The notes beneath the pieces were generated by a model that saw only the letters and a list, made by a program, of their open reading frames with translations, ran no database searches and was not told the origin of the DNA. Shown here one piece after another: positions 1 through 39,783 of a DNA stretch of 39,783 bases (positions are counted from its first letter, which is position 1; each line of letters starts with the position of its first letter). Source of the DNA: Trichocoleus desertorum ATA4-8-CV12 (lineage in GTDB: Bacteria > Cyanobacteriota > Cyanobacteriia > FACHB-46); contig JAHHIL010000052.1 in assembly GCA_019358975.1 (NCBI GenBank), positions 1-39,783 on the forward strand. Direction: 5' to 3'. The translations under genes were made by a program, and so were the position numbers.

Positions 1-127
1 AAAAAACGACAAGTTACCCGACACCACCCGACAGAAAAACCCCGCTATAAACTGGCGGGGCTTTTATTAGAAAATCAGATAAGTTTTAAGTGTTTTAGTA
101 TGTTGTATGAGAAGTTAAGAAGGGTTT
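1..127. repeat. Terminal direct repeat, left copy (circular overlap)
   Basis: These 127 bases are identical to the last 127 bases of the window. A perfect overlap of exactly this length is typical of an assembler k-mer at the join of a circular contig, so this is most likely one physical copy. It contains two ACCCGACA repeats, a terminator and the 3' end of the first gene. Confidence 0.93.
40..68. terminator. Intrinsic terminator at the circle junction
   Basis: CCCCGC (40-45) pairs with GCGGGG (55-60) across a 9-nt loop and is followed by CTTTTATT. An A-run lies on the other side, so it could stop transcription from both directions: the ATPase operon arriving on the + strand and the 115-669 gene arriving on the - strand. 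The same hairpin is seen again at 39696-39724 because of the overlap. Confidence 0.75.
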
Positions 128-669
128 GACCAGTATCCTTCTATCATGCTCTGACCATGTTCTGCTAGAAGATAGCTACAGTAGTCTTCCCATACTTGAG
201 TGCTCCATCCATCTAGCGTCTTTAAATATCTTGGAATAGCTTTTTCGTGCTCGTACCGCGTATTCAAGAAACTCATTGGATAAGTGACTTCTGTGTGAGC
301 AGGAATATTGTGTTTAGCCAGAAGTTCTAGCAACTCTAGTCCCTCAATTTTGCACATTCGAAGGTGTTCTATGACGTAGGAGAAGTTAGCAGGATCACTT
401 TGATTTGCCACTACCACGATGCAGAAGCCAAGATATAGCGGGTTGTTGTGCCCTCCTGAAAAATAACCTTTAGAATTTGCATCCAGGATTGCCTGAGCTT
501 GATTGTCTTCACGAACAAGACTTGTCCACCAGTCTGGAATAGGGCTTTCATCGAATCCATAGCCACTCATCACCCAAAATGTACCAACAATGCTTTTTCG
601 CTGGTTCTCTAGCAAGGTGATTGCTCTAGTGCAGCTCGTGGTACCGATTCGCGGAAGTAATGCCCCCAT
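115..669 (-). CDS. Hypothetical protein, 184 aa
   Basis: I do not recognise the family. The start is well supported: a strong Shine-Dalgarno sequence (AAAGGAGG on the minus strand, about 675-682) precedes the ATG. The protein is soluble-looking and rich in aromatic residues. It has a hydrophobic strand near residues 80-88 (GFCIVVVANQ) that is matched in style by the upstream neighbour (CSFVVVFREP), so the two genes may encode distant relatives or partners. Only 17 bases separate the genes, indicating one operon. The 3' end lies inside the terminal overlap and is complete. Confidence 0.7.
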   Translation of the reverse strand: MGALLPRIGTTSCTRAITLLENQRKSIVGTFWVMSGYGFDESPIPDWWTSLVREDNQAQAILDANSKGYFSGGHNNPLYLGFCIVVVANQSDPANFSYVIEHLRMCKIEGLELLELLAKHNIPAHTEVTYPMSFLNTRYEHEKAIPRYLKTLDGWSTQVWEDYCSYLLAEHGQSMIEGYWSNPS

Positions 670-686
670 GCTTGCCTCCTTTCCTG

Positions 687-1172
687 CTACTTAATATCAG
701 CGATACCTTCGATCTGCTTTTGAAATGACTGCCAAAAGCCTTCCATTCCTCCGAAAGGAAAAGCAGAGAAGCCAGCGTCACCCAACAGCTTCTCTCTAAG
801 AAACTTTTCCCACTCCGCTTGAGATCCGTATCCCTGGAGAGGATGGGTTTCAAAATCAGCAACTAATTGAGTAGCCACCAATTCTTTTTCTTTCAAAAAT
901 TCCATCATCTCGTTGAACGTACGAGGCCCCTCCCCGCTATAAGGGTCAGCGCTAGTTGTGCTCCACAAACTTACAAAAGCGGTCAGTTGCCCGATAGAGG
1001 CAGGCTCCCTAAACACGACCACAAAACTGCAACTAGATGATTGATTCATTGGATCGTCGTTTCGCACGACTGCTGCCACGCTGATTAAATGCTGGCGGTA
1101 TTTTTGAATCAAATCTCTTAGAACAAGCGTGCCTACAGAGATGCCATCACCAAGTAAATGCACATTGAGCAT
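687..1172 (-). CDS. Hypothetical protein, 161 aa
   Basis: First gene of a two-gene minus-strand operon with 115-669. No family recognised. There is no signal peptide or membrane segment. A central hydrophobic strand (residues about 48-55) is followed by an acidic and amphipathic C-terminal half. The ATG is preceded by a weak AGGAA-type ribosome site. It looks like a soluble cytoplasmic protein, and its function is unknown. Confidence 0.65.
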   Translation of the reverse strand: MLNVHLLGDGISVGTLVLRDLIQKYRQHLISVAAVVRNDDPMNQSSSCSFVVVFREPASIGQLTAFVSLWSTTSADPYSGEGPRTFNEMMEFLKEKELVATQLVADFETHPLQGYGSQAEWEKFLREKLLGDAGFSAFPFGGMEGFWQSFQKQIEGIADIK

Positions 1173-1276
1173 TTTGGATTTCCTACTAGATTGCTTAACG
1201 TGACATCCCTGGTTATAGCCATCTCATGGCATCAAAATGCTTGCCCTTAATGTAGTTGTAATGCGATCGCCCCGCT

Positions 1277-1501
1277 TCAATTTTGTTGCAGATTTTCAAC
1301 TTCAGTTGCTAGCTCTTCGAGGGTGCAATTTAATACTCTGCACAACACCAACATTTCTGTAGGTGTCAACTTTGGTGCTCTAGCACCCGTCTCCCAGTTG
1401 CTAACAGTCTGATCTGTTTTGCCTAAAGCTTGTGCTACCTGCCTTTGGGTCAAGCCTGCACGCTCCCGTAATCTCATAATTCGATTCCCGTCTGAACTCA
1501 T
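1277..1501 (-). CDS. XRE-family HTH repressor, 74 aa
   Basis: Small DNA-binding protein made of one Cro/C1-type helix-turn-helix: LRERAGLTQRQVAQALGKTD followed by VSNWETGARAPKLTPTEM, the classical XRE pattern. The frame is open upstream to 1600, but the ATG at 1499-1501 leaves a normal HTH N-terminus and puts the two palindromes 1508-1527 and 1548-1563 in the promoter, so I use it. It is divergent from the small-protein operon starting at 1648 and probably represses both itself and that operon. It is clearly paralogous to the HTH protein at 4146-4400, which brackets the other end of the cluster. Confidence 0.85.
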   Translation of the reverse strand: MSSDGNRIMRLRERAGLTQRQVAQALGKTDQTVSNWETGARAPKLTPTEMLVLCRVLNCTLEELATEVENLQQN

Positions 1502-1507
1502 TGCACC

Positions 1508-1527
1508 ATAACTATAACAATAGTTAT
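1508..1527. promoter_or_regulatory. Palindromic operator candidate of the XRE gene
   Basis: Perfect inverted repeat ATAACTAT-AACA-ATAGTTAT, 6 bases upstream of the repressor ATG. It overlaps a TATAAC -10-like box on the minus strand. Position and symmetry fit an autoregulatory XRE operator. Confidence 0.6.
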
Positions 1528-1537
1528 ACAAATATAG

Positions 1538-1567
1538 TTGACCTTTATACAACGATTGTTGTAATCT
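1538..1567 (+). promoter_or_regulatory. Promoter with embedded palindrome for the 1648 operon
   Basis: TTGACC (1538-1543) is followed after 18 bases by TAATCT (1562-1567), a plausible sigma-70-type promoter pointing at the small-protein operon. The spacer and -10 contain a second perfect inverted repeat, TACAAC-GATT-GTTGTA (1548-1563), a likely regulator site. Confidence 0.5.
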
Positions 1568-1647
1568 AGAAGCATAGAGAAAGCGCCCCGGTCTGGACAA
1601 CTGAAAGCGCTCCTCTATAAACCAATTCGCAAAGGTCTAACAGAATT

Positions 1648-1947
1648 ATGCCTCAAACTCTTGTTGTAGAAAACACTTCAGCGATCGCTCCTTCCACTAC
1701 TCCCTCTCAATCCGGTGAAGACGAGCGTGGCAGTGGTCGCATTTACTGCACACATCCCAACGCCATCAAGTATCCAGAGCACACCTACCGTGCGATCGCT
1801 CAAATCACTCACAAATCAGGCAAGCAAGCCACTGCTGATGTGGTGGTGCTCAATCCTTGTCTAGCTGCGATCGATAAGTGCCTTGATGTGGTGCTCGGTA
1901 CTGGCTGGCATACCACTCAGTATCAATGGTGCGATGCACCGTTCTAG
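1648..1947 (+). CDS. Hypothetical protein, 99 aa
   Basis: First gene of the + strand small-protein cluster. The N-terminal 30 residues are Ser/Thr-rich and probably disordered. The rest looks like a small alpha/beta domain with two cysteines (IYCTHPN and VLNPCLAAIDKC) and a C-terminal GWHTTQYQWCDAPF. No family recognised. It lies downstream of the promoter at 1538-1567, divergent from the XRE repressor. Confidence 0.65.
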   Translation: MPQTLVVENTSAIAPSTTPSQSGEDERGSGRIYCTHPNAIKYPEHTYRAIAQITHKSGKQATADVVVLNPCLAAIDKCLDVVLGTGWHTTQYQWCDAPF

Positions 1948-1979
1948 TTGAGAGGTAGGGCGATCGCAAGGTCGCCCCT

Positions 1980-2192
1980 ATGACATCCAAGTACCCGCAA
2001 CCGCAGTTCCGGTTATTCCACCGAGTCATCCACACCGGAAGTAGCGACGCGGGCACCATGCAAAGCGCTGGAACGATTTACGGCATTGTTCACAACCCAG
2101 AACACCATCAACCTGGCTTCTGGTATTACATCCACTTCGATGACGGCATTAACGACACAGATCTCGAAGCGAACCTTACAGCACTGGATTAA
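1980..2192 (+). CDS. Small SH3-like protein, 70 aa
   Basis: Short beta-rich protein with the pattern F-R-hydrophobic-x-R-V, then GTIYGIV, then FWYYIHFDD, then an acidic D-L ending. The same order occurs in the 86-aa protein at 3827-4087 (FRFWQRVRI, GVIVGMDY, WWYSIELDE), so the two are diverged paralogues at opposite ends of the cluster. The layout resembles small SH3-like barrels common in cyanobacterial plasmids; that fold assignment is inference. Confidence 0.65.
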   Translation: MTSKYPQPQFRLFHRVIHTGSSDAGTMQSAGTIYGIVHNPEHHQPGFWYYIHFDDGINDTDLEANLTALD

Positions 2193-2203
2193 AGGATTTG
2201 GTC

Positions 2204-2470
2204 ATGAATTTGAATTTAAGCGATCGCGTTAATCAACGAATCAGCGACAACGTAGAAACCTTGCAATGGCTAGGACAAGTTTTAGCCGAGATAGACGAGC
2301 TAGAAAAAATTGAGATCACTATTACAAGCAATGAAATCAAGGTGGTGTGCGCCGATGTGTTTCTTTGCGACCAGCTTCTAAGAATGGCAGTGGACGCAGG
2401 CTATCAAAGACTTGTCTCCGTGTGGGCTGGCTGTCACCACTACGGCAAGAACCATTTCAATCGGGGTTAG
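2204..2470 (+). CDS. Hypothetical protein of the repeated small-domain family, 88 aa
   Basis: The ATG at 2204 has an AAAGGA ribosome site 7 bases upstream; an in-frame TTG at 2198 is less likely. The C-terminal half carries a pattern shared with neighbours: two strands (IEITITSNEIKVV), a helix with D-x-L (CDQLLRMAVDAGY), then a strand ending in a G and H/Y (LVSVWAGCHHYG). I read this as one copy of a domain that recurs in the genes at 2805, 3089 (twice) and 3614. Function unknown. Confidence 0.7.
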   Translation: MNLNLSDRVNQRISDNVETLQWLGQVLAEIDELEKIEITITSNEIKVVCADVFLCDQLLRMAVDAGYQRLVSVWAGCHHYGKNHFNRG

Positions 2471-2472
2471 TC

Positions 2473-2805
2473 ATGCAAAATATTCAATTCCCCTATCACG
2501 GCTGGGTCGTCAAAGTGACTCCCGAATCAGACGGTTGGACTGCACACATCCAGCATCCGCGCCAATTTGAGGACAACGAGTTTATTCCTTTAGCTCATCA
2601 ATTCGATTGCGCCTCTGATGCCGTACAAGCCTGTATGTATTGGGCAGAAACAGCTACCGCACAATTGGCGATCCGCGAGTTTCTTAACGATGAAGAAGCT
2701 GGCGATCGCCTGAGTGCAGATGAAAGTTGCCGTCTATTCCTATCCATTGGGAGAGAGGCATGGCGCAAGAGAGTTCCTAGTAGGGCAGCAAAGGAGGCGC
2801 AGTGA
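2473..2805 (+). CDS. Hypothetical protein, 110 aa
   Basis: The ATG at 2473 follows the previous stop by 2 bases. The frame is open further upstream, but that extension only overlaps the previous gene. The protein starts with a beta-hairpin pattern (YHGWVVKVTPESDGWTAHIQ) and ends in a helical Arg-rich tail. The layout recalls small HicB-like or DUF-type modules, but I cannot assign it. Its last bases overlap the next start (GTGATG). Confidence 0.65.
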   Translation: MQNIQFPYHGWVVKVTPESDGWTAHIQHPRQFEDNEFIPLAHQFDCASDAVQACMYWAETATAQLAIREFLNDEEAGDRLSADESCRLFLSIGREAWRKRVPSRAAKEAQ

Positions 2806-3092
2806 TGCACGAAATCTTCACCCCAGAGGACAAGCGCTTCTACGAATGGATTTCACTAATCAGAGAGCCGCAAGGTGTGAGAGTTCAGATTCTCAACGAG
2901 CTGATTGAAGTTCACGTTGGCGACAAGTACCAAGCCGGAGAGCTATGGCGTGCTCTACCCATTCTCAAGCTAGGCCAAGGTTCACTGAAGCATGTGGATC
3001 TCTGGATAGGCAAAAGACTGTATCTCTACACCCGTCACCGATTGACGCTAGACGACATTGCTATAAAGCCACCAAAGAGGAAGAAGCCATGA
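2805..3092 (+). CDS. Hypothetical protein of the repeated small-domain family, 95 aa
   Basis: AAAGGAGG at 2790-2797 places the start at the ATG 2805 rather than the GTG at 2802. The sequence carries the cluster domain: FYEWISLIREPQGVRVQIL, then helix AGELWRALPIL, then VDLWIGKRLYLY. It aligns by eye with the second half of the next protein (IKEPQKIKIEV, ERIWREYC, LEIWSGDHQY) and with the 67-aa protein at 3614. Its stop overlaps the following start (ATGA). Confidence 0.7.
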   Translation: MHEIFTPEDKRFYEWISLIREPQGVRVQILNELIEVHVGDKYQAGELWRALPILKLGQGSLKHVDLWIGKRLYLYTRHRLTLDDIAIKPPKRKKP

Positions 3093-3610
3093 ATCTCACA
3101 GAAATCATAAAGCAGAAGCTCGTGCTAAAAAATTTCAAATGTTTCCTTTCCATAGACCTCAGCTTAAATAGGCTCGAAATTTCATGCAACTCACTGGAGG
3201 ATTGCGATCGCCTCATTGAAGACCCTTTTCTCGACAATATGGTCAAGGGAGCCAACGAAGTAGGTTTTGAGGAAATAGACATTAATTGCGGTAGGGAGTT
3301 GATTCAATCCCTCCCCATACGAATGCTGCTGGATTACGACAAATCAATGCCCTTGTTTGATCACTTCTTTTTCAAGATGGTGGGTTCAATCAAGGAGCCG
3401 CAGAAAATCAAAATTGAGGTCAGGGAAGGGATTGTAATTGTGCGGTTGTGGTCTGACGAGGAAGATGTGGCAGAGCGAATTTGGCGAGAATATTGCGGTG
3501 CTTTTTGGCTCACTGGCTACTACCTAGAGATCTGGTCGGGGGATCACCAATATGCCACTTCAAAGCTCCTTTTTAAGGTCAAAAAAACCCAATCCACAGA
3601 GGGGGCATGA
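3089..3610 (+). CDS. Two-domain member of the small-domain family, 173 aa
   Basis: The start at ATG 3089 overlaps the preceding stop by four bases, a translational-coupling arrangement. The protein looks like a tandem duplication. The first unit ends with LEISCNSLEDCDRL and GFEEIDINCGRE. The second runs from FFFKMVGSIKEPQKIKIEV through ERIWREYC to YYLEIWSGDHQY. Each unit has the strand-strand-helix-strand-G order found in the genes either side. No catalytic motif is visible. Confidence 0.72.
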   Translation: MNLTEIIKQKLVLKNFKCFLSIDLSLNRLEISCNSLEDCDRLIEDPFLDNMVKGANEVGFEEIDINCGRELIQSLPIRMLLDYDKSMPLFDHFFFKMVGSIKEPQKIKIEVREGIVIVRLWSDEEDVAERIWREYCGAFWLTGYYLEIWSGDHQYATSKLLFKVKKTQSTEGA

Positions 3611-3613
3611 AGT

Positions 3614-3817
3614 ATGGATAGCAGGTTTTTGAAATGGCTTACCCTCGTAAGGCCAACTTCTGATGTTGTCCCAGCACCCGATCGCTACATCGTCTACACA
3701 GATTGCGTTGACGAAGCTGATGACCTCTGGCGATCGCGCTATCTACTTGGCAAGCCGTTAGAGATCATCATCGGTCGTCGCTATACCCCTAGCGTTGAAC
3801 TCCAGAAAACTTGGTAA
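3614..3817 (+). CDS. Short member of the small-domain family, 67 aa
   Basis: It begins 3 bases after the previous stop. The pattern FLKWLTLVRP, then YIVYTDCVDEADDLWRSRYLLG, then LEIIIGRRYTPS matches the domain in 2805-3092 and the C-terminal half of 3089-3610 without the extra N-terminal part. Function unknown; clearly part of the same operon. Confidence 0.65.
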   Translation: MDSRFLKWLTLVRPTSDVVPAPDRYIVYTDCVDEADDLWRSRYLLGKPLEIIIGRRYTPSVELQKTW

Positions 3818-3826
3818 AGGTGCAAC

Positions 3827-4087
3827 ATGCGAACCAAAATTAAAGCCATTTGTATTCGCCTACCACCTGCCATTCATAAACCTAAATTCCGTTTCTGGCA
3901 ACGAGTGAGAATTGATGACCAGTGGGATGACTACGGGGTGATCGTCGGCATGGATTACGTCACTGAGTTAGGTTTCAGCAAAGCCGATTGTGGCTGGTGG
4001 TACTCAATCGAGCTAGACGAGAGTATTCCTCATAAGCGATTGGAGCCTATCAGGAGTGCTGCGGAAGCAGACCTAAAAGCTTTATAG
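3827..4087 (+). CDS. Small SH3-like protein, 86 aa
   Basis: Last gene of the operon, 9 bases after the preceding stop. It shares the order FRFWQRVRI / GVIVGMDY / CGWWYSIELDE / acidic D-L ending with the 70-aa protein at 1980-2192. A terminator follows immediately, so this ends the transcript. Possible roles are nucleic-acid binding or a protein adaptor, but nothing in the sequence decides. Confidence 0.68.
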   Translation: MRTKIKAICIRLPPAIHKPKFRFWQRVRIDDQWDDYGVIVGMDYVTELGFSKADCGWWYSIELDESIPHKRLEPIRSAAEADLKAL

Positions 4088-4114
4088 TTCCATCGCTGAA
4101 TTCGTACCCTTGTG

Positions 4115-4140
4115 GCCCACTTCTCTGAGGTGGGCTTTTT
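4115..4140. terminator. Intrinsic terminator between convergent genes
   Basis: GCCCACTTC and GAGGTGGGC form a 9-bp stem (with one G-T pair) around a TCT loop, followed by five T. It closes the + strand small-protein operon just before the convergent XRE gene. Confidence 0.85.
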
Positions 4141-4145
4141 GCTGG

Positions 4146-4400
4146 CTATGGGTTGCGATCGCCTGCTTTTCTCCCTGGTTTCTTACGCTTTTGTTCAATG
4201 CGTGACACATCAATAGCCTCAGAGAATTCCTCCAAAGTGCATTGATAAGCCGCTAACACCTGCATCATTTCTCTTGGTTCTAGCTTGGGAATAGATCGCC
4301 CTGCCTCCCAATTGCGGATAGTGCCGCTCGATTTGCCGCAGCTTTCGGCTATCTGCTCAGCTGTTAGTCCCGCCCTCTGCCTGAGTTCTTCGATATTCAT
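4146..4400 (-). CDS. XRE-family HTH repressor, 84 aa
   Basis: Helix-turn-helix of the Cro/C1 type: LRQRAGLTAEQIAESCGKSS then IRNWEAGRSIPKLEPREM, followed by a short alpha-helical part and a basic tail (EQKRKKPGRKAG). It is a paralogue of the repressor at 1277-1501, with the same spacing and a matching CTLEE motif. I start it at ATG 4400; an ATG five codons upstream (4415) is possible. The palindrome 4415-4433 and a TTGTTT-17-TATGAT promoter (minus strand, 4439-4467) lie in front of it, so autorepression and control of the divergent gene at 4515 are likely. Confidence 0.83.
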   Translation of the reverse strand: MNIEELRQRAGLTAEQIAESCGKSSGTIRNWEAGRSIPKLEPREMMQVLAAYQCTLEEFSEAIDVSRIEQKRKKPGRKAGDRNP

Positions 4401-4414
4401 TAAATCTTTAATCA

Positions 4415-4433
4415 TTAATTGATTGACAATTAA
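4415..4433. promoter_or_regulatory. Palindromic operator candidate of the second XRE gene
   Basis: Perfect inverted repeat TTAATTG-ATTGA-CAATTAA. It covers the -35 box of the divergent + promoter and lies downstream of the minus -10. This is the same arrangement as at the other XRE gene. Confidence 0.6.
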
Positions 4434-4451
4434 AAAATATCATAGTAATTT
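4423..4451 (+). promoter_or_regulatory. Promoter for the 4515 gene
   Basis: A perfect -35 TTGACA (4423-4428) lies 17 bases from TAATTT (4446-4451). The transcript would start near 4458, which argues that the ATG at 4458 is too close and that the ATG at 4515 is the start. Confidence 0.6.
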
Positions 4452-4467
4452 AGATACATGCAAACAA
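4439..4467 (-). promoter_or_regulatory. Promoter for the XRE gene
   Basis: On the minus strand TTGTTT (4462-4467) and TATGAT (4439-4444) are separated by 17 bases, a good sigma-70-type match. It overlaps the + strand promoter back to back. Confidence 0.5.
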
Positions 4468-4514
4468 ACCGCATCGCTTCAAGCGGTTTTCACCACACGC
4501 AGAGGTTTTTCACA

Positions 4515-5180
4515 ATGCAACTCTCCACCATCAAGTCTCAAGTTCTCGCTACCCTCGCAGCTTCCACTGCTTCCCAAGTTAAAGACTGGGCTGAGTGTCA
4601 CGGCTTGAATGTTGACCTCCGCACAACGGCTGGCTGGCAGCAAGTGTTAGAGGCGATCGCGGTTCAGTTAAAGCCCGCAGCAGACAAAGCGATCGCAACT
4701 GTCAAAGAAGCTGCTGTAGCGGTACATAATGCCGACTACGAACAACTCAAGCAAGACGCTTGCGACAAGGCGCTACAGCTCAAGGTTGCAGCTGTGGATG
4801 GAGCACTTGATGCCCACGCGATTCTCAAGCAGCATTGGGGGCCAGCACTTCGCCTGACTTGGGATGTATCTAGATTGATTGCACTTTGGACTGCGATCGC
4901 GGCTATTTATTGCCTCCGAGCAGGGCAACAGGTTCGGACCTGTGTGGATGAACTGGAGTACAGCGGAATGAGGCCGCATCAGATTGCATGGTTCTTTGCT
5001 AAGCCGCTGGTAAAGAGGGTGCGTAAGCTGGGCTACGTGATGCGCGATCGCCTTCAAGTTTGGGTGCTAAACAAACTGGCTGAAGTCAAGCGCCTAGCTC
5101 GGTTGCGGAAAGTTCGCGAAGCCGTAGCTTACGCAGCAGTTGGTTTTATAGGCGTTGCTGCTACTAGCCTGATCGGCTAA
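4515..5180 (+). CDS. Hypothetical amphipathic/membrane-associated protein, 221 aa
   Basis: Ala-rich, mostly helical protein. I choose ATG 4515 (AGAGG upstream) because the promoter ends at 4451. Residues about 60-105 form amphipathic helices with many Ala, Lys and Val. A hydrophobic stretch (LIALWTAIAAIYCLRAG) and a hydrophobic C-terminus (AYAAVGFIGVAATSLIG) could be membrane segments, separated by a basic helical part (RLARLRKVREAV). No family recognised. It is transcribed alone, with its own promoter and terminator, under the likely control of the divergent XRE repressor. Confidence 0.7.
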   Translation: MQLSTIKSQVLATLAASTASQVKDWAECHGLNVDLRTTAGWQQVLEAIAVQLKPAADKAIATVKEAAVAVHNADYEQLKQDACDKALQLKVAAVDGALDAHAILKQHWGPALRLTWDVSRLIALWTAIAAIYCLRAGQQVRTCVDELEYSGMRPHQIAWFFAKPLVKRVRKLGYVMRDRLQVWVLNKLAEVKRLARLRKVREAVAYAAVGFIGVAATSLIG

Positions 5181-5188
5181 AAGTTTCG

Positions 5189-5210
5189 GGGGTGGAAGAC
5201 CACCCCTTCT
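5189..5210 (+). terminator. Intrinsic terminator of the 4515 gene
   Basis: GGGGTGG-AAGA-CCACCCC, a perfect 7-bp stem with a tetraloop followed by TTCTT, starts 8 bases after the stop codon. Confidence 0.8.
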
Positions 5211-5310
5211 TGCCCGATCGCTCTAACCCTGTTCCGTCAGAAGTTGGGCGATTGCTACGACAGGCAGCGAGTTGAATCAACTTCCATTCCATTTTTAAGG
5301 ATGGATGAAC

Positions 5311-5456
5311 TGCGTCAAAAGTGCGTCAAGGCTGTGTCAGAAGTGCGGCAAAATCAATAACAGAAGCCGATGAAAGCGGATTCATACCCCATTGGTCCTA
5401 AAGGTGCGTCAAGAGTGCGTCAGAAGTGCGGCAAAATCTACAGTGCGGCAGTTTTG
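5311..5456. repeat. TGCGTCA / TGCGGCA iteron-like array
   Basis: The heptamer TGCG(T/G)CA occurs at least seven times here in one orientation, often as GTGCGTCAAG or AAGTGCGGCAAAAT (5311, 5322, 5344, 5405, 5415, 5427, 5443). Looser copies continue to about 5760. Dense directly repeated short words in a gene-poor region are typical of plasmid iterons or partition sites. This region is one of two candidate origins on the plasmid. Confidence 0.55.
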
Positions 5457-6059
5457 CCATACGGCGATGGCGCGGATTAGCTCGGTTTGAAAGACTTGCG
5501 GCAAGTGTGCGACGGTCACGCGACAGGATGCCGTAACCACGCGACAAGGGACGCGACCGCAGGCGTTAGGTATGGCGCAAAGAGAAGCCTGTCGCTGTCG
5601 CGCTTCGGGAAGCGCCTGTCGCAAGGTGCGGCAAAAAGTGCGGTAATCGCTGGCGCAGAAGTGCGGCAGGAAGGTGTTAGGTATGGCACAAAAACGAACT
5701 GGCGCGATCACATTTTGGGGAGCCAGTGCGGAACAAGTTGCGGCAGCGAAACAACGGCGGCTGATTGTGGCAGGGGGTGCCAAAAGGTGACTCATGCGGC
5801 TGATTACTGCGATCGCAACCTGGGATATGTGACAGACTGTGCCAATAAGTGCTGATTGGTGGCAGTGGGTGCTGCGACGTGTGAGTACGTAATCAAGATG
5901 GCAGATTGTGTGCGTTGCCCTGCTGACGATCGAGCCAACCCACACGCAGCTAATTAGAACCTGACTATCCGGCAACTGAAGACTCTAGCTTTTCTACAGT
6001 CGCCACGCCTTGCTCTCGTGATCGGGAACAGTGAAGGGTAGAGTCACCCAGCGATCGTA
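5457..6059. other. Gene-poor GC-rich region, possible gene remnants
   Basis: No convincing long gene. The only long frames (5487-5855 + and 5409-5975 -) have abnormal composition (Cys, Arg and His excess) generated by the repeats. A 17-base word GTTAGGTATGGC(G/A)CAAA occurs twice (about 5565-5581 and 5676-5692), each time giving a start ATGGCRCAA, as if the beginning of a small gene had been duplicated. Several very short frames (5683-5790, 5794-5832, about 5902-5956) are present, and only the first looks protein-like. Confidence 0.5.
5683..5790 (+). CDS. Possible small protein, 35 aa
   Basis: Short frame starting ATGGCACAAAAACG with reasonable codon use and a balanced basic/Ala composition (MAQKRTGAITFWGASAEQ...). 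AGGAAGG lies 14-20 bases upstream, a poor spacing for a ribosome site. It sits upstream of the tape-measure gene inside a degraded, repeat-rich region, so it may be a remnant. Confidence 0.25.
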   Translation: MAQKRTGAITFWGASAEQVAAAKQRRLIVAGGAKR

Positions 6060-9000
6060 ATGGCAGAAGCTACCGCAGAGATTAGATTTAAGGCTTCAGA
6101 CAACGGCTTTAGTGACACCATTGAGCGTGGCGTTAAAGCCATGACGGGGCTGTTCAAGTCTTCTGATGCAGTGGCGGCTGGATTAGGGCGCGTCCAAAAG
6201 GTCGCAGGGGGCACAGCTTCTCAAGTTGCTTTAGGGTCTGAGCAGGCAGAAAAACTAGCAGCGAACCTTGGCAAGGTCGGTGTTCAAGGACTCAAGGTTG
6301 CTACAACATTCAGTAACTTTTTGGATATCAAAGGCTATTTTGATATTGCGGCCAAGGGAGTCGCCGGGATTGCTGCGTCACTCGATCGCCTCCCTCAGAC
6401 TACGGCGCTAGGTGAGGCGATCGGGGTTGATACCTCCTCTATTCAACAGTTTCAACAACTGGGTGAAGCGCTGAAATTTAACCAGCAGGAGCTGGATAGT
6501 TTTGCTATTAGTGCGGTTGCTCGCCTAACTCAGTTTGAAGAGAGTCTAACTCGTGTTGGGACCATCCTGCGATCGGACACTCGGATGGATGGGTTAGGCA
6601 ATAGTGCTCGTGCCAACACCGAGGAGCTACAGAAGAACGGCGGCGCGGTTCAAGACTTGGTAAATGGCCCACTCAAAAATGCTGTTACTTCCACCTCTGC
6701 TCTCGCGGGTCAGTATGAAGTTCTGTCAGGCGGGTTTACTGATGCCAACTCTTCTCGCCAAGTCCTAGAGGCGGGTCTAAAGCTTTCGGTTGTGGGTCAA
6801 GCCGAGTCAGGTTCTACCTTACGATTGCTGGTTAAAACTTTACAAGCTTACAAACTAGAAGCGGGCGATGCGGGCAGGGTCGCGTCGGTCCTGAACGGCA
6901 TCGTAGATCAAGGTATCACTACTGTTCCAGAGCTGACCAACAACTTTGGACAAACGGCGACGGTAGCCAAAGAAGCAGGGGTCAAGCTTGAGGAGTTGGG
7001 TGGTGCGGTCGCGGTTCTTACCACCAAGGGTACAACGACCGATACAGCCCTAACCGGGATTGAGTCACTGTCCCGAATTATCATCGATAAAACCCCACAG
7101 GCAGCAGCAGCGCTGGCTAACTTGCGCGACGAATCCGGCAAGCCCATCAAGTTTGACATTGCCGAGATTAAGGCCAAGGGTTTAGTTAAGGCATTGCAAG
7201 ACCTGAACAAAGCGACAGGTGGCAATGCTCAAGCGTTGGCCAACATCATCCCTGAGTCGCTGGCATACAGTACCGCCCTCGGTTTGATGGCAAATAATGC
7301 CAAAGATTTTGAAGCGGTTACGGTCAAGCTAGGCCAGAATACGTCCAAGTCATTAGAGGAAGTATTCGGTATCAGCCTCGGAAACCGAGCTAAAGACTTT
7401 GAGCGCATCGTTAATAAGTTTGGCGAACTGCTGATTAAGATTGGTCAAGGTGTTGCGCCATCGTTTCAGGGCGCGATCGATTTTCTGGACAATCTTGCAA
7501 CTGCTTTTAACTCCCTGCCAGAGCCCATCAAGGTTGGCATTGGTCAATTAGTCGCCGCCCAAATTGCTACTAGAGCATTCATGGGTGCGGGACAAGCTGC
7601 GATCGCAACTATCTTCGACCTCGGTAAAGCCTACCTCACCAACCGCGTGATTGCTCTGGCGTTCACGGGGCAACTGGGTCAAGAGCTGGAGGTAATGAAA
7701 GCGCTGATTCAGCAGCGCAAGGGATTGTTGGCAGTTGGCTTGCAGGCGTTTGGCTTCGACCAGCGATCGCGCCTCAGTGTCACCGAAACCACCGCAGCCC
7801 TACTCCAACAAACTGAGAAGACCACTGTACTGGGCAAAGCCAAAGAGCAGTTCAGCAAACTCTTCACCAAAGAGAACGCAGAGACGGCCAAGAATACTGC
7901 TGCCACTGTCGCCAATACCGCAGTAACGACAGCCAGTGCGATCGCTGAAAAGGCAATGAATTCTGAGTTAGGTAAAAAAGCTCAGAACCTGGCATCAAAC
8001 AATAGTCTCTTGCAAAAAGCCGCCGAAGCAGCCCAAGCGTTTAAGGATAAAGCAACACAAAAACTAGACGACTTTATTGGAGGTGGGGGCAAGTCTCCGG
8101 TAGATAAAGCCAAAGAGACCGCTTCACAAGTGGCAGAGCAGGGTAAGCAAATTGCCCAAGATGTTGCAGCCCAAGCTCAATCTGTGGCTCAAGATGCGGT
8201 AAAGCAGGGGCAACAGGCAGCGGAGCAAGTCACCCAAAAAGTTCAGGACACTGTAGGACGCGCCAAGCAAGTGGTTCGCGATCGCGCCTCAGATGGCATT
8301 ATCACCATCGACGTGGAAGCGGTTCCGGTTGTAGACGATCGCAAAGCCCTCCCTCAACCCAAGCAATCGCTCCCGGTTGAGATTGAACCTGTGGCTATGA
8401 AGCCGTTGGCACTGCCTCCTGCCAAGAACGCGCAGGATATGACCTCAGCTTTGGTGGTGCAGTCAACGGCGATCGAGGCTCAATCTCTCGCCACAACAAA
8501 GGCCACGACTTCTCAGCTAGCCAAGAACACAGTCACGGCACAGGGTGCGATCGCGGAAGGGGCAGAAACGGCAGCGATCGCGCAAAATACCACAGCCAAG
8601 ACAGTTAACCAAGTAGCCGAAAGCAACCTGATTAAAACTCGACTCTTTGGCAAAGAGGTCGCGTTTGCTTCAACCGGGATCTTTGGTGGACTCAATAAGC
8701 TGCTGTTGACTGAGATTCCCTTGCGGCAATTGCTGACGACTCAGATTGCGGCGAATACTACGGCATTGGCGGCTAACAACGCAGCTAGCAAAGGAGTGGC
8801 GATCGCCAAAGGTATTGCCACAGGTGCAATGGGTCTATTCTCTGGGGCAGCTAGTGGTGCTACTGCGGCAATGGGCGCTTTGTGGGTAGCAGCGGGTCCA
8901 GTGATTATTGCTGCTGGAGCGTTGGCCGCAGCAGGCGCGTTGCTGTTTGACCAGTTTTTTGGCGCTAGTGCTGAAGCTCGCAAGTATGCCAAGTCTTTAG

Positions 9001-12000
9001 ATGGAGTCTTGGCCCAAGATGACAAACTTCGAAAAAGCTTTAATCAAACTGTTGAAGTTCAGAAAGAAAACAGGAGTTTCTTTGGCGACTTAGGTAAGGC
9101 GATCGCCGGGGTTGGAAACAACATTGACTCGTTTGCGGAAAAAACGCCAGGACTAAATCTAATCAAGGGTTTTGGTGATTTTATTGTAGGAATCCCTGAG
9201 AACTATGACGCAATGAACAGGCAGATGCCTGCAATCGAAGCGTTTGGGAAGGTGACTGATAGAACCTATGACAAAATCATTGACACCACAAAAGCAAATC
9301 AATCTCTAAGTAAGGGATATTTGCTCACTGAAGAAACTAACGCTAAGTTGCGAGCAGGCATGTCTTTGACTGTTGATGACATGTCCAAAGAGCAACAGGT
9401 ATTTGAGCAGCGCAAAAAAGTTAATGATGAATACCTGTCAGGTTTAGAACAGGCCATTCAAAAAGAGAAAGACCCAGGCAGGCAGGCAGCGCTGCAAGCT
9501 CAAATTGAGAAGCTGAAAGACCAGACTAGTGCTTTAAAGGATAACTTCGAGGCTAATAAAAAGTACATTGAGCAGCAGGAAAAACTAAAACAAACGTTGA
9601 TCTTGAATGCTAACGTTGCCACTACGCCTGGGACGCAGGGAGGGAATCCAGTTCAAACCTCGCTCAATAAGCAGTTGCAAGCGGCGGAGGTTGCACTCAA
9701 GGATCACCAAAGTTCGGTAAACAAAAATCTTCAAGAGGATCAAGACAAGCTACGTGCCGATTCCTCTGCCTATCAAGAAGCTGTGTTGGCGGCATTTAGT
9801 CAAGACGCTATTACAGCGGAAGATGCGATCGCCAAATTAAAGCTGGCACTTGATGACACCGTTACCGTTGGCAATGTAACTGGCAGCTATTTAGATCCAG
9901 AACAGCGCATAGCTGGGTTAAAGCAAATCGCAGAACTACAGGCGAAAGCTACCGAGCGGGACAACGCTGCAATCAATGTTGAGATTGAGAAATCAAAAAC
10001 ACTAGGGCAAGCCAAGGTAAAAACCGCTGAGGAAACCGAAACCAAGGTTATTCAACTTGAGCTTCAAAGCGATCGCAACCGACTAGGTTTAATTGGAAAG
10101 CAGATTGCGACTTACCAAGAAGGCAATCTCAGACGAGTTGAATTAGAACAACAAGCGTCAATTCTACGCACCCAGATTCAGGCTAAAGAGTTCGCTCAAA
10201 GCGATCGCCTAACCGAGAACCAATTTAAAAAGCAGCAGGAGCAAGCGTCAATTAATACTGTTCGCTTACAAATCAGGCGGGCACAGGGACGCATCTCTGA
10301 GCAAGGTTTAGCTGATGAGACATTCAAAATCCAGCAGGATCTAAACCTTAAGCAACAGGAGATGTTGCAAAAACAAATTGACGCTCGTAAGGCTAAAAAC
10401 TTTGAGGCAAAGGATCTAGAGAAGGAATTAGCCAGAGTTCAGTTGGAACAACAAAAAGCTGCTGCTGAACAAGAACAGCGGTTATTTGAGCGCCGCATAG
10501 AACAACGTAAACAAGCAATCGCGAACTTGGCAGCAATGCAAATTCAACAGCTAGAGCGCCAAGCCTCTGGTATTGATACTAGGTCGAAGGAGATTCAGTT
10601 AACGCAGGAGCTAAAGGATAGTCGCAATGGTGTTGCCCAAGCTGAAGCCTCAGCCCAAGAATCTCAGATCCAGAATCAAATTAGGCTAACAAAAGACTCT
10701 GAGAAGAGAGCAGGCTTAGAAGTAGGGCTTGCTGAAACACGCCTTGCGAACTTGGCGCGATCGCAAGCTTTTGAGCAGGAGTCGCTGAAAACTCAAGCTC
10801 AAATCAAGCAACTAGAAATTGATAGGGAGATCATTCAGAACCGAATCGCTCAGGTCGAGAACCAAAGAAACATTGCTACGACTCAGCTAGAAATCATCAG
10901 GGCAAAGCGTGACGGTAAATCAGCAGAAGAGTTAGAGGCTCTTAACTTACAACTATCGGCACTGCAACAGCAGGGATCTTTGAATATCCAGCAGAGCCAG
11001 TTTTTGGAGAAGTCAAAACAACAACAATCCGAAATTGCTGTAAATGCCGAGAGGCGACTGGCAATTGAACAGCAAGTGGCAAGAGCTGGCGGCGAAGTTG
11101 ACATTAGACTAGCTCAGCAAGCGTTGGCCGAAGAACAACGAAATAAAGCCCTAGAACGTCGGCTGAAGCTTCTTGAGCGCCAGCAGCAACAGACTGAGAA
11201 CTACGCTCGTGAAGTGGAGCTACAAGGGCAAGTGGAGCAGGGTAGAGCCGATACTCTATCAAAGGCGGCTGAACGTCAAAATCAGTTACTAGAACAACGC
11301 AAAGCGATCGCCCAGTCAGTATCCAACCTAACTCAAGGTGAGTTGCAGATTGCGATCGACACTGAAACCAACGAGACACGCAGGGCGAAACTGTCAGAAA
11401 CAGTAGCAGCAATTCGCTTACAATCTGCACGCCAGCAACAAGAGCTAGAGCGCCAGTCTTTAGAATTGCAAATCCAACAGAATCAGGCTGCGTTGGAGAG
11501 AGAAAAGATTCAAAACCGCATCGGCAAGGCAAACAACTTAGCTCAACTCGCGTCAGCTCAAGCCGAGTTAGCTAGAGTACAGTCCGACAAAGCCGCTACG
11601 CCAGAGCAAGTTAGAGCCGCGCAGCTTGGCATCCAGGCTCGACTGGAAGAGGGTGCGGCGCTTGAGGTAGGTGCAGCGCAGTTAGACGTGCAAGGAAGGC
11701 TGAACACTCAGGACGCTGCATCACAGCGGCAACGCCTCGCTAACGAGCAAACACTGGCAGAGGATCAAGCAAGACTGGATCTAGCTCAAAATATTCGTAG
11801 GCCACGCGATCGCAAACGGGCACTCAGAAACCTTCGAGATGAATCACTCGCATCTGTGACGGGTGGCTTGACGGGCAGAAATGCAATTGGACAACTGGAG
11901 CAATTTAATCGCGCTATTGTTGCTCAAGAATTTGGAGTAGGGGCGGGTGCTACATCTTCGCTAAATCTACTGCCAGCGATCGCCCCTAACCAAGCCGCTG

Positions 12001-12332
12001 CAACCTCCGTGGATTTCGACACTATCAGGAAGAACTTCCTCGCTCGAATGCAAGAGTTCGTTGTTCCTACTCCAACTATTCAAGCGCCAAGCCTAAAAGC
12101 TCCAGGTGTAGGAGGGGCACCTGCGGGAGCAAGTAGTGGGGCAGCGGCGATCGCGACTGGGGAGCAATCGGTAACTATCCAAGTTGGTGGCATCTCGATT
12201 GTGAATCAGTTTACGGGTGCTGATGTGGATCAAGGCAAAGCTGCATCGCAAACAGAGCAGGGGGTTCGTAAAGCCCTCAGCGGCATCCTAGATAAAGCTG
12301 AGCAGTCAGGTAGGAGCAGAGGGCGATTCTAA
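6060..12332 (+). CDS. Tape-measure-like giant coiled-coil protein, 2090 aa
   Basis: Largest gene of the plasmid. Residues about 110-470 match the core of phage tail tape measure proteins of the TP901 type: repeated helical units with VPELTNNFGQTATVAKEAGVK, LEELGGAVAVLTTKGTTTDTAL and a following ALANLRDESG...KALQDLN...FGISLGNRA. Residues about 680-745 are Ala/Gln/Val heptad repeats. A long hydrophobic Gly/Ala segment lies at about 905-968, as in membrane-spanning parts of tape measure proteins. From about 1100 to 1910 there is nearly continuous Gln/Glu/Arg-rich coiled coil. In phages such proteins set tail length and line the tail tube. Here no other tail, capsid or packaging gene is near, so the role is open: an orphan structural rod, an envelope-spanning protein, or a relic. 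It overlaps the convergent gene by 4 bases at its 3' end. Confidence 0.8.
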   Translation: MAEATAEIRFKASDNGFSDTIERGVKAMTGLFKSSDAVAAGLGRVQKVAGGTASQVALGSEQAEKLAANLGKVGVQGLKVATTFSNFLDIKGYFDIAAKGVAGIAASLDRLPQTTALGEAIGVDTSSIQQFQQLGEALKFNQQELDSFAISAVARLTQFEESLTRVGTILRSDTRMDGLGNSARANTEELQKNGGAVQDLVNGPLKNAVTSTSALAGQYEVLSGGFTDANSSRQVLEAGLKLSVVGQAESGSTLRLLVKTLQAYKLEAGDAGRVASVLNGIVDQGITTVPELTNNFGQTATVAKEAGVKLEELGGAVAVLTTKGTTTDTALTGIESLSRIIIDKTPQAAAALANLRDESGKPIKFDIAEIKAKGLVKALQDLNKATGGNAQALANIIPESLAYSTALGLMANNAKDFEAVTVKLGQNTSKSLEEVFGISLGNRAKDFERIVNKFGELLIKIGQGVAPSFQGAIDFLDNLATAFNSLPEPIKVGIGQLVAAQIATRAFMGAGQAAIATIFDLGKAYLTNRVIALAFTGQLGQELEVMKALIQQRKGLLAVGLQAFGFDQRSRLSVTETTAALLQQTEKTTVLGKAKEQFSKLFTKENAETAKNTAATVANTAVTTASAIAEKAMNSELGKKAQNLASNNSLLQKAAEAAQAFKDKATQKLDDFIGGGGKSPVDKAKETASQVAEQGKQIAQDVAAQAQSVAQDAVKQGQQAAEQVTQKVQDTVGRAKQVVRDRASDGIITIDVEAVPVVDDRKALPQPKQSLPVEIEPVAMKPLALPPAKNAQDMTSALVVQSTAIEAQSLATTKATTSQLAKNTVTAQGAIAEGAETAAIAQNTTAKTVNQVAESNLIKTRLFGKEVAFASTGIFGGLNKLLLTEIPLRQLLTTQIAANTTALAANNAASKGVAIAKGIATGAMGLFSGAASGATAAMGALWVAAGPVIIAAGALAAAGALLFDQFFGASAEARKYAKSLDGVLAQDDKLRKSFNQTVEVQKENRSFFGDLGKAIAGVGNNIDSFAEKTPGLNLIKGFGDFIVGIPENYDAMNRQMPAIEAFGKVTDRTYDKIIDTTKANQSLSKGYLLTEETNAKLRAGMSLTVDDMSKEQQVFEQRKKVNDEYLSGLEQAIQKEKDPGRQAALQAQIEKLKDQTSALKDNFEANKKYIEQQEKLKQTLILNANVATTPGTQGGNPVQTSLNKQLQAAEVALKDHQSSVNKNLQEDQDKLRADSSAYQEAVLAAFSQDAITAEDAIAKLKLALDDTVTVGNVTGSYLDPEQRIAGLKQIAELQAKATERDNAAINVEIEKSKTLGQAKVKTAEETETKVIQLELQSDRNRLGLIGKQIATYQEGNLRRVELEQQASILRTQIQAKEFAQSDRLTENQFKKQQEQASINTVRLQIRRAQGRISEQGLADETFKIQQDLNLKQQEMLQKQIDARKAKNFEAKDLEKELARVQLEQQKAAAEQEQRLFERRIEQRKQAIANLAAMQIQQLERQASGIDTRSKEIQLTQELKDSRNGVAQAEASAQESQIQNQIRLTKDSEKRAGLEVGLAETRLANLARSQAFEQESLKTQAQIKQLEIDREIIQNRIAQVENQRNIATTQLEIIRAKRDGKSAEELEALNLQLSALQQQGSLNIQQSQFLEKSKQQQSEIAVNAERRLAIEQQVARAGGEVDIRLAQQALAEEQRNKALERRLKLLERQQQQTENYAREVELQGQVEQGRADTLSKAAERQNQLLEQRKAIAQSVSNLTQGELQIAIDTETNETRRAKLSETVAAIRLQSARQQQELERQSLELQIQQNQAALEREKIQNRIGKANNLAQLASAQAELARVQSDKAATPEQVRAAQLGIQARLEEGAALEVGAAQLDVQGRLNTQDAASQRQRLANEQTLAEDQARLDLAQNIRRPRDRKRALRNLRDESLASVTGGLTGRNAIGQLEQFNRAIVAQEFGVGAGATSSLNLLPAIAPNQAAATSVDFDTIRKNFLARMQEFVVPTPTIQAPSLKAPGVGGAPAGASSGAAAIATGEQSVTIQVGGISIVNQFTGADVDQGKAASQTEQGVRKALSGILDKAEQSGRSRGRF

Positions 12333-13396
12333 TCCTCCGGTATTTCAATAGAGCCAGATGGACATGTTAGTTCGCCATCAGCTACTTGAGGCGGCGTGGG
12401 CGGCGTTTTAGAGGGTTGCTCACTTTCACACAAAATTCGCTTACCTATTCCCTCACCACTGGGAGCGAACAATGCCCCTGCATAACTTCTTAATGCATTG
12501 TTCTTGCTCGATCCAGTAACCACGACCTTGGTAGGATCTTCAATAGCAATATTAAAATCGTAATCTTCTGAATTAGGCTCAACGCCCAACCCTAGTTCAC
12601 TTACACTTGAAGCGAACTGAGTCTTGGTTAGCATTTGGGTCTGTTGCCCCAGCACCACCGCTCTAACAAAACTCTGTCCAGCTAATTGTTTTTGAGCCAA
12701 AAGCTCAGATTTTGCCCCTGCCAGAATTTCTCGCTCAGAGACGTAAATAGGCCTTTTAAGAATTACTTCATATAATCCAGTGGCACTACTCCCTTCGCCG
12801 CTTGTTGCCCGACGAGCAGATGCTACTTCCCATCCGGATCTACCTAGCAACTGCATTTGAGACGAGAAATCCGTATCATCAATACCTTCAACCCTGTATT
12901 CCCACTGAACAGCAGGAGGCTTTTTGGGCGCAAAAATATTAGCCGTAGTCGCCAGCAAAATCCCTAGTAAAAGAACTGAGTTCACCACAGGAAGCACATC
13001 TAGCGATCGCACTCTATCTAAAAGGCCAAAGCGAGAACTAGTAGGACTTTTAACGCTGCTGACGGCTTCTTGCAAACCAACTGCATTGGAGGGTGGTGCA
13101 TCACCTAGGCTTAGATTCTCTCTCCATTTAGGTGTATTACTGCCGATCGCCTGCCCCTTAATGATTACCCGCTTGATTGGTTCGGCCCCTAGCCCTGCCA
13201 TCCCTTTACGAATGTAATCAGTGACCATTTGGTGATCCGGTACTGACTGAGATTCTGCAACCAGCATCAAACAATCGCCAGAAACACTCGCCTTAATTTT
13301 GATACCCTTGGGCGATAGTGAACGGTTCATTAAGTCAGCGATCGCTTGTGGGTCGCCTTGCTTAGCTCGCTCTAGGGGGGTGGTTTGCTGAGTCAT
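12329..13396 (-). CDS. Membrane protein with DUF4177-like and pilin-like C-terminal regions, 355 aa
   Basis: Three parts can be seen. Residues 7-95 are a cyanobacterial N-terminal module (LERAKQGDPQAIADLMNRSL...). One membrane helix follows at about 136-158 (PVVNSVLLLGILLATTANIF). Next comes a DUF4177-like strand-helix-strand unit (WEYRVEG...LLGRSGWEV...LYEVILKRP). The last 120 residues resemble the globular part of cyanobacterial type IV pilin-like proteins: a helix (SFVRAVVLGQQTQMLTKTQFA), SELGLG, DYDFNI, NALRSYAGALF, then ILCESEQPS and a closing Cys in CPSGS. The usual pilin leader peptide is absent because the membrane helix is internal. It is convergent with the tape-measure gene and shares its last bases. 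Confidence 0.72.
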   Translation of the reverse strand: MTQQTTPLERAKQGDPQAIADLMNRSLSPKGIKIKASVSGDCLMLVAESQSVPDHQMVTDYIRKGMAGLGAEPIKRVIIKGQAIGSNTPKWRENLSLGDAPPSNAVGLQEAVSSVKSPTSSRFGLLDRVRSLDVLPVVNSVLLLGILLATTANIFAPKKPPAVQWEYRVEGIDDTDFSSQMQLLGRSGWEVASARRATSGEGSSATGLYEVILKRPIYVSEREILAGAKSELLAQKQLAGQSFVRAVVLGQQTQMLTKTQFASSVSELGLGVEPNSEDYDFNIAIEDPTKVVVTGSSKNNALRSYAGALFAPSGEGIGKRILCESEQPSKTPPTPPQVADGELTCPSGSIEIPED

Positions 13397-13631
13397 TTTG
13401 GGTTTAGTGGAGGCTATCCAAACCTACCCATAGAGATACGCAATCGCACGTGTTTTTAGTTTTCTTTTCTAAAAGTTTACGTTTGGGTAGACAGGCGGAA
13501 GTCTTGATCTTTACAAGAAGTTCGCATGGAAGCGTCCATATTATTGGCTTAATAAAATCTGAGGTTGTTAAAGATATTTTTGCAAGCTTTCGTCCCATAC
13601 TCCATTGCCAAGGGATTAACTGGAGTTTGGT

Positions 13632-14165
13632 ATGGATCTAAAAGATTTAAAGAACCTAAATGAATTGCGCGAGAACGCTGAGGCTGTGGCAAAGACTGGG
13701 GCGGGGGCAGCAGCTGCCGTGAGTGCTGCTACTGGGCTGACAGTTGCAGCAACCTCAGGCGCTGGAATTACTTCAGGACTTGCGGCAGCAGGAGGCGTAG
13801 TCGGTGGTGGAATGGCTGCTGGTCCCGCTGTATTAGCGGCTGGCCCCGCAGCGATTGGGGCGCAAATCATCAATAACACGGTCTGGAGGGATGAGCCTGG
13901 ACTGTCTAGCGAAGAACAGGACGCGCGCGCAGCAGCACGACAAGCTACAGGAATGGGGGCAGCGGTCGGGGTTGCTGGAGTTGGGGCAGCAACTGTAGCA
14001 GGTGGTGCATCTGGTGCGGCAATTATGAGCACACTTGCAACTGTTGGCGGTGTAGTCGGTGGTGGGGCGATCGCGGGTACGGCTATAGCCGCACTGGCTC
14101 CTATTGCAGTAGCTGGGGCAATTGGATACGGCGCATACAAGTTTTTCGGCGGCAAAGACAGATAG
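13632..14165 (+). CDS. Gly/Ala-rich hydrophobic protein (glycine-zipper type), 177 aa
   Basis: After a charged N-terminus (MDLKDLKNLNELRENAE) the protein consists of Gly/Ala-rich hydrophobic stretches with repeated GGVVGGG and AGVGAATVAGG motifs, in two blocks around a charged middle (WRDEPGLSSEEQDARAAARQ). It ends with GYGAYKFFGGKDR. This is the composition of glycine-zipper membrane proteins, which oligomerise in membranes. Many phage holin-like and surface proteins look alike, but no specific family can be named. The opposite strand has an equally long Ala/Pro-rich frame, a mirror artefact of this composition. The ribosome site is weak (TGGAG 7 bases upstream). Confidence 0.68.
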   Translation: MDLKDLKNLNELRENAEAVAKTGAGAAAAVSAATGLTVAATSGAGITSGLAAAGGVVGGGMAAGPAVLAAGPAAIGAQIINNTVWRDEPGLSSEEQDARAAARQATGMGAAVGVAGVGAATVAGGASGAAIMSTLATVGGVVGGGAIAGTAIAALAPIAVAGAIGYGAYKFFGGKDR

Positions 14166-14185
14166 TAGTTTTACAGTTTTTATTG

Positions 14186-14224
14186 AACGCTACGCTCGCT
14201 TGAAAGCTGTAGGCGTAGCGTTTT
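14186..14224. terminator. Hairpin/terminator after the Gly-rich gene
   Basis: A perfect 10-bp stem, AACGCTACGC (14186-14195) with GCGTAGCGTT (14213-14222), ends in TTTT. It lies 21 bases after the stop of the 13632 gene. The word CGCTACGC is also common in dispersed cyanobacterial repeats, so it may be a repeat used as a terminator. Confidence 0.6.
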
Positions 14225-14401
14225 GCTGGCTTTGATAAGTACGCTCACTACCCCTGACATCTGCCCTATCCTCTGGACTGTGAAAGTAAATCCTACTCAC
14301 TGCGATCGCCCCCGCCTAGAGTTCACCATCTCTTCACGACCTAGGTGATGATTTTCCTCTCGACAGCGGGGATTTTAAACAAGGCATCTTTCGGAAAATT
14401 C

Positions 14402-15142
14402 ATGCTCAAATCCCTACGCAGAACCGTTGCTCTCTCCGTGGCATTCATTCCTCTCGCCGTCAGCCTCCCCGGAGTTGCGATCGCTGAAGAAAGGAAGGTT
14501 TACACCTCCGCAGAAGGGTACGACGTTTATATTGACTCAGCCACCATCATTTTCAATGGCAGCATTCGAGAATTTGTGCAGAAGAATGTGCCTTGGGAAG
14601 GCAGTATGGTCACTATTTTGGAGCAATCAGTTAACTGCTCAACTGATGAAATCGCCACCAAGAACACTAGGAGAGAAAACCTGGCGGGTACAGTTACGAG
14701 CTCATCGGGTCGCGTCGGGCAATTTCGACGACCGAAGGCTGGTACTGAAGAATTTTTGGTGGAAGTGATTTGCGGATTAGAGCAGCCTTCAACGGGTGCT
14801 AGTGACTCTAAATCAGGTGTGAGAGCAAGAGTGAGCGATCGGACTTCTGGTTTTAATTCCACTCTCGGTGCTGGTTACTCACCCGTTGCCAATCGCTTCG
14901 ATCCTCCCATCTGCTTCATGCAGAACCAAACGGGGCAGATGTTTGACCTCACAGGTCTTTGCGGTTCAGTAGGTAGCCCTGTTACAGCAAGCTTTAGCTC
15001 TGGTGGATTTGGCGGTAACTCAGTCGGTAATAGTTCTAGTGGCGGCGCTGGCAGTGGGCCTTGTGATACGCCTGATGACGTTGACTCCGCAGGTCGCCGT
15101 TGTGGTGCTAGGGCCGCTAGCGAGAGAGCAGGGGGACGTTAG
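14402..15142 (+). CDS. Secreted Cys-containing protein with C-terminal DSAGRRCG motif, 246 aa
   Basis: The ATG at 14402 gives a textbook signal peptide: MLKSLRRT, hydrophobic VALSVAFIPLAVSLPG, cleavage after VAIA. The frame is open 19 codons further up, but that would bury the signal. The mature part has paired cysteines (CSTDE, VICGLEQ, PICFMQN, GLCGSV), a Gly/Ser-rich linker and the ending PCDTPDDVDSAGRRCGARAASERAGGR in which C, D, RRCG and R residues follow a pattern I know from the C-termini of other cyanobacterial exported proteins. It probably acts in the periplasm or outside the cell. It overlaps the start of the next gene by one base. Confidence 0.75.
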   Translation: MLKSLRRTVALSVAFIPLAVSLPGVAIAEERKVYTSAEGYDVYIDSATIIFNGSIREFVQKNVPWEGSMVTILEQSVNCSTDEIATKNTRRENLAGTVTSSSGRVGQFRRPKAGTEEFLVEVICGLEQPSTGASDSKSGVRARVSDRTSGFNSTLGAGYSPVANRFDPPICFMQNQTGQMFDLTGLCGSVGSPVTASFSSGGFGGNSVGNSSSGGAGSGPCDTPDDVDSAGRRCGARAASERAGGR

Positions 15143-15324
15143 TGTTACCAATTGCAATGTGGCAGATTGCTTGTATTGCGGTGCTGGCGATCGCTTTTTT
15201 CATTGCTAAGGCATCCAAAAATCTAGCTCTTTGGGTGACAGCGTTCTTGCTTCTAGGTGCTTATGTTTTCTATTGGGCACATAAGTTGCTGCAAATATTT
15301 ATGTCTATCGCTAATCCAAGCTAA
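15142..15324 (+). CDS. Small two-helix membrane protein, 60 aa
   Basis: GTG start at 15142 with GGGGGA five bases upstream; an ATG five codons in (15157) is the alternative. Almost the whole protein is hydrophobic and forms two membrane segments (residues about 3-22 and 27-48). It is coupled to the secreted protein by overlap of its GTG with the upstream TAG. Unknown function; the operon context suggests a surface or export role. Confidence 0.6.
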   Translation: MLPIAMWQIACIAVLAIAFFIAKASKNLALWVTAFLLLGAYVFYWAHKLLQIFMSIANPS

Positions 15325-15343
15325 AGCCTTTAGGGTGCTCACT

Positions 15344-15526
15344 ATGACTAAAGCAATGAAACGAACCTTGATCGCATTCGTGCTACTACTGCCGATCGCA
15401 ACGCTGCCAACTTGGGGGAAGTGGATTTGGCCGCAGTGGTTTCCAGAGCAAGTTTGTATTCTGCCAGCTCCCGACGGCACGGTCAGCAAAGCCCAAGGCG
15501 CTGCTTGCACAGGCACAAGTCTTTAA
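15344..15526 (+). CDS. Small exported or membrane-anchored Cys protein, 60 aa
   Basis: It starts MTKAMKRTLIAFVLLLPIA: basic N-terminus, hydrophobic core and a plausible cleavage or anchor, followed by a short Trp-rich part (WGKWIWPQWFP) with two cysteines (QVCILPAP, AACTGTS). I take the ATG at 15344; the frame upstream overlaps the previous gene. It is third and last in the 14402 operon and is followed by a terminator. Confidence 0.55.
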   Translation: MTKAMKRTLIAFVLLLPIATLPTWGKWIWPQWFPEQVCILPAPDGTVSKAQGAACTGTSL

Positions 15527-15529
15527 AGC

Positions 15530-15562
15530 AAAACCCCCGATCTTGATGGTCAGGGGTTTTCT
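15530..15562 (+). terminator. Intrinsic terminator of the secreted-protein operon
   Basis: AAAACCCC (15530-15537) pairs with GGGGTTTT (15553-15560), starting 4 bases after the stop codon, and gives a U-rich 3' side. Confidence 0.75.
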
Positions 15563-15655
15563 CATTTTGGGGAAAGTGAAGGATGAGGGTTAGAAGCGAT
15601 CGCCGACAACTAGAGTTTTCAGTCTGTTGATTACTTTAGTTGCCTTGCTAGGCGT

Positions 15656-16138
15656 TTAATTAGCCAGTGCTAGAGGCGTTCCTTGAATTCGCTTCTCAAA
15701 ATCTAGGACTTGATGCTTTTCAGCCTCTCTTCTCAGGTCTGAAATAACTTCCCCGATTTTTCCAATTTCATGAATGACAATTTGCCCTTTGTTCTTGCCT
15801 GACGCTTTTAGAACCATCGTTCCAAAGCTTTCCCAATCCTCAATCAGATATAGCTCGGCATCAACAAATATCAGATTGCAGTTGAAGAGCGATTGCTCGT
15901 AGTTGCGAGACTTAAGAAAAGCAATCACTGTCCGAATTTCTTGAAGGGAAAGCTTTTCCCTTAATCTGCTGATGACCTTCAGCTCAATAATTTGGCCTAC
16001 TGAGTAAACCACCCGAGGCCGCTTTGAAGCGCCAATTCTTTGTGGCTTAACTAGTCCTGTTTCGTCTAGGTAGCTCAATCGTCCTGAAGTTATGCCAGTT
16101 ATTGAAAGAGCCTCCTGCCTGGTAAATCCGCTAATCAT
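15656..16138 (-). CDS. MerR-like HTH regulator, 160 aa
   Basis: The N-terminal part reads like a MerR-type winged helix-turn-helix: FTRQEALSITGITSGRLSYLDETGLVKPQRIG, then RVVYSVGQIIELKVISRLREK and LSLQEIRTVIAFLKS. The C-terminal 80 residues do not show a metal-binding Cys set; they look like an alpha/beta sensor or dimer part (LIFVDAELYLIEDWESFGTMV). It is divergent from the 42-aa gene at 16358. A perfect palindrome CTAATATTAG (16267-16276) in the shared upstream region is a candidate binding site. Confidence 0.75.
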   Translation of the reverse strand: MISGFTRQEALSITGITSGRLSYLDETGLVKPQRIGASKRPRVVYSVGQIIELKVISRLREKLSLQEIRTVIAFLKSRNYEQSLFNCNLIFVDAELYLIEDWESFGTMVLKASGKNKGQIVIHEIGKIGEVISDLRREAEKHQVLDFEKRIQGTPLALAN

Positions 16139-16266
16139 GACGACTACCCAATCTTAGTGAACCTATCTATCCAATTCAATCTTACATTTGTAAGGTTAAA
16201 TGCCGCATCAGTGCCAAGGTTGTAAACGAAACTAGAAAAATACTCATTTATCGATCTTTTTTCTAA

Positions 16267-16293
16267 CTAATATTAGGAAAGAGTAGCTATAAT
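16267..16293 (+). promoter_or_regulatory. Promoter (-10 TATAAT) with CTAATATTAG palindrome
   Basis: A perfect -10 TATAAT (16288-16293) lies upstream of the 42-aa gene. In place of a good -35 there is the palindrome CTAATATTAG (16267-16276), as expected for a promoter that needs a bound activator such as the divergent MerR-like protein. Confidence 0.5.
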
Positions 16294-16301
16294 CTAAAAA
16301 G

Positions 16302-16334
16302 CAAGCCCCCGATGGCTTCAACATCAGGGGCTTG
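16302..16334. promoter_or_regulatory. 5'-end hairpin of the 42-aa gene leader
   Basis: CAAGCCCC (16302-16309) pairs with GGGGCTTG (16327-16334), with an inner GATG/CATC pairing. The -10 box implies transcription starts near 16300, so the hairpin would sit at the very 5' end of the mRNA, ahead of the AAAAGGAGG ribosome site. Read on the minus strand it is followed by CTTTTTAG and could also be a terminator. Confidence 0.55.
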
Positions 16335-16357
16335 ACTTCTAAAAGGAGGTAAACATC

Positions 16358-16486
16358 ATGGCTCAACGCCAGACTAGTGCAAAAGCTGCTAAAGCTGCTT
16401 CTAAAGTTCTGCGTAGCAAGAGTGCGAGCAAGGCTGCAAAAACTGCGGCTGCTTCTGCTCTCTCACAACGTGCTCCTAGGAAGTAG
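16358..16486 (+). CDS. Small Ala/Lys/Ser-rich basic protein, 42 aa
   Basis: Short but convincing gene: an ideal ribosome site AAAAGGAGG ends 8 bases before the ATG, with promoter and leader hairpin in front. The sequence follows a pattern I know from short proteins in many bacteria (MAQRQTSAKAAKAASKVLR ... ending in ASALSQRAPRK), with QTS at the start, ASKVL in the middle and SALSQ near the end. It is basic, helical and of unknown function. Divergent from the MerR-like regulator. Confidence 0.7.
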   Translation: MAQRQTSAKAAKAASKVLRSKSASKAAKTAAASALSQRAPRK

Positions 16487-16619
16487 TATACTCCGCCCTC
16501 CCTTGGGGGTTTATCTCAGTTAGTGCCAGAGACTTGTAATCTGGACTGCTGATACCAGCGATCGCCGCACTACTGAGTTAATCAAGTGTTTGGCGATCGC
16601 TGGCCTATTGCACAAAAAA

Positions 16620-16645
16620 GAACCAGGGCTGTACACCGCTGGTTC
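16620..16645 (-). terminator. Minus-strand intrinsic terminator
   Basis: GAACCAG (16620-16626) pairs with CTGGTTC (16639-16645). On the minus strand the hairpin is followed by TTTTTT, a good terminator for transcripts arriving from the 16874-17732 genes. On the + strand it would sit in the leader of the 47-aa frame. Confidence 0.6.
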
Positions 16646-16669
16646 CGTAGTTAATCAACTAGGCCTATT

Positions 16670-16813
16670 ATGTCAAAAAAGAAGTTCACTTTTTCCCAGG
16701 CAAGCAAAGCTGGGAGCGAATTGCGCGATGATTCACTTAGCTTCCTCGCTAGATCGAACGCTGGATACATTCTGGCCTCTTGGAGATGGCAGATGAAAAC
16801 GAAAACGGCATAG
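16670..16813 (+). CDS. Possible small protein, 47 aa
   Basis: Frame starting MSKKKFTFSQASKAGSEL and ending in a basic tail (MKTKTA). It is basic and Ser-rich in the style of the 42-aa protein upstream (lysines at the start, SQASKA). It has no good ribosome site. A terminator follows 25 bases downstream, which supports a + strand transcription unit here. A longer frame at 16590-16796 is less protein-like. Confidence 0.4.
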   Translation: MSKKKFTFSQASKAGSELRDDSLSFLARSNAGYILASWRWQMKTKTA

Positions 16814-16837
16814 AACCTTTGCCTAAGTGAATTAGAG

Positions 16838-16864
16838 AGCCCTGGCCTGCGCTGGGGCTTTTGT
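16838..16864 (+). terminator. Intrinsic terminator
   Basis: AGCCCTGGC-CTGC-GCTGGGGCT forms a 9-bp stem (with two G-T pairs) and a tetraloop, followed by TTTTG. It ends the + strand unit with the small genes at 16358 and 16670. Confidence 0.7.
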
Positions 16865-16873
16865 GTTTGAGAA

Positions 16874-17101
16874 TTAGTCCAAGGTGAGGCGATCGCTCTT
16901 CTTCAATACATCCCAGCCCAGCCGTTTAATTTGCCGCATGGCTCCAGTCTGCCAAAGCGCCCCTTCAATCAACTCGGCAAACGCTTTTAAGTGACTACCT
17001 CTGAATTTGATGATTTCCTGCAACTCAGATTCGCTCAAGCTGCTAACCGTCCCCCACTCTTCTGGGCTGGGGTAGTGATCGTAGATGGGTAATTGCTTCA
17101 T
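16874..17101 (-). CDS. Hypothetical protein, 75 aa
   Basis: Small soluble, helical protein (SPEEWGTVSSLSESELQEIIKFRGSHLKAFAELIEGALWQTG). No family recognised. It belongs to a run of minus-strand small genes, with the 67-aa and 108-aa genes upstream, probably ending at the terminator 16620-16645. Confidence 0.55.
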   Translation of the reverse strand: MKQLPIYDHYPSPEEWGTVSSLSESELQEIIKFRGSHLKAFAELIEGALWQTGAMRQIKRLGWDVLKKSDRLTLD

Positions 17102-17191
17102 GGGCGATCGCCTGCTTCCTTCAAATCAGCAAAACTCAAGTTCTTCAAGCCAGAAATGCGATCGCCCCTAAACACCCTCAACCTGACACTC

Positions 17192-17395
17192 TCATTGACT
17201 ACTCCTCTTATCCAAACACTCTTGAAATAGACGAACCATGACTACGGCTTCAGCTTCAGAGGCATTGGCGATCGCCCCTTGGAGTAGTGATTGGGCCTTA
17301 ACGAGTGTTTCCTTTGCTTCTGGGTCTTCGTACATTTGAATGAGTTCAGCCAGTCGAGCCAGCATACCAGCACACTCTTCCCTACCAGTAGTCAT
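17192..17395 (-). CDS. Hypothetical helical protein, 67 aa
   Basis: All-helical small protein (EECAGMLARLAELIQMYEDPEAKETLVKAQSLLQGAI...). Unknown family. Ten bases separate it from the upstream 108-aa gene, so the two are co-transcribed. Confidence 0.55.
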   Translation of the reverse strand: MTTGREECAGMLARLAELIQMYEDPEAKETLVKAQSLLQGAIANASEAEAVVMVRLFQECLDKRSSQ

Positions 17396-17405
17396 GGGCG
17401 ATCGC

Positions 17406-17732
17406 TCACACTGTCGCTAGCAATGCCTCTACTTTACTGATGCGCTGTTGCAAGTTCTCAATCTCTTTGCCTAGGGCTTTGATGCGCTTACCACGAGCGA
17501 TCGCCGCTTCGTACTCTGCTACCTCAGATGCTTTGAGGTACTTCGACTTCTTACCGTCAAAGATAGGGTTTCGGCTTCTGACTTGCCAATAGAGATTCCC
17601 AGTTCTAGCAGTGCCACCAGCCCCAGTTTGGGCCACCCAGCAATCAAGTAGCACCTCACCTTCACTGCTGATCCTTGTGCGTTCTGCTTGGAGGGTGGTG
17701 AGTGCTTGGTGTAGGTCTTGAAGCTTGGGCAT
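17406..17732 (-). CDS. Hypothetical coiled-coil protein, 108 aa
   Basis: N-terminal helix (MPKLQDLHQALTTLQAERTRISSEGEVLLDCWVAQ), a central strand part (YWQVRSRNPIFDG-KKSKYLKASEVAEYEAAIARG) and a C-terminal coiled coil (LGKEIENLQQRISKVEALL). I recall this layout from small cyanobacterial plasmid/transposon-linked proteins but cannot name a function. I start it at ATG 17732; an in-frame ATG at 17777 would extend it across the inverted repeat 17733-17786. No ribosome site favours either. Confidence 0.6.
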   Translation of the reverse strand: MPKLQDLHQALTTLQAERTRISSEGEVLLDCWVAQTGAGGTARTGNLYWQVRSRNPIFDGKKSKYLKASEVAEYEAAIARGKRIKALGKEIENLQQRISKVEALLATV

Positions 17733-17786
17733 CTTTGATTCATGTGCAATTTTTACAAGCATAGCAGATTTGCACATGAATCAAAG
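17733..17786. repeat. 17-bp perfect inverted repeat
   Basis: CTTTGATTCATGTGCAA (17733-17749) and its exact complement (17770-17786) flank a 20-base AT-rich spacer directly upstream of the 108-aa gene. It is too long and perfect to be chance: a regulator/recombinase site or a cruciform. Confidence 0.75.
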
Positions 17787-18092
17787 GAGAAACTAACCTT
17801 AATTTGGTAGCTTGCCCTCACTGGGCGGCGCAAGGATCAGGCTCTGGCGAGGTACCTAATCAAGGTAGGTCTATTCAGGCGATCGCGCTGTATTTGATCA
17901 CGCCCTTTCACTCCCCTCGGCTCATCCAGAGAGTTTGTCCAATTTAGTCCTAGTGGAAAAACTATCATTATCCGCGAGGACTAAATTCTGAGGTCACAGC
18001 AGGGTGGGGCAGAGGGAAGAAGCACGGGGACTGGAGATTGGAACGGCGATCGCACCTCTTAATTTTTAGATTTACGAGGGTGCAAGCCGTTG
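17787..18092. other. Non-coding stretch with inverted repeat
   Basis: No gene seen. It contains an 11-bp perfect inverted repeat AATTTAGTCCT (17941-17951) / AGGACTAAATT (17977-17987) around 25 bases. No U-run follows, so it is not an obvious terminator. Confidence 0.6.
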
Positions 18093-18512
18093 TTAAACAT
18101 CGCCGTCCGTTTCAAAAGATTCTTTCAAAGGAGAGAAAAAAACGAGAGCCAAAATCACCCCATCCAATGTGACACCCGAATGGATAAGTACAGTTGCCCA
18201 CCCTGACTCAACATAAGGCCCATTAAAGGGCAGAAGAAGAAGTCCGAGGACGTAGTACATTGGCAGGAGGGTCTTTGCCCATCTCCTAAAACGGAAAAGC
18301 CCAGCGGCAAGCACGAGGGCAAAAACAATAAATGTCGTGTTCACGGTGGCGAGAACGATTTCGCCATTTGCAAGCGGAGCGCTTTCTACTCTTTCGAGGT
18401 AATTTTGCAACTCTGGGGGGAGGGAGGTCTCGGTTGCGAAAGAGACTATGACCACAGGGATTACGAGTAGCCAACTGAGTACTAGCAATCTTCTGAAGTT
18501 CTTTCGTGTCAT
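18093..18512 (-). CDS. Four-helix membrane protein in an integron-cassette-like setting, 139 aa
   Basis: Four hydrophobic segments can be seen (residues about 9-27, 53-72, 80-95 and 108-127). The protein resembles small membrane proteins I know from integron cassettes and proteobacteria: LPPELQNYLE after the first helix, FNGPYVESGW between helices 3 and 4, and the ending FSPLKESFE. Its base composition lacks HIP1 sites. On the minus strand a GTTAGAC core-like box lies 23 bases before the ATG (18535-18541), and the stop codon is embedded in GTTTAAC (18092-18098), matching the RYYYAAC and GTTRRRY ends of attC sites. This suggests arrival as a gene cassette. Confidence 0.7.
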   Translation of the reverse strand: MTRKNFRRLLVLSWLLVIPVVIVSFATETSLPPELQNYLERVESAPLANGEIVLATVNTTFIVFALVLAAGLFRFRRWAKTLLPMYYVLGLLLLPFNGPYVESGWATVLIHSGVTLDGVILALVFFSPLKESFETDGDV

Positions 18513-18627
18513 ATCCGTTCACCAAGAGAAATATGTCTAACGTTGTAGTTGAGCGGCGGCAACCAATTTCTGCATCATAGCCAATCGCCCTTATTCCATA
18601 AATGATTTAGTAACAAGCGCCGATACC

Positions 18628-19194
18628 TCAAAAGTGAAGAGCCGCGATCGCCCCCTCCATCTGTATCTCTGTAACCTCCAAATACCGCTGTAGGGCTTGC
18701 AAGCTGCGGTGCCCTGATATCTCCTGAATGACTCGCAGTGGTATCCCCGCGCTGCTCATCTGGGTTAAAGCAGTTCGTCTGAAACTGTGAGTGCTCACCC
18801 CCACCAGCCCCAGGCGATCGCACTTCTCCCGCAGAATCTCATCGGCTGACTTTGGGTTGATGTGCCCGCGCCCGTGCCGTCCGGGGAAGAGATACTGCTT
18901 ACCCGCCCCGGCTCGGTACGTTTCCAAGTAGCCCCTCAGAACTGCGTTAACCGGAATTTGCCGCGTCTCCTGCTTCCCCTTCGTGTTGGCCTTGCGAAGC
19001 GTCATCTTAGCCCTGACTCCCACCGCGTCATAAGCATCTGTAGTGAGCATGGAGCAAGCCTCGCTGATGCGGCAACCTGTGTAGAGGCAGATGCCAAAGA
19101 GGGCACGATCGCGATCGCTTTCAAACGCCTCAAACAGTTTTGCAATCTCAGAGGGCGTTAAAACCTTGGATTGCCCGTGACGATCTACCTTCAT
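18628..19194 (-). CDS. Tyrosine recombinase (catalytic domain only), 188 aa
   Basis: All catalytic residues of the phage-integrase/Xer family are present: R42 (TGCRISEAC), K74 in the beta-hairpin (KGKQETRQIPV), H136-x-x-R139 (HSFRR), H162 (GHRSLQ) and Y171 (QRYLEV). At 188 residues it lacks the usual N-terminal core-binding domain, as seen in small plasmid resolvase-like members. Likely jobs are plasmid multimer resolution or insertion of the adjacent cassette-like gene. It is 9 bases downstream of the XRE gene in the same operon. It does not show the extra domain of integron IntI. Confidence 0.88.
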   Translation of the reverse strand: MKVDRHGQSKVLTPSEIAKLFEAFESDRDRALFGICLYTGCRISEACSMLTTDAYDAVGVRAKMTLRKANTKGKQETRQIPVNAVLRGYLETYRAGAGKQYLFPGRHGRGHINPKSADEILREKCDRLGLVGVSTHSFRRTALTQMSSAGIPLRVIQEISGHRSLQALQRYLEVTEIQMEGAIAALHF

Positions 19195-19203
19195 TCTTAA
19201 TCC

Positions 19204-20121
19204 TTACGATTGTTTGAGTATCAGCATGTTTTCAGGCATAGGCACACCCAGCCAATTGCAAACCAGTTCCAATGTTGATGGGTCAGTTTTTTTACCATGC
19301 TCAATGCGACTGAGCCTAGAAGGGCTGACACCGCCTCCAATTTCATCAGCTGTTTCTCTAAGCCCTCGCTCCCCGCGTTTAGCTCGAACAAGAGTGGCAA
19401 TATCGACAGGAAGAGAATGAATTAAGTCAGGCTCATTCTGACTAGGCTTAGGAGCTTCGATATCCGGATAGAGAGACCAATATCTCTCCCAGTGGGAACG
19501 GTAAAACTCAGTTCCCAACGAGGTGATGTGCATTCGATTTGCACCTGGACTGGGGAGGTTAAAGTCCTCTGGATGAGAAACCTCTTTCACCAAAGCACCT
19601 TCCCGGTAGTCCTGTAACCTATCCCACGCGTTGAAGTGGATTCCTGCATACCTGAACCCCCACTCCTGCTTCAGTCCCTCATGTCCAGCACAATAGGCCA
19701 GCACCAAAGCTTCCCAGGCCAATTCACTTAACATACCCTTCGGTGTGCGCTTAGGAAGTATCTCTCCCAGCCCTGCCCGCACCGCCTTGCGGCCCAGCGG
19801 CGTTAGCTTAATTTCTAGCTCAGGCACTTCACCATCACACTCGACCAGCTTACGACGCTCTAAAGCTTGGAATGTGCTGCCTGTGCCTGGGTCAACAAGT
19901 CCAGCTTTTTTAAGCAGTTCTTTCAAGCGGCTAGATTTATTGCGTGCAACTTCCCCATACAATAGCCATCGCCACTCCGCAGCAGGACTTCGCTGCCCTG
20001 CAAATGCTCGTTGCTTTTCCTCGCGCTCAGTCTCTTGGTCTAGCTGATAAATCACTTCTAGATAGGACTGTTGGCGATCGTTCAAGTCATCCCAGATGGA
20101 GATTGGGATTGTGAGCTTCAT
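19204..20121 (-). CDS. Winged-helix plus C-terminal XRE HTH protein, 305 aa
   Basis: The N-terminal 130 residues read like one or two winged helices (RQQSYLEVIYQLDQE..., GSTFQALERRKLVECDGEVPELEIKLTPLGRKAV). The middle contains aromatic-rich sequence (WGFRYAGIHFNAWDRL). Residues about 244-298 are an XRE helix-turn-helix (LVRAKRGERGLRETADEIGGGVSPSRLSRIEHGKKTDPSTLELVCNWLGV). It is probably a regulator of the recombinase operon. It overlaps nothing and is 9 bases ahead of the recombinase gene. Confidence 0.75.
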   Translation of the reverse strand: MKLTIPISIWDDLNDRQQSYLEVIYQLDQETEREEKQRAFAGQRSPAAEWRWLLYGEVARNKSSRLKELLKKAGLVDPGTGSTFQALERRKLVECDGEVPELEIKLTPLGRKAVRAGLGEILPKRTPKGMLSELAWEALVLAYCAGHEGLKQEWGFRYAGIHFNAWDRLQDYREGALVKEVSHPEDFNLPSPGANRMHITSLGTEFYRSHWERYWSLYPDIEAPKPSQNEPDLIHSLPVDIATLVRAKRGERGLRETADEIGGGVSPSRLSRIEHGKKTDPSTLELVCNWLGVPMPENMLILKQS

Positions 20122-20148
20122 AGAGTCTCCTCACCCTCCAATTGCTTT

Positions 20149-20397
20149 TCATATCAAAAACTCATCGAGACGCCGCAGCAAAGACTCTTCAGTCGTATAA
20201 AAAATGGTCTTTGAACATTCTGGGCAGGTGACCACCGCATGGTTTGAGGGTTTGATGCGGTCAGCTTTGATGCCACAGCGAGTTTTATCTAGCCCTATCC
20301 AGAAGTGGGTGAGGTTGTGCTCCTCTTCCTCCTCAGTCAGGTAGACGCATCCTGTGAACCAAAAATCTTTGGGGTCTTCCCACTGCCATTCAGTCAT
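20149..20397 (-). CDS. Putative zinc-binding small protein, 82 aa
   Basis: It contains CPEC near the C-terminus (VVTCPECSKTIFY) and an upstream Cys-Gly (TRCGIKADR) that could complete a zinc site. The N-terminus is acidic (LTEEEEEHNLTHF). I choose ATG 20397; starts at ATG 20430 and TTG 20454 are possible. The inverted repeat TTACCTGAA/TTCAGGTAA (20414-20445) would then lie just upstream as an operator. It is the first gene of the operon with 19204 and the recombinase. Confidence 0.55.
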   Translation of the reverse strand: MTEWQWEDPKDFWFTGCVYLTEEEEEHNLTHFWIGLDKTRCGIKADRIKPSNHAVVTCPECSKTIFYTTEESLLRRLDEFLI

Positions 20398-20413
20398 ACT
20401 GCCCCAAGAAGCT

Positions 20414-20445
20414 TTACCTGAACTAATCATAGTTTCTTCAGGTAA
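20414..20445. promoter_or_regulatory. 9-bp inverted repeat upstream of the recombinase operon
   Basis: TTACCTGAA (20414-20422) and TTCAGGTAA (20437-20445) with a 14-base spacer, close to the likely start of the operon. Candidate operator for the XRE protein encoded in it. Confidence 0.45.
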
Positions 20446-20506
20446 GGCAGTCAAACCATTGGTACGCCGTTGTTATATCCAAATGGGAAGACAGAGTTAA
20501 TCCCAG

Positions 20507-20566
20507 CTTATCGATCGCCTCCGCCTCAAAATCGCTGAAACCCTGATTCTGTCGTTAATCGATAAG
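20507..20566. repeat. CTTATCGAT / ATCGATAAG inverted repeat
   Basis: Two exact complementary 9-mers (20507-20515 and 20558-20566), 42 bases apart in the divergent region between the recombinase operon and the RHH gene at 20673. A possible regulator or recombination site. Confidence 0.35.
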
Positions 20567-20672
20567 TTTTACTTAATTCGTTAGCGTTGTTAGCATCGTT
20601 TACGCTTCGAGCCCAAAATATTTGGTTAAGCTTGAGGGATGGACGCTAGCAGCGCTTTCAAGGTAGCCAGAA

Positions 20673-20900
20673 ATGCCAAAGCAGATGGTAGGGGCCAGAG
20701 TGCCTGAGTTATGGGTGAGCAAACTCAAGGCTTTGTCTGAGACGACAGGTTTGAGTCAGACGGAATTGATTTACCAGGCGATTGGGCAGTACTTGAGTGA
20801 GGATGTGTCCACTGTTGGCGATCGCCTCTCAACCATTGAAGGTGAGGTGAGCAGTATTAAGCAGAGGCTAGGAAAGCTGACAGCATCGTTGATGAGCTAG
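20673..20900 (+). CDS. Ribbon-helix-helix protein with coiled coil, 75 aa
   Basis: Residues 4-44 show the RHH order: strand KQMVGARVPELWV, helix SKLKALSETTG, helix SQTELIYQAIGQYL. A heptad coiled coil follows (VGDRLSTIEGEVSSIKQRLGKLTAS). It is probably a DNA-binding regulator of the CopG/Arc type. It lies just upstream of the parA operon on the same strand, 290 bases before it, and may control it or copy number. Confidence 0.72.
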   Translation: MPKQMVGARVPELWVSKLKALSETTGLSQTELIYQAIGQYLSEDVSTVGDRLSTIEGEVSSIKQRLGKLTASLMS

Positions 20901-20986
20901 CGATCGCTGAGAAGGTAGCTCGAATATTCACCTGGGCAAAAGCACAAGTTGAGAAGGCAATCACTTACTTGAGAGGCAACAGCCGC

Positions 20987-21028
20987 GCAAAACTGTCGGA
21001 AAAGCACGTATTATTCCGACAGTTTTGC
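20987..21028. repeat. 15-bp perfect inverted repeat
   Basis: GCAAAACTGTCGGAA (20987-21001) and its exact complement (21014-21028) around 12 bases. It can form a strong hairpin and ends in TTTTGC, so it may terminate the 20673 gene. Its length also fits a protein site near the partition locus. Confidence 0.7.
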
Positions 21029-21053
21029 ACAGACTTGCCTGACTCGCTGTGAA

Positions 21054-21112
21054 TAACTGCGTACGCAGATAGTTAATGTTTTGACTGGTTGATTGGCTAA
21101 GAGTTTAGTTAG
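21054..21112. repeat. Partition-flanking repeat, upstream copy (parS candidate)
   Basis: A 59-base unit: TAACTGCGTACGCA (containing the palindrome TGCGTACGCA), 23 variable bases, then GATTGGCTAAGAGTTTAGTTAG. The same unit with identical spacing lies just after the operon (22143-22201). Confidence 0.7.
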
Positions 21113-21191
21113 TTGAGTTTTTAACTAAAAAGGTAGCCAGCTCACCAAAAATCTGGCAGGCTGGCTAGTTAAGTCTTTGCAATTAAATTCA

Positions 21192-21785
21192 ATGATAATC
21201 ACAATCGTTGCCTACAAAGGTGGGGTTGGCAAAACGACTACAGCCATCCACCTTGCTTGCTACCTACAGAAAAAAGCTCCTACCTTACTAATTGACGGAG
21301 ATGCCAACCGTTCTGCTATCGGGTGGGCACAGCGGGGAAGTTTACCTTTCAAAGTGGTAGATGAGCGGCAAGGACCAAAGTTTGCACGGCAGTTTGACCA
21401 TATCGTTATCGATACCGCCGCGAGACCTGGGGCAGATGACTTAAAAGCGATCGCCGAAGGCTGCGACCTAATGATCATCCCCTCCTCCCCAGATGCCTTG
21501 GCAATGGAGGCGTTAGCGCAAACCGTGGAGGCAATGAAAGAGTTAGGGGCGGATCAGTACAAAATTCTAATTACCCTGACTCCCCCAAAGCCAAACAAAG
21601 ATGCAGAACTGGCACGAGCCACTCTAACTGAAGCTGGCCTCCCAGTCTTCGAGTCAGAAATTAGACGACTGCTGGCATTCCAGCGGGCTGCCTTAGTCGG
21701 GGTGCCTGTTTATGAGGTCAAGGACTCAATGGCAAAAATTGCTTGGCGCTGCTACGAAGCCATCGGACGTGAGGTGCTGGCATGA
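21192..21785 (+). CDS. parA: ParA-type partition ATPase, 197 aa
   Basis: Deviant Walker A box KGGVGKTT at residues 9-16, followed by LLIDGDANRSAIGWA (A' motif), VIDTAARPG (Walker B/switch) and IIPSSPDALAMEAL. The short length and lack of an N-terminal HTH are those of type Ib ParA/ParF/MinD-like partition proteins. It moves plasmid copies on the nucleoid by ATP-driven cycling together with the partner encoded next. The ATG at 21192 is used; a TTG five codons upstream is in frame. Its stop overlaps the partner start by four bases (ATGA). Confidence 0.9.
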   Translation: MIITIVAYKGGVGKTTTAIHLACYLQKKAPTLLIDGDANRSAIGWAQRGSLPFKVVDERQGPKFARQFDHIVIDTAARPGADDLKAIAEGCDLMIIPSSPDALAMEALAQTVEAMKELGADQYKILITLTPPKPNKDAELARATLTEAGLPVFESEIRRLLAFQRAALVGVPVYEVKDSMAKIAWRCYEAIGREVLA

Positions 21786-22141
21786 GCAGGGATGAGAGAG
21801 CGGGCAAGCTGAAAGGCATTTTTGATGCCGTCAAAACTAGGATATCTGAGCCTGAAATTGACATAGCACCGGAGCCACAACCGGAGAAATCCCAACCAAG
21901 CGCGATCGCGTCTAGCATTGATGCTGAACCAAAAACAGAGTCTAATTCACCCAAAAGGGCGAGAGCTAAGGGCAAACGCAGCAGCAGTGATTACAAGCAG
22001 GTATCGGCCTACATTCCCGCATCTATGCACCTGCAAGTGAAGCAAAAGCTGTTGCATGAGGCGATCGAGCAAGGTAGCACCAAGCCTAAGGAGTTCAGTG
22101 ATTTAGTGTGTGAGTTACTAGCTGAATGGCTAACCAAGTGA
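21782..22141 (+). CDS. parB: RHH centromere-binding partner of ParA, 119 aa
   Basis: The N-terminal 65 residues are acidic then Ser/Lys-rich and likely disordered, as in ParG/ParB-type partners whose tails stimulate ParA. The C-terminal 50 residues form a ribbon-helix-helix: YKQVSAYIPASMHLQVKQKLL, then KPKEFSDLVCELLAEWL. Gene order and the ATGA overlap with parA support a type Ib partition operon. It probably binds the TGCGTACGCA repeats on both sides of the operon. Confidence 0.78.
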   Translation: MSRDERAGKLKGIFDAVKTRISEPEIDIAPEPQPEKSQPSAIASSIDAEPKTESNSPKRARAKGKRSSSDYKQVSAYIPASMHLQVKQKLLHEAIEQGSTKPKEFSDLVCELLAEWLTK

Positions 22142-22142
22142 G

Positions 22143-22201
22143 TAACTGCGTACGCAATTATTTGATTAACTAACAAGGCAATTAGCTAATAGTTCAGCTA
22201 G
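22143..22201. repeat. Partition-flanking repeat, downstream copy (parS candidate)
   Basis: Second copy of the 59-base unit: identical first 14 bases (TAACTGCGTACGCA) and a final 22 bases identical at 17 positions (AATTAGCTAATAGTTCAGCTAG), at exactly the same spacing as the copy at 21054. Confidence 0.7.
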
Positions 22202-22253
22202 GAACTCGAATGCAAGGTGCGATCGCTGAAAATCCTCTCTAAGCCCTGAGTAA

Positions 22254-22283
22254 AAGGTTTAGTTCTAGGTGCGACTAGACCTT
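22254..22283. terminator. Hairpin between convergent genes
   Basis: AAGGTTTAG and CTAGACCTT form a 9-bp stem (one G-T pair) between the ends of the partition operon and the minus-strand replication block. It lacks a clear U-run, so it is a weak terminator candidate. Confidence 0.4.
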
Positions 22284-22653
22284 AGATCGCATTCTGATTT
22301 AAGGTTGCAACGTTCGTTTGGCCCTCAATGCCTTGCGACATTTGCCAAAGTTGCTGAGCAAGCAAAGCAAAAGTGGACGATTCTAATTGTTCACGTTTTT
22401 TAAGAGTGACGGAGAAGCTAGCACACTTCCGCTCCTGCTTTTGCCCAAAACGCTTTTGCACTGTAATGGAGCCAAGCTCAGGTGATCGCTCAAATAATTC
22501 TTGTAATGCTGCGATCGCTGACTCTGCCTGCTGACACTCAGCATCAAAATCATCCACCTCCCAGGACTTAACCTCTCGCTTATAGGTGGCTTTGATTACA
22601 TTTGAGCGAGGCTTTAGGTCACCTCGTTGTCGCCTTGGCTCGGAAGAGGGCAT
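22282..22653 (-). CDS. Hypothetical protein, 123 aa
   Basis: Basic N-terminus (SSEPRRQRGDLKPRSN), then an alpha/beta part with WEVDDFDAECQQAESAIAALQELFERSP and strands ITVQKRFGQKQERKCASFSVTLKKRE. No family recognised. It is the last gene of the minus-strand replication block, 48 bases after the upstream stop. Confidence 0.6.
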   Translation of the reverse strand: MPSSEPRRQRGDLKPRSNVIKATYKREVKSWEVDDFDAECQQAESAIAALQELFERSPELGSITVQKRFGQKQERKCASFSVTLKKREQLESSTFALLAQQLWQMSQGIEGQTNVATLNQNAI

Positions 22654-22701
22654 AGATTTTGAATAGTTCGTTTTTGACCTGGAACTGAAAACTTTTGATT
22701 T

Positions 22702-22929
22702 TTATAGCTCCAGCCACCGCTCAATCAGCGATCGCCGACTTCTCTCTAAGCGGGTTAGGAACTGCCGTGATTGGCGCATCTCAGCCGTGTGCCATCCAGT
22801 TTTGAGAGAGTTCTGAGAGGCGATCGCCTTACCGTCATCCGTGCGGGGGCCTGTGCTCTTTTTCCAGGGGGTCCAGTTCTTGATCAGTTCTGCTTGCTTG
22901 GCCCTGGCTTCGGATGTCCATCGGGGCAT
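22702..22929 (-). CDS. Small basic protein with STGPRT-GKA motif, 75 aa
   Basis: It contains KSTGPRTDDGKAIASQNSLKTG, which matches a short motif (TGPkT-eGKa-sxNalkHG) found in small proteins of many bacterial mobile elements. The N-terminus MPRWTSEARAKQAELIKNW and an Arg-rich end suggest nucleic-acid contact. It overlaps the 3' end of the 203-aa gene by about 95 bases in another frame. I recall the two families occurring as neighbours elsewhere, so they may act together. Confidence 0.65.
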   Translation of the reverse strand: MPRWTSEARAKQAELIKNWTPWKKSTGPRTDDGKAIASQNSLKTGWHTAEMRQSRQFLTRLERSRRSLIERWLEL

Positions 22930-23446
22930 TCTGGCTTTCCTTCAAAAAGTTAGGGTCTACTGTAGTCGGCTCAACCTGATCTACCCGCAGTTGGTTCAAC
23001 TGCTTATCCACGTAGTTTTTGATGAACTGGGTAGGCTTCTTGGGGTTACGCACCTCGCTCAGAGCAAGTAGAGTTTTGCGACACTGGTCCTGCGCTCTTA
23101 GAGCCAAAGACCCCATGCGATCGATTGACTCAGTTTCAGTACAAAGGGCTGCAACTGAAATCCACCGATTGAACAATGCTTGAAGGCTCAAGCTCTGAGC
23201 ATAAAGCATTTCCTCAATGCTTTTGCTGTCACCAGTGGCGACAACGTTAGCTACTTGATTTTTCAGAGGGACGATGAGGTCAGCGTTAGGCTTGCGTTCG
23301 AAAACCCACGGGAGCATCAATGCTGCTCCAATCGCAGGATCAATGATGGAAGCTATTTTTGCGTCTTTTCCCATTTCAGCTTGTTGGTTCTCATTCAGGG
23401 TAAGAGGTTCTTTCGGCTTTTGATCTGCCTTTTTTTTGGAGTTCAT
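22835..23446 (-). CDS. Conserved helical protein, 203 aa
   Basis: The core (residues about 75-150) has YAQSLSLQALFNRWISVAA, then LALRAQDQCRKTLLALSEVRNPKKPTQFIKNYVDKQLNQL. This resembles the conserved LALKAQ-QCR-TLE-L-NP pattern of uncharacterised proteins on bacterial mobile elements. The ends are charged and probably disordered. No enzymatic motif. It is encoded together with the STGPRT protein that overlaps its 3' end. Confidence 0.65.
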   Translation of the reverse strand: MNSKKKADQKPKEPLTLNENQQAEMGKDAKIASIIDPAIGAALMLPWVFERKPNADLIVPLKNQVANVVATGDSKSIEEMLYAQSLSLQALFNRWISVAALCTETESIDRMGSLALRAQDQCRKTLLALSEVRNPKKPTQFIKNYVDKQLNQLRVDQVEPTTVDPNFLKESQNAPMDIRSQGQASRTDQELDPLEKEHRPPHG

Positions 23447-23464
23447 AGTTCACTAAAAGGGATA

Positions 23465-23668
23465 CTAAATGGACATTAGAAGCGTTCTTCCAATAATGCG
23501 GAACTCCCACCACGATATAGGTTGAGTCACCGCAAGATGAGGGTTTTCTACCGGATGTGCGAGTGCCTTTTTGTTGCACATCTGGCACATAAATCTCATC
23601 AGAAACGCGATCGCCCAAACTAACCGACGGCAATCAAGCCTGAGTGCTTCGATTATTGATGAGTCCAT
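23465..23668 (-). CDS. Hypothetical Cys protein, 67 aa
   Basis: Small frame with CQMC and the segment HPVENPHLAVTQPISWWEFRIIG. It starts 3 bases after the upstream stop and ends 18 bases before the next gene, which suits an operon member. A second frame over the same DNA (23391-23633) overlaps the next gene and fits less well. I prefer the 67-aa frame. Confidence 0.42.
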   Translation of the reverse strand: MDSSIIEALRLDCRRLVWAIAFLMRFMCQMCNKKALAHPVENPHLAVTQPISWWEFRIIGRTLLMSI

Positions 23669-23671
23669 CGT

Positions 23672-23902
23672 TTATTCAAACTCCGTTAGTTGAGCGCGTA
23701 TCTGGGCGATCGCTCGGTTGTAGAATGCCTCAATAGTTATGCCCTCAAGGGCTGAAACCAGTTGAGCCTCGACCCTGTTTCGATGCAGATGCTCAATGAG
23801 TTGCGGAACTGGGGTTCCATACTGTAGGGACAAGTGCGTTATGCATTCCATTTCTGGGGGCGATAGAAATGGCACAAACTGCTCTGATTCAGGGGTGCTC
23901 AT
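23672..23902 (-). CDS. Hypothetical helical protein, 76 aa
   Basis: All-helical, acidic small protein (SPPEMECITHLSLQYGTPVPQLIEHLHRNRVEAQLVSALEGI...). Its start overlaps the stop of the primase/helicase gene (ATGA), so translation is coupled. It may be an accessory factor of replication. No family recognised. Confidence 0.6.
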   Translation of the reverse strand: MSTPESEQFVPFLSPPEMECITHLSLQYGTPVPQLIEHLHRNRVEAQLVSALEGITIEAFYNRAIAQIRAQLTEFE

Positions 23903-26900
23903 GCGATCGCCTCCTGTACCAAAGTGAGTTCATCGAGTGGAAATTCTCCGAAGCCCCAACCTTTCAACTGCTTCACTTTTGCGGTTTGGCCCGCGATCGC
24001 TTGAATTACCCACTGTCCTATAGAGCCAACGCGGGTTGTGATGTCACCGGGACTGAATGGTGGCCCTTTTAATGACAGCTGTTCCATCTCTATTGAGGGC
24101 AGCGTAGTCACAACTTTTTGTGGTTGATCATTAGAAAAAGTTGTGACTACGGTATCAGAATGATACGGTTCTGAGGCTTGCTGAGCCATCAAGTCCCCAT
24201 ATTTGCGAGTGAGCGCAGTGAAAATGGCATCGCGATCGCTATCGTGATAGTTGACTAATTGCCAAATGCGTTCCTGCTGCCCTCGCCCTCCCTCTTTGCG
24301 AATCACCTTCGCTTCGTATCCAAGCTTCTTGTGAAACTTGTTGAGTATTTTGATAGCGCTATGCTCTCGATTGATTGTGAGGCCCAACACGCGGCGGATT
24401 TCGTTGCTATTCCACAACGCCCAAGTTTTGAATAGCTGAACTTTTTCGTCTGACTCTCGATACTCAGTGTTACTCAGCAGAGAGAGATAACCAGAGCGAT
24501 GCATCAGGTCTGCAATTAGCGAGGTTTGCCGCACTTTGGGCAACCAGACAAAAACGGCCCTTTCCATCTTGTTGATGAATGAGCGTCGATCAATTTGTTT
24601 TGCAACTTCTGGGTTTTGAATCATCCAGAGCAGTTCCGATTGCTTTAGAAACTGACCTTGGTCGCGAATAACTGCTTTGAGTAAGAAGTGAGTGGTTAGG
24701 TCTACCCCTGGCAACTTATCTTCTAGTAACCGTTTTTGAGCTTTTCGCCGCTCGTCTAGAGTGCTGTTGTTGCTCTCCAGAATTGTGAGTGCATGGGAAA
24801 CAGTCATATCTGCTGTCTCGGCTGCTGCCCATCTTTGGGCCTCTAATAAATCAAGCGCCTCTCGTGCTTCTTTTCGCAGTTTGGCATAAGGTTTTGATTT
24901 TCCAGCATCAACCTCAATTACTACATTCCCGGTGCTGCGCCAGTATGCCAGCAGCCGCTCGCGCATGTGTGCTCTGGCTCCATTTGTTCGAGCTTGGAAC
25001 CGTGCCCAGTACTTCAGCCATAGCTTGTCAGGTGACTCAGAATTTGGGTCTAGGAGTTGTTTTAATTTGTCTACCCAGCCATTGTTCTCGGTATCAGCCT
25101 CGGTTAATGATTTAGCTAGGTCTATGAGCCTGCTCAATTGTTCTTTGTTCTGGTTTAAGTCTTTGAGCAGCGTCTCAGGGTTGAGCGATCGCCCACCCTC
25201 ATCAGGTACTGAAAATTCCTTGACATAGCCAAAACATGGAATTGGTAGCCGATAGCGGTTGATTGTCTGTATTTGCGATCGCGTTTCTAGGTGGACGAGG
25301 TGAAACCCCTGCTGGGTGAAGTAAGGAATGGTGATGTCAATCCCAGATTCGGCAGAGGGAGAGAGTAGTAGCAGTGTGGGCTTGAGCGCGGCGATCGCTG
25401 CATTAGGATTTCGCATGAAATCCTTGATTTCTTCAAGCTCTGTGGTTTTGCCGTCCACCCTAACAATACGTTGGGGAGGTAGTTCACCGCGCTGCTCCTT
25501 CCCCAGAACTATGCTCTCCAACTCCTCCAGGTATTTTTGCGAATCGGAGACTGCAATCAAGGGTTGCTTCTGGGAGAGGAAAGAGCATATTTCTTCTGTT
25601 GTTTTTGAGGGAGAGTCAAAAACTCTGATTTCCCGAGCAGAATCTGGAACCCAACGATTCACTACCAGATGAAGTGGCACTTCCTTCCCCACGATGTCTT
25701 GGAGAAAAACAATGGGTAAGTCCGTTAAGTCAGCCTCGCCTCCAACAATGAAACCGCCACGAGCAACTACCTCTTTCAGCAGCTTCTGGAAATGCAGCAG
25801 AATGTGCCCAAGATGACTGCTGTCAATAGTTCCGCCTTGAAGTAAGTGGCGGAATCCAGCATCAATCTCGTCTAGAAACACTAAAGGATGATCACCCAAG
25901 TCAGAGAGATCGAGTTTGAGGAGGCTGTCATAACATAAGGCTTTGGTGCTAGCAGTATTAAATGCCCTCGTGTCTGTGAAGCCTTTGTGCTGAAAGGCGG
26001 AGATATGCTGGATTCCAAGCCTTTCACCCAGTTGTAGTAGTAGCAAGTTTCGAGCCCCAATTGCCAGCATTTTGCTGTATGGGTACTGATTGCGGTGCTG
26101 TTGAGCTAGTTTCTTAAATGTTTCGCTTTTGCCACAGCCACAGGGGCCTGACAGCAGTAGGATCGAACCTTCTTCAGGTAACTCAATCTCGCCTAAGTAG
26201 CGCTGGTTCAACTCAAGAGTTGGGTTTCGAGTAAGTGTATTGAGCGATCGCTGGATGCGGTCAATCTTTTCACGATAGGCGGTCGCCTTACGTTCCTTCT
26301 CTGCTTCCCGTTCGCATTTCCATTTCTCGTGTTGAGCTTGGGTATAAGCGTCGTATTCTGTCTGTTTTAGTCTGTGCGAGGTGCAACGTGGCTGTCTTAA
26401 CTCCTCGGGAATCTCAATGCCAACTTTCGCTGCTAAACGTTTGCAGAACTCGATAAATTCTCGCCCATGCAGCGATCGCCCCTGCTTGCCATACCAAACG
26501 AGCTGCAAGTACTGGATGGCGCTCTGGCTACCTTGCTGAGAAGCATGGCAAGTCCATGCACCAGAGCGAGTATTGACCTTAAAAGCAGTTCCACTACTAT
26601 TCGTGGCTGACCAAGGAGATTTGCCAACGAGTTCGCCACCAATCTGCTTGAAATCATGTGAGTACTCATTGAATACTTGCTCAAGGGGAAGCCGTTCTAG
26701 AGCAGGGGCTAGTGCGTCGTTGAGAAGCTTTTCCCAAGGATTTTCGAATGCGAGGCCAGAGTGCGATCGCTGCTCTGCGTAGGTGCGAGTCTCCTGAGTA
26801 GGAAACAGTACGTTTTCAGGCAGCTGGAAAGCATCAGCAGGTATGGATAAGGGGCTGATGTCCTTACCACTGCGGGCGAGAGCTGTTGCGGTTTTGTATT

Positions 26901-27657
26901 TCTTCCAGCGGGTCTCGCTGAAAGAATAAGGGTAAGGCCAAGATGAGCTTAGGGCTTGCTTAAAAGTCTCAGGAGAAGTGGCGACGTCATTGGCGACTAA
27001 TAGGGCAACCTCACCCCAAGACCCATCCTTACGTTGTCTAGGAAACCCAGGTAGCCGCATGTGACGGTGGAGAGTGTTCACCGAGAAGTCACTAGCCAAC
27101 CATGCACAATATTGAGTGTTTAAGCTCAGCCACTGTTCCGCTTGTTCTGGTGCAGTCAGACGGTTGTGTAGATGAAGGGATTTTCCCCCACTGTGAACTA
27201 CAGCAGTAGGCTGAATTCCAGTTGCTGATACACATTGAGCTAAGTTAGCCCATTGTTCAAGCTCGCTGCGCTCATCATCCTCAGCAAAGATGTCTGTTGA
27301 GGAAACGAAATGCCTATTGGATATGCCCCCCACAAGATAGTTTGCCTTGTAGAAGACCTCATCTCCCTGATGCGCACGGCGAAGTAGGTAGGCATAGCCA
27401 TCCTGCCAAAACTGACCAGAGGTTTCCCACTGTTTTTTGCCGTTGCCATCTTCCCCGGTGCAAACGTACTCGCGAAGGCTTAGCCCTTCCGCGGTGACAA
27501 AGCCTTGGTAATAAATTGTTTGATTGACCGATATCTGGACTTCACGCCCAGACTCGTAGCCCATTACTTGCCAAAAGCGCAGTAGCGCTTCACGGCCAGT
27601 GAGATAAGTTTGGCCTTGAATAATGGAAGGGATTGGAGAGCAGGTAGAGGTTCTCAT
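23899..27657 (-). CDS. Plasmid replication protein: AEP-type primase plus SF helicase, 1252 aa
   Basis: Two enzymatic parts are visible. The N-terminal third carries archaeo-eukaryotic primase motifs: acidic FAEDDE (residues 124-129), HSGGKSLHLH (155-164) and RLPGFPR (201-207). The central part is a P-loop helicase: Walker A GPCGCGKSE at 504-512, Walker B FLDEID with D596/E597, and an arginine motif QTINRYR (R801, R803). The C-terminal 450 residues are charged and helical. Primase-helicase fusions of this kind are replication initiators of many cyanobacterial plasmids (DUF3854/CyRepA-like). Whether this one belongs to that named group I cannot prove here. It is coupled to the SF2 helicase upstream by an ATGA overlap. 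Confidence 0.8.
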   Translation of the reverse strand: MRTSTCSPIPSIIQGQTYLTGREALLRFWQVMGYESGREVQISVNQTIYYQGFVTAEGLSLREYVCTGEDGNGKKQWETSGQFWQDGYAYLLRRAHQGDEVFYKANYLVGGISNRHFVSSTDIFAEDDERSELEQWANLAQCVSATGIQPTAVVHSGGKSLHLHNRLTAPEQAEQWLSLNTQYCAWLASDFSVNTLHRHMRLPGFPRQRKDGSWGEVALLVANDVATSPETFKQALSSSWPYPYSFSETRWKKYKTATALARSGKDISPLSIPADAFQLPENVLFPTQETRTYAEQRSHSGLAFENPWEKLLNDALAPALERLPLEQVFNEYSHDFKQIGGELVGKSPWSATNSSGTAFKVNTRSGAWTCHASQQGSQSAIQYLQLVWYGKQGRSLHGREFIEFCKRLAAKVGIEIPEELRQPRCTSHRLKQTEYDAYTQAQHEKWKCEREAEKERKATAYREKIDRIQRSLNTLTRNPTLELNQRYLGEIELPEEGSILLLSGPCGCGKSETFKKLAQQHRNQYPYSKMLAIGARNLLLLQLGERLGIQHISAFQHKGFTDTRAFNTASTKALCYDSLLKLDLSDLGDHPLVFLDEIDAGFRHLLQGGTIDSSHLGHILLHFQKLLKEVVARGGFIVGGEADLTDLPIVFLQDIVGKEVPLHLVVNRWVPDSAREIRVFDSPSKTTEEICSFLSQKQPLIAVSDSQKYLEELESIVLGKEQRGELPPQRIVRVDGKTTELEEIKDFMRNPNAAIAALKPTLLLLSPSAESGIDITIPYFTQQGFHLVHLETRSQIQTINRYRLPIPCFGYVKEFSVPDEGGRSLNPETLLKDLNQNKEQLSRLIDLAKSLTEADTENNGWVDKLKQLLDPNSESPDKLWLKYWARFQARTNGARAHMRERLLAYWRSTGNVVIEVDAGKSKPYAKLRKEAREALDLLEAQRWAAAETADMTVSHALTILESNNSTLDERRKAQKRLLEDKLPGVDLTTHFLLKAVIRDQGQFLKQSELLWMIQNPEVAKQIDRRSFINKMERAVFVWLPKVRQTSLIADLMHRSGYLSLLSNTEYRESDEKVQLFKTWALWNSNEIRRVLGLTINREHSAIKILNKFHKKLGYEAKVIRKEGGRGQQERIWQLVNYHDSDRDAIFTALTRKYGDLMAQQASEPYHSDTVVTTFSNDQPQKVVTTLPSIEMEQLSLKGPPFSPGDITTRVGSIGQWVIQAIAGQTAKVKQLKGWGFGEFPLDELTLVQEAIA

Positions 27658-29276
27658 GCTGCACCCCCAACCGTAGCGATCGCTTGCTGCCAGCCCTTAC
27701 CAAACTCCCGCCTCATCCAGAGGTTAACCCATCCCACATCCTTGCCTTTGCGCTGGGCTACTCCTTGTACAAAGCGTAAATAGGAACGAATATTATCAGC
27801 GGTTGGACCATCTCCGAATACTGCACCTAGCCCCCAGTCATCAGGTGCCCAGTGCCCAAACTGGTCTTTAAACTTTTTGGCAGCATAGCCCGGTGAAATT
27901 TTGCGTTCGTAAGCCTCTTTAGCCAGGGCCCGATAGACACTGAAGCGCTCCTTATCTTCAGTGCTCAGCCGCCGCTCCAAGGCCTGTATAGGAGTTAGTT
28001 TCTCTTTAATAGGGAATTGGTAACCACAGTGCCTGCACTTCATTTCAAAGGTAGAAAGGATGGCTCCACACCCTTCATGGCCTAGGTGGTCGTGTTCATC
28101 TTTGGGACAAACCTTTGTAGGAGCAACCCCACTAACGTCTCGGCCTTCTTCAAGGCTGACCTGCTTTAGATCCTCGACAAAGCCAAACTGCCGAACGTTA
28201 CCTGCTTGATCCAGAACGATACAGTCAGTTTTTCCGGTTTCTGGACTAATCCTTAGTCCTCGCCCAATCTGCTGAAAGTAGAGCGCCTTGCTCTTAGTGG
28301 GACGGCAAAGTAAAACTGCTGATACGGACGGAACGTCGAATCCCTCCTGAAGGGCAGCGCAGCTTGTCAAGACTAAAATTTCACCAGCTGCCAGCATCTC
28401 GTAAATACGATTACGAACTGTGACAGGGGTTGTCCCATCAATGTGAGCGGCTGGAATACCAGCGATTTGGAATGCCTCACAAAGGTGCAGAGAATGGGAG
28501 ATATTAACCGTAAAAGCAAGAGTTTGTCGTCCCTCTGCTAGACGGAGCCACTCTTCAACAGCTCGTCTAACTAGCTCAGGGCAATCGCAAGCTACTGCTA
28601 AATCGCTCTCAGCAAACTCACCTGCTAGCGTTCTGACTCCCTTCAGGTCAGCTTGGGGCAAAGCATAATAAGACGGTTTGACTAGATAGCCGCTATCCAT
28701 CAGCTGATGGGGCATTGGTGCTGCTACCAATGCATTAAAGCGATCGCCCATGCCCTCTTTTTTGCTCAGCCGCCAGGGGGTGGCAGTGAAGCCCAAGTAA
28801 GTTGAATTTGGGTAGATGCGGTCCATCATCCGCTCGACGACAGCAGCCCAAGCGGTAACATGCGCTTCGTCAAGGATGATAATGTCTGCCTTAAATTCTT
28901 TCCACCAATGCCGACGAGGTAGCGTCTGAACGCTAGCGATTTGGACTAGTGCGTCTCGGTTCTCTTCCCACCCAGCTTTAATAAAACCGCAATCGATACC
29001 AAAGCGCCGTAACTTCTCAAAGGTTTGCTTGATGAGAACGTCGCGGTGGACAACGACTAGGACTCGTTGCCCTTTAGTAAGGGCATCAGCAATCAATGAA
29101 CAAAAAATTATGGTTTTGCCAGAGCCAGTAGGGGCAACTACTAGAATTCGGTTGATCAAGCTGTCGTTGGTTTGGTAAACCTTTTCCTTAACCCGTGCTT
29201 GGTAAGGACGAAGCGTCATTGACTCGGCTAGTGCTGGAAGTGTGGCGATCGCCTTCTGAGGTGCTAGAGCTATCAT
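27654..29276 (-). CDS. SF2 DNA/RNA helicase with zinc motif, 540 aa
   Basis: DEAD/DEAH superfamily 2 helicase with all main motifs: Q-like LRPYQ (22-26), Walker A PTGSGKT (49-55), DEAH (136-139), TAT (164-166), V EGFDVP (311-316) and VI QIGRGLR (336-342). It is similar in layout to RadD/UvrB-like helicases. A Cys cluster (C390, C403, C414, C417) after the helicase core looks like a zinc finger. AGGAGGT in front of the ATG fixes the start. It is coupled by ATGA overlaps both to the 53-aa gene upstream and to the primase/helicase downstream, so these work as one replication unit. Confidence 0.88.
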   Translation of the reverse strand: MIALAPQKAIATLPALAESMTLRPYQARVKEKVYQTNDSLINRILVVAPTGSGKTIIFCSLIADALTKGQRVLVVVHRDVLIKQTFEKLRRFGIDCGFIKAGWEENRDALVQIASVQTLPRRHWWKEFKADIIILDEAHVTAWAAVVERMMDRIYPNSTYLGFTATPWRLSKKEGMGDRFNALVAAPMPHQLMDSGYLVKPSYYALPQADLKGVRTLAGEFAESDLAVACDCPELVRRAVEEWLRLAEGRQTLAFTVNISHSLHLCEAFQIAGIPAAHIDGTTPVTVRNRIYEMLAAGEILVLTSCAALQEGFDVPSVSAVLLCRPTKSKALYFQQIGRGLRISPETGKTDCIVLDQAGNVRQFGFVEDLKQVSLEEGRDVSGVAPTKVCPKDEHDHLGHEGCGAILSTFEMKCRHCGYQFPIKEKLTPIQALERRLSTEDKERFSVYRALAKEAYERKISPGYAAKKFKDQFGHWAPDDWGLGAVFGDGPTADNIRSYLRFVQGVAQRKGKDVGWVNLWMRREFGKGWQQAIATVGGAA

Positions 29277-29434
29277 GCTGCACCTCCTGCTGTTTGAAAA
29301 TGCGATCGCAGGCTCTGGAAGAATTTAGTGAGTTCAGCTTGAAATTGAGTCTTGTCTAGGGACTTACGGGACTCAAAACGTTGCAATGAGCCGGAACCCT
29401 GTGCCACAATGGGCTCAGGAAAATATTTTTTCAT
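29273..29434 (-). CDS. Small protein coupled to the SF2 helicase, 53 aa
   Basis: Frame starting MKKYFPEPIVAQGSGSLQRF and ending in QTAGGAA; its TGA overlaps the helicase ATG (ATGA). The sequence is amphipathic (KTQFQAELTKFFQSLRSHF) with normal codon use. No clear ribosome site, and an in-frame stop lies four codons upstream of the ATG. Unknown function; its position suggests a helicase accessory factor. Confidence 0.5.
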   Translation of the reverse strand: MKKYFPEPIVAQGSGSLQRFESRKSLDKTQFQAELTKFFQSLRSHFQTAGGAA

Positions 29435-29632
29435 GTGGGGTCGTCATGTATTTGGGGTACATGGCGGCCCTCTGCTTTTTCGCTTGCTCTGACTCATACC
29501 CTTTAGAACGGGTTGAGTGCTAACGTTGAGATTAAGAAAATACTTACTGGTTGGTTGTCCCAGTTTTCGCGAATCGGTACCACCCGATTCAGCTTTGATA
29601 GAGCGGCGAAAATGCAGAGAGCCAGCCTTTTT
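29435..29632. other. Leader region of the replication operon
   Basis: About 200 bases with only very short frames (a 15-17 codon frame ends inside it). It probably contains the operon promoter. I could not pin down a confident -35/-10 pair. Confidence 0.35.
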
Positions 29633-29875
29633 TTATGCAATTGCAGATGATTCTGAATTGCGAAGGTGCTCTTGGACGAGCTTTTGTACGAGGGCGTTAC
29701 GGCTAATTTTTTGCTGTTCAGCTTGCTCCTTTAGCTTTTGTAGATCAGTTACTCTGAATCGAAATCCTACGGGCTTTGTTTTTTCCATGTACTGGCACAA
29801 CCTCTCTACTTGCTCGTGCACTCTGTACGCTTCTAATTTATAGGAACACTCAACTAAATTTTGAAAATGTGCCAA
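29633..29875 (-). CDS. Arc/RHH-type DNA-binding protein, 80 aa
   Basis: The C-terminal half is a ribbon-helix-helix: strand PVGFRFRVTD, helix LQKLKEQAEQQK, helix SRNALVQKLVQEHL. The N-terminal part is a helix (FQNLVECSYKLEAYRVHEQVERLCQYM). The start is TTG at 29873-29875, supported by AAGGAG seven bases upstream; an internal ATG (29788) would leave only the RHH part. It likely regulates the replication operon downstream (copy control) by binding in the 29435-29632 region. Confidence 0.72.
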   Translation of the reverse strand: MAHFQNLVECSYKLEAYRVHEQVERLCQYMEKTKPVGFRFRVTDLQKLKEQAEQQKISRNALVQKLVQEHLRNSESSAIA

Positions 29876-29902
29876 ATTGTCACTCCTTGAACCAGACTCA
29901 CT

Positions 29903-30037
29903 CTAAGGTTTTAGCTTCCGCCTAGCCTCTCGCTTCTTTCGACGTCGATCGCGTCTTGGTGCAATGCGCTCAACAGTTTTGAGTAGCGACGGTGATTGAA
30001 GGCGGGTTATTTCAGTTAAGAAGTTCATTTGTGTCAT
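29903..30037 (-). CDS. Small basic protein, 44 aa
   Basis: Frame MTQMNFLTEITRLQSPSLL... ending in a very basic tail (APRRDRRRKKREARRKLKP). It is 27 bases upstream of the RHH gene in the same direction. Such a tail suggests nucleic-acid binding. No good ribosome site, so it is only moderately supported. Confidence 0.42.
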   Translation of the reverse strand: MTQMNFLTEITRLQSPSLLKTVERIAPRRDRRRKKREARRKLKP

Positions 30038-30102
30038 TGTTATTGTGCTATTGCCTTACTTTATCTGTATTTCCTTGCACTGCCTTAAAAGCAACTTTTC
30101 TC

Positions 30103-30131
30103 CTAAAACCCTTTCTAGGTAAGGGTTTTAG
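30103..30131. terminator. Strong hairpin at the 3' end of the 249-aa gene
   Basis: CTAAAACCCTT and AAGGGTTTTAG form a perfect 11-bp stem with a 7-base loop overlapping the stop codon of the minus-strand gene. On the + strand a T-rich run follows about 8 bases later. Confidence 0.6.
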
Positions 30132-30864
30132 AGATTTGTTTTTTTCGACCTTGGCGTTTCATCTTTTCCCCTTCAAAAAGTCTGGCCCGCTCTTTTTTCA
30201 ATAGAGCTACGAATGCCATTCTTGCTCTAACAACGGGCATGTATTGCTGGGTGCGAAATACATCGTTTTTGTTGGCTATTGCAATGGCTTCATTCAGTAC
30301 GTAGGAAGTCACTCTACTACCCTCATAACCAAAAGGATTGTCCAATGCCTCAAGTCGTCTGTTCTGACTTTGCCATGACTGGAGAATTCTAGTCATGGCA
30401 AAGTCGCCACCATCATTAAAGAAGTTGAATAGGGTTAGTGCCCGTTCATCAACAATTTGCTTGAACTTTAGAGCTGGGGCATCTATTACTCCAAAGGTTT
30501 TTAGTCGTTCAAGTAGAAGTAAGATTTTTTGCCATAGCTTAGTCTCTGCTTCGACCGACTTTTTCAACGTACGATTTGGTTTTGGTATTGCGTTGAACTG
30601 GCTATTAACCGTACTGCGCCAGAACTCCCCTACTACATAATCTCGATACTTTAGGAGTATTGGGCAGTTGCCTTCATTGTTTACATCTAGGTGCTTTCCC
30701 TCTTCCAATAGAGCGGTCAATACAATCGGTAGGCATGCTTCTGTGTCTAGCAATAATGGATTTGGGTAAATCAGGTACGGGCTCGTCAGGTGAATTATTT
30801 TCCCGTGAGACATGGTGTTTACCTCTCCTTCTAAGTTGGAGAATTCTGGCTGATATAAGTCCAC
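30115..30864 (-). CDS. Hypothetical protein, 249 aa
   Basis: Soluble protein. The N-terminal half is alpha/beta (HGKIIHLTSPYLIYPNPLLLDTEACLPIVLTALLEEGKHL) and the C-terminal half helical and very basic (RARMAFVALLKKERARLFEGEKMKRQGRKKQISKTLT). No family recognised. It is the last gene of a minus-strand group beginning near 33343 and has a hairpin at its end. Confidence 0.65.
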   Translation of the reverse strand: MDLYQPEFSNLEGEVNTMSHGKIIHLTSPYLIYPNPLLLDTEACLPIVLTALLEEGKHLDVNNEGNCPILLKYRDYVVGEFWRSTVNSQFNAIPKPNRTLKKSVEAETKLWQKILLLLERLKTFGVIDAPALKFKQIVDERALTLFNFFNDGGDFAMTRILQSWQSQNRRLEALDNPFGYEGSRVTSYVLNEAIAIANKNDVFRTQQYMPVVRARMAFVALLKKERARLFEGEKMKRQGRKKQISKTLT

Positions 30865-30928
30865 AACCGTTTTCCTCGGCGCTCAAACCTCTACTGCTCT
30901 CCCATAAGTCAACTGAAGTAATAGATCT

Positions 30929-31282
30929 TTAACTATTGGTTCGCCCTTTCAACCATTGTGTTGTTGCTATCTCCTGGCACCGCTCTAAATGCACTAGTAG
31001 GGGCGATCGCTCTGCCCCTGGGAATCTGGGCTTGACGTGAAACCCGAGCTTGAGCCAATTTTCTCGCCTTCCACGACGAAGCCAATATGTTAATGCGTTT
31101 GGGTTTTCAAAACCTAATTGCCAATAAGCTTCTTTGATGGGGAACCAAGAGCGTCGATCTGTTCGCGGTGGCCGAGCTAGTTCAGTCAGGACTTGTTCTA
31201 ACTTAGATTCGATCCGAGCAGTTGCTTCTGCAAGGAGCGATAGCTGTGTTTCGATTTGAATTAGTCGCTGCTCGCTATCCAT
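30929..31282 (-). CDS. Coiled-coil protein with possible HTH, 117 aa
   Basis: The N-terminal heptads (SEQRLIQIETQLSLLAEATARIESKLEQVLTELA) form a coiled coil. The C-terminal part RRSWFPIKEAYWQLGFENPNALTYWLRRGRRENW looks like a helix-turn-helix of the excisionase/plasmid type. It may bind DNA as a multimer with the coiled-coil protein encoded 3 bases upstream. Confidence 0.65.
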   Translation of the reverse strand: MDSEQRLIQIETQLSLLAEATARIESKLEQVLTELARPPRTDRRSWFPIKEAYWQLGFENPNALTYWLRRGRRENWLKLGFHVKPRFPGAERSPLLVHLERCQEIATTQWLKGRTNS

Positions 31283-31285
31283 TGC

Positions 31286-31672
31286 TCAGCCCCCGTCACC
31301 ACGACGCTGCTCTTGGAGATATTCCCAGATTCGATGATTTTCTACTTGCAAGCCCCGTACAAAAGCGCGATCGGTTGCAGCTTCTGCACTATTCCTGTCA
31401 ATCGCTTGAATCAGTGCATCAACTAGTCCTGACAAGTTGTGCTGCTCATCCCTAATCTGATCAAGTTGGTTTTGACTGGCTTCTTGACGTTGCCTTAATT
31501 GGTCAAGCTGACTTTGACTGGCTTCTTGCCGCTGCCTCAGTTGATCAAGGGCCAGGAAAATAGATTCAGTTCTGGCATCAATGCCTTGGAACCGATTTAC
31601 AACTTGCTCAGAAATAGTTGTGAGTCGTTCGAGCCGTCGATCAATATCATCAAGTCTTTGGTCTGTTGTCAT
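31286..31672 (-). CDS. Coiled-coil protein with 14-residue repeats, 128 aa
   Basis: Almost entirely coiled coil. Residues about 43-72 contain two copies of a 14-residue unit, LDQLRQRQEASQ(S/N)Q, encoded by 42-base repeats. It ends in NHRIWEYLQEQRRGDGG. It resembles spacer-type coiled coils in plasmid and phage proteins, with no enzymatic motif. It lies in an operon with the 117-aa protein. Confidence 0.65.
   Translation of the reverse strand: MTTDQRLDDIDRRLERLTTISEQVVNRFQGIDARTESIFLALDQLRQRQEASQSQLDQLRQRQEASQNQLDQIRDEQHNLSGLVDALIQAIDRNSAEAATDRAFVRGLQVENHRIWEYLQEQRRGDGG
31458..31541. repeat. Two 42-base tandem repeats inside the coiled-coil gene
   Basis: Units begin at 31458 and 31500, with a partial third start at 31542 (TGATCAAG / TGGTCAAG / TGATCAAG). 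In-frame duplication lengthens the coiled coil by 14 residues per unit. Confidence 0.75.
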
Positions 31673-31694
31673 ACTTTTCTCCTAGTTGCGATCG

Positions 31695-32065
31695 CTAACC
31701 TGGTCTGAGGCCGTCCTGTGGGATGGCTAGAAGTTTGTCAAATTCTCCGACATGAATTTGCCAATTAGGGCGATCGATGGGTTGATCGCCCCTGGTTTTT
31801 GGTACTTGGCGGTAGTGGGTGCCATACTTGCACTCGCACCCTAGCCCTAGTTCGCGGAACCGCTCAGCTCTACGAACATGCCACATCACACCATCCCTGC
31901 TAATGCACAGCAGATCGGCGGCTCGTTGTGGGGATACCCATAGACCACTAATGCCGTAAGTCTGAAAGATACGCTTCATCCAAGCTTGTTCCTCCGCAAG
32001 CCTTCGGCATTCTGCTTTTGTTCACTTACTTGTTCTTGTAGGTAGACAAGACTTAGTTGCGTCAT
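31695..32065 (-). pseudogene. Frameshifted copy of the 32969 gene
   Basis: The open part (31695-31979, 94 aa, from MKRIFQTYGISGLWVSPQ) is closely similar to residues 31-124 of the intact protein at 32969-33343, including ISRDGVMWHVRRAERFREL and the ending AIPQDGLRPG. Upstream, the matching N-terminal coiled coil exists in another frame (from ATG 32065: MTQLSLVYLQEQVSEQK), and the two parts join if one A is added to an AAAA run (32016-32019). So this is a one-base frameshift, or a gene using the internal ATG 31979, or a base-calling error. The family is small, with a likely DNA-binding HTH (SPQRAADLLCISRDGVMWHVRRA). Confidence 0.7.
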
Positions 32066-32099
32066 GTGCGATCGCCTCACCCAACAATTTTCTTTGCCC

Positions 32100-32960
32100 T
32101 CAAATTCCAGCTTCAGTTAGCGCTTGCTGAAGCATTTCTGAGATTCCTAGCTGCTCAGCCCATTCTGCAAGATAGGCATAGTTCAGGGTGTCAATCTGCA
32201 CTTTTAGCACCCCTAGGACATCACGCCACTGCTTCTCGGATTGGTTGCCACGCCCCCACAGCAACTTTGCCAGGATTAAATCTTCAGGTGCAATCACCCA
32301 CACCTGGAGTAGCTCAGCTTCATCGATCGCCTCTAAGCGGCGGCGGACCATCTTTGAGCGATCGAAGTTGGTATCAGCATTGAGCATAATATCGGCATTC
32401 AACAGTTGTTCCATGTGGGTGACGCTCAGTGTCTGCCCTTGCCCTGCCGCAACCTCCTCCACTGCTCCCGGTGGACAGTAAAATCCTGCTTGCTCCAGTG
32501 CTTCAGTGAGCCGAGGAATATCTTTCCGCTGTGCCTCAATGACTAAATCCATGTCGCGGGTAGTTCGCGGGTCACCGTACATACTGGCCGCTACCCCTCC
32601 CGTGATGTAGTAAGGAATGGCAAGCCGCTCAAAAATGGGGTGGAGGAGGCGGGCTATTTCGCTGGGGTCTTGAGTCCACATTGACGGATCACTACTGGGA
32701 GTGAGATGAGGAAGCCACTTATCTCCCAAAACAGATTGGGCGAATCGCTCTCGAAACGTTGATTGATTGGCTTTTTGCATTCCCCGCAAAGAGGCTGCTT
32801 TTGCCCATCGGGTGAGTCCTACAGCGATCGCCAATCGCTGAGCGTTGCTGCGTTGCCGCAAAAGCTGAAATTGAACGACATCAGCCTCAATGTCGGTGTC
32901 TGGGGCTTGAGGTCTGTACCCAGGTTTGATGCTTAGTTTTTTTGGGATGGCTTGAATCAT
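32100..32960 (-). CDS. Nucleotidyltransferase-fold protein, 286 aa
   Basis: The central motif IPYYITGGVAASMYGDPRTTRDMDLVIE is the signature of the MNT/AbiEii-like nucleotidyltransferase fold: GG-x-A-S on a turn, R-T-T-x-D-x-D metal ligands. LILAKLLWGRG later is typical of the same group. The N-terminal 60 residues (VQFQLLRQRSNAQRLAIAVGLTRWAKAASL) form a helical module also known in cyanobacteria on its own, so this looks like a fusion. Possible roles are a toxin-like or antitoxin-linked nucleotidyltransferase on the plasmid. It lies between two copies of a small DNA-binding-like gene. Confidence 0.75.
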   Translation of the reverse strand: MIQAIPKKLSIKPGYRPQAPDTDIEADVVQFQLLRQRSNAQRLAIAVGLTRWAKAASLRGMQKANQSTFRERFAQSVLGDKWLPHLTPSSDPSMWTQDPSEIARLLHPIFERLAIPYYITGGVAASMYGDPRTTRDMDLVIEAQRKDIPRLTEALEQAGFYCPPGAVEEVAAGQGQTLSVTHMEQLLNADIMLNADTNFDRSKMVRRRLEAIDEAELLQVWVIAPEDLILAKLLWGRGNQSEKQWRDVLGVLKVQIDTLNYAYLAEWAEQLGISEMLQQALTEAGI

Positions 32961-32968
32961 GGCGATCG

Positions 32969-33343
32969 CTAACCTGCCTTTAAGTTGTCCTGGGGAACAG
33001 CCAATAGCTTCTCAAACTCGATGACATGAATCTGCCATGCAGTGTTAATGCGTGGCTGGTCATCTTTGGTTTTTGGGATCTGTCGGTAGTGGATGCCATA
33101 CTTGCATTCACAATCTCGCTTTAGTTCACGGAAGCGCTCGGCTCTGCGAACATGCCACATTACTCCCTCTCGGCTAATACAGGATAAGTCAGCGGCCTGC
33201 TGAGGGGAAACCCACGGCCCATTGATTCCGTAAACCTGGAAAACGCGCTTCATCCAGTCTTGTTCAGCACGTAGCATTTGAACTTCAGCTTGCAACTTAT
33301 TTATTCGCTCCTCTAACTGCAAGAGAGTTAGTCGCTCTGCCAT
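32969..33343 (-). CDS. Coiled-coil plus HTH-like protein, 124 aa
   Basis: N-terminal coiled coil (TLLQLEERINKLQAEVQMLRAEQDW), then a probable helix-turn-helix (SPQQAADLSCISREGVMWHVRRAERFREL) and a C-terminal part with CECKYGIHYRQIPKTK and EFEKLLAVPQDNL. It is the intact paralogue of the frameshifted gene at 31695. It may be the DNA-binding partner (antitoxin-like) of the nucleotidyltransferase 8 bases downstream. Confidence 0.68.
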   Translation of the reverse strand: MAERLTLLQLEERINKLQAEVQMLRAEQDWMKRVFQVYGINGPWVSPQQAADLSCISREGVMWHVRRAERFRELKRDCECKYGIHYRQIPKTKDDQPRINTAWQIHVIEFEKLLAVPQDNLKAG

Positions 33344-33358
33344 TAGCGATCGCGCTCC

Positions 33359-33532
33359 CTATTTGCCCTCACTCTTATTGTCCTCAAGCTCTGGCAGCTT
33401 AGGAGTTTCACCTCTTAGGACGCTAACCACGATCGCTGTGATTAAGTTGGGAACCGTCCGGATCTCTTTATCCGCCCACTTCTCAAGAATTTCGTATTGG
33501 TCATCCTCAAACGATACGGTAGTCCGCTTCAT
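33359..33532 (-). CDS. RHH-type protein, 57 aa
   Basis: MKRTTVSFEDDQYEILEKWADKEIRTVPNLITAIVVSVLRG is a ribbon-helix-helix core with a charged tail. The ATG at 33532 is preferred; the frame is open to a TTG at 33619, but the extension is not RHH-like and would cover the repeats 33611-33637. It is divergent from the parM-like gene, and probably a repressor acting on the 9-base repeats between them. Confidence 0.68.
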   Translation of the reverse strand: MKRTTVSFEDDQYEILEKWADKEIRTVPNLITAIVVSVLRGETPKLPELEDNKSEGK

Positions 33533-33610
33533 GTCATCTGCCGATTGCTTGCAATGCACAGATTTTAGCCCTCCTACAAAAATTATCCCTGTTTGCACTA
33601 AGAAAGTCTT

Positions 33611-33662
33611 TTGATGCAATTGATGTATTTGATGTAATCCATGTTAGCTTATATCCATCAAA
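33611..33662. repeat. TTGATG iterons upstream of the actin-like gene (parC/operator candidate)
   Basis: TTGATGCAA, TTGATGTAT and TTGATGTAA follow one another without gaps (33611-33637, exact 9-base period). A reversed copy CATCAA lies at 33657-33662. Direct repeats just upstream of a parM-type gene are typical of centromere/operator sites bound by RHH proteins. Confidence 0.6.
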
Positions 33663-33780
33663 GGTACAAACAACGGATACAGAGCGAACACGCTAAATAA
33701 CCTCTGGTCTGTACGTCTGAACTGCTTCAAGTCCATCCCAGTCAAGGATTTAGCTTAATTTCACTAGGAGAACTTCCCCT

Positions 33781-34800
33781 ATGACTACAAGCCTCGCAGC
33801 ATCCACCTCACGTACATCTCAAGAACAAACAGTGGCGATCGAACTTAACCGTCCTGTGGTTGTATTCGATGGAGGCAACCGCACCCTGCAATGGATCGAT
33901 CCAGCTAATAAGCCCCGCACTATCCCCGCCTTTATCAAACAAATTGACCCCAGCTGGGAGGAAGCAACTCCCGATGAGAACAGCGTTGTCATCAGTACTG
34001 GGGGTGAGCATTTCTGCCTTGGCGCGGTAGCGCGAGACATGAAGGGCACACCAGTGTTTCAAGACAACAAGTGCGAGTTGGCTAAGAAGTTAGTACTAGC
34101 TGCGATCGAACCTAACTCTGGTTCCACCGCTGTCACTATCGGGCGGCTGGTGATTGCTCTCCCCAATAGCCGGAACAAGGCTGATGTAGCAGAGCTAAAA
34201 AAGATTGAGGGTACTCACCAGTTCACTCGCAATGGGCAACGCATCACAGCAGTTGTGCATGAGGTGAAGCCAATCGACGAAACGCAAGCGGCCTACCGAT
34301 ACGCGATGAAGCGTGAACTATTCCGCAGCCGTCGTAACTCCAATGGAGTTCTTGATTTGGGAGGTGGTACTGGCATTGCCCGCCTCTACAGTGCAGGTGG
34401 TTCTCTTATCCGGGAAGCTGACGCGGTTTTACCTGGCACCTACGACCTGGCCCGCCGCATTGCAGCCCGTATCAATTCTCAACTCTCTACCAGTCCCGAC
34501 CTGTCTCAGATTATGGACGGCATTGAGCGGGGTGATTTCGAGCTGGGGACTAGCGGCTTCTGCTTTCAGGAAGCATTCAACAAGGCCCGCGAAGATTGGC
34601 TAGGCGACATCAGAGGAGAACTAAAAACCCGCTGGAATCAGTGGACAAGCGAGATTGGTGAAGTGCTCATCATTGGTGGCAGTGCTTCTTTGGCTGAACC
34701 ACTGGAGGAAGCTACCAAAGGGCGTTTTAAGATTGCTCGTCATCCTCAAATTTCCAACTTCTCGCAACTGATTTCGTTGTTAGGAATGGCGAGTGTATAG
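33781..34800 (+). CDS. parM: ParM/StbA-like actin-type segregation protein, 339 aa
   Basis: Actin/HSP70-fold ATPase with phosphate-1 VVFDGGNRT (D30), phosphate-2 VLDLGGGTGIARLY (D192) and adenosine motif VLIIGGSASLAEPL (G299-G300). Length and the DLGGGT and IIGG motifs match ParM/StbA family plasmid proteins that form filaments and push plasmid copies apart. It is followed at once by an RHH gene, the expected adaptor, and preceded by iterons. It is strongly diverged from R1 ParM, as usual in cyanobacteria. Confidence 0.85.
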   Translation: MTTSLAASTSRTSQEQTVAIELNRPVVVFDGGNRTLQWIDPANKPRTIPAFIKQIDPSWEEATPDENSVVISTGGEHFCLGAVARDMKGTPVFQDNKCELAKKLVLAAIEPNSGSTAVTIGRLVIALPNSRNKADVAELKKIEGTHQFTRNGQRITAVVHEVKPIDETQAAYRYAMKRELFRSRRNSNGVLDLGGGTGIARLYSAGGSLIREADAVLPGTYDLARRIAARINSQLSTSPDLSQIMDGIERGDFELGTSGFCFQEAFNKAREDWLGDIRGELKTRWNQWTSEIGEVLIIGGSASLAEPLEEATKGRFKIARHPQISNFSQLISLLGMASV

Positions 34801-34808
34801 GGGGAGAA

Positions 34809-35075
34809 ATGACAAGCAGAATTGTTTTAGACACAGATACCAGGGCGATCGTTGATCAAATCCAGGGTATTACCAAGGCCAGTTCTCCCTCCCACGCGAT
34901 CGCCCTAATCGTGAGCCGTTATGCAAAGCACCTACTGGGCACATGGGAGCTTGACCCCGCACGTCACCCCGACCCCAGCCCGACTGATTTTTACCCCGGT
35001 GCATCCGGCTTGCTGGAACCTGTCCCGGCCCCGGTGCCCGATAACTTTCGATTCGATGAACCGATTGAACTGTAA
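34809..35075 (+). CDS. RHH adaptor candidate (ParR-like), 88 aa
   Basis: The N-terminal 45 residues fit a ribbon-helix-helix (SRIVLDTDTRAIVDQIQGITK, SSPSHAIALIVSRYAKHLL). The C-terminal half is Pro-rich and acidic, and likely disordered; in ParR proteins such tails contact ParM. A GGGGAG ribosome site precedes the ATG, 8 bases after the parM stop. ParR identity is inferred from context. Confidence 0.68.
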   Translation: MTSRIVLDTDTRAIVDQIQGITKASSPSHAIALIVSRYAKHLLGTWELDPARHPDPSPTDFYPGASGLLEPVPAPVPDNFRFDEPIEL

Positions 35076-35158
35076 AGCGAAAGCCAGCCTGAACTTTCCA
35101 CGGCAAAGGCTGGCTCCATCCGCTGTCCACATACCCGAACAAACGGACTAATTTCATC

Positions 35159-35482
35159 ATGACAAAACCTACGACTTATTACGCTCAAACCCCTGAGATT
35201 GATGACCTTTCGCGGTGTTTCGGCTCTCAACTAGAAGAGTTAACCCGCGAGGATAAACTGGGCCTCCGGATGCTTCTAGCAACCTATCTCTACCTCAAAG
35301 ATGTGGAGGATGAGTGGACGTTGGACGCAGTTGTAACCGAGACTCCGCTGCATGAACCTAGCGAAGAACTAGAAGAGGTAATCGACATTCTAGAAACGAT
35401 TGCCCCCGACGCGGCGGAAGGCTTAATCGAAGCCCTCACAGCCCAATTACGTCATGGCAACGCACGACGGGGAGGGCGCTAA
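35159..35482 (+). CDS. Acidic helical protein, tandem paralogue 1, 107 aa
   Basis: Acidic, helical. It shares about half of its residues with the next protein: FGSQLEELTREDKLGLRMLLATYLYL, PSEELEEVIDILETIAPDAAEGLIEALTAQLRHGNA. Unknown family. The acidic EELEE segment and basic end (ARRGGR) are kept in both. Confidence 0.65.
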   Translation: MTKPTTYYAQTPEIDDLSRCFGSQLEELTREDKLGLRMLLATYLYLKDVEDEWTLDAVVTETPLHEPSEELEEVIDILETIAPDAAEGLIEALTAQLRHGNARRGGR

Positions 35483-35484
35483 CG

Positions 35485-35814
35485 ATGGAAGTTTTGGCTT
35501 ACATCGACCAGATAAATCAAACTACTGAGGTTCAAGAGCTTGTAGAGCAGTTTGGCCCCCAGCTTCAGAATCTCACCCACGAAGATAAGTTGGGCTTCCG
35601 GGCACTCCTATCTACCTACACCTATTTGCTCGGTACCAAGGAAGAGTGGGCACTTCTGGGTTCGGTTCTTGACGAAACGCCAGTTCAGCCTAGCGAAGAA
35701 TTGGAGGAGGCGATCGCCATCTTGGAAGAGGTTGATCCTGATGCAGCGGAAGGGCTGATAGAAGCTCTCACTGCTCAGTTGCGACATGCCAACGCACATC
35801 AGGGAGGGCACTAA
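35485..35814 (+). CDS. Acidic helical protein, tandem paralogue 2, 109 aa
   Basis: Tandem duplicate of the gene just upstream (2 bases between them): FGPQLQNLTHEDKLGFRALLSTYTYL, PSEELEEAIAILEEVDPDAAEGLIEALTAQLRHANA. The N-termini differ, the C-terminal 45 residues are nearly identical. Unknown function. Confidence 0.65.
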   Translation: MEVLAYIDQINQTTEVQELVEQFGPQLQNLTHEDKLGFRALLSTYTYLLGTKEEWALLGSVLDETPVQPSEELEEAIAILEEVDPDAAEGLIEALTAQLRHANAHQGGH

Positions 35815-35816
35815 TC

Positions 35817-36449
35817 ATGGTGGTTTGGAGCTATATCGAAGAACGGGTTAATCGCTTTAACCAGGCCAAGACAGAACGCGATCGCGATGATCTCCTCTAT
35901 CGGATTGGCACCCATGCTGATGTGCTCGATTTGGAAGATGTCCGTCTCGTCCGTGAGAACGATGGGGTACTGCATCCAGAGCAACGTTTCGAGGTTCTGC
36001 AATGGATGTTTTACTCTGCCGATGCCGAGCTTCAGGAAAACCTAGTTCTACTCATTTTTGGACAACGGCAGTTGCAAGAGTGGCACCAGCAGGCCAAGGC
36101 CGCTTACCCCGATTTCGAGATGATGCTAGGCGTTCGCACTGCCCTCGGAACTGAGGATTATCTAGAACTCTCGCTTCACTTCCAGCCCCAGGCGGGGGCA
36201 CCGCAAACCGACCCAGAACTGGACTTTCCGTGGAAGCCGTTTTGGGATGCTGCTGAGATGTTCTGGGGGCCTTTCCCTGAGAATTGCTCTAACGAGTTTG
36301 AGTTCATCTTGCATTGCTACCCGTGCCAAGCATCCTTCACGATTCCCCATACTCAGGCGGAGGATTGGGAGCTTGAGCTGGAGGATGACCCAGATTTGTT
36401 CCTAATCCGTGACCTTCTAGGACTGCCTGAGCTGAGCCAGTCCCGCTAG
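35817..36449 (+). CDS. Hypothetical protein, 210 aa
   Basis: Soluble acidic protein with many Trp and Phe. The N-terminal helical part (ERVNRFNQAKTERDRDDLLYRIGTHADVLDLEDVRLV) has a 'distance/threshold' helical repeat feel. The C-terminal half carries FEFILHCYPCQASFTIPH with two Cys and a very acidic end. AGGGAGGG in front of the ATG supports the start. No family recognised. Same operon as the tandem paralogues. Confidence 0.65.
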   Translation: MVVWSYIEERVNRFNQAKTERDRDDLLYRIGTHADVLDLEDVRLVRENDGVLHPEQRFEVLQWMFYSADAELQENLVLLIFGQRQLQEWHQQAKAAYPDFEMMLGVRTALGTEDYLELSLHFQPQAGAPQTDPELDFPWKPFWDAAEMFWGPFPENCSNEFEFILHCYPCQASFTIPHTQAEDWELELEDDPDLFLIRDLLGLPELSQSR

Positions 36450-36503
36450 TTGTGCAATGGCTGGTGGTGCGCGATCGCCAGCCTCAGTCAAGCCTTAGAA
36501 ACT

Positions 36504-36911
36504 ATGCAAATTACATCTGGAAAGATAGTTAGCTTTGCCAGCTTAGGTGGGCTTGTGGTCATTGCCAGTTTTAGTGCCACTGATGCCGCGTTACGCCAGC
36601 AGTCCTGGCAAAAGGCACAGGAGCAGAAATCCCAGCTTGAATCACAAGCCGACTTAGAGCAAACCAAAGCTGAACAGGCTAAAGCGATCGCCAAAGCCTA
36701 TGAGCGCAATCAAATCGCCAATGTTGAGTCCTTGATCATTCGAGATTACGTTCTCTCCGATATCCCCCCAGCCGTGGACTGGCAGCACGTTACAGACCCC
36801 ACCCGCAAAACCATAATTTACGACCAATACCGCCGCTGTATTGGCTACGCGCTGGGAGGGGAGTTTCAATTCATCCAGACCAATAACCAAGCTTGTGAGG
36901 TAAAACCATGA
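36504..36911 (+). CDS. Membrane-anchored coiled-coil protein, 135 aa
   Basis: The ATG at 36504 gives MQITSGKIVSFASLGGLVVIASFSATDA, a single membrane helix, followed by a long charged coiled coil (RQQSWQKAQEQKSQLESQADLEQTKAEQAKAIAKAYERN). The end is a small domain with one pair of Cys (RRCIGYALGG, NNQACEVKP). The frame is open upstream to 36450 but that part is not protein-like. It resembles TraM/VirB-type or phage-lysis-like anchor proteins only in shape. Coupled to the next gene by ATGA. Confidence 0.65.
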   Translation: MQITSGKIVSFASLGGLVVIASFSATDAALRQQSWQKAQEQKSQLESQADLEQTKAEQAKAIAKAYERNQIANVESLIIRDYVLSDIPPAVDWQHVTDPTRKTIIYDQYRRCIGYALGGEFQFIQTNNQACEVKP

Positions 36912-37678
36912 CTACAGAACGAATGCGCGATCGCTACAACTCTCGTCATCGCCGTTCCCGTCCCTCTCGGCCCGCTGGGGGTAGCGCAGGGGGTAGTGGG
37001 ATAAATCTAGGCTCTGTTGCTAACCGTATTTTTTACTGGCTGGCGTGGCTGCTCACTCTGCCTATTCGGGTCGTCATGTGGTTAACGCAGCCCCCCGGTA
37101 GTGCCATCCTGTTCGGCCTTGCGGTGCTCTACTTTATCGGGTTGTCCTGCGAGGGATATTGGCAGGCCGCTGTATCTAATGCCCCTAGCTTTATCGTCAA
37201 ACCTTTTATCGAGGATGGTGCTGACCCGCTCCTTGTCTTCTCCGCCCTGCTCAGCCCGACGTTCTGGGTAGCGTCAATTCTAAGCACTATTATTCAGGCG
37301 ATTCAGGCCAGCACTCTGCGCGACATCAGCCTAGCTCAGGCTCAGCGCGAGTATGAGTCGGTTCGGGATTATACCGTTCCTGACAAGCGCCCTGACGCAG
37401 TTGATTTGGTCGAATTCAAGCGACGGCAACTCAAGCGGGCAGGCACTAAATCACTTCGAGTAAAAGGGTTTGTTTGCCTCCTCGCCTACGCAATCGACTT
37501 CATTGTTAGCTTTAGCAATTTCCCCTTATTTGGTGCTGATGGTATCGGAGAACTGCTCCGCAACCTAACCTGGATTGCCCTCAGCATCTTTGGAGCGGAA
37601 TGCGCGATCGCACTGTTCTTGGATGCACTTGATAAGGGCCGCGAGGCAACAGCTCCCAAAGTTGAAGTAGTCGAGTAA
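36908..37678 (+). CDS. Polytopic membrane protein, 256 aa
   Basis: Basic, Gly/Arg-rich N-terminus (RMRDRYNSRHRRSRPSRPAGG), then hydrophobic segments at about 38-60, 68-88, 107-129, 185-203 and 213-233, with a charged cytoplasmic loop (AQREYESVRDYTVPDKRPDAVDLVEFKRRQLKRAG). It overlaps the previous gene by four bases and precedes the ATPase gene. It is a plausible membrane platform for that ATPase. No family recognised. Confidence 0.68.
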   Translation: MTTERMRDRYNSRHRRSRPSRPAGGSAGGSGINLGSVANRIFYWLAWLLTLPIRVVMWLTQPPGSAILFGLAVLYFIGLSCEGYWQAAVSNAPSFIVKPFIEDGADPLLVFSALLSPTFWVASILSTIIQAIQASTLRDISLAQAQREYESVRDYTVPDKRPDAVDLVEFKRRQLKRAGTKSLRVKGFVCLLAYAIDFIVSFSNFPLFGADGIGELLRNLTWIALSIFGAECAIALFLDALDKGREATAPKVEVVE

Positions 37679-37696
37679 GTCGGAAAAGTTGTTTGG

Positions 37697-37727
37697 CCCC
37701 GGCAGTGCTATCTGCTGGGGTTTTTCT
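37697..37727 (+). terminator. Intrinsic terminator before the ATPase gene
   Basis: CCCCGGCAG-TGCTAT-CTGCTGGGG (9-bp stem, one G-T pair) followed by TTTTTC. It separates the ATPase gene from the membrane genes, so the ATPase may be attenuated or depend on read-through. Confidence 0.75.
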
Positions 37728-37740
37728 ATAGGTGGCTAAC

Positions 37741-39531
37741 ATGAACAATTTTCACAGTGAAGACTTCAGTACCCTATTAACCCAAGGTCAGATAGCAGAC
37801 GCATTTGAAAGCCGGATTGCTGAGCTGGAACAGGAGGCGCACGAGTTCCGGTTAGATGTGGAATCGGGCAAACTGCTCAGCGCCGCCCTTGGTGTAGTTG
37901 GGTTGGCTCTCAGCGCTAATCCTTTGATTGCTGTCCTAGGTGGCTTCGGCCTGTGCGGTTACGGCTGGATGGTGATTGAAGACTATCGCAAAACCAAGAA
38001 ACTGCTTCCCATCCCATGCCTGCGGAAAGGAGTGTTTGAGCTGTTTGCGGCGGCGGGCGAGTACACCGACACACGCCAAGTACAACCGGACGATCCTACA
38101 GATGACGTGTCGAGCTGCTTACCCCCGGCCCAGGCGACGGAGTATCAGCTCCTAGCCCTTGCAGGCGATCGCTTGGTGCCCTTTCTCAAGCAAGTCCCAG
38201 CGGAGCGGCGCTTCGCGGCCTATCGCTACACCCTGCGGCAAGTGGCAATCCGTCACGCCCTGCCTACCCTGGAGGAAGCGATCGCGGCATCAGATGCCCC
38301 TGCTTTACCTACGCCTACCACTACCACTGAGCAAGTTCCACCACCAGCAGCCACAGAGCTTCTACCTGCCGATGGCGAGCAACCACCTACCCCTGCTAAT
38401 ACCACGCTCCAAGCAGAGGTGCCCACAGTGATTCAAACACCAGATGACCCAGGCGATCGCCCCGTGGCTGATACCCACATTGGAGTAATAGACCTAAGCA
38501 CAGGAACTCTTGAGGAACGCATCGAGCGTGTGATGGATGCTCTAGAGCGTGATGGTTTCCCCATTGTTCGCTTGATTGATGAGCCGTTCCTTTGGAGCTA
38601 TGGCGAGTCCCAAAGTGGCAAGACAACCATCATTAACTTAGTGAATGCTTGTCGATTAGCACTGGGCTTTAAAGTGTCCTATGCCAGCACTGATAACGAC
38701 TTTCCAGCCCTTAAATGGGACATGCTAGCCATTGGTGAGGCGAAGTATAGAGATTACCTGGATACCGTTGTGGAACTGGCATCAGAAGCTAAGAAGGGGC
38801 AACTGGAAGGGACTGCTTTCACCCTAGATGAAATCTTCCAAGTAGCCCAGATTTTAGAACTAGAGCTTGGCCCATTGATGACGGCAGCGATCGCCAAAGC
38901 TAACAAGTCTCGTGCCTGCTACAGCTTCATTACTCAGAACGACACCTTGACTGGGCTAAAGCTGGAAGGGGTGAGGGATGCCCTGGAAAACATGCGAGTG
39001 TTCATCACTGCTCATGCGGTTCGACCTGACAAGCGTGGCCGTCCGCATCCGTCAGGCTCCTACACCATCCAGTTCCCCAAGCATCCTCCAGAGAAATGGG
39101 CGTTACCAGCGTGGATTCTGACGGATACCAATGGCTATGGAGAGCCTGACCCCGTGCAGTGGATACTCAATCGAATTCCTGAATTAAGTGGCAGCCAGGC
39201 AAGCCCAGCTAGCCCAGTTGAGCAGCCAAAGCAAGTAGAGGCACCCGCCCAAACTCGTCAGCAGCTAGAGAGTTTACTTGCCTTGGAATTCAACGTTGCG
39301 CCGCAGCCATCCGTAGTCCCACAACCGGAGCAAAAAGCGATCGCTCCTCACTTGCAGGCGATCGTGGATTATTTCCAAAAGCGAGGTGAAAGATTAAAGC
39401 CACGTGACGTTTCTAGAGCATCATTAGCAGCACTTAAAAGCGTCTCGACTGATGAGATTCGTGTCTACATGGATGAACTTGCCAAGCTAAATGTTTTGCA
39501 GTGTGAGGGCGATATTTTCTATTTGAAATAG
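37741..39531 (+). CDS. Membrane-anchored P-loop ATPase (HerA/coupling-protein-like), 596 aa
   Basis: Two hydrophobic segments near the N-terminus (residues about 43-70: LLSAALGVVGLALSANPLIAVLGGFGLCGYGW) anchor the protein. A long Pro/Thr-rich linker follows. The ATPase core has Walker A GESQSGKTT (288-296), Walker B FTLDEIF (D363, E364) and a sensor-like FITQNDTL, in the style of HerA/FtsK/VirD4 DNA-pumping ATPases. The last 75 residues look like a winged helix (LKPRDVSRASLAALKSVSTDEIRVYMDELAKLNVLQ). The ATG at 37741 has AGGTGG upstream; a GTG three codons earlier is possible. No relaxase or mating-pair genes are visible, so whether it moves DNA between cells, packages it or segregates it is unknown. 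Confidence 0.78.
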   Translation: MNNFHSEDFSTLLTQGQIADAFESRIAELEQEAHEFRLDVESGKLLSAALGVVGLALSANPLIAVLGGFGLCGYGWMVIEDYRKTKKLLPIPCLRKGVFELFAAAGEYTDTRQVQPDDPTDDVSSCLPPAQATEYQLLALAGDRLVPFLKQVPAERRFAAYRYTLRQVAIRHALPTLEEAIAASDAPALPTPTTTTEQVPPPAATELLPADGEQPPTPANTTLQAEVPTVIQTPDDPGDRPVADTHIGVIDLSTGTLEERIERVMDALERDGFPIVRLIDEPFLWSYGESQSGKTTIINLVNACRLALGFKVSYASTDNDFPALKWDMLAIGEAKYRDYLDTVVELASEAKKGQLEGTAFTLDEIFQVAQILELELGPLMTAAIAKANKSRACYSFITQNDTLTGLKLEGVRDALENMRVFITAHAVRPDKRGRPHPSGSYTIQFPKHPPEKWALPAWILTDTNGYGEPDPVQWILNRIPELSGSQASPASPVEQPKQVEAPAQTRQQLESLLALEFNVAPQPSVVPQPEQKAIAPHLQAIVDYFQKRGERLKPRDVSRASLAALKSVSTDEIRVYMDELAKLNVLQCEGDIFYLK

Positions 39532-39539
39532 GGTGCCTC

Positions 39540-39690
39540 TGTCGGCTACCCGACACTACCCGACAACCCGACAGGGAGAGGCAAAAAGGCTGTCGGGTAA
39601 CGACCTGACAAGGGACACGACGCCCGATCCGACAAATCCGACACCCGACACCCGACAAAAAACGACAAGTTACCCGACACCACCCGACAG
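39540..39690. repeat. ACCCGACA iteron array (origin candidate)
   Basis: CCGACA is repeated at least nine times in direct orientation (39550, 39560, 39568, 39629, 39638, 39645, 39652, 39674, 39684), mostly as ACCCGACA. Two inverted copies lie at 39540-39545 (TGTCGG) and 39591-39598 (TGTCGGGT). The array follows the ATPase gene and continues over the circle join (positions 1-34 are the same as 39657-39690). It is ended by the terminator at 40-68. This is a classic iteron layout. Confidence 0.7.
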
Positions 39691-39783
39691 AAAAACCCCG
39701 CTATAAACTGGCGGGGCTTTTATTAGAAAATCAGATAAGTTTTAAGTGTTTTAGTATGTTGTATGAGAAGTTAAGAAGGGTTT
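39657..39783. repeat. Terminal direct repeat, right copy (circular overlap)
   Basis: Exact second copy of positions 1-127. Removing it gives a closed circle of about 39,656 bp. The gene on the minus strand at 115-669 continues correctly across the join. Confidence 0.93.

Follow-up and report, generated by a model that had tools for sequence, protein, structure and literature searches.

Why should a cyanobacterial plasmid carry the gene for a phage tail tape measure, and whose tail could the protein serve? The gene lies on contig JAHHIL010000052.1 (C52) of the draft genome of Trichocoleus desertorum ATA4-8-CV12 (6.06 Mb, 90 contigs), and the window analysed here is this whole contig of 39,783 bp. 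Because its ends share a 127-bp repeat and it encodes a CyRepA1-family plasmid replication protein (23899–27657, minus strand; NCBIfam 240 bits, cut-off 200), ParA and a ParM-like partition protein, with no tRNA gene found on it, the window is a circular CyRepA1 plasmid of about 39,656 bp. Further genes code for a helicase, an integrase and an AbiEii-like protein. The backbone operon (33781–39531, plus strand) comprises the ParM-like actin, small ORFs, a multi-pass membrane protein (36908–37678) and a P-loop ATPase (37732–39531); it also occurs on many Nostocales plasmids, in a diverged form on the phage-plasmid G120:C42, and for the most part, at 80–87% identity, on a sister plasmid of the same genus (G001:C39), which has no tape-measure gene. 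A profile search of the backbone ATPase against the PDB returned weak matches to the P-loop region of unrelated ATPases only, and its use as a query in viral contigs returned nothing.

In the non-coding gap just upstream of the tape-measure gene, eight iteron-like GTGYGKCA repeats lie on the same strand within 350 bp (5321–5668, plus strand). This cluster may be a replication origin or partition site, and the cumulative GC-skew minimum falls close to it, at 2–5 kb; we know of nothing that assigns it to the tape-measure gene. Further upstream, two related short helix-turn-helix repressor-like genes (1277–1600 and 4146–4415) flank a run of small ORFs, and the protein encoded at 4458–5180 had no match in plasmid records.

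The gene for the tape-measure protein (TMP) is one ATG-started open frame (6060–12332, plus strand) encoding 2090 residues. Residues 209–393 match PF10145 (PhageMin_Tail) above the cut-off (2.9e-21), and the protein matches five PHROG tape-measure families, the best at 2.7e-21. It consists of an N-terminal segment (1–200), the TP901/PF10145 core (about 209–486), a hydrophobic segment (945–963), a long helical region rich in Q, E, K and R (about 1150–1950) and a conserved C-terminal end (SVTIQVGGISI...). Frame, PF10145 and PHROG matches and plasmid genes thus bear out the earlier note, made from the letters of the window alone, in its claim of an intact TP901-type TMP of 2090 residues on a plasmid. 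PF10145 had no second match elsewhere in the host genome, a search of PDB sequences with the TMP found nothing, and an AlphaFold model of residues 1–560 (mean pLDDT 41) was too poor for a structure search. No promoter-like site was found just upstream of the gene, although cyanobacterial promoters may not fit the consensus used.

Relatives of the protein were found in phages. An IMG/VR search that used an alignment of residues 1–520 recovered eleven contigs carrying a TMP 41–43% identical to that of the plasmid over residues 1–560. Homology to these kin phage TMPs covers residues 1–655 (41%) and 1309–2077 (27%), and the C-termini are alike by eye, so that the phage-TMP homology extends beyond the core to both ends and the plasmid TMP is a new member of a known protein family. 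The closest kin sit in cyanophage-like structural clusters, as in contig G291 (84.7 kb), where a TMP of 2265 residues lies downstream of the major head protein in a co-directional cluster; more distant kin occur in phages, prophages and satellite-like islands. A pattern-based, non-exhaustive search of 84,980 bacterial and archaeal genomes with the kin alignment found none this close, nor was a second plasmid with a closely related TMP found. The TMP alone as query in genome contigs and viral contigs found nothing.

A tree of 36 TMP cores, computed before the kin IMG/VR contigs were known, groups the plasmid TMP with those of the siphophages Pam2 and PA-SR01 at 94/89, short of full support; an insertion, RDESGKP/KDEAGKP, is shared by the plasmid TMP, Pam2, PA-SR01 and the kin contigs. 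Leave-one-out conservation was uninformative: with 8 of the 11 conserved core residues retained, the plasmid TMP lies near the median. The cyanosiphophage TMPs of Pam2, PA-SR01 and IMGVR_UViG_3300042546_000893 have the same PF10145 core, N-terminal segment and long helical region, a similar C-terminal end and a similar length (1918–2641 residues). Their genes, however, stand among capsid and tail genes, whereas that of the plasmid stands alone and has host-like GC and HIP1 content.

The earlier note had reported no other phage tail, baseplate, capsid or packaging gene on the plasmid. A PHROG scan of the other predicted proteins matched only regulator, integrase, helicase, replication and partition families, apart from a weak scaffold match (0.003) of a coiled-coil protein at 31286–31672. 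This negative is weak, since most structural genes of the nearest phage likewise escape PHROGs: among ten proteins around the TMP on the contig with the closest TMP, only the major head protein was recognised as a virion protein. We therefore searched the TMP-masked plasmid with a set of 1360 proteins taken from phages, prophages, a phage-plasmid and satellite-like islands. This returned a replication protein, regulators and other non-virion matches only, in agreement with the earlier claim: by both searches no head, further tail, terminase, portal or packaging gene was recognised on the plasmid. Nor was a tail chaperone, for which it should be considered that PHROGs misses diverged tail genes and that small ORFs at 115–4415 and elsewhere have no assignment. 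The plasmid half of a phage-plasmid (CyRepA1, ParA, ParM-like protein, circular form) is present, and from the terminase, portal, capsid and tail set only the TMP was recognised; from the gene content of satellites the TMP is present, and neither a terminase nor a capsid-modifying gene was recognised. Taken together, the plasmid gene is a full-length siphophage-type TMP and the sole recognisable virion gene on an ordinary CyRepA1 plasmid. In the host genome no match to the portal (PF04860) or HK97 capsid (PF05065) profiles was obtained, so that neither profile points to a resident helper; of the two weak matches to a terminase profile, one was the helicase of the plasmid itself. We infer that the plasmid TMP can do its known job only with the tail proteins of another phage.

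A prophage decayed in place, which the earlier note had considered, was rejected, since the 1360 queries revealed no degraded virion-gene remnants around the masked TMP. The same note had argued that an intact frame of 6.2 kb speaks against decay, and the calculation agrees: of substitutions placed at random in the gene, about 4% would introduce a stop codon, so that at 2% neutral divergence about five stops are expected and the probability of none is 0.006. Long neutral residence of the gene is therefore unlikely. Recent capture is possible; the nearest TMP relatives are only about 42% identical.

The composition of the gene bears on its route. Its GC content is 50.0%, as compared with 49.3% in the host and 41–42% in the kin phages, and it holds 16 HIP1 palindromes (2.55 per kb), as compared with 1.83 per kb in the host and 0.1–0.5 per kb in the kin phages; in the stretches of Pam2 and PA-SR01 that we examined there is no HIP1 at all. 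These palindromes, it has been argued, arise in situ and accumulate with residence, so that long-resident genes should be richer in them (PMC3025956). Host-like composition together with an open frame thus suggests either a host-adapted temperate element as the route or long residence. Because HIP1 reaches host-like levels in prophages and in the phage-plasmid too, this composition may predate the capture, having been gained inside a temperate donor, and the TMP appears to have been captured from a temperate cyanophage or a phage-plasmid. The phage-plasmid G120:C42, which shares the backbone, was rejected as the donor, its TMP falling in another branch of the tree. That an assembly artefact joined phage and plasmid DNA is extremely improbable: the draft has 90 contigs and the 127-bp end overlap is typical of k-mer assembly, but the contig closes on itself and the GC and HIP1 content of the TMP gene matches the rest of the plasmid.

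We then considered the neighbouring genes, which are as the earlier note had described them. A membrane protein with one transmembrane helix and a C-terminal Pilin_GH domain (1.9e-20) is encoded at 12329–13396 on the minus strand, convergent with the TMP gene and overlapping it by 4 bp; it is followed, all on the plus strand, by a glycine/alanine-rich putative membrane protein of 177 residues (13632–14165), a signal-peptide-like protein with a hydrophobic N-terminus (14345–15142, the start more likely at about 14402), a small membrane protein of 60 residues (15142–15324) and a small exported-like protein, also of 60 residues, read from the translation at an internal ATG (15344–15526) of ORF 15257–15526. 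Of 145 cyanobacterial genomes, 119 have relatives of the Pilin_GH protein, most of which match its N-terminal part, and these are unlinked to TMPs. The signal-peptide-like protein shares mainly its C-terminal motif, CD..DSAGRRCG, with proteins of 23 other genomes (among 291), and this motif is common to many cyanobacterial chromosomal proteins; the glycine/alanine-rich protein had no match in plasmid records. Beyond them, a MerR-type regulator (15656–16138, minus strand) is common on Leptolyngbya and Pseudanabaena plasmids at up to 60% identity. Apart from the TMP, a MerR regulator is the sole resemblance to plasmid genes across contig G291; its being a second gene from the donor phage of the TMP was dropped as a possibility, the G291 copy being only 32% identical and thus more distant than the copies on ordinary plasmids.

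These results bear directly on the proposal that a length-determining coiled coil has been reused, with its neighbours, as an envelope-spanning or secretion element. The membrane and exported neighbours and the one hydrophobic segment of the TMP would fit such an element, but the Pilin_GH, signal-peptide and MerR families occur widely in cyanobacterial genomes or on plasmids that have no TMP, and no relative of a neighbour protein was found beside a TMP among the TMP relatives examined. Moreover, inspection reveals no signal peptide in the TMP, whose hydrophobic segment has counterparts in phage TMPs. The recurrence that the earlier note had asked for is thus not seen, as the kin of the TMP stand in phage clusters and the neighbour families elsewhere, and a large gene without conserved neighbours is what that note had itself named as speaking against its proposal. 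We therefore rejected the envelope machine, which we regard as very improbable. As the sister plasmid also lacks the TMP, the gene is a single accessory, and it is probably a captured phage gene useful only with a visiting phage, not a new cell-surface machine.

How a single TMP could be useful is illustrated by phage satellites. The satellite PLE11 encodes its own TMP, which is built into chimeric tails and changes their length, and without it about 99.9% of transduction is lost; putative tmp genes occur in other satellites too (PMC12987554). PLE11 and other Vibrio cholerae PLEs are, like the plasmid, mobile elements with their own TMP and an incomplete set of virion genes. They differ in having a known helper, ICP1, a tail chaperone (and, in PLE11, a hub) and a TMP whose function has been tested. 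By analogy, the plasmid TMP may act in trans in the tails of a helper or infecting siphophage, a reading that we favour tentatively and hold at somewhat less than an even chance. The gene would be kept for what its product does in trans when a related siphophage infects the cell or is induced. By taking the place of the helper's TMP, this product could give rise to a chimeric tail whose length it sets itself and which helps in transducing the plasmid; alternatively, it could compete with that TMP, so that the tails of the helper are spoiled. At about 0.15 nm per residue, its 2090 residues would correspond to a tail of roughly 310 nm. The envelope neighbours would have no part in this.

Trans action is supported by the complete architecture of the TMP, both ends of which align to kin phages, by its grouping with Pam2 and PA-SR01 and the insertion shared with them, by its open frame and host-like composition, and by the PLE11 precedent together with two local TMP-bearing islands and the CyRepA1 phage-plasmid described below. 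Against it stand the lack of a recognised terminase, chaperone or baseplate-hub partner on the plasmid, of a second plasmid with a closely related TMP, of a resident helper detectable with PF04860 and PF05065 and of a promoter-like site just upstream, as well as a composition that may come from a temperate phage before capture. In a stronger form, the single plasmid TMP would be a trans-acting tail hijacker that swaps the ruler of the phage, yielding particles that carry the plasmid or are defective, with a tail length set by the plasmid. This we consider unlikely; if true, it would be, as far as we found, the first plasmid-borne, one-gene form of the PLE-type chimeric-tail strategy.

About as likely as trans action is that the gene is an inert passenger without function, being either a fairly recent capture from a temperate phage adapted to the host or the last survivor of a shrunken phage-plasmid. 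Consistent with this, the TMP is a singleton with no recognised partner genes and is absent from the sister plasmid, CyRepA1 phage-plasmids exist, and temperate elements can have host-level HIP1. Plasmids with isolated phage virion genes are, in addition, already described in cyanobacteria: on the phage-like plasmid P1 of Microcystis aeruginosa NIES-298, phage tail genes and capsid-like genes likewise stand isolated, without a complete phage, a state that has been interpreted as reduction or as horizontal acquisition, although its tail genes differ (tail tip, minor capsid) and the text mentions no tape measure (PMC12510456). A passenger, on the other hand, would have to account for the longest plasmid gene, the least likely to survive neutral decay, having stayed open, and for the absence of degraded remains of other virion genes around it. 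A limited literature search found no report of a TMP as the sole virion gene on a plasmid.

The plasmid TMP might instead be a defence decoy, blocking the tail assembly of infecting siphophages, to the benefit of the host cell and not of the plasmid's spread. The anti-phage proteins Tai (PMC11364771) and Rta, the latter acting on the TMP of ICP1 (PMC12987554), are known to target tail assembly, and the two ends with which a TMP is expected to bind tail parts are both retained in that of the plasmid. As far as these two papers show, however, Tai and Rta are not TMP homologues, and no recognised defence gene adjoins the TMP; we consider a decoy improbable.

Other elements combine plasmid or satellite features with a TMP. 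G120:C42 (L118, L092 and L119) is a circular myovirus-type phage-plasmid of 48.9 kb with a 45-bp end overlap. Like the plasmid, it holds a CyRepA1-type replication protein, a membrane/ATPase pair, diverged from that of the plasmid, and a TMP on one circular element; unlike it, it has a full terminase, portal, sheath, baseplate and head set, and its TMP is of 747 residues and of another tree branch. Such a phage-plasmid would offer a meeting ground for recombination, in line with capture of the TMP gene. Glacial 'satellite phage-plasmids' are likewise small circles that combine plasmid genes with phage genes, including in one case a phage tail gene and a terminase, but they are of about 15 kb, with a P4-like primase and an integrase and not of the CyRepA1 type (PMC4490671).

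Two relatives of the plasmid TMP lie in cyanobacterial islands that also carry a terminase, which was not recognised on the plasmid. The first (L027, G047:C1:415308-430442; 15.1 kb) lies in tRNA-Val, is bounded by a 27-bp att-like repeat and encodes integrase-like and AlpA-like proteins, a primase/helicase, TerS, TerL and a TMP of 1092 residues; no capsid or portal was recognised in it, and the only HK97-type capsid match of the genome is 500 kb away. The second (L029 with L072/L073, G145:C1:1628908-1646028; 17 kb), bounded by a 17-bp repeat, encodes an integrase-like protein, a TMP of 802 residues, TerL and a primase-sized gene, and the whole genome has no PF04860 or PF05065 match. Although the integrase, AlpA-like and G145 primase labels were assigned by eye from sequence or position and not by profile search, the gene content suggests that both islands resemble TMP-bearing phage satellites. 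To our knowledge, few phage satellites have been described in cyanobacteria, and whichever reading of the plasmid holds, these two capsid-less islands point to TMP-encoding satellites in these bacteria. Should the plasmid TMP indeed work in trans, replicating plasmids of cyanobacteria would join integrated Vibrio satellites as agents of tail piracy; as a passenger, the gene would be a record of genes passing between cyanophages and CyRepA1 plasmids.

Further observations concern related genes elsewhere. A relative of the plasmid's two repressor-like genes lies downstream of the TMP in the first island (L027:13278-13520). Leptolyngbya boryana pLBA (L008; 77.8 kb, listed as linear) carries a terminase gene and a TMP-like helical protein of 1322 residues; as a protelomerase is encoded on pLBY of that strain, pLBA is possibly a linear phage-plasmid. 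Very large TMP-core proteins, of 5106 and 3662 residues, are encoded in two cyanobacterial genomes, at G001:C33 (L023–L025), which also has portal and capsid matches on that contig, and at G172:C2 (L032), which has a portal match.
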